Origin: Diphasiastrum complanatum
Lineage: Eukaryota; Streptophyta; Lycopodiopsida; Lycopodiales; Lycopodiaceae
DNA: 64,000 nucleotides
Reading direction: 5' to 3'
NCBI GenBank assembly: GCA_029204225.1
Contig: CM055111.1
Location: 42,286,815 to 42,350,814, forward strand
Below, piece after piece: positions 1 to 64,000 of the stretch. How positions within the stretch are numbered: position 1 is the stretch's first letter; the number at the start of each line of letters is the position of its first letter. The notes under the pieces were generated by a model. It was given only the letters and a program-made list of their open reading frames with translations, ran no database searches and was not told the origin of the DNA. Both the position numbers and the translations under genes were made by a program.

Positions 1-372
1 CGGAAGGATAGTGGTGAAGGTTCCCAGTGCTAATCATGCCCAAATTGCATTCAGAACCTTCGTTGTGAACCATTCTTCGCCAACAAGAACCCTCGCCTAG
101 CTCCCTAAAGTGGTCATACACTACTATGATAAATCATATATCAGTCAGACGAAGGTTCCTATTAAGAAAATCTGAAAAAATTGTTGAAACTACTAGTGAC
201 TTGACCCGCGAAATACCCGTTTGATCCTATGCAATTCATACCATTTAGTGTTGGGGGCCAGCGCAGTGCCCCAGACCCCTACGCCGGGACTCATCTCTCA
301 ATAACCATTTCAATTGTCGTGCAGTAAAATTTGTGCCAAAAGCCTCTACTCTGTATTAAATCTGCACAGTGA
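1..372 (+). other. Leader of a Ty3/Gypsy remnant
   Basis: Non-coding DNA directly upstream of a Gypsy gag start. It holds several ACCTTCG or TTCGCC words in the first 130 bases, as does the leader of the related Gypsy element at 34.8-35.9 kb. I infer that it is the untranslated leader of the same lineage. No LTR or primer-binding site is visible, so the 5' part lies outside the window or is lost. Confidence 0.45.
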
Positions 373-866
373 ATGAGATTGAGATCTGGTAGAATACTAC
401 CTACACAAAATTCAGAGCTACATCAAGCAGTAGTGGAAGAGATTCGACCAAATCAGCCAGATCCAATGGATCAAGATATTCCTATGCCAGCGGTACCTCT
501 CTAGGCAATCAGAAGATCTCCCCGATTGAAAATTGCCCAAATTTGATGAATCCACTGATCCCATCAAATTCTTGCATATCTATGGGCAAGCATGCGAGAT
601 CTATGGTGAAACCAATTAGCAGAGAAACTGAAGTTGTTTCCAATGTCCCTAACAAGAGCGGCTTTAGACTGGTTTCAATCAGACGACACAAGAACGAACA
701 GATTGGGAAGTGAGAAAAGCAGTCTTGATCACCAGATTTAAGCCGCGGAAGTTCCTTGAAGACCCATTCCTCCTGCTTAGCAAAATCAAGATGGGAAAAA
801 GAGAAAGGGTCAGAGACTACTTCGAATGGATCAAACACCTGAGGTCCAAGTGTAATGTGGAGCTTA
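373..866 (+). pseudogene. Ty3/Gypsy gag fragment (broken)
   Basis: The frame opens at ATG 373 with MRLRSGRIL and parallels the N-terminus of the minus-strand Gypsy gag near 58.3 kb. It is stopped by TAG at 502-504 and frameshifted near 540. Later frames recover the family core: DESTDPIKFLHIYGQACEIYGE-like residues around 540-610 (not all in one frame), then FKPRKFLEDPFLLLSKIKMG at about 737-800. The same core is found at 35.9-36.6 kb and 57.8-58.3 kb, so three copies of one Gypsy lineage lie in the window. Gag would form the particle shell of the retrotransposon. This copy cannot be translated and stops abruptly near 866, where Copia sequence takes over. Confidence 0.8.
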
Positions 867-2310
867 CTCTTCAAACAACTACTCAATCAGTTAGCTGTAG
901 TAGGTTCGTCAGTATCAGACGAAGATGCTAACATGGCTCTTCTGTCAAGTCTTCCTCTCTCTTATGACAATCTAGTATTGCTACTTAGCAGTACTCTTGA
1001 TTTTACAAGTAGAAGTGAGGAAGTCCTCCAAATCCAAGGTAGAGCCTCCAAATGTCCTCCAGACAACCTGCAAGCTTCAAGATGCTCCCCAACTCCAAGC
1101 TAGGATGCCTCCACCTACAAGTAAGGATCTACAAGCCTCCAAGGATCTCTCCTCCACTTGTGTCCCTACTCTTTAAACACAAAGATAGATAACAAGTTGG
1201 CCTCAAGTATTCACCACCCAACCATAGTATTCACCATCCAAGCTCCAAGCAAGACATATCTAGAACCCCCTTGCTAACCATAAACAAATCACAAGCATAC
1301 CACAACACTCCATAACATAGTCAAGATCCAAACCCTACTTATGTCCCATACCATAAGCAAGATCCAAACCTTAAGCATACTACCACAAGAAAGCACTCTA
1401 CACACTAGTAGCAACACTAGAGCATAAGCAAAGCAAACAAGAGAGATATCCCCCTCCCAATGGGCGCCCTACTACCCTCATGTAGATGGCCCATGGACCC
1501 CTCCAATGTTCTATGGAGTTCCATGCTCATCCTATGAGAGAGAGAGAAGCCTAGGGGAGTTAAAGAATCTCCAAGAGCCTCCATAGGCTTATGGAATGTC
1601 AAGAGACTCCTTCCATAACCTATGACTCTTTGAATGCCTTTCTTGTGGGAGTTGGGAGCTCAATGGACCCTTTGGGAGGGTGCCCTCCTACTAGGTCCCA
1701 ATGCCCAAGTTGTGCAAGTATACTTTGGTCCTATACCAATAAAGTGATATGGTTCAAGGTTGAGGCCCAAGGTTTAGAAAAATAGTCATCCAATGACTTT
1801 CTAACACCTCTCTAGGTTTCATACCTCCATCCAAGGCATAGATTACTACCTGCCCTTAACCAGGGACACTAGTACCTTAATCTAAAATATCTACCCTTAA
1901 TCCTAAGGGTACCCCTTATCCAAGGGTCACGTGACTCCATACCTCGATACCCCCAATACTAAATGGACCAATAGGGGTCTGAAGTACTGCTAGTTACATA
2001 GGTATGTAACACCTGACCTGTCTCTACAAAAGGTGACAACAAGCTTATTGCAAGAAGAAGTAAAAAGGAAAAGCTTATCCACGTCGAATACGAAGATAGT
2101 CGCTCTCTATTTGAGTAAGCAACCATTCTCGAAGAAGAAATCTTCGAAGGACAAGAAGCCAAAAGTTGAGCAAACCGATTCAGACTAGCAATCACAACAA
2201 CACAATTGACAACATCGAAAGCCTAAGACCAAACTCTTCTGCAAGTACTACAAGAGAACCAACCACGACATCAAGGATTGTTGAGTTCTCAAGCATAACG
2301 AAGCCAAGAA
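867..2310 (+). pseudogene. Ty1/Copia-A gag, split by an insertion
   Basis: The first part, to about 1,010, encodes a Copia gag (UBN2-type) segment, LLNQLAVVGSSVSDEDA followed by ALLSSLPLSYDNLV, close to the gag at 16.7-16.85 kb. The frame resumes at about 2,035 with LLQEEVKRKSLST, a Lys-rich stretch and a degenerate CCHC knuckle at about 2,240-2,285 (CKYYKRTNHDIKDC). In the knuckle the second Cys is Tyr, and a stop codon follows it. About 1 kb of unrelated DNA separates the two halves. The gene is dead. It belongs to the same family as Copia-B at 15.3-20.5 kb, which has the reciprocal change (first Cys to Tyr) in the knuckle copy at 19.95 kb. Confidence 0.75.
1011..2034. other. ~1 kb unidentified insertion in Copia-A gag
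   Basis: This segment interrupts the Copia-A gag frame. Its left part is rich in CTCCAA words. I see no coding domain, terminal inverted repeat or TG...CA ends. The four bases ACAA occur at both edges and could be a short target duplication, but the borders are uncertain by about 10 bases. It could be a decayed solo LTR or another transposon piece. Confidence 0.45.
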
Positions 2311-2542
2311 GAAGATGCAGCAGGATGGGAGATCTGATTCTGCCAGAATCTCTCAAGAAGACCCAACTCTACTAATAATACAAGATGTAACCATTAGAGA
2401 TGCATTGGATTGGTATCTCAATTCTGGTGCTTCTCAATACATGACTTCATGCAAGTCCTTATTCGAAGACCTCACACCAGCAGATTCGAAGTATGTCTAC
2501 TTCGGTGACTCAAGTACACTGCAGATTGAAGGCAAATGATCT
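2311..2542 (+). pseudogene. Copia-A aspartic protease, active-site mutant
   Basis: The frame after the knuckle encodes the retropepsin region (WYLNSGASQYMTS). The family motif is DSGA; here the catalytic Asp codon (2420-2422) reads AAT, Asn. The base before it is C, so GAT to AAT after C fits CpG decay. The frame continues to DSSTLQIEGK and stops at TGA 2537-2539, where the family usually has Gly. The protease would process gag-pol; this copy is inactive. Confidence 0.8.
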
Positions 2543-3640
2543 ATTCGCCTTTATCCTCCAAATGGTAAAATGATCTTGCTCAAGGATGTACTTTACATAC
2601 CCAAGCTGACCAAGAATTTATTGTCAGTCAACAAGTTCACTGATCAAGGCTACAGAGCCATGTTCACTTCAAGACAATGTACCATTCTAGACAAGCACGA
2701 CAAAGAAATCTTCTTTGCAAACAGAGAAGGTAATTTGTACATTCTGGGTCACGAATATGCACTCAAGGACTTAAACTTTAATGCTGCCTCCACTGACATT
2801 CGACAAGCCTGTGAGATGTGCCTATTAGGAAAACAGCCTAGATCAAGATTCCCAAAGGGACAAACCACTAGAGCTACGTCCATTCTAGAATTGCTACATG
2901 GTGATCTGTGTGGCCCTATGAGTACTCCCTCTCTGGGTTCAGCACTATATTTTATCACTTTTATCGATGATTATTCAAGATTCCTACCATTGTGTTCATT
3001 AAGAACAAGTTTGAGACGTTCAACTGTTTCAAAGACTTCAGACAGTTCGCTGAGACACAGACTGGTCAACGACTAAAAACCCTTCATATAGACAGTGGTG
3101 GAGAGTTTTTGTCAAACAAAATGTTTGACTATCTGGGATCATTCGGCATTCATCATCAGTTCACCACCAACTACACACCATAACAGAATGGAGTAGCCAA
3201 AAGGAAGAATCGAACATTGCTAAATGCAGCATGATCAATGATGTCAAATGCTCAGCTCACCAAGAATTTCTGGGCTGAAGTTGTTTCAATAGCCTGCTAT
3301 CTGCAGAACTATTTGAGTACCAAAGCAGTCAACTCAAAGACTCCTTTCAAGCTTTCTATGGCTACAAACCGAGTCTATGACACATCCGAGTGTTTGGGTA
3401 TCTTTGCTATGTACACGTTCCCTCTGATCTGAGAAAGAAGCTTGACCCTGTTAGCTGTAGGAGTATCATTCATTGGATATTCAACATCATAAAGCCTATC
3501 GAATCTACGATGTCGAATTGAGCCGAATCTTAGTTTGTCAAAATAGTAAGGCGAATCATCATCTCTGTAGCAGCCTTGGTTCACCTGTCATGCATAGATT
3601 CGTTCCCAATGGAATAGTGCTTCCCTTGCGAAGTTAGCTT
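2543..3640 (+). pseudogene. Copia-A GAG-pre-integrase and integrase remnant
   Basis: Order along the strand: LKDVLYIPKLTKNLLSVNKF (2573-2632), a GAG_pre-integrase zinc-binding region with CEMCLLGK (2809-2832), then the integrase core start HGDLCGPM (2899-2922) and FIDDYSRF. After a frameshift near 2,985 come the next core block, LHIDSGGEF (3091-3117), and the TP-QNG region, where CAA has become TAA at 3181-3183. A second stop at 3232-3234 replaces an Arg codon (CGA to TGA). The C-terminal VFGYLCYVHVPSDLRKKLDP lies at 3393-3452. RT and RNase H are missing; homology fades near 3,640. Confidence 0.8.
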
Positions 3641-3831
3641 GCAAAACCTACTCTAACCACACCTAGATCAACCACAACTATCTAACCACCCTACTTTAAC
3701 CACAAGCAAGAAGAGCAAGAATAGAATACAAGGATGGAGGTGCTTACATCCTACACTCTCTAATCTCTCGAAAATCAACAACAACATGCAAAAAGCAAGA
3801 AGAATAAAATAGAAGCAAATGCAAGACACAA

Positions 3832-4019
<188 letters not shown>

Positions 4020-4149
4020 AAGGATGTCCAATTCACATTTGGACATAATCTGCTCCTCCTATTGAACATGGAAATATGGTACAAATGGTGTCTTTTTATG
4101 GAGGGGGAAGGCCCTTGCCCCTTTTTTCTATTGGTTAATCAGAATGGCA

Positions 4150-4450
4150 AGGATCCTAATCCAAGCCATCTAAAAAGAAATCTTCCAATTTAATTCTTAT
4201 TTGATAGTACCCTGTTCTGAGATCTATCTTAGTGAGATATTTTGCTCCACCCAAGTGAGCTACAAGGTCATCCATCCTGGATAACATATATTTATTCTTA
4301 ATAGTCACCTTATTCAACCCCTTGTAATCCACGCACACCTAGAAATCTCTATCTTTCTTCACTTTCAGAAGAACAGGAGTGTCCCATTGTGACTTAATAG
4401 GTTGGATATGTCTCATCCTCAGATAGTTTTCTATTTGATTTGAAATCTCT
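4150..4450 (-). pseudogene. Ty3/Gypsy reverse transcriptase fragment
   Basis: On the minus strand this reads from about 4,450 downward: IENYLRMRHIQP, SQWDTPVLLKVKKDRDF, a stop (TAG where the family has Trp), then [17 protein letters not shown] and [18 protein letters not shown]. These are the N-terminal fingers and palm of a Gypsy RT, before the YxDD motif, which is absent. It is an isolated scrap with no adjacent protease, RNase H or LTR. Confidence 0.85.
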
Positions 4451-6640
4451 ACTTCTGCTTCAAGGTAGATATTGACTTTTTCCAACTGCTTGCTCAATCT
4501 GGGTGGTCATAACAGCGATTGAGACCATGGGAGGTAGCAATAGACTCTTCATGCATGAATCTACAACATTAGTTTCTGCTTTTTAACTTTATTCTACACT
4601 GCTAAATCCCTTATGAACTGATATACTCTTAGTGTCAATGCTCAGTTATTTGTTTATTTAGAAATGTGCTGGTAGCAAGTACTTGCGGCATTGGAAAGAT
4701 CTTCATAACCCGAGCTGGAAAGACAACTAAGGCTCACTGGTCGTGATGGCCTCTTGATCAATTGATAATTGGTAGCTATAGCCTCGCTCCCTCTCTATTA
4801 ACACATAGAAGCCAAAAGGCCCACACCTCCAATGGATGCATGACGGCTTCAAGCGCATGCTAACTGCTAGCTCAGACCCAACAAGGCTCCAATTCTTGAT
4901 TGTAATGGAACATGGACTACTCAGATTGCCTACACACACAAGATGCTTCTTGGACAACTTATTGTCACTCCATCTCCTTGATCCAACAACAACTCTCCTT
5001 TACCCGACTCTCATACTCTTGATAGTAGCAACTCACTCCTTCATCAGTTTCAGCAACGAGCTCCCAAACAGTATCACGCCCTCCTTTTACTCACACTAAA
5101 AAAGACAACATTTCGAGTTGCAGCTCTCTCTCTCTGTATCTCCTACAGCAGCATCACTAGACTCACAAGATTTTCACTCTTCATTGTCCTCTCACATCTT
5201 CTCTTCTATTCTTCAAAACTCACTCTTCTGGCCTCTCTTCCATAGAAGCCCCCCCCCCCCCCCCCCCCCCCCCCCCTTCCTTATATTCTTTTCACATGTG
5301 AATGATGTATTTGTCTTTTCTTCAAAACCTCCCTTGAAAGTGGTATTTGGCCTTCCTTTACTTTTTCTTGATAATTCCGGGTTTTGAACTTAATTTTCGA
5401 AGTTGCCCAATGCATTTCGAGTATTCAGAAGAATAAAGGTGGGTTTGCCGGCAGCTTTCGTCATGAAAACTTCTCTCAACTTTTCAGGTAGCGCTTTGAC
5501 ACTCAAACTGAAGAATTGCATTGTAAGATTCAGATGAGCGAAGTTTTCTCTTTTGAATTTCATTTGAAAAAATTCTTTTGGTCTGACTTTCCTCTTGAAG
5601 TTTTCAATAGCTTCTACCCTTCAAGTTTATTTTTAAGACTTGAACCGTTATTTGTTTGAAGTCAACTCCTCCTTTTTGAAAATGAAGTGCTAACCTTTCT
5701 CTTCATTTGTCAGGAACCTTTCCCCACATATGTTCGAAGTTTGTTAGGAGCAATTTATTGTCACAACATCTCCCTAGTGCTTAATGACGTTCTCATCTTC
5801 TTGTCTGTTTTATTTTCATGGGTCTTGTTCTTATCCTGTCTGTGGAATTTGTGTGATGTCATCATGATCCCTATGAAGTTCCCTGTGTCTTTTCATTTTC
5901 AAAGCACTGCATGGGCTTGTGAAGGGTGGTAGCCGTTTTTGACACACCTAGTAACTCCTCAACATTTTCATAGATTTATTACATAATTCGGTTCCTCTTC
6001 AAATTAGACCTTTTTCCCATAACTATCGAGCATATATTTTCAACTTAATAAAACTCAGTATTTTTGGTTTTGAGAATTGGGGTTTGTTTGATGTCTAAGT
6101 AGAACCTTGAATGTTAGCGTTATTGATGGAGATGAAATTTTTGACGGTCACTGTCCAAATTTCCTATGTGCGTACTGTGTCGGTGACCGATTTTGGTAGA
6201 AAATAACCTGCCTGAAACACCTTGTTGATGTTTCTACTCATATTGCCAATCTTATTCCCATTTGCAATGTATTTGAAATTCTCAATAGTGGTGTTGTTGT
6301 TGATGCTATGCCCCGTGACTGAGATTTCCCTAGTCGACAGGTGGGATCAAAACGTACTGTGGTTTTTATTAACTGAATGTCATAAGTACATTGAAAGCGT
6401 TGTTTACATGCTTCTAAATTATTGGAAAAAATATTTACAGAAATTTAAAAATTCTACTTTGGCCATTATTGGGCAGGCTAGATGCCCTAAACTATAAATA
6501 CAGTACATACAATAATGTACAATAATCGGCCATAGTAGCCTGATTTTGTCATGAAAATTTAAAAAATTGTCATAATTCAAGTCCGGTTTTTTATGATGAA
6601 AAATCGGCTAACAGTCTATGCATTTACAGAACATTAAATA
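4451..6640. other. Stretch with no recognised gene
   Basis: No domain, LTR or RNA gene seen. It holds a CT-rich part (about 5,115-5,240) followed by a C homopolymer. Several open frames of 75-92 codons occur but lack family motifs and look like chance frames. Confidence 0.5.
5249..5276. repeat. Poly-C tract (28 bases)
   Basis: A run of 28 C bases inside a pyrimidine-rich segment. Its exact length may be affected by sequencing. Confidence 0.9.
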
Positions 6641-6644
6641 AAGT

Positions 6645-6845
6645 CATAATGAAGAATAAAATCCTATGCCTCGGGTAGATGAGTTATTTGATCAACTCAA
6701 CGAGGCTAGATATTTTAGCAAAATAGATTTACGTTTGGGGAATTATCAAGTCCATATTTAAGGCAGAAGATGTTCTAGAAACAACTTTCAAAACTCTTCA
6801 CGGTCATTACGAGTTTAAGGTGATGGCGTTTGGGCTCACCAAACC
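6645..6845 (+). pseudogene. Ty3/Gypsy reverse transcriptase scrap
   Basis: It reads [20 protein letters not shown], then [11 protein letters not shown], a TAA stop and a frameshift, then EDVLETTFKTLHGHYEF and KVMAFGLTKP. These are the RT palm motifs around the first catalytic Asp region of Gypsy elements (usual text: KIDLRSGYHQIR ... GHYEFLVMPFGL). It ends before the YxDD box. The opposite-strand RT at 4.2-4.4 kb covers an overlapping region of the gene, so the two are not halves of one copy. Confidence 0.85.
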
Positions 6846-7429
6846 TTGATGAACAGTGTTTTTCGGCCATATTTAGGAAATTTTGTGATTTCGTTAATTC
6901 AACTTTTGAACTTCCATAACTTTTCTGCTTGAGCTCAGATTATAATGGAGTAAAAAGCAAAATACACCAACTCAACATGACCAATACATTTGTAACTCAA
7001 TGTTCATTTTTATTAATATTATCATTATCAATAAGGGACATAAAAGTCAGGCAATACTCAAGAGCTCGAAATGCTACATCTGTGGGCTTTATTGCATCAA
7101 TAGTTTTCCCCGACAATTTTGAATTAGATCAGACAAAATCAAAAGGCAAAACAACAAAAAATACAAAATGTTATTTTGTGGTAGTAGAAGATGGATGAGG
7201 AGTTCCAGTCCACTGCTAAGGGATTGCATGGCCCCCAACTGTCATGCATGTGTTTTCATGGGCATTACTAGCCCTCATACTTATTGCATGGTATGCATGC
7301 ATGTGATTGACTCACACTTTCTTTTGCCCTCCGATGGTTAGCTACACCTAGAAGTAATGTTGGGTCGGCGTTATGGTCTCCTAACACCTTCTCCCCCTTA
7401 AGAGCTGCCTTGGTCCTCTAAGACAAAAT
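6846..7429. other. Stretch with no recognised gene
   Basis: AT-rich DNA with one short open frame (6,929-7,198) that shows no motif. No repeat structure seen. Confidence 0.5.
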
Positions 7430-7690
7430 TTGGATATAACTATAATGTGTTGCATGTCTATGTCGAAAGGAAGACAATATAATCTAAATAGCCCATCTAT
7501 AGACAACCTTTCTCACTCTGGAGCTGTGACGATTGTTTTGATCAGAATGAAATGAGCCATTTTGGTCAAACGGTTAACTATGACCCATATAGCATCATGA
7601 ACCTTCTAGGTTCTAGGCAGGCCTACTATGAGATCCATGGAAATATTTTCCCATTTACCAACTGATATTTCCGATGGCTCTTCGCTATGC
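7430..7690 (-). pseudogene. Ty3/Gypsy integrase core fragment
   Basis: The minus strand from 7,690 reads ISVGKWENISMDLIVGLPRT, a stop, then KVHDAIWVIVNRLTKMAHFI and IDGLFRLYCLPFDI after another stop. This matches the usual Gypsy integrase order (WE-ISMDF-VGLP, DAIWVIVDRLTKSAHF, then the LHGVP region). The first catalytic Asp region is kept as MDL; DRL has become NRL. It is a dead, isolated fragment. Confidence 0.85.
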
Positions 7691-7911
7691 TCAACATAGC
7701 ACTGCATGAATAAAATATATAAGAGCTATGCTGGACATAGCATCTATTGAGATAAATGGAGTATTTCCTATGCTTAGCGAATAGTAGGGAGCAGATACCT
7801 TTCCCTATGCTTAACATAGTAATGGTAAGAGCACGTGATTGTTTAAGTCCTTGTATAGTTTCTTGTCCGATTCAAATTGGATGATCAAATCATACCAATT
7901 CTACAATTTCA

Positions 7912-7953
7912 AATTGATTCGAATCCCCAATAATTGATTCGAATCCCCAATAA
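7912..7953. repeat. 20 bp direct duplication
   Basis: Two adjacent copies of a 20-base unit containing GATTCGAATCCCC. Confidence 0.9.
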
Positions 7954-8114
7954 TGAATTTTATGAATTTTTTGAGATTTTTTTGCATGCAGGCATAAATT
8001 TTAGGATTTAGATTCTATAAATTAGGTTGTACATTGTACTTCAAGCATTTCAGTGATATTTCATGTTTGATGCATTCGATAATTGGTTCAAAATGATTTG
8101 TATTGCCAATTTGG

Positions 8115-9120
8115 AAACTAAATTACCGAATTGATGTTACCAATCGATGAAGTTGCATTTCTTGAAAGTTGAGGCTTGTTGATAGAGGATTTATCTCTGG
8201 TTAAAAGTTCAATGGAAGTTTGATTATTTAGACTCTTGGTCGTGCATTTATTTTGAACGTAGGCTACCATTGCAATAGCTTCTACCCAAAATAGTTTTGG
8301 AGATGCATGTGCTAGCATAGCTTCGGCACATTCTAATTTGTTTTTCCTTTCTACTATACCATTCAATTATGGAGAAAAGCTTGTTGTTAATCGATGGATG
8401 ATGCCATTACTCTGACAATAATTTTTAAATTCAATAAAGATGTATTTTTCTTGACCATCTGATCGAAGGAGTTTCAGCTTCTTCTTGTGTCATTGATTCT
8501 ACTTTGAACATCTTAAAAACTTTAAAAGCTTCAAACTTTTCCTTTAAGAAGTATACTACACACCTCCTAAAATAATCATTTATGAAAGTTAAAAAAGTAC
8601 TTTGCTCCCTTCAGAAATTGAGTATGCATTGGACCACAAATGTCACTATGCAAAATATCAAGCAAGCCTTTGGAAGTATGTACATGATCAGACTTGAATG
8701 GTTTCCTAGCACGCTTTCCTAAGGTACAACTTTCACATATTGGATGATTTGCATTACTAGAGAAATCTAAATCATGTGCTAGATTTTGCTTATACATGTG
8801 CACAATACTATTGTAATTTACATGACCCAATCTATAATGCCACAATAAATCTTTATTGATTGAGGTGAAAATGTTCAAAGAAAGAAAAGATCTGAATCAA
8901 TTTATACAACCTTGCATCTTTCCAAGTGCAAGAATAGAACTATCATAGATTTTATAGCAATCAAAATTGAACAAAATTCTATGTCCTAGGTATGCTATCA
9001 TGCTTATGGAGAGTACGTTCTTTGTAGACCAGGGACGTAAAGTACATTTGGAATGGACTTCACTTTTTCAATTTGGAAGTTGAGCTTAATGGTACCTTCA
9101 TCGAGGATACTGTTGGAGCT
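8115..9120 (-). pseudogene. Ty1/Copia integrase-region remnant
   Basis: Minus strand from 9,120: IPNVLYVPGLQ, a frameshift, then LSISMIAYLGH; LLWHYRLGHVNYNSI and CESCTLGKRARKPF (the GAG_pre-integrase His/Cys site, 8,878-8,700); LLDILHSDICGPM opens the integrase core. After more frameshifts come LRSDGQEKYIFIEFKNYC, SNGIIHRLT, a stop in the TPQQNG box (CAA to TAA), then ERKNKLECAEAMLAH and FWVEAIAMVAYVQNK. Protease, RT and RNase H are absent. Wording differs from Copia-A, so this is another family. Confidence 0.85.
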
Positions 9121-9872
9121 TAATATTTCTCCTACTCACCTAATTATATCGTTTGAGTACTCATGTACACTATTAATACTCATTCTTCACAACAATTTGT
9201 AGAAATGAACTATTATTCGAGACAGTCTATAATTTTACACGCATATTTGAACAGTTTGTAGAAATACATGGATATTCAAAGTAGAGCAACGAATCGACCC
9301 CGACACTCCACATTCGGGTTCAAAGTCAAGTAACCAGCCAATGAGAGCAAATAGACATGATCGGCACTATCATCACTATCGTGACTATCGACAGTTGACT
9401 GTCGATTATCGGCACCGTGTTGGACCATTTTCGTGCCTCCCTAATCGTCGCGATCAAGAGGGCAATGACGGGGTTTGGATCTCCAACTGAGTGAGTAGTC
9501 GTGTAGTATGGGCTTGATCCAATGGGGAGGGGGTTAAACTACGGATCTAAGACATGATCTAATCCTACCAAGAGTGTCAATCTTAGTGGATGTAAACCGT
9601 GGTGTAGGTACCTCCATTTCTGTTTGTAAGTAATGATTGATAAAGTCGAATATTTGATTTGTTGCAGTCTCAAGCTCTTTGGTCACACTGGACGATTAAG
9701 AAGAATCTTGAATTCACTTCTAGTATATTTCTCTTAACTTTCTATTGTGCTCAAGTCTAGCTACTCTTTCTCTAGCTCTTTGATCCGCGCCTGATTCTAA
9801 CATTCATTTTCAAGATATTTCTTCAATATGTATTGTTTCAAGAAGATTTCTTCAACTCTAGTAAATAAACTT
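9121..9872. other. Unassigned stretch with a hairpin
   Basis: No gene recognised. A 9-2-9 inverted repeat (ATCGACAGT / ACTGTCGAT) sits at 9387-9406 and could form a short hairpin. Confidence 0.5.
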
Positions 9873-10017
9873 CACTACAACAAGAAGCGGGGATTTCGAC
9901 ATGTGCTTCTGACGAATTTCACAAAAATTTAAACTCTTCAAAATCTGATAGATCTTTTCAAACCGCTTGGAAAAACTCCAGCAACATCCAACAATGAGTG
10001 CGAAATAAATTTTAAAT
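9873..10017 (+). mobile_element. CACTA-type transposon terminus
   Basis: It begins CACTACAACAAGAAGCGGGG and continues with TTTCGACATG and GACGAATTTC words. CACTACAA-AAGAA is the hallmark terminal inverted repeat of plant CACTA (En/Spm) transposons. Similar TTCGAC/GTCGAA subterminal words reappear past N1 at 14,184-14,450, so N1 appears to have inserted into this element. The opposite CACTA end was not found. Confidence 0.55.
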
Positions 10018-10022
10018 TAAAT

Positions 10023-10726
10023 TGTGAAGAATTGCCAAAAATTGGCAAATCTAGCTTGATCAAAAACCATGTAGTATAATGTAAATTTTGTACATAAGTG
10101 GATTCCACACATGTGAGGCCAAGATGCCACGTGGAAACCCACTCCTAATGTAGGTTAGGTCAAGTCAAGAGAGTTGTTCATGTCTATTTGGTGGTCATCC
10201 CTACATTATAGGACCTATACCTAAGTTTAAGGTGAAAATTTGACTAACTAGCTACATACCAAGCATAACTCTAGGATCTAGGCTAGGGTTTCATTTTAGG
10301 GCAAAAAGACGGAGTTAACTTTCTTATTACATGCTGTAAATCCACATAACTTCAAGAAAGAAGTCAAATTTGCTATGTATTCTAAGCTCCCATAGTGAGA
10401 AGATAGAATATTTTTGGAGCTCATTGGCAATCTCAAGCTAGTTCACTATGTACATTGAGTTTTTGTGATCCAAATGAAAACAAATCAATTTCTACTTGTT
10501 TCTCAGCTTGAAGGCCGTACTACAGCCTGTAGTACCAACACATGTGTGGGCTTGATTTCAATGTTGATCAATGCTTTTGATTGTTAATGCTTGTTGTTTG
10601 TCAAATTGCCAATCTAGGTCAACTTTTTGATGACTAGTTTTTTGATAGATTGTTAAGCAAGCATCCAATCACTCTTGTGGATCTTTTGTAGATCTATTTA
10701 TGGTCCTAAAGTATAGTACTTTCACA
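10023..10726 (+). repeat. N1 5' LTR
   Basis: Begins TGTGAAGAATTGCC and ends ACTTTCACA. It contains CACATGTG palindromes (about 10,111 and 10,540). Confidence 0.93.
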
Positions 10727-10740
10727 TGGTATCAAAGAAA
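10727..10740 (+). other. N1 primer-binding site
   Basis: TGGTATCAAAG directly abuts the 5' LTR. It matches the 3' end complement of plant initiator Met-tRNA (TGGTATCAGAGC) with one change. Confidence 0.9.
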
Positions 10741-11160
10741 AGTACAAGAGCATAAGCCATTGATCTAATGCAAATCCATTGTTAGCAAGTTTTGGTGCGA
10801 AAAACTAGTATTGAGAGGGCAAGCTAGAATCTTGATTTTAGTAAGGAGATTTGATCCCAAACTTGGTAGGGGTACAAATCCATACTGTCCACATTTGTGG
10901 GCACCTCTAAACCTACATTTAATTCATGGAATTCATTTGATTCAAAGAGATTCAATTTGTGAGCTTTTGATGTAATTTTTGGTGGAAATCTTAGGATAAG
11001 CTACCAAGATTGAGTGCCATTGATTAGATTTGACATAGGGTCATGAGATCTAATAATCTAGGCTGAAATCAGGTCCTCTAAACTTATTTTGCAGGTCTTG
11101 AAAGTACATCAAAAATTTTGAGGGAGATTTAGCCATGTTATTGTCAAAAAATAGCCAAAA

Positions 11161-11392
11161 TTGGCAAGATTTGATTGTAAGTAGATTTCACATCTTATCT
11201 TCATTCCAACTTTGTGAGGAGTGCTAGAACTGAAATTATAAGCCCATTTGTTGGATTAGAAATCTAATTTGAGTGAAACACTACAAGAAAGAGACCTTAG
11301 TGAGTTTCTCGAGACAATCAAATCCCATTTCTTGGCAAGATTTGTTTGAAAGTAGTTTTCACTTCATCTTATCTTCATTCCAGCTTTGTGAG
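11161..11392 (+). repeat. Duplication in the N1 gag leader
   Basis: A ~60 base segment (TTGGCAAGATTTG ... TTCCAACTTTGTGAGG) at 11,161-11,219 recurs at about 11,331-11,392, where it runs into gag. The offset is about 170 bases. Confidence 0.75.
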
Positions 11393-12190
11393 GGCTAGGC
11401 TAGCACTTCATTGTGTGAAAATGAATGTGAGAAATGATCTTTTGAGAGAAGTATCATCATGTAAAATTGCTAAAGAGGCTTGGGAGTCTTTAAAATCAAT
11501 CTATGAGGCTAGCAACACTTCTAGAGTTCTTATGCTTAGAAATCAAATTTTGCAAAGCATGAGGAGAAGTGAAAAGAGTGCACATGATTATGTACTCAAA
11601 ATCAAGTCTCTAAATAGGGAGTTGGCTTCCATTGGAGAGAGGATTCATGATGGAGAGCTTGTGGAAATTGTTCTTAATGGTCTAGGAGATGACTTTGCAA
11701 ATTTGGTCCAAAGTTTTGCCATCCAAGACACTTTGCCAACTATAGAAAAACTTCACAATGTATTAGTGGCTGAAGAGGGTAGGATGCTCCATGCAAAATC
11801 TAGGATAAGTTCCTTGTCTTTGTAGGATGGTGATGAGAAATCCAATTTTTCATTCAAGGGCAAAAAGAAGACCAATGGAAAGAAGAAGCATCCAAATGAG
11901 GCCAAAGAAGAGGATGATGCATCAAGCTCAAAGGACAAGTCAAAGCAAAAATGCTTCTTTTCTGGAAAGAAGGGGCATTATGCATCTGAATGCTACAAGA
12001 GGCTAAGAGCACAAGTGGAGGAGGACAAACAAGGAAACCTTGCAAAGGAGGAGGTGGATGATGAAGTAGATGTATTCTTGATGGCATCTACATCCTCACC
12101 AACAAGCAATAGCAATTCAAGAGACAATTGGTGGATCGACAGTGGGGCTAGCTCCCACATGTCTTGTGAAAAGGAACTTTTTCTCAACCT
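11385..12190 (+). pseudogene. N1 gag and protease start
   Basis: Copia gag of the UBN2 type: CVKMNVRNDLL, AWESLKSIYEASNTSRVLML, then NRELASIGERIHDGELVEIV and VLVAEEGRML. A TAG stop at 11,823-11,825 interrupts it, after which the same frame continues through a Lys-rich stretch and a knuckle, CFFSGKKGHYASEC (11,951-11,992), whose second Cys is Ser. The frame then reaches a protease motif with an intact catalytic Asp, WWIDSGASSHM (12,130-12,162), and frameshifts near 12,175. Gag packages element RNA. In a non-autonomous element a gag frame can help particle assembly, but this copy is broken. Confidence 0.8.
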
Positions 12191-13463
12191 TATACTCTTT
12201 CAATGATGCTAAAAAGTTTGTCTTTACTGCAAATGATGAAGAGTGTAGGACAGATGGTGTTGGCACCATCTCTTTGTGTCTAGAATCCTCAAAATGCATG
12301 GATCTAGAAAATGTCCTTTATGTACCATCAATCACCAAGAATATGCTTAGTGTTGGTCTACTCTTAGAAAGTGGTCTGGATGTCCACTTTAAGCATGGTT
12401 TTGTTTCATCTTGAAGAATGATGTTTTCATTGAAAAGGGATTTAAACATGGAAGATTGTTTAAGTTGGAATGTAGTGCTGCTTTTGAAAGAATGAGCTTG
12501 GCAAAGGAGGAGATCTTTGCAAAGTGTGATCTTGCTTGCATTGAGGAGGAGCATCAAAAGGAGGAAGATCTTGAGGATCAGCCTCAAAGCATGAGAGTTC
12601 CAAGGGAGTCCTCAATGACAATGGCCGAGTCATCAAATTGCATGCAAACTGTCCATTCAAGTGTGCATCTTGCAAGGGTGGTGAGCATTGGAGAGTCTAC
12701 TATCTTTGAATACTTTTTGGAAAGTATTAGTAGACATAAGGTGACTTGTTTCTTACCTTTAAGATTCATGGTGTAATAGTTTGAATAGAGTCATAAAAGA
12801 TGAAACATCATTTGTATTGGAAATATTTGGGTACACATGCTTTGAGCATGATCATTCCAATGTAAGGACCAAAGATTATCCTATTTCAATGATAGGAATA
12901 ATGGTAGTGTTTTGCTCTTCAAGTAGAGATTGTAGAATCTACTTGTCTTCCATCAAAGAAGTTGTCAATGGTGGAAATGTGACCTTTCAAGAGTGGAAGA
13001 TTTGTAAACTTGAAGAAGCAACTTGGATCAACACCTTATTCAATTCATTGATGGTTTGGAGTCAAGTCAAGTGGAGGAGCAAGCTCAAGACCCGAAGAAC
13101 CTTGAGTATCAAGATGGAGCCATCTAGGCTCAATCATATGGATCAAGCAAGGCAAGTTGTCTTTGGCATCATTATGTATGCACTTAATAGTTTATTGATG
13201 TATCTTCAAGTGCACAAAATGCCTTGAAATCCATGGCTTGGCATGATGTTTAGTTTTGAAGTGTGCTACATGTATATAGACACATTTATGGAACATCTTG
13301 TAAGGGATCCTCTAAGAGGTGGTGAAAGATCCTTCATGGACATCATTCTCTATTGGAGTCTCAAAAGTTTCTTGTTTGTAGCTGGATTTCTTAGACACTT
13401 CTAAAAGCATTTATTCATCTAGCAAGAGAGTTGTAAATAGATCAAGTTAAATTTGAGGAGGAG
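12191..13463 (+). other. N1 3' internal region without pol
   Basis: A short continuation of the protease/GAG-pre region (LENVLYVPSITKNMLSVG at 12,307-12,360) is followed by frames with acidic text (IEEEHQKEEDLEDQ) and a 148-codon frame (12,781-13,227) without any integrase, RT or RNase H motif. The region ends in the polypurine tract TTTGAGGAGGAG (13,452-13,463). I cannot assign a function to the late frame. Confidence 0.65.
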
Positions 13464-14178
13464 TGTGAAGAATTGCCAAAAATTGGCAAATCTAGCTTGA
13501 TCAAAAACCATGTAGTATAATGTAAATTTTGTACATAAGTGGATTCCACACATGTGAGGCCAAGATGTCATGTGGAAACCCACTCCTAATGTAGGTTAGG
13601 TCAAGTCAAGAGAGTTGTTCATGTCTATTTGGTGATCATCCCTACATTATAGGACCTACACCTAAGTTTAAGGTGAAAATTTGACCAACTAGCTACCTAC
13701 CAAGCATAACTCTAGGATCTAGGCTAGGGTTTCATTTTAGAGCAATAAGAGTGAGTTAACTTTCTTGTTACATATTGGAAATCCACATAACTTCAAGAAA
13801 GAAGTCGAATTTGCTATGTATTCCAAGCTCCCATAGTGAGAAGATAGAATATTTTTGGAGCTCATTGGCAATCTCAAGCTAGTTCACTATGTACATTGAG
13901 TTTTTGTGATCCAAATGAAACCAAATCAATTTCTACTTGTTTCTCAGCTTGAAGGCCGTACTATAGCCTGTGGTACACATGTGTGTGGCTCGGATTTTAA
14001 TGTTGATCAATGCTTTTGATTGCTAATGGTTGTTGTTTATCAAATTGCCAATCTAGATCAACTTTTTGATGACTAGTTTTTTGATAGATTGTTAAGCAAG
14101 CATCGAATCACTCTTGTGGATCTTTTGTAGATCCATTTATGGTCCTAAAGTATAGTCCTAAAGTATAGTACTTTCACA
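13464..14178 (+). repeat. N1 3' LTR
   Basis: Same ends as the 5' LTR (TGTGAAGAATTGCC ... ACTTTCACA). It carries an extra tandem TCCTAAAGTATAG near its end. Confidence 0.93.
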
Positions 14179-14183
14179 TAAAT

Positions 14184-14710
14184 GTCGGACTCCGAAAAAT
14201 AACTTAGGTGTTGGAATTCGACATCACAGGTGGCAATCACATGGCAAATGTTTTTCGAGGTGGCCTTTGATGTGGATGTTGGATTTCGACGTATTATTTT
14301 GTGCGTCGAATTCTAACATCCACGACTTCGATGATTTGATGTTTTTTAATATGACAAATATCTCATAATTTGACAGATACTCTATTCATTGGATTCCGAC
14401 ATTGTTTTTGTTTTCCACTCCCGCGAAACCATTTTCGGATTTATTTTTGCAGGTTTTAGGAGTGATTTTGGGATTCTCCTTGCTTGCAGCTCTCCTTGCA
14501 GATTGGTTTGTTTTTTGGTTTCTGGTTTGTCTTTGGTTTTTTTTGGTTTTTTGGTTTTAAGAAATTGAGGGGGAAAGAGATAGAGAGAGAATGAGAAGTA
14601 ATGAGTGTATGTGTAAGTAAAGGAATGAAATGTGATTGAAAGAAATTGTGAAAAGAGATAATTATGGTTTGTTTTGATTTTTTGGTTTTGAGAAAAGAGA
14701 AAGAGAGTTA

Positions 14711-14746
<36 letters not shown>

Positions 14747-15335
14747 ATGCATGCATGCATGCGTTCTCTTGCATACCTTAGTACAAAGGTAAGTCTCTAT
14801 CCAGATGCCCTCTTGAATAAGCTCACAATCTCAAAATGTAAAAGCTCTCAAATGAGGAACAATTTATGAGTGTTTATAAATCTTAAGTTAAGGTTCCCTT
14901 TAAGAGCCTCACTATGGATAGGGTTGGGCGCCCACTTACAAGTTCCTTCCAAGAATCTTCATTGGGCCTATTATTGAAATAATGTGGAGTACTCCAAAAG
15001 TTTGAAAGGTAAATGAATAAGGCCACAGCTTCAGAAAACCTAATCATACATTCTTAAATGTACCATACATATCAGGGCTAAAATCTTTTGAATCTAATAC
15101 AATTGGATCTATTGTTTGCACAATATTCTTATGGTTTTTGGTGCAGAGCTTTTTGTGCACATGAACATCATTGCACCGTAGATATAGCTAATTTTCCATC
15201 CTTCATATTCAATGGAACATTACAAGAAGAGATGGTAGCTAATCCAGCCTTATTGTGAAGGAATATGCATGTTGGAAATCAAAGAATTAGTTCAAGATCT
15301 ATATGTCAACAATTCTTTCATAATTTATAGCACTT
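14184..15335. other. CACTA-like flank, then unassigned DNA with microsatellites
   Basis: From 14,184 to about 14,450, TTCGAC/GTCGAA words recur, as expected of CACTA subterminal DNA. Beyond that lie a GA-rich patch (14,570-14,600), a (GT)n array at 14,712-14,743 and a short (GCAT)n array at 14,745-14,763. No gene is visible to 15,335. Confidence 0.45.
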
Positions 15336-15340
15336 CCAAT

Positions 15341-16359
15341 TGTTAGATTTCTTATGCTCAGCCTTAAACAAATTGTTCAAGTAATGAGCATCCTGAAAAC
15401 CGAAGGCCGACTACATGTTTTTGGACCTTCACATTTTTTCGTTTAAAGATTTTTTTGCCTTAACTTTTTTTTAGGCACCTTAGCCTTTTTGGCACCTTAG
15501 CGAGAAAAGCGACACAGTGGCCAAGTGGCTAGAATGCCCTAGAAACCATACTTGAGGCACCTTCGCCTTTTTTGCCCCTTCGCAAAAAATGCGACAAAGT
15601 AACCAGAATGCCTTATAAACTATTTTAAAGACACCTTCGGCTTTTTCGGCATTTTCGCTGCCTTTAGTCTAAGGCACCTTCGGCATTTTCGCTACCTTTA
15701 ATCTAAGGCACCTTCTGTATTTTCGTTGTCTTTAGTCTAAGGCACCTTCGTCTTCTTCGTTGCCTTTAGTCCAAGGCACATTTTGGCTTTTTCGCCTTCT
15801 TTGCTGCCTTAAATCTAAGGGTGCCTTCAAGATTTACATACCGTAAGTCTAAGTGCACCTTCAAGATTTGCATACCTTCAATCTAAGGGCACCTTCGAGT
15901 TTTTCCTACATTGGCAGACCGACGTCGCCAACTTATCATCAATCCTAAAACAACTGGAGAAACAAATATTCTAAGGGCGGTTACCAACTTTGTACAAATG
16001 CAAAATTGGAGTAAATGGCAGTTAAGCCTTATAAGATATTTTTCTGGACACTTGTAAATCTATATATTAGCTGAATCAAGCTATGTAAGTGTTAGTTGAA
16101 ATTCTCTTTCAATCAGAGTTTATTTGTAGCCAGCGTTATCACGCTCAACAAGCTGAAGTTATTACTTCAAGCCATTGTACTCATTGTTGATATCAATTGG
16201 AGTGCAATTTTTGTCTCACTACTGCGTCGTTCATTTGCGCATTCTGTATGAATTTTTCTACGTGAATAATTCTGCTGCTAACTGTTGTATTTCCGTTCCT
16301 ACACGCCTCGCTTAAATCCTTGAGCTTCCGTTGTCGCTCACGCCGGCTGTTTTACGACA
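15341..16359 (+). repeat. Copia-B 5' LTR
   Basis: Begins TGTTAGATTTCTTATGCTC and ends GCTGTTTTACGACA. It contains the ACCTTCG minisatellite (15,465-15,905) and a TATATAT box at 16,061-16,067, which would start the element RNA. Confidence 0.92.
15465..15905 (+). repeat. Degenerate ACCTTCG minisatellite in the LTR
   Basis: Roughly 35-base units with the core CTAAGGCACCTTCGGC followed by a TTTTCGCT-like tail repeat in tandem. The same array, somewhat shorter, is in the 3' LTR at about 19,110-19,505, and related text lies at 27,100-27,440. Confidence 0.8.
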
Positions 16360-16375
16360 TGGTATCAGAACATGC
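16360..16375 (+). other. Copia-B primer-binding site
   Basis: TGGTATCAGAACATGC directly follows the LTR end; it matches the initiator Met-tRNA type primer site. Confidence 0.9.
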
Positions 16376-16501
16376 ATTTCAATAATCTGCATTTCTACTG
16401 CAGATTATCAGTCTTGTTTCTATCAAGACGTCTTCTAGCAAACGCACAGCCAACAATATTCCGACAATCGTTGTTTCTACCAACGATCTCGTTCAACCAC
16501 A

Positions 16502-17122
16502 ATGGATCCATCATCTAGTTCATCTCTCATTGACAAACTCGATGGCAATGCCATGATCACCCTCAACATCAAGGATATTCAGATCAGCCACATACGTGCT
16601 GCTCAGACTGCTAAGGATGCATGGGACATCCTAGCAACTCTCTACGACATTAGAGACGATACTTCCAAGTTTCATCTCAAGAAGAAATTCTTCACCCTTA
16701 GAATGTTTGACACAGATAGTGTTTCGAGTCACCTCAACACGTTCAAAAATCTTATAGAACAGATGACTGCAATTGGCTCAGTCATAGAAGATTTTGATGC
16801 ACTCATGACTCTATTATCGAGTCTACCTGAAGACTACGAAAATTGGGTAATGGCAATTTCTACCCAGGAGCACCTCACTCTATCAAGAGTAATTTCGATG
16901 CTCCTACAAGAGGAGATCAGAAGATTAGCATCCTCCTCAGGCTCAAGATCGGATCCTCAAGCTCTGCATTCAAAAAATCAGAAGTTTAGATCCCAGAGAT
17001 CTACAAAGTCAAGCTCTACTAACAAGAAGAGCAACATGCAGTCTAAACCAAATTGCGGTTTAGGATCGAATTCAAGCTCTTTATCATTCCAACCAGCGCA
17101 GAAAGTTTTCTACAGATACTAG
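16502..17122 (+). pseudogene. Copia-B gag, 206 codons open
   Basis: An open frame with the UBN2-type Copia gag core: AAQTAKDAWDILATLYD, KKKFFTLRMFDTDSVSSHL, NLIEQMTAIGSVIEDFDALM, LLSSLPEDYENWVMAI and LLQEEIRRLASS. The N-terminal part seems shortened before the first Met. The frame ends just where the CCHC knuckle should begin (FYRY then stop): the next bases belong to the integrase C-terminus, so a deletion has removed the knuckle, protease and integrase core. Gag alone is open, but no processing enzyme remains in this copy. Confidence 0.85.
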
Positions 17123-18977
17123 GCATACAAGCTCTACAATTTGGATACTGAGAAGGCATTCACCAGTAGAGATGTCATTTTCGTGGAAGACCAATTCATC
17201 GACCACAAAGGGAAAGTTGCTGATAATTTTGACCCAAGGATCGAGCAACCAGACAATTCTGATCCAGAGATTCAATTGCTGAATAACGATGATGACTCAG
17301 ACAATAAGTTAGAACCTCAACGAGTCAACCCACATCAGAGGACTGAAGTTCAACCCAGAAAGTCGAACAGGTCCAGACAGCCTCCATCCATATTTATGGA
17401 TGATCCGACCTGCTACTTTGTGCAGGAACCAACCGTCATTTCTGAGGCAATGTCTACTGCTGATGCTGAGCAATGAAAAGCAGCGATGGACACCGAATTC
17501 GATTTTCTGATGGAGAATCAAACATGGACACTCAATGAGCTGCCGAAGGACTGGAAACCAATTCCATGCAAATGGATATTCAAGACAAAGTACGACACTG
17601 AAGGAAGACTAAATCTTTACAAGGCCAGGCTAGTCGCCAAAGGCTTTCCTAGATTCCAGATCTGGATTATTCAGAAACCTTCAGTCCAGTCGTCAAACAT
17701 GCTTCGATCTGCCTACTCCCCTCCTTTGTAACCGCGATAGATCTTGAGGTCCACTAGATGGATGTCCAGACCGCTTTCCTCAATGGAACCATCGAAGAGG
17801 AAATCTACATGACGCAACCAGAGGGATACGAACTCAACGGCAAGCAACAACACCTTGTATGCAAAATCCACAAGGTGCTCTACGAGCTGAAACAATCACC
17901 CAGAGCTTGGTTCCAGAAGATCAACGCAACTCAGCAGACTCGAATGTCTACTTCAAGTCTGTATCAGATTACTTCATCATCATCACTCTCTACGTAAATG
18001 ATACACTCCTATTCAATACTAATATGAATCTGATGAATGATACAAAATGCATGTTGGCACAGGAATACAAGATGATGGGTCCAACCCACTATTGTCTCGG
18101 AATTTAAATTCAACGAGATCAATCCAACAGACTGATCTTTATCAGTCGGCAACAATATCTCAACAACGTGCTAGAAAAGTATGGAATGGCCAACTGCAAA
18201 CCAAGTCACTTTTCACTCAACCCTGGACTAAAGTTATCAAAGGAACAGTCTCCTCAAACTGAGGCAGAGAAAGAGGAGATGAAGCACTACTCGTTTCAAT
18301 CCATCATCGGCTCATTGATGTAGGCAATGATCTGCATGCAACCAGACCTTGCATACTCGATTAGTGTACTCAGCCAGTTCCTGTCAAATCCAGGCTTAAC
18401 TCATTGGAAGGCACTAACAAAGGTCATGAAGTACATCCAAACAACGAAAACTCTTAGCATCTGCTACGGAGGCAACCACACTACCAACATCCTTGAAGCC
18501 TACACAGATGCAGATTGGGTAGGAGATGTCAACACCAGAAAATCAACTTCTAGATTTGTATTTTTATACAACCAAGGCCCAATCTCATGGAACAGCCGGA
18601 AGCAGACTTCAGTATCATTATCATCAACAGAATCGGAATACATAGCCGCCACCAATGAAACCAAAGAGACGATCTGGCTAAGGCAACTGCTTGCAGACCT
18701 GAACCTTGCACAACCACTTCCTACAACAATCTATTGTGACAATCAAAGCACAATAGCGCTATCTCTCAATCCGAGATTTCACTCTCGAAGCAAACATATA
18801 GAAATCAGGTATCATCACCTTAGAGAGAAAGTGCACAACAAGGAAGTAGAACTGATTTTATGCAGAACAAACTACATGACAGCCGATTACTTCACAAAGG
18901 CTCTATCAAAGGAACAACATCTCATATTTAACGATATGTTAAATTTGAAGATCAAAGTTTTTCAGAATCCACATTAA
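17123..18977 (+). pseudogene. Copia-B integrase tail, RT and RNase H
   Basis: Starts with the integrase C-terminus (YKLYNLDTEKAFTSRDVIF), then RT: PCKWIFKTKYDTEGRL (17,566-17,613), MDVQTAFLNGTIEEEIYM (17,758-17,811), YELKQSPRAWF. The YVDD catalytic box reads YVND (Asp to Asn at 17,997-17,999), which abolishes polymerase chemistry. RNase H is open from 18,327 to 18,977: AYTDADWVGD, STESEYIAA, YCDNQSTIAL, SKHIEIRYHHLRE. At least five stops or frameshifts break the whole. The frame stops nine bases before the PPT ends. Confidence 0.88.
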
Positions 18978-18984
18978 GAGGGAG
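18976..18984 (+). other. Copia-B polypurine tract
   Basis: AAGAGGGAG immediately before the 3' LTR; primes plus-strand synthesis in LTR elements. Confidence 0.88.
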
Positions 18985-20467
18985 TGTTAGATTTCTTATG
19001 CTCAGGTTTAAACAAATCGTTCAAGTAATGAGCATCTTGAAAACCAAAGGCCGACTACATGTTTTCGGACCTTCACATTTTTTTGTTTAAAGATTTTTTT
19101 GCCTTAACCATTTTTTAGGCACCTTAGCCTTTTTCGCACCTTACCGAGAAAAGTGACACAATGACCAAGTGGCCAGAATGCCTTAGAAACCATTCTTAAG
19201 GCACCTTCGCCTTTTTCGTCCCTTTGCGAAAAATACGACAAAGTAACCAGAATGCCTTAGAAACCATTTTAAAGACACCTTCGGCTTTTTTGGCATTTTC
19301 GTTGCCTTTAGTCTAAGGCACCTTCGGCATTTACACTGTCTTTAATCTAAGACACCTTTTTTTTTGCTGCCTTTAGTCCAAGGCACATTTCGGCTTTTTC
19401 GCCTTCTTCGCTGCCTTAAATCTAAGGGCGCCTTCAGGATTTACATACCTTAAGTCTAAGGACACCTTCAGGATTTGCATACCTTCAGTCTAAGGGCACC
19501 TTCGGATTTTTCCTACTTCACCCTCAGAATGTTTGACGCAGATAGTGTTTCAAGTCACCTCAACACGTTCAAAAATCTTATGGAACAGATGACTGCAACT
19601 GGCTCAATCATAGAAGATTTTGATGCACTCATGACTCTATTATCGAGTCTACCTGAAGCCTACGAAAATTGGGTAATGACAATTTTTACCCAGGAGCACC
19701 TCACTCTATTAAGAGTAATTTTGAAGCTCCTACAAGAGGAGATCAGAAGATCAGCATTCTCCTCAAGCTCAAGATCGGATCCTCAAGCTCTGTATTAAAA
19801 AAAATCAGAAGTTTAGATCCCAGAGATCTACAAAGTCAAGCTCTACTGACAAGAAGAGCAACATGCAGTCTGGACCAAATTCCGGTTTAGGATCGAATTC
19901 AAGCTCTTTATCATTCCAACCAGCGCAGAAACTTTTCTACAGATACTGTAAGAGGACTAGCCACGACATCAAGGACTGCCTAACTTTGAAATACAACAAC
20001 GAAAAGAAGAAGCAGTTCCAACAACAAGCACATAGTGCTACAACCAGTGACTCAAATTAGAAACAAGAAGAAAAAGATGAAGCAACTTTCATGACCAAAG
20101 TCGAAGAACAACATAATATCGATTCCTGGTATCTAGATTCCGGACATTTTTCTGGACACTTGTAAATCTATATATTAGCTTAATCAAGTTATGTAAGTGT
20201 TAATTGAAATTCTCTTTCAATCAGAGTTTATTTGTAGCCAGAGTTATCATGCTTAGCAAGCTGAAGTTATTACTTCAAGCCATTGTACTCATTGTTGATA
20301 TTAATCGGAGTGCAATTTTTGTCTCACTACTGCGTCGTTCATTTGCGCATTCTGTATGAATTCTTCTACTTGAATATTTCTGCTGCTAACTGTTGTGTTT
20401 CCGTTCCTACACGCCTCGCTCAAATCCTCGAGCTTCCGCTGCCGTTCATGCCCGCTGTTTTACGACA
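18985..20467 (+). repeat. Copia-B 3' LTR containing captured gag
   Basis: Same ends as the 5' LTR (TGTTAGATTTC ... GTTTTACGACA). In place of about 126 bases of the 5' LTR (15,911-16,036) there are about 628 bases of gag, after which LTR text resumes at TTTTTCTGGACAC. The TATATA region and 3' part then follow the 5' LTR closely. Confidence 0.9.
19517..20144 (+). pseudogene. Gag-knuckle-protease fragment inside the 3' LTR
   Basis: Encodes TLRMFDADSVSSHLNTF, MEQMTATGSIIEDFDALM, LLSSLPEAYENWVMTI, then after a stop the knuckle YRYCKRTSHDIKDC (first Cys is Tyr) and the protease start WYLDSG. It is a close relative of the internal gag but not a copy of it: it runs beyond the deletion at 17,122 into the knuckle and the protease, so its source was a fuller element. 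Confidence 0.88.
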
Positions 20468-20472
20468 CCAAC

Positions 20473-21877
20473 TTCCTTGAAACTTGGAAGAAGCAACATA
20501 GATATAATAGATTTCATAACATTCACTCAAGTTCTCCTATGAAGATCTGTAAGGCATTATTTTTTCCATTGCAGCACTAATTATATGCCTAATAACATCA
20601 TATGCCATCTTGTTTAATATGAGGGGAGACCAGTGGTGAAGACTTCAAAGCATTGATGTATTTCTCCTCGATGATCAAATTCATGCAATGGCATCTACCA
20701 TCCATCATAACATTGTTTTGGTCGTCACGAGTGCAGATGCTGCTATAGGGGGAGGAAATGATAAATGCTCAAACTTGTGAATGATGCCAATTATTTTAAG
20801 GCATATATGTAACAATAACCAATACTGAAATGCATGAGAAACATGAATTACAAAAAAGAAAGCTCCCAAGTCAAGATGACACACAAGCACGCTTCCGACA
20901 TTCTTTACAAAAAAGATCTTATCTTTTTGACTCAATGCAATACAACTTATTCTGCTTGAACTTGAATGCTTTTGCAATTTCAAGGACATTTGAGGCCTGG
21001 TTAATAAATCGATACCACAGGTCAATTTGTCTAATGACTCTCATGTTTTAGTAACAAATCATAGTTACTCATGGTTTGTTTCTTTAAATAACTCAAAAAA
21101 TTCTCAGGATGTTAGGATGCATATGTATTTTTCTAATGATTGAGGCATCATCAAAGAAAAGCTTCAGTTTTGAAAAGAGAAGTTCTAAAGGCATGATCAC
21201 TAGCCCTACAAATAGCACATCAGCTTATCAATTTTGAGTTCTTTAGGGTTCATATGTCCCCCGAGTTTTACCCAGGTATATTCATATTTTTCATAAATAC
21301 AATGCCCCTTGGTTCATGCCAATGGAGGGAATGGGATATCAAACCCATGGCCTCATTTTTGAAAGTCGAGGGCCCCACTGCTTGCCCTAGTACCCATTGG
21401 CAGTGTCATTATAAGGAGGTGGCTTTCCTTGAAAGGCTGTGAGAGTTCTTCTGGAATCACCAAAAGTTCTTCATAAAATACATGTAGGTCCTTACAGGAG
21501 TTTGTCCTTGAGAGGCATAAATTGAACAGCTGTTATGAAGTCATCAAGGAGGTTTGCATGAAGAAAAACTGTGATCATTTTAATGGACAAGTAGCCCTTT
21601 TAGGTAGCATATCATTAAAAATGTGCATCTCCAGAGAGTCATTAGCAGAACATCGCCTACTCAACCACTCCACAAAAATAACGGTCCACCATCAAAGGTG
21701 AGGTGTGGCACAAAAGCTCTCTGGAGCAAACTGTATCCAGAATAATTCAAGAGATGACAAATGAGAATGCAGTGGATCAGCCTGCTGTCATGGAGCTTAC
21801 AGTAGTGCTGTGATGCAGCAATGTAGTCCAGCATCCATTATACAGCTCAGAATATCCGGATCGAATGTTGTTGCTCA
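20473..21877. other. Downstream flank and probable 3' UTR of the DUF3067 gene
   Basis: No coding domain. On the minus strand this follows the TAA stop of the DUF3067 gene at 21,878. Its right part (to roughly 21,400) is likely 3' UTR, though no clear AATAAA site is seen. The rest is plain intergenic DNA up to the Copia-B target duplication. Confidence 0.4.
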
Positions 21878-21943
21878 TTACCTGTATATCCATTCATTAG
21901 CTCGGCCTCCTGTGTCATCCAGGTCGATGAAAATGCTCACAGC
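21878..21943 (-). CDS. DUF3067 gene, last coding exon
   Basis: Follows acceptor GATGTTCAG. Encodes AVSIFIDLDDTGGRANEWIY plus Arg and the TAA stop (21,880-21,878). The preceding exon ends in RPRIGK, giving the RPRxGKAVSI text typical of the family. Confidence 0.87.
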   Translation of the reverse strand, partial: AVSIFIDLDDTGGRANEWIYR

Positions 21944-23708
21944 CTGAACATCAGGATCAGGTTTAGCTAACTTGAATTCGCAAAATCCTACTCACTAGAA
22001 ATCAAACTTCATAATCTACCATATCATCAACTAGCTTCAAAAGTGGAAATTCTATCTAGCTATTTCAAAGCTTTAACAATCAAACGTTGAAATTGCTGAT
22101 GTAGAGACCTTCATGATGTACAGTGTTCCTAACAAAAGATTCCCTAGATTGTGCAACATAAAATTAATACTGCAGCTTGTTGACTGGAGTAATACTGTAA
22201 TTAGATCTTTGATGGATCCATTCAAGTCCAGAACTTGCAACTACTTGAATATACGACTGGGAATAGGTAAATGAATCTGCAATAGATACATCATTCTAGA
22301 GAATAAAATAGCTTTCTGGTTTCTTTATGTAATTACATAGCATAAGGACAGCTGAGTTTGGCAGCTAAATTTTGCCATATACAATGATCAGGAGGTTAAG
22401 CCCTTGTAGTCCATACGATCTGACCAGAGTTTGAGCCTTCACTCCAATCCTTGGCAAATAAGAATAATAAATAAATTCGGGACTTGATTAACTGCTAATT
22501 GCAAAAATTCAGAAGCTGGTGATGCTTTGTAATACTACTGGAGTTGCACTTTCCATTCCGGAATTAGGGTTTCCCGTAACACATTTTTTTTTTTGGGTGC
22601 CAGTATGGATATCAGATTAAAGGTGTTTTCAAGAGCAATTCACTTATCTAGTTTGCTCGGAGTTCCAAGAGAAGTGCGGTCCAATTTTGGGCCATTAAGT
22701 GATTCTTTATCGAACATCTCTATTTCTGTATTATGTGAAATGAAATCACATGGAACCGTATTGAATGACAGCAAACTGACAACAAATATGAAGCATAAGC
22801 ACCCATCTCAGAAGCATAAGCATAAGTATTCCTTCAAACAGTCGTGTGCGTGTGAGTTCTGTGTCGGGAGTCTCTAATCTTCTTTCACATGCCATCTATA
22901 ACAGTCTATTGTTGTTTCAACTCCAATAATCCAAGATTGTAATGATTCCATCATGTCCACCATCCAATTAGGGTTTAGTTAGTATTAAACTATCAAAAAA
23001 ACAAAAAAAATTGGCCATTAGTCTTTTCTCCACCAAAAAAAAAAATTAATTTGCGATCCGGGTCGCGGATCGCCGACATTCTGGAACGCACGTTCCAGAA
23101 CGTTTTTGCAGCGGATCGTGATCCGCTGCAACTTTGTAGCAGACGTTTAAGACTGGGAAGTAGAGCACTAGCATTCACCATTGCATCTTAGGCCCATCTG
23201 AATTTACCCTCAAAAATTTGTCATTGAACTAAAAATAGTTTTCAGCAAAGAGATGGACCATATGCAAACTTCCTGGCTATATATTAAGTTTTCTCTCTAT
23301 TCATTCCTACCTTAACATTATCTACTGAATAAACTTCTAGAGATGAAAGGTAGCTAAGCCGCCTAGAAACGTCTAAGCAGCTTGACACCACAATGACTAA
23401 ATAAACTAGACATTGGCCTTGTTAACTAAAAACAAGAAAAAATAATATTGTTGATAAACAGCAGTGACCAATGCTTAGTAGTACCCAACCCTGCATCTAT
23501 TATGCCTGCAGCCTTTTTAAAAACAGAATTATGATAGTATTTGCTAAACACAGTGGATACTATTAATGTTTTATCTCCCCAAATTCTTGAGTGGTTTTAA
23601 GGGCAAGATACTTCATACATAGAGTGACCACAAGTAAGGTCATTACTACTGTTAGGAATTCAGAGGTAGGCTACCAAATTAGAAATTGGAACTTCGTATA
23701 GACTCTTG

Positions 23709-23754
<46 letters not shown>

Positions 23755-26700
23755 ACACACACACCTTCCCAATCCGTGGCCTTTCTTTTGTCTTTGAAAG
23801 GCTATTTCGAACATATGAGACTGCTCCCCAGCATCTTAAATTGTTTGCAACATCATCTAATCTTAGAAGATACTGTTCTTCTGTCAAAGGAAATGATCGC
23901 TGCACAAACAATCAAGCCGAAACTCATCTTAGTAGCACAAGTTACATTGACAATTATGCCAAGGACAAAACTGAAGTATCAAAAAGGACAAAAAAAATAC
24001 ACAAGTTGCCATAGTTCCATTCTTTTGGCCTCACAAGGATGTTAGGCCACATTTGAATCTTAAGCATGTTACCTCAATCAGGACAACAATGAAAAAAAAA
24101 CTAGAAAGTCTACTCCCTTTTATGTTCTGTTCCATCCCACTGTATCACAGCATTTCTAGGAAATCCTACATCAATTAGAAAATGGATGACTATTTTTGCC
24201 CTATGAGGTTTTGTGCTTGCATGCATCAGTTAAGAAAAGCACGAGAACTAAGACTGTGTACACATCGTGAGAGCCATAGTAGAAGGCTAGAAGCTCCTCA
24301 AAAAAAAGAAAAATTGGGCTGGGTGTATCATTCCATACTTGCAAAACGAGCTTAAATTTTTTTTTTGTCCTGGTAGCAGATTTTTTCAAAGGGCGAGCTT
24401 TAGGAAACACTTTCATGGGCCCCAACAAGAGTAGATAATTGTGGAGAGCAAAGACATTCCTCTATTGCAAATCTCACTGAAAAAAAAATCATTCAGCATG
24501 TTTACATTAGAGGGAGAAAATTGTTTCATACTGCTAGGTGATTTTACCGGGATTACGGATCTACATCGAACTCCATATTTGTGTTCCACTATGATGAATT
24601 TTTCATGATTATGAGTTTGTAAGTATCTATCTATCTATCTATCTATCTATATATAATGATGACCTATAGAAGATATGGAGGAGAGAATGATTTCCGTTCG
24701 TGGGGAATGAAGTATCCCATTATCTATTAATGTTTATTTGCACCTCTAATGTTGGTTTGGCCATGCATGTGAACTATTTTATGGGCCATTTCTAGTATAT
24801 CAAAGTCAAAGTCCTAAAGTCAAATTAATTACTCTTGCATGTAGGAGGTTGCACTCGTTCTAGAGTAGAACATGATTTTTCAATTAGAAATTTAATAACT
24901 TTACCCAAAATAGAGAGCAACTATAGTAATCAGCTTTTTGCTTTTTGCTAAGGACTAGAAAAATTATAAAAAGAGGGCTGGCGCCCCAGCTCCATTCATT
25001 CCATTGTAGAGAGTATGCTCATTCTTCAATGAATTTGAGTTCTCTTTAATCTCTTATGTTGATCTTGATTGGTGGGTCATCATGCAGGTATTGCAGATAT
25101 TTGTTTAGTGACTAAGTTATGGCATGAAAGGTTTGGACATTTGAATTTCAAAAGTCTACAAGTCTTCAGGAAATACCATATGGTTACTAGTTTACCTCAA
25201 GTTGTTTATGATCACAACTTTTGTGAGGGCTGTGTCTTAGGGAAACATCATATGAAGAAATTCGAGTCTAGTACTTATAGGGTGAGAAATGTTCTAGAAC
25301 TTGTTCATAGAAATATGTGTGGTCCTATGAAAATTCAGTCTTATGGGGGAGCAAGTTACTTTATGGTGTTTGCTGATAATTATTCTAGGACATAGTCGCA
25401 GCGAATTGCGGTTCGAACCGCCGAACCGTTCAGATTCGGTTCCTGTTTCGAACCTTTTTTGCCAAAAGAAAAAAAAAAACAATAACAAACGGTTCGAATT
25501 GGCCCCCAATTCGAACCATACAGGCCGGTTCAAATCAGATTGAATTGGATCGAATCGGCCAATTAGAATCGACGTGCAACTATGTTCTACGAAGAATGTG
25601 GGTATAACTTCTCAAGTATAAGGGTGAGGCATTCAAGTTCACATGGTTTAAGACACAGGTGGAGAAAGAAACAAATAGACAGATAAAGATACTTCGTTTG
25701 GATAAAGGGGGACAATATCTTTCTACCATAGTTGCCCGTTCCGGAACTGAATGGGACCCCCAAAAAATTTTAAAAATATGTATTTTTTTATTAAAAAAAA
25801 AAACTGCTTTTTGAAGTTCCTTCTTCTTTTTCATAGTTGCTTTGATGCACATGTATTTCAGTTGTTGGTCCAGTTTCTTGCCCCTATCTAAGTCTCTAAG
25901 TATGAGAGCAGTAGGAAGCTCCATTTTTTAGGTCTAACACACAACCTTTTCAACATGTGGCCTTAGGTGCTCTTCAAGACACATTTTAAGCCTCAAATGT
26001 AGAGACACTAATAGAACTTTGATATTATTATACAAATACCCTATCAACCACAACATTTACTTGTGAACAAGGTTTTACTGAATCAAGATTCTTTCCTAAA
26101 AGAATAGAAATTCCCTTTTGAAAAGTTTTGATCTATCTCAAACATTAAAGAATCAAAACCATTTGCTTATGGACCCGGTTAATCACATGTTGTTCTACCC
26201 TATTTAACTCTATGGTGGAAAATGGATCAAGGTCATATTTAAGTTTGAATCTCAGTTATAATTTTAACGGGACCATGGTTGTATGGAGTTCAAATCATGT
26301 CTACATTTAACTTTGGATTATAGTAATATTTGAGTTTGAATTTGCCAAATGTAGTCAATTATTGTGTGCACTTGAAAGTCATCACTTGCAAGTGAACATT
26401 CTATATTAACACTTGTAAATCTGCAGACTATAAAAGAACACAAAAAAATCCGCAGAACTGGATAAACAATGGATGAAAATTAAAACCGATAAGTCGATTA
26501 GTAAGAAGGAGACTAATCCCGCAGATAGAGCGGGGGTGGGGTGAAGGCCGGATAGGGCCGACTTGGCAAGCGTAGCTACTCCTACTGGCTGCGGTCTAAT
26601 TCTCTTCCAAGCCCCAAATCATCTCTAACGATCTGTTGTAAAAATTAAACTTATAAAACAGCAGATAATGTTGAGTAGAGCAATAGTGAAAATATATCTA

Positions 26701-29700
26701 CTGCTAGCATGCATTCAAACATTACAAATCATACACATTACAGAACAAAGTATTGTGGAAATCGCTTTAATTATCAGAACTGAATTTACAATATTTTCTT
26801 GAGCGTTGTCTGTTTTCTAGATCAACACATTGGCGCAATAGAGGTGTTCTCTCTCATGTGTAATGCGACTGTAAAGCTCACCATCGAGCTATATCAAACT
26901 CTTACAGTTTTGTCTATATCTGTATCCGTGACTGTATCAATCTGTATGTATATTCTCTGATCTATCGTTGATCCTTTTTATGTGATCAATCCAAAGAACT
27001 GATTAAGTTAAAAGATCTAATCAAAAGAAATGCATTAGGCTTAATCGAAACTAATTTTGGTTTCTTGTCGCTGTCCTCCATGCATCAGCCACTCTATGCC
27101 CGTTACACTCCGCCTTCACGCTGCAGACCTTCACATTTTGCTAAAAGACACCTTCAGGATTTTAAAGGCACCTTCGCATTTTTCGGAAGGCTTTTATAAG
27201 GCAGTTTCGCATTTTGCCGAAGGGCGAAAAACCCAAAGGTATGCCAAAAAATATTTCTAAGGCATTTACGAGGCAGTGTCGCTTCTTCTCAAAATGCAAA
27301 AAATGCGACAGTGTCGGGCCAATTGGCCAAAATTATTTTCGAAGTGTTTTTGATTTAGTGATGCATTTTTCTCATGACCCAAAAATGCGAACTGTGCGAC
27401 GAAACAGTTCAAAAATGCAGATTGTGCGAAACATAGTTCAAAATGCAACAGTATATAGCTTCTCTTCGTCAAGATCTTTGTCAATCTGCAATCCTAGGTA
27501 GCATCTTGCTTCCCCTAGGTCTGATATTTCAAAATGCTGAGAAGTATCATGCTTCACCTGAGCAATGAGATTGTCGCTTCTGGACAGAATCAAAGTGTCA
27601 TCAACGTAGACAACAATTATTATGATTTCTCCATCTGTGACCTTTGTATAGACATTGTAGTCGGGCATCAATGGTTGAAATCCTAAGGATCTGAGGGTGT
27701 GATCCTTCTTCTTATACCACTGTCTGGCAGACTGCTTCAGTCCATATATGCTTCTTTGCATTCGGCAGGCGTAGTTGGCAAAGCGTGAGTAGATGAATCC
27801 TGGTGGTTGGTCCATGTAGACTTCTTTATTCAACTCGCCATGTAAGAAGGCGGTCTTCTCATCCACTGTGGATCTTGAGACTGTATGTTGCTGCATATGC
27901 AAATAGTAGGCATAAGGACGAATGCTTTATGACTGGAGAAAAGGTTTCAGTATAGTCAACACCATACTTCTGAGAGAAACCTTTTGTTACCAATCTGGCC
28001 TTGTACTTTGATAAGTTGCCATCAGGTCCATACTTATATTTGAAAACTCACTTGTATTTTACAGTCTTCCTGTCTGCTGGTAAGTAAATCATGTTAAATA
28101 CAAGATAAATCACTATTTTCTAGTTACATTTATCATTTTTTTGTGGAACAATTGGCATTTGAAAATTAGGCTTATTCTTTCCTAGGAACCCTGATTTTGA
28201 ACTCTGCCTGATTCTCAAGCTACAATTGGATCTTATGCCTTCCTAATACTCCAAACCCATACAACACCATATAGATGAAAAAAAGAAAAAAAGAAAACCT
28301 TTCCGACCTAGTACGTTCTGGAACAAACGGTATTGTATGTACATTACGTTTTGACCCAAAAGCGTTGGAACGAGTTTCCAAGCTTTCTACAGAGTTTTAG
28401 GTGCTTTGCAAGGATCGTGGCAAGTACGGAAACGCCTCAACAAAATGGAGTTGCAAAAAGAAAGAATCAGTCTATTGTAGAAACTGCAAGGAGCATGCTT
28501 AAAAGTAAGAAATTTCCGAATATGTTTTGGGTGAAGCAGTTCAAATAGCGGTTTATCTTTTGAATCAAAATCCTACAAAAGTTGTAGAGAATCGGACTCC
28601 AGAGGAAGCTTACAAGGGTTGAAAACCTGACGTAAGTCATTTGAGGGTTTTTGGAAGTATTGCATATGTTCACATACCAAAGGATTTAAGGAGCAAATTG
28701 GATTCAACGGCTACTAAGTGTTTATTTCTTGGATATGATAGTCAAGAGAAGGGATAAAGGTTGTATGACTTGAAGAGTAAGAAAATTATCATAAGTAGGG
28801 ATGTGATCTTTGATGAGAATGGATCTCATAAAGATAAAGAAATATCTTATGATAGGAAGCAAGATGGAGGAATTCCTATCTTGTGTGACGAGTCATTACA
28901 GGAGCCTAAGTCGACACATATGACACATATGACGCCTACACCAATTCAAGTACCTAGAGTGACCATGGTTGAGAAAGGAAAAAGGAAGGAGAGATCAAGT
29001 ACATGGAATACTTATCACCTCTGACTTCACCAGGTAGGAAGCATGGAATATTCAACAAATGGACGTTAAGAGTGCATTCTTTAATAGATTTAAAGATTTC
29101 TAGAGGAGGAAGTCTACATGGTGCAGCCAGAGGGATACATTGTAGCAGGACAAAAAGACAAGGTTTGCAAGTTGGACAAGGCATTATATGGACTTAAGCA
29201 ACACCCAGGGCATGGTACACGAGGATTGACACATACTTTGAGGAGCTTGGTTTTTGAAGGAGTAGTTCAAAGCCTGGACTTAATGTTTTGATCAGGGATG
29301 GTCATCTTGTTATTGTAGTGATGTTCATAGGTTTGGATCGTGATTTGATTCATAATATTAAAAAAGATCTCTCATTAGAGTTTGATATGAAAGATTTTGG
29401 CTCGCTACAATACTTTCTTGACATTGAGGTATGGAGAGTACCACATGGACTATTTATTTCTCAATCTAAGTATGCTCATGAACTTCTTGAAAAGTTCAAT
29501 ATGTTAGAGTGCAAGCCTATTTCTACACCATATGGTAGTGGATGTGAGCTTACTCAAGTTGAGGATGATCAAGATGTAGATGGGAAGTTATATAGAAAGC
29601 TTGTTGGAAGCTTAATTTATCTAACTACTCTGAGACCAGATATTGCATATGCTGTTAGATGGTTAGTCAGTTTATGGCTAAGCAGATTCACTAGAAAGCT

Positions 29701-32700
29701 GTTAAGCGAGTAATCGAATATATCAAGGGTACTTTGAGGTTTGGTATTTTCTATGGAAGACGGGATTTTTTGAGGGATATGTGGATGTTGATTGGGTTGG
29801 AGATGCAGAAGATCGAAGATCTACTACAAGTTATGTCTTTAGTCTCGGTTCGAGTTCTATATCTTGAAGTTCAAAGAAGTAGCATACTATTGCATCATCA
29901 TCTATAGAGGCAAGAGTACCAAGCTACTACGAGTGCAGCAAGTGAAGCAATATGGTTACGAAGGATTCTACAAGATCCTCATATGGTACATGGTACACCT
30001 ACATTACTTCAATGTGATAATCAAAGTTGTATTAAATTGGAGAAGAATCCAATTGTTCACAGCAAGACCAAGCACATCGAAATACAACAACACTTCATCA
30101 GAGAGAAGATTCAAAGTGGTAAAGTAGAGATTATTTATTGCCCTACAAAAGAGCAAGTTGCATATAACTTTACCAAAGTACTGGGCAAAGAAAAGTTTCA
30201 GAAGTTTAGAGAACTAGGAGTAATAGATAACAAGGTAAACATTAAGGGGGTGTTAGAAATTAATGTTTATTTCACCTCTAATGTTGGTTTGGCCATGCCT
30301 ACGAGCTATTGTAGGGGCCATTTCTATTTTTAGTATACCAAAGTCAAAGTCCTAAAGTCAAATTAATTAGTCTTGCATGTAGGAGGGCACACTAGTTCTA
30401 GAATCTACATGATTTTTCACTTAGAAATCTAGTAAGGGTCTTTACCCAAAATAGAGAGCAACTATAGTAATCAACTTTTTGCTTTATTCTTAATGCTTTT
30501 AGCTTTTGCCAAGGACTAGAGAAATTATATAAGGATGGCTGGCACCCCACCTCCATTCATTCCATTGTAGGTAGCTATGCTCATTCTTCAATTAATCTAA
30601 GTTCTATTTAATCTCTTTTGTTGATCTTAATTGGTGTGTGTGAGGGCTAATATGATTAGTTCACTCCTACCTTGAATTTGAGCATCAAATTCCAAGACTA
30701 TTTATACGGTATATCATTGATTGACATGACCATTTATTAATATGGGACCAAGGGTCGTTCTTATTGATTAGGTTACTAACCATGTAAGAGAATGTAAACC
30801 CACTCTAGGACCCAAGAAACCCTAACTAGGTGTCTCCATACACTATAAATAGAGCTAGCTCCACTTACTCCATAGTTTAGTACTTGGTGCTTTCACTCCT
30901 TTGTAGGAAGTTCTACAAAAGCTCTTTGTGGGAGATATGGTACTCGTTGTAGCCATTGATGTTCTTTCACTGTTCTTAGTTGGTGATTGCTTCACAGCAA
31001 GCGACAATAGGCCCTGACAACAAGAACATCCCTTCCACATAAGCTGAGGATTGGAGTTTGAAACTGTAATGGGATTCATTCATCCACATAAGTTGAGGAT
31101 TGGAGTTTGGAACCGTAATGGGATTCATTCATCCACAATTGAGGATCTTTTGGATTTCATTAACAGGGGGATATACTATTGTTAGATGCATGAGAGTCAT
31201 GAGAGAGGTTTACCAAAGTTCCCTAGGTTTTGCTGGTGTTCATATAGAGCAAAGACACAATCGACGGATGCTCTTTCTATATATAGCAAGACTTAATTTA
31301 CAGATCTTCGGCCCTAGCAGAAACCTTCCATTTGCTTGTGATATCATAGTTTTCAAAGCACACTATGCATATTTCTATTGACGGTGGGAAGTAGCATGCT
31401 TAGTCCATGTTTCGCACATCAAGAGTTCATATTTGGCAATGATGTGTTGCCATTCTCATGACATTCCATATAAATGATAGCACATCTCCTGGCAGAGACC
31501 TTTCATTTGCATGTGGTATCATAGTTTTTATAGAACACTTATGCATATTTCTATTGATGGTAAGAAGTAATGTTGCTAGTGCATGTTTCATACATCAACA
31601 ACTTCAATTTGACAATGATGAGTTCGCCACTCTCACAACACTCCATACAAGTGATAGCAAGTCCCTCTATACTCAGTGATTGTGTTATGATATACCTCGG
31701 CCATGATGCTCATACAACATGTTCAAGAGGAGCTTGTGTTTGTTGGTCCCATCTACAATTCCAACAATAAATCATCCAAAAGCCTTCACAATTCATTCAC
31801 AAGAGAAAGTTTGACTAAGATTACCTTTACTAACACCCATGGAGACCAACATGGTCTATAAGACCAAATTCCAATACAAATACCAAAGTCTTAGAGAATT
31901 TTGAAACAACACGAAGTAATACTATTCTTAAGATCAACTACTAATTAGAAGAGTGGCAAAATTTTATGTCTAGCAAAAGCTTTAAAAAGCAAACTACCAA
32001 CCATGCTAAGATTATCACGACTGAAGACTCATTGGAAAGTCCCTTAAAAATCTTTTTGAAGTAGTTGTAAGCAGCCACATTACAAAATATGGTGAAATTT
32101 CGTTTCCACTTCCTCATTGTTGTAAAGAAAGCATGTCCATGCCTCCCAAGGGGGGCACTTCGAACTGCACTATCATATCGTTTCCGATTGAAGTTCATCT
32201 GGACCCAAGAAATGCCCTGGTTTTTCTTCATGGAAATTCTATTTCAATTTGAGGAAGCATGAGACTTTAGACAACCACCATTGATAGTCTATCAACTTGT
32301 GCAAAGTCAACTCTGATTATTCATGAATTGAGTTACAGTGCCTAGAGCTTAAGAGATAATTGCTTTGCTGATAGTAATATAGTTGAGGCAGCTAAGCAAA
32401 CATCTAGAAACAGTCTCGTTAAGTTTATTTTCAGCATAAAAAATCTTCAAATATTTATTTGTTACACTTCCAAATTTCAAACTTACCTGCTACAACTTAA
32501 TGCAGTCAAGACTCAAGACTATTAAATACATATTATAGGTCAAGACTCCAGTTTACTGTTTTACAGCCTACAGCTTTATGTAGTCTAAATTCCAGACTAA
32601 ATACAGCAAGAACTCCAAAAGCATTTCCTAAAAACTTGCTGATATGCTCTTCCTCTTCAAGGCAATTGATTAAGCACAGAAACAATAAAGTAAAAAGTGT

Positions 32701-33011
32701 TACTCTCAACTGATATATTAATAAATCTTTTACTAGACTCAAAGCCAGCAAAAGAACTACCATACCTGAGAACTTAATGAAGGAAAAGGCAAACCTGTTC
32801 ACGATACTTCCACATGACATTCATAGCCAATAACTGACGTCCCATAAACTCCTGAAATAGCCATGAAGGCAAAAATATATCAACCACATATGACAAAAAA
32901 CTGAATGTGTGGCATGCATAAGTGGTAGTTGGCTATCAATCCAAATGGAAACTTTACTCAACAAATGTGGCAAATAACTCTTTTTTTTTTTTTTGGGGGG
33001 GGGGGGGAATT

Positions 33012-33092
<81 letters not shown>

Positions 33093-33670
33093 TATTAATG
33101 TCCTTCCCATGCCAAAAGGCATATAATACTAGTAAATGTACATGTCAAGCAAGTGGTAACAGTGTGAGCGTATGAAACGTCTCTAAAACAGTAACAGAAA
33201 GGAACAACATATCTAATACTATGAACTGAAATAAATGAGATGAGATAGATATATAGGAGCATAAATGAGGTATATCATTATCATCATGTCTTGTTGCTGC
33301 TATAGAAGGATGTGATATGAGCTGCAGCATGAGATAACTCAGGTAATTGCTGATGTCGTCTAGGAGGATGAGATGAGTATCTCCTCATGATAGGTCGGAT
33401 AACTCAAGCTGCAACATGACTATAAGTGGTGCGCAGCCTCTGCTCTCAATGGATAGGTACGTCGTCATCATCCTCATCATCACTAGACTTGGAATCCCAT
33501 TGCGGTCTTCTCCTAGAGAAGAAAGAGGTAATCTGAAGCTGAACGCTAAGATGCCTCTGCTGAGCTATTTGACATAGATCTCGTTGTAGTAGGAACATCT
33601 CTCATATCATTAAGTGCAACACAGCCGGAGTCCTCATATGCTATGAGTGATCGAAGTATGGTCGTTCTCC

Positions 33671-33712
<42 letters not shown>

Positions 33713-36700
33713 TTGAGCTTTATTGATGTCTATTAAGTACCAAAGGTGCATAAAACTGAGATGTACATGTTGTGGGAGCGTAAAATGTGTCCAATAAGAA
33801 ATATAATTTTAAGTAAAAGCTGAAACTGAATACGAGACTAAACTTGGAACATAAACTGAATCTAAGACTGACTCTTAGCTCAAAAAGTTAAAACAAAGGC
33901 ATAAAGCCATAAAAACATCATACCAATCTCTTCTACTTCAATGAACTGAATAAAGTCTTGATAGATGCTAATGGTTGAGCTCTATGGTGTGAGGAACATG
34001 GTGTCTGTTGGAGGGTTTGCAGATCCCAAGGCAACCCTAACCCTAGTTAATAAGTGAGAGGGATTTGGCACCTTGCGTGTGTAAGTCCAACCCGATGATC
34101 ACATAGTTATTTGATTGATTAGTTAAAAGTCAATAAAAGGACTTTATGCCTTTTTGCGGGACTTTTAATGTCGCAGGGCCTAAATGTCAAGTTAGTGAAT
34201 AAAGTTGGGTTTCCCTCCAAATTTGATGGTTCCCACACTTTTTTAAATTTGAATAAAAAGAGAGGCAAGACTGGACCAATAGGATTCAGAGGCCAGGGTC
34301 CTCCTCTCTACTATAAGAAGGGACCAACTTGAGTTGCTCCTCATGTTCATTTCCACATTTCAATAAAGCAGATTGGTTCTCTTCAGAAATGGATTGATGA
34401 ATGTCCTTGCTCTTCTTCTTTCCTTCTCCATCTCTCATGCTTTCTTTGTATTTTGCTAATTATTGGATCTGAATGTTATTGGGATTGAGTGTTATTATAC
34501 TTTTTATGGGAGAGAAAGAGAGAGAGAAAGAGTAAGCTATCTTTGTTGTGGATCGTAGTGTTAATGGATCTTAGTGTTAACGAGTAGGGTTAATGGATGT
34601 AGAGTTAGATTTAGATCTTCCATTCATGCTGAAATTTGAACTAAACTATCGCTCTCATGGGAACGAACCTACGCGTGATAACTAACTCCGTCTCTATGAT
34701 GCTAGATTGACTAGATCTTGGATTCAGGTTAGGCAAGGAAAGAAACCCACTACAATTTTGGCACCGTTGCCAAGGAGCTACGCCAATTTTTCAGTTTGCA
34801 GCATGATTGTTGGATGGTTAGCTTGCATTAGGCATCTTGTCGTGACATGAATAGTGTTAGATCTGCATTTTAGGGTTAGTTTGGGATTGATTTTGCTTGA
34901 TTTGAGTGGATTTGCTTGTTTGAAATCTAATTTGATTGTTTAAACAGGGAAAGCTATTCAGATCACCAATCTTAAGATCCATTTGGATCTGAGATATAAG
35001 AGAAAATAACAAAAATCGGTCAAATCTGCCAGATTTGGTCAAAAAGAGGCAAAAAGCGTCATCAGAGCTTAGAACTTTTTACCCTCTTTCAGAAAACCTT
35101 CGCCAAGTTGCAGACACCTTCGGTTTTGTTCACAGAACCTTCAGTTTGAAGGGCGAAGATTAATTCCCAGCAGATTTCCAGAAACATCAAAAAAACCGTC
35201 AAAAAACACCAAAAAATCATCAAAACCCTAAAAATACAGAAAAAGAACCTTCGCCCGATTCACTGTGCACAGGTGTGATTCAGATCTATCTACTGCCAGG
35301 TCAGCGAAGAATAATACCAAAAATAGAAAGGGTTTCAGAGGATCAGTTGTCATATTGCCATATTTTTACCAAAAAAGTCACTTTTTTGCAAAATTACTGA
35401 TCAGATCATAGAAAATCTTGAATTTTACCCTCGAGAACCATCAGAAACTATATTTTCTTGTGTCATAAACCTTCGCCAGTTTTTCCAATTGTATCTGTGT
35501 CAGATCTTTCACCTGAGAGGTCGGCAAAGGTTATTTTTCAAGAAATCATCAAAAAAAATGTTCAGAGAGTTTTTTGCCCAAAATAGCACTATTGAACCTT
35601 TGCCGAGCCAATCTTTGCCTAGTGAACCTTCGCCAGACCTATTTTAAGTTTCTGATTTTCCAGATCAAGTCTCTGTCAAAATTTGGATCAAATCTGATAT
35701 ATTTTGAATTGGATTCTGAGAGATTTATCAGTTTTGAGAAGTATCGATTGATCGAATCTCGAAAACTTTTTCATGATATAGAATCAGATTCTTGAAAAAC
35801 GGAATAGATCTAGCAGATCTGATCTGAGATAGTTGTGATTAAAAAATCTAGATCCAATCTCATTGTCTGCTTAATCTAAATTTGTAAAGATGGCTGCCCC
35901 TGGAGCTGCTCCTGGAGGTGCTCCACAGGAAGTCAATCCAATTATTGTTAGAAGAGCACCCCGTTTAGATCTACCCAAATATAATGGATTAACAGATCCA
36001 GTTAGATTTCTTCAGATCTATGCTGAATCATGTGAAGTCTATGGTGAGAATTATCCTCAAGATAAACTTCAGCTGTTTCCTATGGCCTTAACAGGCGCAG
36101 CACAAGATTGGTACTATAACCAAGACGAAACTGAGCGTACAGATTGGGAGGTTGTTAAGCGAGCCCTTATCGCACGGTTCAAACCGCGAAAGTTTATGGA
36201 AGACCCTTTCCTACTTTTAAGTAAAATTAAAATGGGAAAGCGGGAAATGGTTCGAGATGACATTGAACGGGTGAAACGTCTTAGATCTGAATGCGAACCT
36301 GAGCTGATTAACGAAAATGCCATGATTATGTGGTTTTTGTCAGGTCTACCTAAACGGATCAGACGTGAGTTGAAACGCCATAATGAGTATGCACTCTTGC
36401 AAAATGCCATGGACGATGCAATTCGGGAGGAGGATGAAGATTCAGATGAGGAGCCAAATATCAGTATGTTGCCTTATATAGCAGGGCAGACTACTACGAC
36501 ATCCACCACTATTGCATCAACGAATGCCAATGCTACTGCAGAAATGATGCGCCTTGGAAAATTTCCACGAGGAAACAAACAAGGAACTTGAAAAGCTTGC
36601 AAAGACTTTTCCTACCAGGGAAAATGTCTGGTGTTCTATTTGTGCAGGAAATCACACAGTGAACGAGTGTCCTCAATTGAAAAAACGAATGGAACTCAGC

Positions 36701-39700
36701 GTTTGCCATCTGTGTAATTCACCTGATCATGAGACTGCTTTTTGCAACTTCAACCCTCGGATAATTCAACAACGGTATGCCCATATGGGATATCGAGAAC
36801 CACAGTATGGAGGTAATCCAGCAGTAAGACCGCGACAATCTGCTCTTGGATACCCGGAACGTTTAGCTTTACTTGCCCCACCAAAGCACTCCGCTCCTCC
36901 TGCCAATTTGATGGAACCAGAACCTTACGGAAGTGCTGAGCAATGGAACTATGGTAATGATCAGGAAGGTGGATCTTCAGAACAATATGCCATTTATGCT
37001 GCCACTCAACAACAAGCTTCTAGAAATTGGACCAGAGCACCACTTGGATGCTTTGCATGTGGAGAAAATCACAGAGTTGCAGAATGTCCACATAAAGGGA
37101 AATTTTGTACCATTCTGTCGTGATTGTGGTTATGGGCATTGCTATAAAGACTGTCCAGCAAGACCGAAGCCACCACCAGCTACAGCACCTGTAAATTTGA
37201 TAACAATCAAGCAAAGACCAGTAGCTCAGAATAAACCAAGTGCACCCTTGATGGTGGTCACCAGAGCACAGAAGCAAAAAGAACCAGTAGTGATCCAGTA
37301 CCTGCTGATTCTATACCATTGAACGATACACCAACAGCATCGGGAGTCTATCCAAATCTTAATGCAGAAAAACGAAGATATCAGAATATGAGGCAGTGGA
37401 TTAAACATCTGCAAGAAGAAGAGGAGCTTGAAGCTGCTAAATCAACAGCTGAAGTTCGGTCTTCACCATTGCAGCCTTCAAGAAATTTACGTACGGATAT
37501 GAATGATCAGTTACATCATCTTGAAGAACCCTTCAAGATGACTGAACCAGAAGCACCGCAAACAGAACTACTCATATACATTTTGTCTAGTAAGATCAAT
37601 ATTTCATTGGGAGAGTTCCTGAAGTTGGTGCCAAAAGCAAAAGAAGTCTTAGCGCAAAAGTTAGCTCAAGAAGAACCAGAAGTCCATCAGGAGCCACTTT
37701 TTTGTGCTGGATTTGAAAAATCTAACGAAGCACTCCATGTTGGAGCCGCTTGGGAAAGTGAACAAAAGAATATCACTCTGCCGATACAGCATAGACAATT
37801 TCCTAAAGAAGCAGCCGTGATAGATGGCGGTTCAGGAGTTAACCTGATCTCTACAAAGCTATGTGCAAAATGGGGCCTTACAAAGACCAAACCTGCTACT
37901 TTTGCTATTAAGCTAGCTGATCAAACGACAGTTCGTCCACGAGGAATGGTGGAAGATATACCTGTCAGGATTGCAGGAGTACAGTTCGTCATTACTTTCG
38001 TAGTGATGGACTTACCAGAAGCGCCTAATGTTTACCGAGTTCTATTGGGACGTCCATGGTTACGAGTTGCGCAAGTAATTCATAACTAGGGTACCGGAAA
38101 AATCACTTTTGAAAATCATGAACGTGCAGTTAAAATTGATCCTACAACTTGGACTATCAAACCAATGGTTCAAAAAGAGGATGACAATTCGTCAACAACG
38201 GATCACACTTGTGACTAACCACAGAAAAATTTGGGAGTTCACTACGATTCTCAAACAGATACGGTCAATTGGAATGAAGCTCTTGCAACGATTGACTGTC
38301 CAGCAGGATATATGTGTCAACAAGATAATCAATCAGATTTGAGCGAGATTTCCTTATGAATCTTTTAGAATTATAAAATATACCCAGTCATACTTTAAAA
38401 TCTTTGGGTGATCTCTTAATATTAGCATAATGGTTAGCTCTATCTTGAGCACTATGAATACTCTCACGAGCTAAATGCAACATTTCTTGCATTTCATGCA
38501 GCAAATCTCCAACCTTGTGTTCTCTACTATTACAAGCAAATTCTATCAAAGGGATGTAATCTTCCCAATGAGATTTCCTATGAAAAACATGTCCTCAACA
38601 TATTTTCCATAGTCTGAATAGTGCTTTCATTCTATCCATCTGATTCAAGACGATCAGTAAAACTAAAACTAAGAGAAGTCTCAAGTTTATGGAAAACTAC
38701 AAACCTGACATGACCTGTGACTTTTAGATCTCTATAACTAATGATATCACTAGACAGTCCATATAACGTAAATAATCTTTCAACAAAAATCTGCTTAGTT
38801 CACTTAAGTGGAATGAATGTAGCTAACTTATCAAAGAGAATCACTTTTTGGGAAGTGCAACTAGAAAATCCATAAATATGTGCTCGCATCACTTATCAAG
38901 GATGTCTAAGGGATGTAATAAACCATTAATTAGCCTTGAAGCATTTAGCTTTAGCTAGTTGATAAAATTTACATATTAACACATAAGACTCAACAAATGG
39001 TTTGGGTCTTGGCCAATAGAACTCTCTTCTGACCAAGTCCAAAGTCCTATGTATACCTAGATGACTCGCACAAGGTAACCTTGTGTGGGGGGTGTGTCAT
39101 GACATTCAAACAGAACTTTTCTCTTCAAAGCACCATCCCTTGATATACAAATATCTCCCTTTCAAGAATAACAATCCATTTTGAATGTTGTATTGTTCCA
39201 CAATCTTCTTATCTTTCATATCCAATTGAGAACCCTATAAACCAATTTCAAGCTCATTCTCAGTTTAGTTTAAACAATCTTTCATATCCGACCATAATGA
39301 GAATCATTTTCACACAATCCTCTGAACAACAGATATAGATTTGTAAAATTCTGAGTGAATGTAAGTTCATTTAACCCACCAATCCAACTTGATTAGAGTT
39401 GCCTTTTATATATTGAATCTCATGATCAAACTCTTGCATCACCTCAGCTCATCAGGCTTTCGAATCTCTCAGATCACGTTGATTATAAAAATAATTAAAA
39501 GGCTAGTGATCTGTATACACTATATACTTACTACCATACAAGTAGTGTCTCCAGGTTTTACGTGCATGAGTCATAGCAAATAATACTTGGACCTCAGTTG
39601 TATAACACAACTGAGGTCCAGTGAAAATTCTTGCTCCTATCAATCTATAATAGATCTGCTCCAATTGTAATATCACTTGCGTCGATTCTCAAGATGTAAG

Positions 39701-42645
39701 GCTGGTTTGGATTTGCAATCTATAACACGGAAGCAAAAACAATCAAGCTTTTGAGTTTCCCAAAACACTAATTCATTTCCCCGTTCCATACAATAAGTGG
39801 ACTAGGCCATTTTTCTTCTTCTTTGTATTAATTCTACCCATGATTGCGCTCGCTTGGATGGTTTTTTTAATCAAATTTTGTTTATATGTGATGTTCAAGA
39901 TAACTAAACTTCATATTGTCTGTAAAATCTTCTAGACTACGAAAAAGATGTGCAAGTTTGTAGTGAAAGAACTTCTGACATGTGAATCTTGTAAAAAAAA
40001 TTACAGCTTTTTTCAACACAACTTTCCAGAACGTGAGGGTCCGGAATGACGTTCCAGTGCAATTTAGCATAGGTTAACATAAATGGAGCAAGATAATGAT
40101 GATGAAGACGGTGCGGCAGAAGTTATTATGAGCACATGATATATGCGCTGCGTTCCAGAACATAGAGTTTCAATCACGTTCCGGAACTGCTTGTTCCGAA
40201 AATTTCAGAAAGTCCCGTTCCATAACGTGTTTTTTTTTTTGTTTTTTTTTTTGGGGGGGGGTGTCGGTCATTTTTTTACATGTCTTAGAGATGGAAAAAA
40301 GCCATAAAAAGGCATCTAAAAGCACATTTAAATACATTGTACCAAGTACCATATTCTAAGCACTTATCTTCTGAATGTTTAAAAAATTCACCTGATAAAA
40401 GGTATTTAAATTCCAGAACAGACTTATGAAGACACTAGGCCTTTTTTTTTTGAAGTCATGAATCCCCAATTTAAAAAAGAAAACCATTTCTAGATGGAAA
40501 CAATTTTCACCAAGATGAGATCAAACCTTAAGTTTAGAATCTAGTACCCAATCCGCCTTAAAAAACAAAAAGCTCCCATCATGCCACCTTCCTTTCTTTA
40601 ACATATAATCGACAATTTTGCATGAATAATTTTAGCTCCAAGGAAGATTGAAGAATAGAAACTAACGACAATGAGAAATAATAGTTTAGGCTGACTGCTG
40701 ATTAACAAAAGAAGAAAGAAGAATCTCATTTGATAAGTTTTTTATGAGATTCCTCCATAATCAAGACAAACTTGTCTCAAGAACTAGTCTAAGACTAGAT
40801 GGTAACACTTCAAAGTTCGTATTATGATAGCATGCAATACCCAAAAACATTAATATGCTACACGTGAATTAGTGTACCACCATAAGAAAACCACCAGGCA
40901 TAGATTTTGTTTTTTTGGGGTTTCAACATTCCGGAACGCTCATTCCGGAATGCCGTTCTGATGCAACTTAGCTGCACATCAAAGAGAAAGAGGGTGTGGG
41001 ATTGAAGACTATGATGGAATTTGGGAAATGATCTCATGTTTTGTGAAAAGAAAGGAGGCATGTGACGAAGCAAGAGGTTTACAAAGAGACTTTGCAACTG
41101 ATCTCGACATGCATTTTTGAAATATCAACGTTGTAATTGGAGGTGGAAAATGATAGATAAGTGATCATGAAAAAAGCGAACAGTATGAAGATACACAAGA
41201 CTTTGAAATGAGCAGTTATAAACCACAGGAATTAAAAAAGTGGATGAAAGGGATTGCAGGCATTATGCATTTGGGCTTTTATAACACAGGCATAGTACTT
41301 ATTCAGTGTGAAGAAATAAGATGTCGGCATTCCTATCATTAAAAGAAATGGCCTTGCTCAGCTTCCAGCCTGGATGATTGAATTGAAGTCAAATAGGTGT
41401 GACTGCAACAGTATTTTTTATTGAAGACCTTCTCTTTGCATACATGCTGTAACTATTGTCTTGAAAGAGAGAACTGTAAAGAAAAATACATCTTTGACCT
41501 CCGAAATTCTGTCATTGTAAGAGGTATCCATTGTTTCAATTTTGTACAGGGTTGCATTGATTTGAGGAAAAAATTTGTGGAAGAGGTTTTTCAGAAGTTA
41601 AATGAAAAAACAAAAACCCAAGATTACCATCCTAAACCATGTGGATTGTTCCAGCACGCTCACTTGCTAATGTTCACAGTAGCCACAAAAAAAGTTTTCT
41701 TTCAAGATCACTGCAAAAGTCTAACCATATGTAACAGTAACATGCAATTTGGTAAATACCTATCCCATTTACTTTAATTGTCTTTCCATCTATCTAGAAG
41801 TAGTTCCAGATAGATGGTGCAACGAACATATCAAGTTTTGACATTAATATATCTACTCGTCACATTCAGATTTCAAACTACCAGAAAAACTGTAAATGCT
41901 CTTAGGAGTTTACCAAGCATCAACTTGTAGAAACTGCTTTGAATAGCTATTCTACTTTCAGAAGGCATTCTAAGCTGCTCCTCAAAGATATTCAACTTTC
42001 AGAGAAGATTCCAAACTTGCCCTTTTTATTAGCTGGACATCGTAGGACCTTCCATACTTCTGTCTGATGAGTGTAGCCAGCTCTTTGCCACCAAAAAAAT
42101 CATCATTGCCATCTATGATGTTCTCCAAACGACTCCTAAATGAGTCAGCAGGTGTCTACAAAACATCAATTACCAAAATCATTTTCAAAGTGTCATGTCA
42201 AAGATAAGAATGACGCAGTTGCATAATCTTCAAAGTACATAACCACCTGATCAGCTCAGAAATTGAATGATTACTGTATTCTAATTTCTTGCAATACAAT
42301 TCAGATACGCAATGCAAGAGTATTTCTAGAATGCAATTAAGGTGCATTGTTAGTGTTAAGCCTCACTTCATCAGTACTGCCACTTTGTGAACTGTCCTCC
42401 TCTTCATCACCTTTTTCATTTTCATCTGGTTCCTCTGTCCCAGAAAGTGCATACATTGGTGTTATAAGAGGTTTTCGCTTCCAAAAAAACCTTTCTCTAG
42501 CTTGAGGCATTCTTAACTTCGATAACTGTGTCCTGGGGCGAAATATGCTCTTCGAATGAGAAATGTGGTGACTGTACAGCCCAGATTCTTCCTGGAGCAC
42601 TTTCATGTGAATGGTACTCTGGAACCCCACACTTGAAGATGCCAT
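21878..42645 (-). CDS. DUF3067-family, probably plastid-targeted protein (5 coding exons)
   Basis: A host gene deduced from five exons on the minus strand: 42,645-42,367, 42,155-42,021, 32,851-32,795, 23,899-23,765 and 21,943-21,878. All junctions are phase 0 and the sum is 223 codons plus TAA. Residues 1-65 look like a chloroplast transit peptide (starts MASSS; Ser, His and basic residues; possible cleavage near MYA-LSG), then an acidic linker (DENEKGDEEED). From about residue 112 the text GGKELATLIRQKYGRSYDVQ, MNVMWKYREQ, SFPLTEEQYLLRLDDVANNL, RPRIGKAVSIFIDL and ANEWIYR follows the DUF3067 family as I know it from cyanobacteria and plants. Its function is unknown to me. I chose ATG 42,645 for its ATGGC context; ATG 42,657 is in the same frame. 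Introns 2 and 3 hold most of the transposons between 24.7 and 40 kb. No stop or frameshift is seen, so the gene may be functional. Confidence 0.85.
23052..23131. repeat. Cluster of three palindromes
   Basis: GCGATCCG...CGGATCGC (5-base spacer), CTGGAACG-CA-CGTTCCAG and GCAGCGGATC-GT-GATCCGCTGC lie side by side. Similar GTTCC/GGAAC palindromes followed by GTGCAA or ATGCAACTTAGC occur near 40.03 and 40.93 kb, so I read this as a short inverted-repeat (MITE-like) family. Confidence 0.7.
23711..23764. repeat. (AG)20(AC)7 microsatellite at a splice site
   Basis: AG array at 23,711-23,750, then AC to 23,764. On the minus strand it is (GT)7(CT)20, beginning at the first base of intron 4. Confidence 0.95.
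23765..23899 (-). CDS. DUF3067 gene, coding exon 4
   Basis: Acceptor TTGTGCAG, donor AAG/GTGTGT. Forty-five codons from RSFPLTEEQYLLRLDD through LRCWGAVSYVRNSLSKTK to ERPRIGK. This is the most conserved part of the DUF3067 domain. Confidence 0.88.
24624..24650. repeat. (ATCT)n microsatellite
   Basis: About six TATC/ATCT units followed by TATATA, inside intron 3. Confidence 0.9.
24726..25070 (+). repeat. Copia-D 5' LTR (first bases lost)
   Basis: Matches the 3' LTR from ATTAATGTTTATTT through CCAAAATAGAGAGCAACTAT to the CCATTCATTCCATTGTAG region and GTTGATCTTGATTGG. The first ~10 bases (TGTTAGAA) are missing. Confidence 0.85.
25095..25718 (+). pseudogene. Copia-D GAG-pre-integrase and integrase start
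   Basis: KLWHERFGHLNFKSLQVF and CEGCVLGKHHMKKFES form the zinc-binding site; VLELVHRNMCGPMKIQS and FADNYSR open the integrase core (His-Arg replaces the usual His-x-Asp, HRN for HSD). After the small hAT insertion come YKGEAFKFTWFKTQVEKETN and KILRLDKGGQYLS, where the second catalytic Asp region (RSDRGGE in relatives) reads RLDKGGQ. Confidence 0.82.
25391..25584. mobile_element. 194 bp hAT-type MITE
   Basis: Flanked by an 8 bp target duplication with one mismatch (TTCTAGGA at 25,383-25,390; TTCTACGA at 25,585-25,592). The ends are inverted: CATAGTCGCAGCG on the left, CATAGTTGCACGT as the complement of the right. The interior is rich in GGTTCGAACC and related words. 8 bp duplications mark the hAT superfamily. 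There is no coding capacity. Confidence 0.85.
27100..27440. repeat. ACCTTCG / AAATGCGAC-rich LTR-like piece
   Basis: Repeats GGCACCTTCGCATTTTTCGG and AAAAATGCGACAGTGTCG-like words, resembling the minisatellite and following region of the Copia-B LTR. It abuts the minus-strand Copia RT at 27,440 and may be a fragment of an LTR of that element. Confidence 0.55.
27440..28210 (-). pseudogene. Ty1/Copia RT fragment inside the hAT insertion
   Basis: Minus strand: YKYGPDGNLSKYKARLVTKG, FSQKYGVDYTETFSPVIK, then TAFLHGELNKEVYMDQPPGF, YGLKQSARQWYKK, and an intact VVYVDDTLIL box (about 27,590-27,620), DLGEARCYLGLQI. The Trp of the usual KWVF motif is TGA near 28,050. The RT is cut off after the catalytic region; it is joined to the LTR-like piece instead of RNase H. 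Confidence 0.88.
28383..29030 (+). pseudogene. Copia-D integrase C-terminal part
   Basis: Continues the Copia-D integrase: TPQQNGVAKRKNQSIVETAR, SMLKSKKFPNMFW, then in shifted frames NPTKVVENRTPEEAYKG, SHLRVFGSIAYVHIPKDLRS, KCLFLGYDSQEKG, and DLKSKKIIISRDVIFDENGS. Stops and frameshifts break it. Confidence 0.85.
29031..30240 (+). pseudogene. Copia-D RT and RNase H remnant
   Basis: RT text is fragmentary (EEVYMVQPEGY-like in a shifted frame at 29,104-29,136, PRAWYTRIDTYF), and the YVDD box is degraded to VVMFIGL. From 29,380: DFGSLQYFLDIEVWR, FISQSKYAHELLEKFNMLEC, LYRKLVGSLIYLTTLRPDIA. RNase H follows with frameshifts: LLQCDNQSCIKLEKNPIVH, SKTKHIEIQQHFIREKI. It ends before the PPT ATTAAGGGGG (30,241-30,250). 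Confidence 0.85.
30251..30636 (+). repeat. Copia-D 3' LTR
   Basis: Begins TGTTAGAAATTAATG after the PPT. TATATAA promoter box at 30,526-30,532. The right border is uncertain. Confidence 0.82.
31035..31148. repeat. 49 bp tandem repeat, ~2.2 copies
   Basis: CCACATAAG-TGAGGATTGGAG starts copies at 31,035 and 31,084; a partial third starts at 31,133. Confidence 0.9.
31312..31665. repeat. 175 bp direct duplication (diverged)
   Basis: GCAGAAACCTTCCATTTGC at 31,317 recurs as GCAGAGACCTTTCATTTGC at 31,492; the following text (TATGCATATTTCTATTGA) keeps step. Confidence 0.85.
32795..32851 (-). CDS. DUF3067 gene, coding exon 3
   Basis: Acceptor CTATTTCAG, donor CAG/GTTTGC. Nineteen codons, EFMGRQLLAMNVMWKYREQ, matching the family's VMWKYLEQ-type segment directly before SFPLTEE. 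Confidence 0.87.
32981..33089. repeat. T14-G13 run and (GA)37 array
   Basis: A T run (32,981-32,994) and a G run (32,995-33,007), then GA units 33,016-33,089. The GA array is the tail of a repeat described in the next entry. Confidence 0.9.
33016..33200 (-). mobile_element. Retroposon-like repeat with (TC)n tail, copy 1
   Basis: Read on the minus strand it ends TACATGTACATTT ... GGCAT ... GACATTAATAAAGC followed by (TC)n. Copy 2 at 33,672-33,810 has the same text before its TC tail. A shared 3' end of AATAAAGC plus a simple-repeat tail suggests a LINE or SINE family inserted by retroposition. The 5' ends are unclear. Confidence 0.5.
33672..33810 (-). mobile_element. Retroposon-like repeat with (TC)n tail, copy 2
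   Basis: The GA array 33,672-33,709 is followed (plus strand) by GCGCTTGAGCTTTATTGATG, then ACCAAAGGTGCATAAAACTG and ATGTACATGT, paralleling copy 1. Confidence 0.5.
34006..34754 (+). repeat. Gypsy-A1 5' LTR
   Basis: Begins TGTTGGAGGG, ends ACCCACTACA. TATA-like box TATAAG at 34,313-34,318 and AATAAAG about 50 bases later. No second copy is in the window, so the ends rest on the TG...CA form and on the adjacent PBS. Confidence 0.65.
34758..34772 (+). other. Gypsy-A1 primer-binding site
   Basis: TTGGCACCGTTGCC near the LTR end resembles the TGGCGCCGTTGCC primer site of Athila-like Gypsy elements (Asp-tRNA type). Confidence 0.7.
34773..35889 (+). other. Gypsy-A1 leader
   Basis: Untranslated DNA between PBS and gag. 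It contains many AACCTTCGCC words, for example near 35,098, 35,249, 35,468 and 35,620. Confidence 0.7.
35890..37130 (+). pseudogene. Gypsy-A1 gag with zinc knuckles
   Basis: The first frame (233 codons from ATG 35,890) has the retrotransposon gag domain: RFLQIYAESCEVYGE, WYYNQDETERTDWEVVKRAL, FKPRKFMEDPFLLLSKIKMG, LSGLPKRIRRELKRHNEYAL. A +1 shift near 36,555 moves to a frame with KELEKLAKTFPTRENVWCSI-C and knuckle motifs CSICAGNHTVNEC (36,632-36,670), CHLCNSPDHETAFC (36,706-36,747) and CFACGENHRVAEC. It is the best preserved gag of this lineage in the window. Confidence 0.87.
37131..38360 (+). pseudogene. Gypsy-A1 linker and protease
   Basis: An open frame of 256 codons from 37,319 contains EAPQTELLIYILSSKINISL, then the retropepsin-like AAVIDGGSGVNLISTKL (about 37,807-37,857) and a flap-like ADQTTVRPRG, ending LLGRPWLRVAQVIHN at a TAG that replaces Trp. 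Text after the stop (GKITFENHERAVKI, WNEALATIDCPAGY) matches the region before RT in the sister copy at 55.2-55.4 kb. DGG replaces the usual DTG/DSG in both copies, so it is a lineage trait and not decay. Confidence 0.82.
38370..39750 (-). pseudogene. Ty3/Gypsy RNase H and integrase remnant (Gypsy-F)
   Basis: Heavily broken minus-strand pol, in order: RNase H NPNQPYILRIDASDITIG (about 39,700) and FAMTHARKTWRHYLYGSKYI with VYTDH (about 39,590-39,500); integrase zinc region ASHLGIHRTLDLVRREFYWP (about 39,065-39,005); core CEHIFMDFLVALPK (about 38,880); TDRLESDG; ENMLRTCF; WEDYIPLIEFACNS; and the C-terminal LLHEMQEMLHLARESIHSAQ with DRANHYANIKRSP (38,505-38,405). The motif wording differs from Gypsy-A. 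It is antisense to A1 but sense to the host gene, in intron 2. Confidence 0.85.
39980..40262. repeat. GTTCC/GGAAC palindromic repeat and T/G runs
   Basis: Contains CCAGAACGTGAGGGTCCGG, ACGTTCCAGTGCAATTTAGC, CACGTTCCGGAACTGC and CCGTTCCATAACG, then T runs broken by G (40,230-40,252) and a G run to 40,261. Related to 23,052-23,131 and 40,925-40,985. Confidence 0.6.
40263..42020. other. Proximal part of intron 2
   Basis: No retroelement domain recognised. A further palindromic copy, CATTCCGGAACGCTCATTCC with ATGCAACTTAGC, lies at about 40,928-40,975. A 118-codon open frame at 41,421-41,777 has no motif. Confidence 0.5.
42021..42155 (-). CDS. DUF3067 gene, coding exon 2
   Basis: Acceptor GTTTTGTAG. 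Forty-five codons: TPADSFRSRLENIIDG, FFGGKELATLIRQKYG, RSYDVQLIKR. The donor is GCAAGT, a GC-type splice donor: the only alternative, GT three bases on, would break the frame into exon 3. Confidence 0.85.
42367..42645 (-). CDS. DUF3067 gene, first coding exon
   Basis: The open part of the exon runs from acceptor TATCTCAG (exon starts 42,669) to donor GAA/GTGAGG. From ATG 42,645: MASSSVGFQSTIHMKV, a basic Ser/His/Arg-rich stretch, FFWKRKPLITPMYALSG and the acidic DENEKGDEEEDSSQSGS. Upstream of the acceptor there is presumably a 5' UTR intron. Confidence 0.8.
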
Positions 42646-44049
42646 CCGATAGGTCATCTCCTCCTTATACTGAGATACCCAATTGCAATAAGTTTAGACA
42701 AGGACATCAAGAAGGTTTATTTCTAGCTAGCCATTTTCGAATCATCATGATTAGAATCGCAAGATTTTGAAGATCAACAAAACTGGACGAGCAACTCCAA
42801 ATAGGAATGTAGGAGACTAAAAAACTTGGATGCAGGTAGTAGCCCTGCACTCTTTATTTATGCCTATAGATGCTGCAAGTATCCTTTTTCAAAGCAAACA
42901 GTCAAAAAAGGTGTTGCAGAAGGTCCTAATATTCGGTGTGACAACTCTATACCGATTCCAAGCATAGCACTCTAAAGAGCTTCTCTACGTGCCCTGTCTG
43001 CAACCCTCTGGCAATAATAGCAAAAATTGACCTTTGTTCACAAGAAATGCTTGTAGAAAAAAGTGTAGCAAAACCAATAATGGTACTGATGAACAGCTTG
43101 GCGACTAAAATTAAAGGCAGACCTAGAATTAGCAAAACTCTAAGCGACTGCTAGAACTTCTTATGTAGGCAACTAAATATAAATACAAAGACGAAGAACC
43201 AAAAGTAGGAATTAGTGCTCAACACAGTGAATAGATGCATGTACTTGAAAAAGCATGCCTCAGAATAATACCGCAAAAAGACTGGCCAGTGCTAGAAAAC
43301 AGCAGACTGGTTAGGGACTAAACAAGCTTGTGATAAATTACTCAGGAGTCAGAATAAAGGTTCACAGTCTTGAATTGGTTCACACTATCACTTGCAAAAA
43401 GAAAATCAAACAAGAATTTCAAAGAGTGTTTAAAAACTAGTTCCAAGCTAAGGCCAAATTTGTAAGATTTACGCTGTGCACAAATTAATATATAAATTTC
43501 AGTTTAAGAGTCATTTTACAGACAGTATGAGCCAGCAGAAAAGCTTCACGACAAGACGAGGTAATTCGAGGTAAAGATTATTAAGGTTTCTTTAAACTAA
43601 ACATAAGACATTCAGTCAGGCTTCACAGGCCTGTGTACAGCATGTACTTGGCATCTCAAATTTCGATTTCATTGGGATATTGGGAGCCTGTCAAAGTAGT
43701 CTGTGTTCTAGTGTGGGTGTGGTTTGATGTGCGCATGAGGGAGGGGCACTTTCACACTAGTAAAGCTATTCTTCGCCAATAGTCAGCTTGTGGTAGAATT
43801 CGAATTTGAATTTAATTATGGCACTCCATAGAGCATATAAATAGTTCATAAACGTGACGAAACGCAATAGTAAACACGTCTGAGCGCGACATTTCTATGC
43901 ATTCATCTTTCCCAAATTCAAATTATTACGTTAACAACTACAATTTCTGCACAGCCAAGGATCAGTCGTAGAAATAAGCGGAACCACAGCATTCAAAAAC
44001 CAAATAGACTGCGTGACAAACTTTCCTCAAAGCAGCAAGCTGACCTTAA

Positions 44050-44330
44050 ATAAACAGCCAAACAGATTTTCTTCAATTTTTCAGCACATCTATTCTTTTA
44101 CAATAAGCGTTGCAACTAGCCTCCGCAGTTCGTTCACTACTACTCAAGCAGAGCAACAGCCTCTAAGTAACAGCTCCTCAGCCATCACGCAGGCGTTCCA
44201 TCGCCTCTTTACGCAGGAGAAGAAGAAGAAGGAGAAAGGGAGATGGAAAGAAGGCAAGAAAGAAAGAGGTCCTTTTCACGAAAGATGAACGCTCAGACGC
44301 AAAGAAGCAGCCACTCTAGGAAGGGAGTTG
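44050..44330 (-). promoter_or_regulatory. Possible 5' leader exon of the DUF3067 gene
   Basis: On the minus strand this has a long pyrimidine-rich leader (CCTTTCTCCTTCTTCTTC) of the kind found in plant 5' UTRs, short upstream ATGs and a candidate donor AAG/GTCAGC near 44,050. Its position 1.4 kb upstream of the coding exon fits a 5' UTR intron. No TATA box was identified with confidence. Confidence 0.3.
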
Positions 44331-45699
44331 AGACGAGGGTGATGTAGAATAGAAGTTGTGAAGTTTTAGAGTGGGAAAGCTTTGAACCATTGGTTAGAAG
44401 GGTGTCATGGCCCCATGGCACTCCAGCTTGGCACACACATCCTCCATGCTTCCCCTACTCACTCATCCCACACTCACACACACACTAGGCACGCCAAGAG
44501 CCTAAGAGCCCCTCCCCATTAACAAACTCTAAGGCACTACATGCACCTCATAGGTTTTGGACCTATCCCAATGGCTAAAATTCATCGTCATTAAGCAATT
44601 GTGTTAGTATGATCACATTTTATTTGTATGTCTCGAGGCTCTTTGTATAGAAGCGACTAACACTCCAATGTGTGAGCAGATGCCAACAACTTGTATTATT
44701 GAGACATGAAAATGTTTTTTTATATATGTACACACACACACACACACACACACATACACACAAAAGGAGTAGTTCAAATTCGATTTTCTAGGCGGGAGAA
44801 CATCCATGTGGTTCATATAGGACGGATAGCAAAGGTATAAGGAACGCCAAGTGAAGATCCGACTAGATCTTGTTGCATGAAGGACACTTGTGGAGCCAAA
44901 CCACCCAACCAACATGAAATGGCTAGTCAATACCCTAACCACTTCACCCCCAAGCCATGATGAATGAATGCAAGAGAGGAGGGGATCCTGGCTTCATGGA
45001 TCAAAAAATCCAATATGGAGATGGGCGAGTTTCCAGTAGTATATATAATCTCCTTTGGGGAGAGAATATTCTTCTTAGGATCCCACACACCCAAGTATAA
45101 GCAATTGGCCTCCTACTCTTGCATTATAGCAGTCAAACACCTGCAAGTGCTCCTATGTCCAATTATAGGTCTGGGCCCTCATAAGATTATTAATTACATT
45201 ATCGGCCAACTCTAGAATGACGAGGCATAACTAATAACCTTGTACATTGGAGTAACCGGCTATCCATGTTAGGAATTATTTCGAATCCCACATACTGGAC
45301 ATGGACGTAACAAAAGGTCTGACAAATAGGTTTGTGTGTGGGGGGTGATGGAGGGGCATAACTGTGACTCAACATCACTATTGCCACCACCCCCTTTCCA
45401 TGTGAACACCCTAATTTTTGACGCTTTGAGATGGCCTTTCCACCCATGTTCTCTACTCTCATAATCCACAATGCTATCATCTGCAATGTTCTCTTGTTTG
45501 GCAATGATCTTCATGGGTCTCTGTCATGCCCACAATTGATCTCGGATTACTTATCCCGTTAGAAGTCAGTAGGCCTACCTCGACCATAAGTTAATTATGA
45601 TTATGAGGGGTTTGGAGCCCTCAAGGATATATAGTAGTAATTAATGGTTGGAGGCCTAAACTCATGATGGTGGATTATTATGGATCTATCAGTATTATC
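44331..45699. other. Unassigned stretch with a (CA)n array
   Basis: A CA microsatellite at 44,730-44,763. No gene, LTR pair or pol motif recognised. Confidence 0.5.
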
Positions 45700-45985
45700 A
45701 ATCTTGAAGACAATCAAGACATGTTGGGGTCGAGGCTTGAGGAGGAGCATCTTCAAGCAATCACACCAAGAAGATCTATGAGAGAGAGATCCGAGCCCAA
45801 GAGGCCCTTTTATGTGGAGAAAGGCAAGCAAGTGGAGGATGGCACCACCTATTATGCAATTTTTATCTCTCATGAAGAGCCAAGAAGTGTCCAAGAAGCA
45901 CTCCAATCCAAGAGGTGATATGAAGCCATCTCTATGGAGTATGATGTCTTGATTTCCAACAACACTTGGGAGCTCGCGGTGGATC
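45700..45985 (+). pseudogene. Copia-C, part before the N2 insertion
   Basis: The linker between integrase and RT, ITPRRSMRERSEPKRPFYVE, followed by EEPRSVQEALQSKR, a stop, YEAISMEYDVLISNNTWELA. The text stops at GGATC where N2 begins, and resumes in frame at 51,267. Confidence 0.82.
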
Positions 45986-46806
45986 TGTGCAAAAAGTACA
46001 AAAAAGACCAAGAGTGGATTCTAATCTGATCCTCAAGAGGGATTGGTTGTCAGATTACTTGATCTATCAATCTACTTCAGATTAAGATCAATTCTAGACA
46101 CAAAATCCTAACAAGAACAATCATTAATTGAAGGTAAGTGTACTTTATGGTTTCACACATGTGAAACACTGTCTGAGTAGGGACTCCAACCTGAAAATCA
46201 AGTACACATTGATAGAACCTCAAAACAATCAAAACAAATGTAGACAAATGGAGAGAATCACTCAAAATTGCTTCCAAAACCAAGATTGGTGTCTCACAAT
46301 GATTATGGCCAAATGTGGCTCTATATATACAATAAGTGAGAGCTCGTGGTACTGATCATCCCTCTGATCCCACATGTGTGAAGGTGCTTTGTCATATGAT
46401 GATTCATCATGCAAAACTGACACTTGGACAAAACCTTCTATTTTGAACACTTTTGGTCCATTTTCCTTCTATATGGAGATCTACTTGGAAATATTCTAGA
46501 AGTCAAAATTCGCCTACTTTAGCTTATTCCACACATGTGAGCTGTCCTCTACACATGTGATATGAAACCTAACCAAAGGATGTGGCTCATGCAATCAATA
46601 GATTGATGCCATGTGTCATATGTCTAAAAAACTAGTTTTTGGACTTTTAGCCACTAGAACCTAAATTAAATCATATGTACAACCTATATGATTATGGTAC
46701 ATGACAAGTACATTATTTTCACACGTGGGAACAGGCTCCACACATGTGTGTTTATCTATATACAAGATTTTTGGCCTCTACCAAGCTTATTTTTGCATTT
46801 TTCACA
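45986..46806 (-). repeat. N2 3' LTR
   Basis: On the plus strand TGTGCAAAAAGTAC ... GCATTTTTCACA. Contains several CACATGTG palindromes. Confidence 0.93.
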
Positions 46807-46817
46807 CTCCTCAAAAA
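46807..46817 (-). other. N2 polypurine tract
   Basis: Minus strand TTTTTGAGGAG immediately before the 3' LTR, like TTTGAGGAGGAG in N1. Confidence 0.85.
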
Positions 46818-47159
46818 TCTAGCTTGGTAAATTTAGCTTGATGGAAAACATGATGATCTTGAACTTGACTCCATGGGCTGAATTGGTCTTTGCTAGTCCA
46901 AAAGGTGTGAAGATCAGCCAATGAGCTTGATGTTGATCTGAAATCACCATATCCATGATAGTGCTTCTTTGATGTGGACATCTTTGATGAACTTGAGAGC
47001 TTTGCACCATCCTAGCATCTTCGAAATTGATTCCTTCCAAATTTCATGTAGATGCTTGACTTTGAGGCTTGCTCCTTCTTCTTGTGCATGCTCCTCCATG
47101 AGAAAATAAAGATTTCTTCTTGAATTATTAGGATCACAAAGATCTAAATCATGTTACCA

Positions 47160-48240
47160 TGATCTAGAGAATTAGACTTATCCAAATTGGCAAGACTATG
47201 CATGCTATAATAACAAAGTGTTTGCATCATATCTTCATGCTTGTTTACCATGCTAATCTCAGATCCAATGAGGCTAAATACTTCATTATGGAGATAAGTG
47301 TCTTTAGAAGATGATTCACTTACTTTCATAAAGAGTTTACAGTTTGCCTCAATACAAATTTTCAAACTATGAGTGAACAAATCACTTTCGCTCTTATATG
47401 ACTCAAGAGCATACATTTGATGAAATAACCATTTGCTTTCTAATTGATTTAAAATCAATTTCAACCTTTTAAGAACATCATCTGTGTTCTCAAGAGAGAC
47501 TTCATACTCAACTAGTATGGCTTTACTCCAATTTTGAGATGCAATGATCTCACTAAAGCAAATTGATAAGAGAAGTAGTTATGAGATGTATACCACATGA
47601 GATATGCTCCTCTTTCCCTTGAAATGTGAGCCACATGGAATCAACCATATTTCTTGAGTTTCTTTTTGGAATCACAACTTGAGAAGGTCTCTCCTCCTCA
47701 ATCCTTGGCACACTTGAACCTTGAGAAGATTCTTTAAGATCCTCTTCATGGTGCTCCTTTTTTATGGAAATCCGAGACCTCCATGTCTCATAATGATCAC
47801 AACAAGTATGACCATTCAATATGCACTTCCTATGATTATCAAGATTACTTATGCTAGAAACATAAGTCCAAAAATCACCACAACTTGGCATGATTTTTCC
47901 AATATTGAAATCAAAAGGTATTTCCATATCAATAAAGCTAACTACTTGCTTATGGATATAAGTGTCCACTTTGGATGCTTCACTTATTCTCATTAGAAGT
48001 TTACAACTTGCCTTTAGGACTGAAAACATACAATTTTCATCTTTATGAATAAATACACCATTCATGATCTTATTGAAACCAAAAGATCCTACATTATGAA
48101 GATATTTCCATTTCCTTGACTTCATAACAAATGTAAGCTTACAAGTAAAACATATTTTGCTATCTTTTAAGGCATCACACTCAACTAGTATTGCCTTAAT
48201 CCACCTTTGAGATACAAAATCTCTTCAAAGCAAAATGGTT
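47160..48240 (-). CDS. N2 tandem-repeat protein frame (unrecognised)
   Basis: Two diverged units of about 130 residues. The upstream unit (48,240-47,835) runs from FVSQRWIKAILVECDALKD through CFTCKLTFVMKSRKWKYLHN and CKLLMRISEASKVDTYIHKQ to WTYVSSISNLD. The other (47,563-47,180) runs from ICFSEIIASQNWSKAILVEY through LKLILNQLESKWLFHQ and CKLFMKVSESSSKDTYLHNE to YYSMHSLANLD. Within each, a sub-unit of roughly 41-46 residues seems to repeat (CKL-x-M ... Y-H-x-x-V ... I/EI). A Ser/Glu-rich linker separates the units. Frameshifts break the frame between units and near its start, so this copy is damaged. I do not recognise the family; it is not a known gag, protease, integrase or RT. Confidence 0.6.
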
Positions 48241-48834
48241 CTTCATAAGTTGACATGATAGCATAAATGAAGCTATTTTCATTTTGTGATTGCTGCTCCT
48301 TATTCTTGATTTCTCTTGGATCATAGCAATAAGTTTGAACTTATCTAAATTTCCAAGCAAAATACTTTCCAAGGACATAAAATAAATCCAAGTTACTTTC
48401 ATAAAAATGACATCTATCTTTGCATCTTGAACCAAACAATGCACTTCCAAATGAAAAATTTCAAAAGTTTTGACATGTGTTGTGATGGACTCTTGAAGAC
48501 AAATCTTGCAAGTCCTTGTGAGACTCCAAGCCTCATTCACCTTTCCACAAAGGAAACACCTTTCCTTGGACTTATCCTTCTTGTATTTGCATTTTGAACT
48601 TGAAGCTCCATCCTTCACCTTGACCCCCTTGCTTTGGTTCTCCTTGGATGGATTGGTCTTCTTTTTGTAGCATCTTGAGAAAAAATATTCTCCCTTGCCA
48701 CAAAGGTTGCACTCTGGATCCTTTCTTTCCTTCAATAGGATGCCACCTATTGATGCCATGTGAATAAAAACCTGTGATATGATTCTACAAATGTAATTTG
48801 TGACTTTCAAGAGACTAGATTTGAACATCTTCAA
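48196..48834 (-). CDS. N2 frame with CCHC-like knuckle and CxxC pairs
   Basis: A 212-codon open frame. Residues 42-55 (CNLCGKGEYFFSRC) look like a gag zinc knuckle whose His is Tyr. A Lys-rich stretch follows, then CFLC (93-96) and CKIC (109-112), spaced like a second zinc site, and text that resembles the repeat units downstream (WIYFMSLESILLGNLDKF). It overlaps the start of the repeat region in another frame. Probably the C-terminal part of a gag fused to the repeat protein. No UBN2 gag core is visible upstream. Confidence 0.5.
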   Translation of the reverse strand: MKMFKSSLLKVTNYICRIISQVFIHMASIGGILLKERKDPECNLCGKGEYFFSRCYKKKTNPSKENQSKGVKVKDGASSSKCKYKKDKSKERCFLCGKVNEAWSLTRTCKICLQESITTHVKTFEIFHLEVHCLVQDAKIDVIFMKVTWIYFMSLESILLGNLDKFKLIAMIQEKSRIRSSNHKMKIASFMLSCQLMKNHFALKRFCISKVD

Positions 48835-50422
48835 TAATCTAGAATGATCTACAAAAGATCTAGCTCACAAACCTAAGAATCATTCTTCACAGTAATGACT
48901 AGTCACTTGGAAACTTTACTTTGATCACTAAGAAAAAAGCACACAATCTTTGAATCAAATCACTAAAGAAATCACATCCAATCTCCTATTGGACTCATCA
49001 AATACCAATGACTCTTTCTTTTAAAAGTTGAAATGGATATGAAAAAGATTTGACACCTAGATTTTTCTTTTCACTTGACTAATTCTCTCAACACTTGAGA
49101 TTCTTGAACAAAAGATGGGTTTTGTTTTAAACACATGAAAATCAAACTTAATCACTTATTTTGGACTCACTCTTGACCCAAATAATCTCACTCTTGAGAT
49201 TTAGAATGAATTTGATTTGATTTGAAAACAAACTATACCACCAATTTTTCACAAAGCTTAAAATTAGACAACTAGAGATTCACAAAGATCTCAACCATGC
49301 ATGAATACTCAAATATGGACTCCTCCTCATTCTAGACATCAAATGGGATCACAAATTGACCCTCACACTCTCACAAAGAAAGTTAAATAGAACTAATTTG
49401 AGTTTCATACGTTCTATGTCAATTTTTGCTCAACAAATTGAATTCAATCACTCCTATTGGATTCCACCAATTACTCTAGTTTTTAAGACTTGGAATGAAT
49501 TCAAAATCAAAAGTTGTGATTTTTCTTACTAAGATATTGTGCTTCAAAGAGCTAATACCACTTAGAAATATTTGATCACCTAGGAGAAGACAAATTCTTC
49601 ACCAATAACAACACATAATGAGCTTCTAGATCTTGCCCTCTACAAAGGAAGAAACTCTTAGAAAATTGGATCTCTCTCTACACATTTGTCATAGACACCT
49701 TAATGACTCTTTTCAAACCTTACAATCACTCAAACAAATTGAGTAGGGTTGAACAATGTGACTTGGATCTTAATCTCTTTTCTAGAACTCTCAATTTAAG
49801 CCAATCTATGTCAAATTCTACAAAAGATTTGCATAGATGCTCTATATGCACTAGAAACTCTCAAAGGTTTCACTTGGAGGACAGATCCAAGGATGTTTTC
49901 TAGCAAATTGATGCTTCTAAACTTGACCCTATCACTCTTGAACAAATCTAGAGTGATGGTACAATGGATTTCAACCTCTCACCTTGCATATCACTCCTTA
50001 ATCTATGATTTTAAGCAAAATCTCTCTTAACTTCAACATGCACTCAAAAAATCAGAGATAATCAATTAATGCACCTAATTCAAGCTTCAAATTTAATTTC
50101 TTGGCTGATCTAATCCAAAAACTAATAAAGGGATTAGATTCTCTATAAAAAAAATGCTTGATTTTGCACCAAAAATCACTCAAATTGGGTATGTGAGTCA
50201 AATTCTACAAATTTTTGAAATTTATCAGTCAAAACCGGAGCTGTATGGCCTCACACGTGTGAAAAGAGTTCCTACAGTCCACAACAAGATCTGGACCAAA
50301 ATTTTTGAGGATAGCTATCAGATCCAACTCACCACACAAAATTTGACTAGTTTTCAAAAAACTGCTAATTTTGGCTTTGATTTGGATTAACCCTATCAAT
50401 CTCAACAAAACCTCTTGTACTA
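48835..50422 (-). other. N2 5' internal region
   Basis: About 1.6 kb between PBS and the knuckle frame. AT-rich, no long frames, no gag core recognised. It contains a CACACGTGTG palindrome near 50,253. Confidence 0.55.
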
Positions 50423-50435
50423 GGCTCTGATACCA
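50423..50435 (-). other. N2 primer-binding site
   Basis: On the minus strand TGGTATCAGAGCC follows the 5' LTR, the standard initiator Met-tRNA site; the next bases, AGTACAAGAG, are also found after the N1 PBS. Confidence 0.93.
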
Positions 50436-51266
50436 TGTGCAAAAAGTACAAAAAGGACCAAGAGTGGATCCTAATCTGATCCTCAAGAGGGATTGGTTGT
50501 CAGATTACTTGATCTATCAATCTACTTCAGATTAAGGTCAATCTAGATCAATTCTAGACACAAAATCCTAACAAGAACAATCATTAATTGAAGGTAAGTG
50601 TACTTTATGGTTTCACACGTGTGAAACACTGTCTGAGTAGGGACTCCAACCTGAAATTCAAGTACACATTGATAGAACCTCAAAACAATCAAAACAAATG
50701 TAGACAAATGGAGAGAATCACTCAAAATTGCTTCCAAACCAAGATTGGTGTCTCACAATGATTATGGCCAAATGTGGCTCTATATATACAATAAGTGGGA
50801 TCTCGTGGTACTGATCATCCCTCTGATCCCACATGTGCGAAGGTGCTTTGTCATATGATGATTCATCATGCAAAACTGACACTTGGACAAAACCTTCTAT
50901 TTTGAGCACTTTTGGTCCATTTTCCTTCTATATGGAGATCTACTTGGAAATCTTCTAGAAGTCAAAATTCACCTACTTCAGCTTATTCCACACATGTGAA
51001 CTGTCCTCTACACATGTGATATGACAACTAACCAAAGGATGTGGCTCATGCAATCAATAGATTGATGCCATGTGTCATATGTCTAGAAAACTAGTTTTTG
51101 GCCTTTTTAGCCACTAGAACTTGAATTAAATCATATGTACAACCTATATGATTATGGTACATGACAAGTACATTATTTTAACACGTGGGAACAGGCTCCA
51201 CACATGTGTATTTATCTATATACAAGATTTTTGGCCTTTACCAAGCTTATTTTTTCATTTTTCACA
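50436..51266 (-). repeat. N2 5' LTR
   Basis: Plus strand TGTGCAAAAAGTAC ... TTTTTCACA; contains an extra GTCAATCTAG copy compared with the 3' LTR. Confidence 0.93.
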
Positions 51267-51855
51267 GGATTCACCTATTAACAAGCATGTTATTGGATGC
51301 AAGTGGGTGTTTCAAATCAAGTACAATAATGATGAATCTTTTAACAAGTTCAAAACAAGACTATGTGCCAAAAAATATGCTCAAATTCATGATCTTGACT
51401 ATGAAGACACCTTTGCACCCATGGCCAAGATGGTCACTATAAGAATTATCATTTCTATCGCATGCTATTTCAAGTGGAGGCTGTTCCAACTTTATGTTTC
51501 TAATGTCTTCCTCAATGGCTCCCTTGAGGAGGAGATATATATGGAGCAACCCGAAGGCTTTATCAAGGAAGGTGAAGTATCCAAAGTTTGTCTCTTATTC
51601 AAAAGTTTTTATGGGCTCAAACAAGCCCCAAGATATTGGTATGCAAGGCTCAACTCATTTCTCATCTCACTTGGATTCAATCTAAGTGCAGATAATCTCT
51701 CTTTGTACATAAAGTTTGTAAGTAGCAATATTGTCATTCTCATCATCTATGTAGATGATATAATCTTGAGTGGAAGTTGCATGAAGCTAGTTGATGAGAC
51801 AAAAAGTGCACTAGGTAGTGAATTTAATATGCAAAACTTGTTGTTGACTTTCTAT
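51267..51855 (+). pseudogene. Copia-C reverse transcriptase
   Basis: Open for nearly 200 codons: INKHVIGCKWVFQIKYNND, YAQIHDLDYEDTFAPMAKM, VSNVFLNGSLEEEIYMEQPE, FYGLKQAPRYWYARLNSFL, an intact YVDDIILSG box (51,749-51,775), and DETKSALGSEFNMQNL. The usual Asp of the LDVxNAFL motif is replaced (LYVSNVFL), a catalytic loss. It breaks off before RNase H. Confidence 0.87.
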
Positions 51856-53459
51856 CAGTAAGAATTTCCAAAGTCCAACTAGGAGTTCTACCATCTTGAG
51901 GTATGAGGTCTTCATTAGTTCTAGCAAGGGTTATGTGGTATCACTGTGTGATGCTAACCACTTCGACTTGTAGTAATACGATACTGATTTTTAGATTGCA
52001 CAAACATGCTAGCTTGGGGCCGATGGTCTAAACTAGAATCGTTCTCAAGACATGCAATCTGAGATACATCAAATTTGTAGACTGTTAATAGTATGACTAC
52101 CCTTCAAGCACTATTCCCTTATCAAGTAGCTCCCAGCAAACGCACCAATGTTAAGCGTCTGGCAGGTCAAATAACATAAGCAACCCGCAAATGGCTAATC
52201 TGTAGAGTCCACAGTCGTACATATAGATAATCGCCCTTCAAACAATAGCCCATTATCAAATTCCTCCCGACAGACGCACCAATGTTAAGCATCTTGCGTG
52301 TCAAATAACATAAGCAACCCGCAAATGGCTAATCTGTATAGTCCACAGCCCTACATATAGATAATCGCCCTTCAAACAATAGCCCATTATCAAATTCCTC
52401 CCAGCAGATGCACCAATGTTAGGGCCATTTTTGACGGGGGGTTGGTCCAGCCAAAACATCCTAAAAGAGTCAAGGGGTCTCACCTCTAATGCCGGTTCGG
52501 CCCTACGTGAGCAACAGAGGATTTGCCACTTCCAACCCTGATGGCCCTCTCTATTGCCTCGTGCTCCCCCACCGATGAGAGTTTTCCAGGCTCTCAGAGA
52601 TACGGTTGCTAATACTTTTGGTGCAATGATTCACTAGCTTTCTAGAATTATGGTTCCATAAAAACTTTTGATCGCTAATTCACTAATGTCTCTTTCCCCA
52701 TTGAATTCGGCTTACAGTTAGTAAATATCTTACATGGGCTGGAAACCGATTTACTGTCTATGATGTGCTCGTGGGGTGCAAGTTATACGCACCGCTTTGT
52801 TTGCTAAGCGGTGGTATTTTCGCCGACCGTCGGGTCTAGGTATTTCGCTAGACAGTACCGACGGCGGGTGGGACTAGTGTGACGCTTAACCAAGACGATG
52901 TATTTCAACCGCGGATGGTGGACGGCCCGCTCTAGTGTTTCACAGAGGTATGGTCCAATTAATACGCTTCATAATGGAAAACAAACGATTCCAACTTGAC
53001 GATTTTCACAATTTATAGATCATGCCGTATGTCAACTAGTTTATAGACCGGCCAACAACCACATGCAGTTACTATGAAGGAAAACCAGGCTCCACTACTA
53101 GCAATGTATGATCTACTAGAAGAACATTGTTTTAACTTTAAAATGAAGAAGCGATTCCATGGTAAGTACAATTCAACTCATGAACCGGTTGTCCCCTCTT
53201 TCCTAACGGAAAACAATTCTATTGTCAGTCTAGTTCAAATCATTTAAAAATAGCAATTACGGCGTAAATACTGATAACCCTAGATGACGCATGAAGCCTC
53301 AATAGCTATTTACCCTATCCGGCCAAAATCACAAACAATTTCATTATGTCAAAACAATAGCAAGTACGGAATCTTCGGAGTGCATGATTCCTGAAACACT
53401 ACACACCGGCATACTACCATTCTGGTTCTAAAATTTTTAGTACGATTCACTACAGTACA
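51856..53459. other. Unassigned stretch with a 134 bp tandem repeat
   Basis: Apart from the tandem array at 52,075-52,420 I see no gene or transposon signature. A GC-richer part at 52,780-52,930 has several CCGAC/GTCGG words. Confidence 0.5.
52075..52420. repeat. 134 bp tandem repeat, ~2.6 copies
   Basis: CGCACCAATGTTAAGC marks successive copies at 52,141 and 52,275; a diverged TGCACCAATGTTAGGG starts the last partial one at 52,409. The two full copies differ at only a few positions. Confidence 0.93.
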
Positions 53460-54160
53460 CATTCGACCCATTACTTCATGCCAATTTCTTCCAAGATTTG
53501 TCTCAACCATATAGCTTCATGTGCTGCACTACACATTGCCTTTTACTCTGCTTCTATGGTGGATAGAGCAATTGTACTTTGCTTCTTACTAGACCAAGAA
53601 AAACAACTACCACAAAACTGGAATACATACCCTGTGGTGGATCTACGATCATCATAGTCACCTCCCCAATCTGCATCCACATAGCCACACAACTCAAGTA
53701 AACCATCATTCTTCCTATAAAGAATGAAAATCCTATAATAGTTGGCATGACCCATGAAAATGTAGACCTCACGGATCGTCCCTGGTGGTGGTAGATCAAC
53801 AATGATCCTGATCTTTGATAGGTCTGTGGCGATCCCGTGTCTTGATACTATATGGCCGAGTATCAAGCCATGCGTCACCCAGAATTGACATTTTTCTGGA
53901 TTCAGGGAGAGCTGATATTCGCGGCATTTTTGTAGCACCTTCTCCAAATTGGATAAGTGTTCTGAATCTGGTCCATGCATGCACAGATCGTCCAAGAAAA
54001 TTTCTAGAAATCTTTGCAAATAATCTTTGAATGCTGCCTGCATGACTCGCTGGAAAGTGCTTGGGGCATTGCAAAGTCCGAATGGCATCACTTTATAGGC
54101 ATAAGTTTCCCATTCCGTGGCGAATGTTGTCTTGTGCTGGTCCTGGGGGGCTATTTTCAC
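53460..54160 (-). pseudogene. Gypsy RT fused to Copia RNase H
   Basis: A 205-codon open frame (54,160-53,543). Residues 1-146 are Gypsy RT: TTFATEWETYAYKVMPFGLC, APSTFQRVMQ, the catalytic IFLDDLCMHG (54-63), NPEKCQFWV, and PPPGTIREVYIFMGHANYYR. From about residue 148 the text is Copia RNase H: GYVDADWGGDYDDRRSTTGY, SWSSKKQSTIALSTIEAE. The frame then hits TAA (Tyr in relatives) and continues as KAMCSAAHEAIWLRQILEEI to about 53,465. The join near 53,722 keeps the frame. It probably arose by recombination between unrelated elements; there is no evidence that the fusion is used. Confidence 0.88.
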
Positions 54161-54841
54161 CTGGTTCTAGCCGTTGAAGCCGTCCACAAAACTGTAGACT
54201 TCGTCGCCAGCTACTCTATCGAGGACACTTTTCGTAAATGGTAAAGGAAAATGGTCCTTTTTGGTGACTACAATAAGCGCCTTCAGATTCACATAGATAC
54301 GCATTTTGCCATTCTTCTTGGGTACTATAACTATCGGCAATACCCATTTTGTGTGCTCGATATTGTAAATGAAATCTGCATCCATAAGTTTTTACAACTC
54401 TTGCTTGATCAGTTCTGTATAATTCGGGTTGCAGCGGTAGTAACGACTTACCTTGGGGACTGCTCTGTCCACCAAAGGTATGGTGTGTTGGACTACTGTT
54501 GGCAGAATGCCCTTTAGACCACTATAGCTCCAGGCAAAACAGTCTTTATATTCCACCAACAAGGATCGTAGTCTCTTGAACTGCGTGGGTGTTAACTGCT
54601 CTCCCACATGCACTATCCTTTCTTCTTCTCCTGGTTCCGCAAGATTCATCGGTTGTGTTTGCGCAGGTCCCTCGAAGACTTGTTCCGCTGGTGCCTGACT
54701 TTGATCAGGTTCTCGTTGGGCTTGCGACATCATGATTACCACGTCGTCCAATGCATAATTCTTGAAAGTATCAGGCATCTCATGAACTAGAGCTCGTCGA
54801 GATTCATCTTTCGGCATATTGATCTTGGCCCAACTGGTCAT
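54161..54841 (-). pseudogene. Gypsy-A2 RT N-terminal part
   Basis: Frames encode LTPTQFKRLRSLLVEYKDCF, AWSYSGLKGI, HTIPLVDRAVP, then IEHTKWVLPIVIVPKKNGKM and FPLPFTKSVLDRVAGDEVYS, FVDGFNG. A TAG (Tyr in relatives) separates this from the next RT part at 54,160. It lies upstream of the fusion frame on the same strand. Confidence 0.85.
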
Positions 54842-55500
54842 TTTTTTTATTTTCTATCACCTGTGTAGAAGATGACGCTGTAATTGAGTCCAACTTGATT
54901 GACTTCAAAGAATCCAACACCTTCTTCTTGCTCTTTTTTATCATTTTGGTGGGTTTATTCTTGTTGTCTTTCTTTGGGACTGCTGTGACATTCATCTCAT
55001 GGTTGCGAATATCAACGTCTATTGTAGCTATTGCCTCTTCGGGTAGGTCACTCCATCGGATCACCTGGTTGTAGCGTTCCTTCAACTGATTCTTCTTATT
55101 CGCAGGTGCCTTGGGTGGTTCGATCCTTGAGACTTTCGTCATAACAGACCTTTGTGGTGGTTGAGTTGGTACCTTCTTGGTTCCGTAACGATCTGGGTCC
55201 ATGTGGTGTAGGACTTATTCATCAGTCAGCTCAATCTCTTTATTATAGGTTAGAGCATATTGCCAAGGGACTAGATCATCGTCCATTGGGTTCTCAATCG
55301 GCTCCGCTGACAGCCATGCTACGTTTATCATATTCACCCCAAATGTGATTGGTGTGTCCATAGTGTAACATTTGGGTGAAGATGTACTCGGTTCTAGATC
55401 TGATTCATATTGACATACTTGGCAGTCAATAGTTGCTAATGCATCCGTCCATCTCATGACATCCGTCTCTGAATGATAGTGACCTCCCTTGGCTGGCCTT
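54842..55500 (-). pseudogene. Gypsy-A2 protease-RT linker
   Basis: Two open frames: one Lys-rich (PKKDNKNKPTKMIKKSKKKV) and one with MRWTDALATIDCQVCQYESD, which matches WNEALATIDCPAGY in Gypsy-A1 at 38,260-38,310. No enzyme motif. Confidence 0.7.
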
Positions 55501-55658
55501 GGGCGGTCAATCGTATGATCTATTGTGGATGATCCATCATCAGCTTTGGGTGCAATAGGTTTTACCGCCCATGTGGTTGGATCTACCTTTATAGCCTATT
55601 CTCTACGGTATGCAGATGGAGATTCAGGTATATCCATGACCACAAAAGTAATTATATA

Positions 55659-56132
55659 CTACATGTCTGCTATCCTTACGGGAATATCAGCAACTACACC
55701 TTTTGGTTTCACACAGGATTGATTTGCTAGCTTGATGGCAAATCTGGCTGGCTTCAATCCTTGTAATCCCCATTTTTCGTACAAAGTAGTGGAGATCAGA
55801 TTGACACCTGATCCTCCATCTACCACTGCCGCCTCGTCCTCGTATCTCTTGTGTTTGATTGGCAAAGTGATGTTGTGTTCCTCACTTTCCCATGCTGCTT
55901 CGATGTGGAGGACATTACTTGTTTCATCATAGCCCGCACAATATATGGGCTCAGGCGCTACTGGCTCCTCATCCGCTTTGGCCCATTCAGCTAAAAGGCT
56001 TTTTGCTTGTGGTGCCATCCGCAGTAGTTCTCCGAGGGGTAAACTAACGTGGCTTGACAACAAGAGTGTGAGCCTTTCAGTGAGTGGTTCCTCAGGCTCC
56101 ACCATGTGAAAAGATGGTTCATGTTGGTGCAA
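55659..56132 (-). pseudogene. Gypsy-A2 protease region
   Basis: A 157-codon frame with LTLLLSSHVSLPLGELLRMA, IYCAGYDETSNVLHIEAAWE, the protease motif AAVVDGGSGVNLISTTLYEK and LANQSCVKPKGVVADIPVRI. It closely parallels the Gypsy-A1 protease at 37.6-38.0 kb, including DGG. Confidence 0.85.
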
Positions 56133-56388
56133 CCGATCATTCTGATCAGTGCGCAGTGGTGAGTCAGTTTGCGGTTCCCGTTCGACGCCGATTGGAGGTT
56201 CTGTGGGATTGTTTCGTTCTTGCTCTTTTTTCTCCTCTTGTGCTTTTTGTACCCAGTGTCTTATTTCTGGTACTGTCTTCTCTCTTCCCTCACATTTGGA
56301 TATGGTGTTGAAGTTGAGGGTTGGTCGTCAGTGACCGATGGTGGTGGTGAGGGAGCCATTTCCTTCATCTTCTGTGCTCGCGTAACAA

Positions 56389-57166
56389 CTAACACATGAG
56401 CGTGGTCGTGTTGACCTTTTGATGGCATCCCCGCTGGAATTGCTGATTGCTATATGGCAATGAGGTTAAGAGGTGCACTGGTTCCAGGTTTAAATGGACA
56501 ATTCTTGAAACAGTGTCCATAACTGCAAACCCGGAAGGAGGTTGTATATTGTCCTTTGTAGGGACATTATGCAATTCTGTGTCCCTCGCCGCACCCGTAG
56601 CAGTCGTAATTTCTTCCACCTTGACGTTGAGTTTGAGCTGCATAGGCCGAAACATATTCATTTATGACAGGATTCATAAATGGTTCATCTGGTCCGTACC
56701 ACTACTGCTGCTCAGGTTGAGGTGACATTTGCATTTCTTGTTCTGCTGCTATCAGGTTCACATGGGCCACTTGTTGATTAGCTGGCCCTGGTGGAGCAAG
56801 TAAGGCCATGCATTGTGGTTGATTGGGTGCACCGTACCTTGGGGCCACGTTAGGTGCCCCTTGATGATAAGGATAAGAAGTTTGATAAGGACTTCCCTTC
56901 TGTTGAACAACCCTTGGGTTAAACGGGCAAAATGCAGTATCGTGCGATGTTGCATTGCACAGATGGCAGAATCTATGTGTCAATCTCAGATTTTGCTTTA
57001 GGACTGGACACTCGTTTGTTGTATGGTTTTGCGTGCATACTGAACCCCATACATTTTCTCGTCGAGGATATTGCAGCTGGGTTGGTTCCGGTTGATGTGG
57101 AGTTACTGCTACAGTTCCTTGTAAAGCCTTCAGTTTCTGGTCAAACTGCACCGTAAGTTGCTCCAT
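56389..57166 (-). pseudogene. Gypsy-A2 gag C-terminal part with knuckles
   Basis: Frames encode MEQLTVQFDQKLKALQGTVA, then VCTQNHTTNEC (the first Cys of CSVC is Gly) and CHLCNATSHDTAFC, a Pro/Gln-rich linker, and, after frameshifts, CYGCGEGHRI and a further Cys/His region near 56,560. It is followed by the protease region downstream. Confidence 0.82.
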
Positions 57167-57179
57167 CTACTGTTCTATT

Positions 57180-57533
57180 CAACGGCGATGTTGTACTGTG
57201 TACACTCCCTGTACGACTCTGATACCAACTTAGAATTTGCTTTGCACAGGAACACAGATCATGCTAAACAGTAACACAGACATAAAACACTCTACACAGC
57301 AAGCTCACATAGCAATTGTATTTCTCAAAATGAAATTACACTATACATATAGTTGTTCACTCAGGCAATCCATGCATGACCCAGGTTGCCGTTGGCGGGA
57401 TGTGTGTCCCGTCGACTTGCCTTGTGGTGAGGCCAACTGATCCTTATCCACTGATAGGACCCATAGTACAGTAACACAGTGATTCTACTTTAATTCTAAC
57501 TTTGATATCCTATTTTTGAATGCTATATTTATT
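57180..57533. mobile_element. ~350 bp insertion splitting Gypsy-A2 gag
   Basis: Gypsy-A1 gag is continuous here, but in A2 LLLEQMTKLQT (ending 57,537) and MEQLTVQF (starting 57,166) are separated by foreign DNA. On the minus strand the insert contains TTGGTATCAGAGTCG (57,217-57,231), a Met-tRNA primer-site look-alike, preceded by AAATTCTAAG. It may be a small or solo-LTR-derived element whose LTR end lies just before that site. Borders and family are not proven. Confidence 0.5.
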
Positions 57534-58301
57534 CTATGTTTGTAATTTTGTCATTTGCTCCAACAACAGTTCTGTGGATAGAGCGGATGCGTTTGATGAT
57601 GATGATGTGATCAAGGGAGTAGGAGTGTGGGTGGAAGGATATTCGTTGTCAGATCCCTCATCCTCTTCCCTGATGACATCTTCCATAGCTTCTTGCAGAG
57701 TAGCGTATTGCTCCCGTCGTTTCAGTTCTTTTCTGGTGCTTCGTGGTAATTCGGCTAGGAACCACATAATCACCGCATGATCAGGAGTCAGGGCTGCACT
57801 GCACTCGGATCGTAGATGTTTGAACTATTCAATATAGTTCTAGACCCTTTCTCGTTTTCCCATCTTGACTTTGCTTAGCAGGAGAAACGGGTCTTCTAGG
57901 AACTTTCTTGGTTTAAAGCACGTAATGAGATCCGCTTTAACCGCTTCCCAGGTGGATTTCTCTTCCTCTGACAGGTTGAAAAACCAAACTTGAGCCACTG
58001 CAAGTAAGGACATAGGGAATAGCATCAGCTTCTCTGCAGGTGTCCGTTCGCCATAGATTTCACAAGCTTGCTCGTAGATCTGGAGGAATCGGATGGGATC
58101 TGATGATTCATCGTATTTTGGTATCTCCATCCGTGGTGCTCTCTGAACTGCATGCAAGGGTGCGACAGGTATAGATTGGCCCAATGGATCCATTGGTGTT
58201 GGTTCCGGTTCTGCCTCTTGTTGCACAGTTGCTAATCTGGGAAAATGTGGTGCCTGATTTGCTATCCTTTGTGCTATTGATCGTCCCAATCTTAGATTCA
58301 T
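57534..58301 (-). pseudogene. Gypsy-A2 gag N-terminal part
   Basis: From ATG 58,301: MNLRLGRSIAQRI, then PRMEIPKYDESSDPIRFLQI, YEQACEIYGE, WFFNLSEEEKSTWEAVKADL, FKPRKFLEDPFLLLSKVKMG. After a stop and shift at about 57,840-57,780 it continues IMWFLAELPRSTRKELKRRE and EAMEDVIREEDEGSDNE. It is homologous to the gags at 0.4 and 35.9 kb. Confidence 0.87.
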
Positions 58302-58672
58302 CCGATGGTGGGTTCCAAAGTGATTGGATCTTGCTTATACAATAGGATGCAGTCTGGATCTTCAAGGATCTGATCGATCTGATCAGCCGGAATGAATTTT
58401 AGGCCTTTTACGGTGGTTTTTCCTTGATAACTTTTTACTCCTTGCACTGATTGATTTGAGATTTTGACAGTAGCTGGATTTGGGTTATCTTGTGCGAGAG
58501 TTGGCTGTGTGAGGGTTCTTTAGCTGTTTTTGCAGGAAAAAGAAAAACATTCACTATTGACAAACAATAAACATGGAAATAGAAAGCAAGAGAAATCACA
58601 ACCAAAAGCAATAGCAAGTAGTGAATAGCAAATGAGGATGCTTCTCTTCCAAAAATGGTAGAGTTTTCTCCT
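58302..58672. other. Remains of the Gypsy-A2 leader
   Basis: Non-coding DNA upstream (minus sense) of gag. No PBS or LTR was found before Copia-E begins. Confidence 0.45.
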
Positions 58673-58850
58673 TAAGCAATATCATTCATTCACCATAAGC
58701 AATCACGAGAAGGAGGAAGAAGAACACACACCATCACACATACTCACTAAATGTAAAGTGTACAATAAACCCTGATAGAGAGAGAGAAACCTAGGAGTTG
58801 ACTAATTGACTAGCCTACAACTAATTATAGTTCGTAACAGTAAAGTACAT
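58673..58850 (-). repeat. Copia-E 3' LTR (truncated)
   Basis: Matches the 5' LTR over TAAGCAATATC ... CACATACTCACT ... CCTACAACTAATT, but both ends are lost; coding text of RT abuts it at 58,851. Confidence 0.82.
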
Positions 58851-59430
58851 TACCCATCAACTGCCTATACAAATAAGCATCCACTTTATCAGATTCATCA
58901 TATGCAGTAAGCTTCGTGTTGACATCCATAGGTGTGCTCAAAGGCTTACAATCTTGCATATCTAACTTCCATTTGCTGGATCTTCCAACCATAGAAAGCA
59001 AAAATAGCAATGATATAACGTATAGTTACATCTTAGCTACGGGTGCGAAGGTTTCCTCAGAATCAATACCTTCCTATTGCTCGCAACCAACCGTGCTTTG
59101 TATTAAGTTGCCCATCCGTTCCATATTTGATCTTATAAATCCATTAGGCGTCTTACCATTTGGTGGTAGCTCAACCAAGTTCCACGTTCTATTTTTTGAT
59201 ATGGCTTTCATAAAAGTTTTTGGTTCTTGAGCCTTGAGCTCAGAACCCATTAGGGCTAGATTCATCTCTAATCTTGTAGGAGATTTTCGATTTCTACTTG
59301 ACCCTCTAAGCTCTCTCTTCTCGCTAGATTCGGGAGTATCTCCCTTCTTTGCCTCACTTGTGACTTTCTTGGGAACTTCAGCATCAGGCTTGCCTTTGTC
59401 TATTTGATCTTCCACATCAAAATCCACTTC
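58851..59430 (-). pseudogene. Copia-E RT fragments and linker
   Basis: SRNRKSPTRLEMNLALMGSE and KTFMKAISKNRTWNLVELPP begin RT (59,330-59,150), then EETFAPVAKM. The catalytic region is missing; the text jumps to WKLDMQDCKPLSTPMDVNTK and KVDAYLYRQLMGNVLYC, which belongs to the late RT. Confidence 0.82.
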
Positions 59431-59895
59431 CTTCTTGACCTGTACTTTGCTTTCTCATCAAAAGGTTTAGTGATTGCTTCAGTTTGTTCACCTTGACCCA
59501 TCTCGTCAAATGTTGCATCCCTAGAAATCACAAGCTTATGTTCATTTGTGTCATACATTTTGTATGCCTTGGCCTTCTCATCATATTTTAGAAAAATACA
59601 TCTAATAGCTTTTGCATCCAATTTCCGTCATCTCTCATCAAGAATATGAGCCTAAGCATCACAACCAAATACTCTCAAATGAGAAATATTAGGTTTCTTT
59701 CTAGTAAAAGCTTCATGAGGTGTCTTACCTTCCACAAATTTTGTAGGATGTGCGTAGTTGTGCTACAAGCTTCTGCCCAAAAGGCGTTTGGAAAACCCTT
59801 GCTTTTGAGCATCACCCTTGCCATCTCAACAATGGATCCGTTCTTTCATTCTACAAATCCGCCACCACGTCCTCTGACTGCAAGAGCTTGATCAA
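59431..59895 (-). pseudogene. Copia-E integrase C-terminal part
   Basis: NGSIVEMARVMLKSKGFPNA, FWAEAC, then in other frames RKLDAKAIRCIFLKYDEKAK, AYKMYDTNEHKLVISRDATF. The catalytic core is missing: gag text ending RGRGGGF is joined at about 59,870 to the VExKNGSI region. Confidence 0.82.
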
Positions 59896-60611
59896 ATCCC
59901 CTGTTGCAAACTCAAGTTCTCTTGACGTTATTCTTCCTGCAAATGCAATCCACCTAACTCTTCCTCGGTTGGAAGATTCTCTTGTGTAACTATACTCCTC
60001 ACAAACATCTGATGTGACTCACTCAAACTGTTCAATGTCAATTGCACAATCTCATGATCCTAAACTCGCTCTCCAACGACGACTAATTGATCACGAATGT
60101 CCTTTACCTTTAATAGGTGATCGGGTTGCACCATCATCCATTCGTAGTGTGTGTAGCTTCGTCTTCAGAAATAACACTCGAGATGTGTTTGTGGTTTCAA
60201 ACAATGCCTTCAATGTATCCCAAGTTTCTTTTGGTCCTTCCGAATCCAAAATGTAGGGAATAATCATCATCTCTAATTGATAAGTTGATGACATTCTGTG
60301 CTTTCCGGTTTCTCCTATCAAATGCCCGTTGATCTTCTTCAATTAACGACCTTGTCTCTTCACCTGTCACGATCTCCCATAGCTTCTTTTCCATCAAAAT
60401 GTTCTTCAATTTGAAATTCCAAACTACGTAGTTGCCGACTCCTTCCAATTTGCTTGACTCGGACGCTCTCGCTTAGAGTTGCCATCATGGCATAAATGAG
60501 TCCGGATCGCAAAAATGACTCAATATGAGCACACGATTTGTCTCCAAATTTATCACACCACAGAACCGTATATCCTTGGTTGTACACCTGATATCGATTC
60601 AACGCGCACAT
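59896..60611 (-). pseudogene. Copia-E gag
   Basis: GVGNYVVWNFKLKNILMEKK, RRNRKAQNVINLSIRDD, KETWDTLKALFETTNTSRVL, FLKTKLHTLRMDDG, and further on LVVVGERV, LTLNSLSESHQMFVRSIVTQ, ENLPTEEELGGLHLQEE. UBN2-type gag with several stops and shifts. Confidence 0.83.
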
Positions 60612-61167
60612 GTACGACTCCTAGTCCTTGACTTGGCTATTCGCGCGTTGATTCGATATGTACGGACACATGCAATATTGATTCAATGCGCAGATGTACG
60701 ACCTCTCGGGATCTTTTTGGGCTTTCGCATGTTGAATCGATATTAGTACGGATGAAGATGAAAACTAGGGAGAATATTTGAATTTTCAAAGGGAATATTC
60801 TAGATTCCCCACTTCGGCGCAACTAAGTCAAAGTGTGTGATCGTTAAAAAAAAAAAAATCAGTAATGTGAAAAGTATGAGGCCTTAGATTCGATCCAAAG
60901 ACTTGACACAAAACTAGGAAGTATAGTAAAAAGAAAATCTCCCAACAGATTTTCAATCTGTCTAATGCTACCCTAACCTTTCTGATGTCCGGGACTGTGT
61001 CTCCATTCCCCACTGATGATTCTGATGCTTCAGTACCTGCAAAATAGCAAAAGTATATTTTTCCAGGCTTTTGCCGCTCCAAACTTTCACCTCCTGTGAA
61101 GGACTTTGTCATTTCATTGAGGAGCCTGTGACAAGCTGTATCCACTGATCAGACACGCAAGACTATC
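60612..61167 (-). other. Copia-E leader with a 105-codon frame
   Basis: A frame at 61,145-60,828 (MDTACHRLLNEMTKSFTG ...) has no family I know. It contains TTGCAG/GTACTG, which could be an exon edge, so a captured host-gene piece is possible but unproven. Confidence 0.35.
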
Positions 61168-61181
61168 GGGATTTGATACCA
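61168..61181 (-). other. Copia-E primer-binding site
   Basis: Minus strand TGGTATCAAATCCC directly follows the 5' LTR. Confidence 0.88.
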
Positions 61182-61422
61182 TGTCAATAATCAGATAAGC
61201 AATATCAATCATTTACCATAAGCAATCACCACAAGGAAGAAGAAGAACACACACATCACACATACTCACTGAATGTAAAGTGTACATTAAATCTTGATAG
61301 AGAGAGAGAAACCTAGGAGTAAACTAATTGACTAGCCTACAACTAATTGCAGCTGGCAACAGTTGTCAATAGTAAAATACATCGTAAACAATAACAATGA
61401 AGTTTATCATTGATTTCTAACA
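61182..61422 (-). repeat. Copia-E 5' LTR
   Basis: Minus strand TGTTAGAAATCAATG ... TTATTGACA, 241 bp. It contains a (GA)n patch. Confidence 0.88.
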
Positions 61423-63372
61423 CACCTATCATGAATGTTGCAACAAGGAGAATGAGAAGAGAAGAGAGACTAGAGATGAAGGAGCATGGAAGCCACTCTT
61501 CCTATGCGCAAATCCGCCTGGCATATTTAGCTCCTTCGTAGCTCGTCGATGGTGGCAAAAACTTGCCCCTACACCATAGCTTCCTACGACAAAGTGACAT
61601 GCCATGCTGAAGATGCAACCTACGATGAATCTAAACAAAAAAAAGGAGATACTACACATGACTAGCAGTCTAGGCATCATACATGACTAATAGAGAAGCA
61701 AGCATTAAGCATAAAACAAACACACTCACCTCACAACTCTCTCTATCTCTTACAAACATTCACAAAACACAAAAGGAGGGAACTCAACTCTTTGATTGAA
61801 CAAATGAAGTTGGAGAACATGAAATACAAAGGATTTGACTCTTATATAGTTGGGTCCAAAAAAGTTGAAGTGGCATTTTCTTATTGGCTCATTTCTAAAA
61901 CTTGAGAGTCTAAGTTAACTTGCTTTTGTTTATTTTGCAAGTACCTGACTTTACAATGGTTTTGCAATTCCTACTCGAGCCATGCCACATAAATTCTCCT
62001 AATGTGCTTTGAGGCACTTAAGCAAAATTAGCTGCTTATTCTTTCTAATGCTTTGAGGCATATTTGTAGCTAATGGAACTTAGTGCATGACAAGTGCGCC
62101 GTTATGCGATGTCTGACTTTTATTCGATTACATAACTTTACAAAATTGAGGATGCGCGACCCCTCAATATTTATTTACATGCTTTGTGCGTTGGGCATTG
62201 CATGGTACTATAAATGGCCAACAACATGTTTGTAGTAAAAGTGTGGAAAAAGCCACTTCTCTAAGTTGGGGCTTATATCACCAATCCTCCATGATTGAAC
62301 ACTCCATAGACTCACCATCAGCAGGGCGACCCTATTGTAGGCATTTGCAAATTCAATAAAAAACATAGCAAGATCGGTGCAAAATGTGTGAAGGAGGGCG
62401 CAACCGCCATAGCTAGTAGAGGAGAGAGAGAGCCTAATGCAAACAAGTCGCTCGCAGCGAATCGCGCTGGAACCGTAGTGCACCGAGGGGTCTAGAGGGC
62501 GGAAGAACAACTACGGGCACACGGAATTCATGTGGGCCATCAGATAAGGTCCCAAATAAGTGAATGTTAAGCAAATTGATGGCTGAGATGGAGTGTTCCT
62601 GAATGAATGGATGAGATGCATTTGAAGGGACCCAATGTCATATGAAGAACAAAGTGAGCTTCAACTTCATTAAAAATTTTCACCTTGAAAGGGACCCAAG
62701 ATTGTGAAATTCACGTAGGGTGAAGTTTCTTCACCAAGAAAAAACAATTCAAAAACTCAACAGGGCCTATTTTACTTGTTTTAAGTTCGTTTCAAACCAA
62801 ATGAAAATGAAGGGCACTTGGACCGTATCTACAAGTAATGTACCACAAAAACAGAGTGTTAACTACGGATAAAGTGCTAAGTGGATGCCAAAAGCGATTT
62901 TACCCCCTTTTGGGAGAATCGAGGTAGGAGCGTGTGCCTAAAGGCATTTTGGAAACGAAAACCGTCTTGGTTTCTGATTTGGTAATAAAACGGCGGGTGG
63001 CCTGGTAAGCTAAAAAGTGCAAGTCTTTATTTGAAATTTTGACATTGCTATTGGCTTCGACATACTTCTTTTACCTTACATGTGTAGTTTTAGGCATTTT
63101 GGAAATGGCCAACATGGGAGAGTCCATTTTGAGTGAAAATAGCAAATTGGACGAGATTTTTAACTTTGCAATGTGGAAGTTCATAATGAAGCTCAACGGG
63201 TGAGAGGATTTGAAAGTTTTTTCGAAACCCGTTCTCTTAGAAAAAACGGGTCACCTATTCTCTTAGTTGGAAAGACAACGTAGGGTGATGCAGAGCCCGA
63301 GTGAGAGAGTGAGCATGGAAAGAGCCCCTTAACCCTCTCTCATCGTAAAGCCTAAAGCCACCAAACTAGCCG
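61423..63372. other. Stretch with no recognised gene
   Basis: Nearly 2 kb in which I see no transposon domain, LTR pair or RNA gene. Open frames are short and motif-free. Confidence 0.5.
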
Positions 63373-63545
63373 GTTCTCATTAGGTAGTACACCACATATG
63401 CACTTGCAGTGCATCTGCTGGCACTGGTCCCACACCATCCAAGGGGAGACAAATTTTTTTCTCCCTTAGCCCCCCAACCCTAAACCATTGGATGGAGTGG
63501 GGCCAGCACTGCAAGTGCCCGCGGGTGCAAACTAGCCCATGAGGA
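63373..63545. mobile_element. Foldback (MITE-like) repeat
   Basis: The left arm TTCTCATTAGGTAGT ... GCACTTGCAGTGC ... CACACCATCCAA (63,373-63,442) is the inverted complement, with gaps, of the right arm TTGGATGGAGTGG ... GCACTGCAAGTGC ... CTAGCCCATGAGGA (63,488-63,545). A short AT-rich loop lies between. No coding capacity; superfamily not determined. Confidence 0.75.
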
Positions 63546-63564
63546 TTCTTTCAAAATGTAAGAA

Positions 63565-63567
<3 letters not shown>

Positions 63568-63609
<42 letters not shown>
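63568..63609. repeat. (GA)21 microsatellite
   Basis: GA array adjacent to the foldback repeat. Confidence 0.95.
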
Positions 63610-63612
<3 letters not shown>

Positions 63613-63800
63613 ACTAAAGAGAGATTAGTTGATAGTAATGGATACCTGCTGAATATTATGCCCATTTTCAGACAAATTAAAAAGTAGAAAATGTATGCGT
63701 TTTTTTCAAAGGCAGATTTTGCTTTTTCTTTTTCTGCCTGTCTGTGCCCGTCCATACAGCTGCCACATGGTGCATTTTCAATGGTCAGTCAAAGTCAAAC

Positions 63801-63825
63801 TGCCCATTATGCTTCATAATGGGCA
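63801..63825. repeat. 11-3-11 perfect hairpin
   Basis: TGCCCATTATG, loop CTT, CATAATGGGCA. The flanking 200 bases on either side show no gene. Confidence 0.9.
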
Positions 63826-64000
63826 TGTGAAAAAATCCCAAGTATCCATTACGCAATGGAAGGCGCTCGGGCACAGGCCATTCTCGGTTGGCTTTCCAAA
63901 AAAGTCTAAGTTTGGCCCCTCTGGGCGTCGCCCAAATTTTTTTGAAAATCCTTACCGGGCAAAATAGCCTGTCCGACTCCTTCCATAATAGGAAAGTGAT

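What the first reader, a model, noticed from the sequence alone, without database searches (positions are those of the whole stretch)
21878..42645. Transposon-inflated DUF3067 gene assembled from five tiny exons
Seen: five minus-strand exons, all phase 0, no stop, with correct splice acceptors and a continuous family-like protein of 223 residues. Known: DUF3067 proteins occur in cyanobacteria and plastid-bearing eukaryotes, with no function I know. Inferred: the coding part, 672 bp with the stop codon, is spread over nearly 21 kb because introns 2 and 3 have taken in Gypsy, Copia and hAT elements. The exons are so short that standard frame-based annotation would miss the gene.
Basis: partly seen in the sequence, partly recalled or inferred. 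Interest (0 to 1): 0.78.

Follow-up and report, generated by a model that had tools for sequence, protein, structure and literature searches.

The report
Annotated clubmoss DUF3067 chloroplast-type gene
The five exons form a real, apparently single-copy plant gene with long transposon-bearing introns that is already in public databases; its cyanobacterial relatives mostly sit beside genes of the photosynthetic cytochrome b6f complex, which suggests a testable job for a protein family of unknown function.

Summary
Five minus-strand, phase-0 exons (42645-42367, 42155-42021, 32851-32795, 23899-23765, 21943-21878) join to 672 nt and 223 residues and match Pfam DUF3067 at 121 bits. A search of the 1.74-Gb genome with the product finds five places, one per exon, all here. 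Introns 2 and 3 (9,169 and 8,895 nt) carry Gypsy and Copia pieces; no hAT domain was seen.

The claim that annotation would miss the gene is wrong: it is deposited as Diphasiastrum complanatum O6H91_20G067000. Intron 2 has a GC donor.

Function lead: of 194 genomes of the cyanobacterial phylum, 88 have DUF3067 and 89 cytochrome f over cut-off, 88 shared. In 63 of 88 DUF3067 lies under 5 kb from petA, always divergent; petC lies between in all 20 regions read of those 63. I infer, not show, a role in cytochrome b6f biogenesis. As a gene it is ordinary.

The parts
42367..42657 (-). Exon 1: N-terminal extension and acidic linker.
   Evidence: genome match E 1.6e-54 only here
42021..42155 (-). Exon 2: start of the DUF3067 domain; donor AGG|GCAAGT (GC-AG intron)
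   Evidence: E 3.7e-21
32852..42020 (-). Intron 2, 9169 nt, holding a plus-strand Gypsy gag frame (35875-36588) and a weak, below-cut-off aspartyl-protease match (37235-38086)
32795..32851 (-). Exon 3, 57 nt, 19 codons
   Evidence: E 0.0018
23900..32794 (-). Intron 3, 8895 nt, holding a Copia element with LTRs at 24726-25077 and 30259-30639 (90% identical outside gaps) and an opposite-strand Copia RT piece 27441-27926
23765..23899 (-). Exon 4; its donor runs into a GT/CT microsatellite
   Evidence: PF11267 56.6 bits, E 4.8e-23
21878..21943 (-).
   Evidence: E 1.2e-4
21661..21730 (-). Exon 6 of the deposited model O6H91_20G067000 only: with the end of exon 5 it gives a 23-residue tail that no other of the 120 listed homologs shares
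   Evidence: (rebuilds P0001 exactly)

Best explanation
This is the single-copy nuclear gene of the clubmoss Diphasiastrum complanatum for a DUF3067 protein: a variable N-terminal extension encoded by exon 1 (probably a chloroplast transit peptide) and a conserved domain of about 105 residues encoded by exons 2-5. Its length comes largely from ordinary retrotransposon insertions in introns 2 and 3, which are spliced out. The most likely product is the 223- or 227-residue form that ends EWIYR; the deposited form with the extra tail is an alternative 3' splice or a prediction artefact. The domain most likely helps to make the cytochrome b6f complex, acting on the Rieske protein (PetC) and/or cytochrome f (PetA) in the cytoplasm of cyanobacteria and the stroma of plastids. 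Shown: the gene, its lack of a second copy in the assembly, its family, and the co-occurrence and neighbour link in cyanobacteria. Inferred: plastid import, splicing, and the b6f role. My odds: real gene about 0.98, plastid protein about 0.9, b6f biogenesis about 0.5.
For: Exon structure and frame; Pfam 121.3 bits; homology to NMR structure 2LJW, Nostoc Alr2454; identity to a deposited D. complanatum protein up to the last splice; no second place in the genome. Function: of 194 genomes of the cyanobacterial phylum, 88 have DUF3067 over the cut-off and 89 have cytochrome f (PF01333) over its cut-off; the 88 are all among the 89, and none of the other 105 has DUF3067 (ten of the 105 have weak PF01333 matches below the cut-off). 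In 63 of 88 DUF3067 is under 5 kb from petA, 63 of 63 divergent. In 20 of 20 regions picked from those 63, petC lies between the two (petC, petA and tatC identities checked by Pfam on L007, petC also on L119). In those 20 regions the only other real-gene family shared by more than 5 is tatC (10 of 20); the two families at 12 are frames antisense to petC and petA. tatC is within 5 kb of DUF3067 in 37 of 88, 37 of 37 on the opposite strand. Gene order is not frozen: in 18 regions read of the 25 unlinked genomes, only two families are shared by 3 or more: a GAF/PAS histidine kinase (6 of 18) and tatC (3 of 18). That the Rieske protein is a Tat substrate is recalled.
Against: Co-occurrence with cytochrome f fits any role in oxygenic photosynthesis equally well; no other photosynthesis gene was run as a control. 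Divergent neighbours may share only a promoter region. 25 of 88 genomes lack the linkage (12 on one contig far apart, 13 on different contigs; some of the 13 may be assembly breaks). One genome (G148) has petC and petA, with an amidase gene upstream, and no DUF3067 match, and G142 has only a decayed-looking copy, so the protein is not strictly needed. No RNA evidence was available and no targeting predictor was run. The fold search lists no solved structure outside its own family with a convincing score, so structure gives no hint of mechanism. The genomes are related to each other; the Fisher value (1.4e-55) ignores this.
Confidence: 0.55

Rival explanations
1. DUF3067 serves photosynthesis or plastid biology in general (for example photosystem assembly or pigment metabolism), and its place beside petC-petA reflects only a shared regulatory region.
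For: The same co-occurrence would be expected for any core photosynthesis gene; 25 of 88 genomes lack the linkage to petA.
Against: In the 18 unlinked regions read, no family other than a GAF/PAS histidine kinase (6 of 18) and tatC (3 of 18) is shared by 3 or more, so no other partner replaces petC/petA; 7 of the 25 unlinked genomes were not read.
Confidence: 0.35
2. The 249-residue deposited model is the main product: the TAA at 21880-21878 is removed by splicing at CAG|GTAATG and the protein ends in a clubmoss-specific 23-residue tail.
For: The deposited protein is rebuilt exactly by this junction; the donor looks strong by eye and the intron is 151 nt.
Against: 117 of 120 listed homologs end at EWI[YN][RK]; the exceptions besides this one (P0034, P0038) have different tails. 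What evidence the annotators used is not known to me.
Confidence: 0.2
3. The exons are a decayed or silent copy and another locus makes the protein.
For: The introns are long and carry transposon pieces.
Against: The frame is open and the residues invariant in 35 aligned plant-type sequences are kept; no other place in the genome search.
Confidence: 0.02

Closest known systems
Diphasiastrum complanatum O6H91_20G067000 (deposited 249-aa hypothetical protein, P0001)
   Different: Starts four codons upstream and carries a sixth exon with a 23-residue tail instead of Arg-stop
Alr2454 of Nostoc PCC 7120 (PDB 2LJW), DUF3067
   Same: Same domain: E 6.5e-23 over query residues 116-221
   Different: 110-residue chain without the N-terminal extension; shorter loop before VMWK
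DEIP1, assembly factor of the cytochrome b6f complex in Arabidopsis (PMC9279372; passages seen by term search only)
   Same: Only the proposed role, b6f biogenesis
   Different: Another protein (AT2G27290), said there to interact with PetA and PetB; no sequence relation was tested

Membership tests
Pfam PF11267 (DUF3067) | Score over curated cut-off across the whole profile | tested here: met
   121.3 bits against a cut-off of 25, profile 1-98 of 98
Pfam PF11267 (DUF3067) | Residues conserved among plant and cyanobacterial members | tested here: met
   P0001 is a row of A1 (35 plant-type sequences) and of A4 (47 plant and Nostocales-type sequences, 22 invariant columns)
Pfam PF11267 (DUF3067) | Fold of 2LJW | tested here: inconclusive
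Nucleus-encoded plastid protein | N-terminal transit peptide and import | not testable with these tools
   Plant members have a variable N-terminal extension that the cyanobacterial member lacks; no predictor, no localisation data
Cytochrome b6f biogenesis factor | Loss lowers b6f accumulation | not testable with these tools
   Only co-occurrence and neighbourhood
hAT transposon in introns 2 or 3 | hAT transposase or dimerisation domain | tested here: inconclusive
   None in 146 of 156 stop-free frames of at least 46 aa in 21944-42020; non-autonomous or badly decayed copies would not show

The most novel reading that the evidence does not exclude
DUF3067 is an overlooked, nearly universal biogenesis factor of the cytochrome b6f complex, working on the Rieske protein (perhaps on its cofactor loading, or its hand-over to the Tat translocase), kept beside petC-petA-tatC in most cyanobacteria tested and as a single nuclear gene in this clubmoss.
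Probability: 0.45. Interest if true: 0.62.

Novelty: already known. Interest (0 to 1): 0.33.

Why it matters
The gene itself is a routine example of a small plant gene stretched by retrotransposons and is already in the databases. What may matter is the family: a protein of unknown function with a solved fold, found in 88 of 89 cytochrome f-bearing genomes of the sample and in 63 of 88 divergent from petC-petA, gives a direct, cheap test of a b6f role. The case also flags a doubtful 3' end in a public gene model.

Full report
What was checked. The window is bases 42,286,815-42,350,814 of contig C20 in a 1.74-Gb assembly. The best protein match (456 found, 120 listed) is named Diphasiastrum complanatum O6H91_20G067000 and is listed at 100% identity and coverage (in fact the last residue of the query differs). 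The window is therefore from that clubmoss or a very near relative.

The exons. All acceptors are AG. The donor of intron 4 runs straight into a GT/CT repeat. The protein scores 121.3 bits with PF11267 over the full profile. A search of the whole genome with the product (11 candidates scored) gives five matches at E <= 1, one per exon, all here; the Pfam model alone finds one place, exon 4. There is no second copy in this assembly to the sensitivity of these searches.

Already annotated. P0001 is 249 aa. A script rebuilt it letter for letter from the window by starting at 42657, ending exon 5 at 21882 and joining a sixth exon, 21730-21661. Of the 120 homologs listed, 117 end at EWI[YN][RK]; the exceptions are P0001 itself, P0034 (moss Ceratodon) and P0038 (Cephalotus), with different tails.

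The introns. Intron 3 holds a Copia element on the plus strand with two LTRs, 24726-25077 and 30259-30639, 90% identical outside gaps, with pre-integrase and reverse-transcriptase pieces and an SH3-like match just below its cut-off, and a Copia reverse-transcriptase piece on the other strand (27441-27926). Intron 2 holds a Gypsy gag and a below-cut-off protease match. Among 126 further frames in 21944-42020 there are matches to Copia RT (2 frames), integrase zinc-binding and RNase H families (one frame each) but no hAT domain (which names families and not frames). So 'Gypsy and Copia' is right and 'hAT' is unproven.

Function. No paper in the library holds the words DUF3067, PF11267 or Alr2454. 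The only solved relative by sequence is 2LJW. I therefore used gene neighbourhood. In 80 Nostocales loci (80 kept of 135 confirmed, up to 6 kb each side) relatives of the Nostoc neighbours lie in the same locus: petC in 80 of 80, petA in 79, tatC in 61 (some loci are cut by contig ends). Pfam confirms the three names on L007: TM_PetC and Rieske, apocytochrome f, TatC. These loci are close kin, so I sampled the phylum: 194 genomes, drawn by the tool from a larger group. DUF3067 passes its cut-off in 88 and cytochrome f in 89, 88 shared. The 106 genomes without DUF3067 are G148 and 105 without cytochrome f over cut-off; what those 105 are I did not test. In 63 of 88 the two genes lie under 5 kb apart (61 of 63 with 1.28-1.98 kb between the matched stretches), in all 63 divergent. 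I read 20 of the 63 regions: petC lies between DUF3067 and petA in 20 of 20 and tatC is near in 10 of 20. Clustering all frames of at least 80 aa in these 20 regions, only DUF3067, petC and petA are shared by all; next come two frame families antisense to petC and petA (12 each), tatC (10), another frame family overlapping DUF3067 (5), and the rest at 4 or fewer. tatC is within 5 kb of DUF3067 in 37 of 88, all on the opposite strand. Of the 25 unlinked genomes I read 18: besides DUF3067 only a GAF/PAS histidine kinase (6) and tatC (3) are shared by 3 or more.

Results against a strict need: G148 has petC and petA with an amidase gene upstream and no DUF3067 match; G142 has a decayed-looking copy between petC and tatC (35 bits, stops inside), which could also be an assembly fault. 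I counted G142 among the 88 because it passes the cut-off.

Mechanism. Shown: linkage and co-occurrence. Inferred: a cytoplasmic/stromal helper of Rieske or cytochrome f maturation. The Rieske protein is carried across the membrane by Tat (recalled), which would make petC-tatC-DUF3067 a coherent set. A general photosynthesis role remains possible at about one in three.

Verdict. The finding is a correct reading of an ordinary, already annotated gene. Its worth lies in the doubtful deposited 3' end and in the family's b6f link.

Noticed in passing
window 21882-21878: The TAA stop of the family-like reading frame lies inside a splice donor (CAG|GTAATG) that the deposited gene model uses; splicing would replace the last residue and stop with a 23-residue tail.
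   Followed up: partly
window 42021-42020: Intron 2 has a GC donor (AGG|GCAAGT).
   Followed up: no
window 23711-23764: The donor of intron 4 is the first GT of a GT/CT microsatellite, so repeat slippage could shift the usable donor.
   Followed up: no
L138 (G142), between petC and tatC, about 6990-7460: A decayed-looking DUF3067 copy with stops in its best frame (35 bits) in a genome that keeps petC, petA and tatC.
   Followed up: partly
L137 (G148): petC and petA present with an amidase gene upstream and no DUF3067 match in the genome; the only such case of 89.
   Followed up: partly
window 2570-3076, 11346-11825, 16502-17122, 51148-51861 (+); 53543-54160 (-): Outside the gene: Copia gag, integrase-region and RT pieces, and an RVT_1 reverse transcriptase piece.
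   Followed up: no
P0010, P0068 and P0091: Some DUF3067 proteins carry misleading deposited names ('synaptotagmin-5-like', 'Protease precursor', 'Protease').
   Followed up: no
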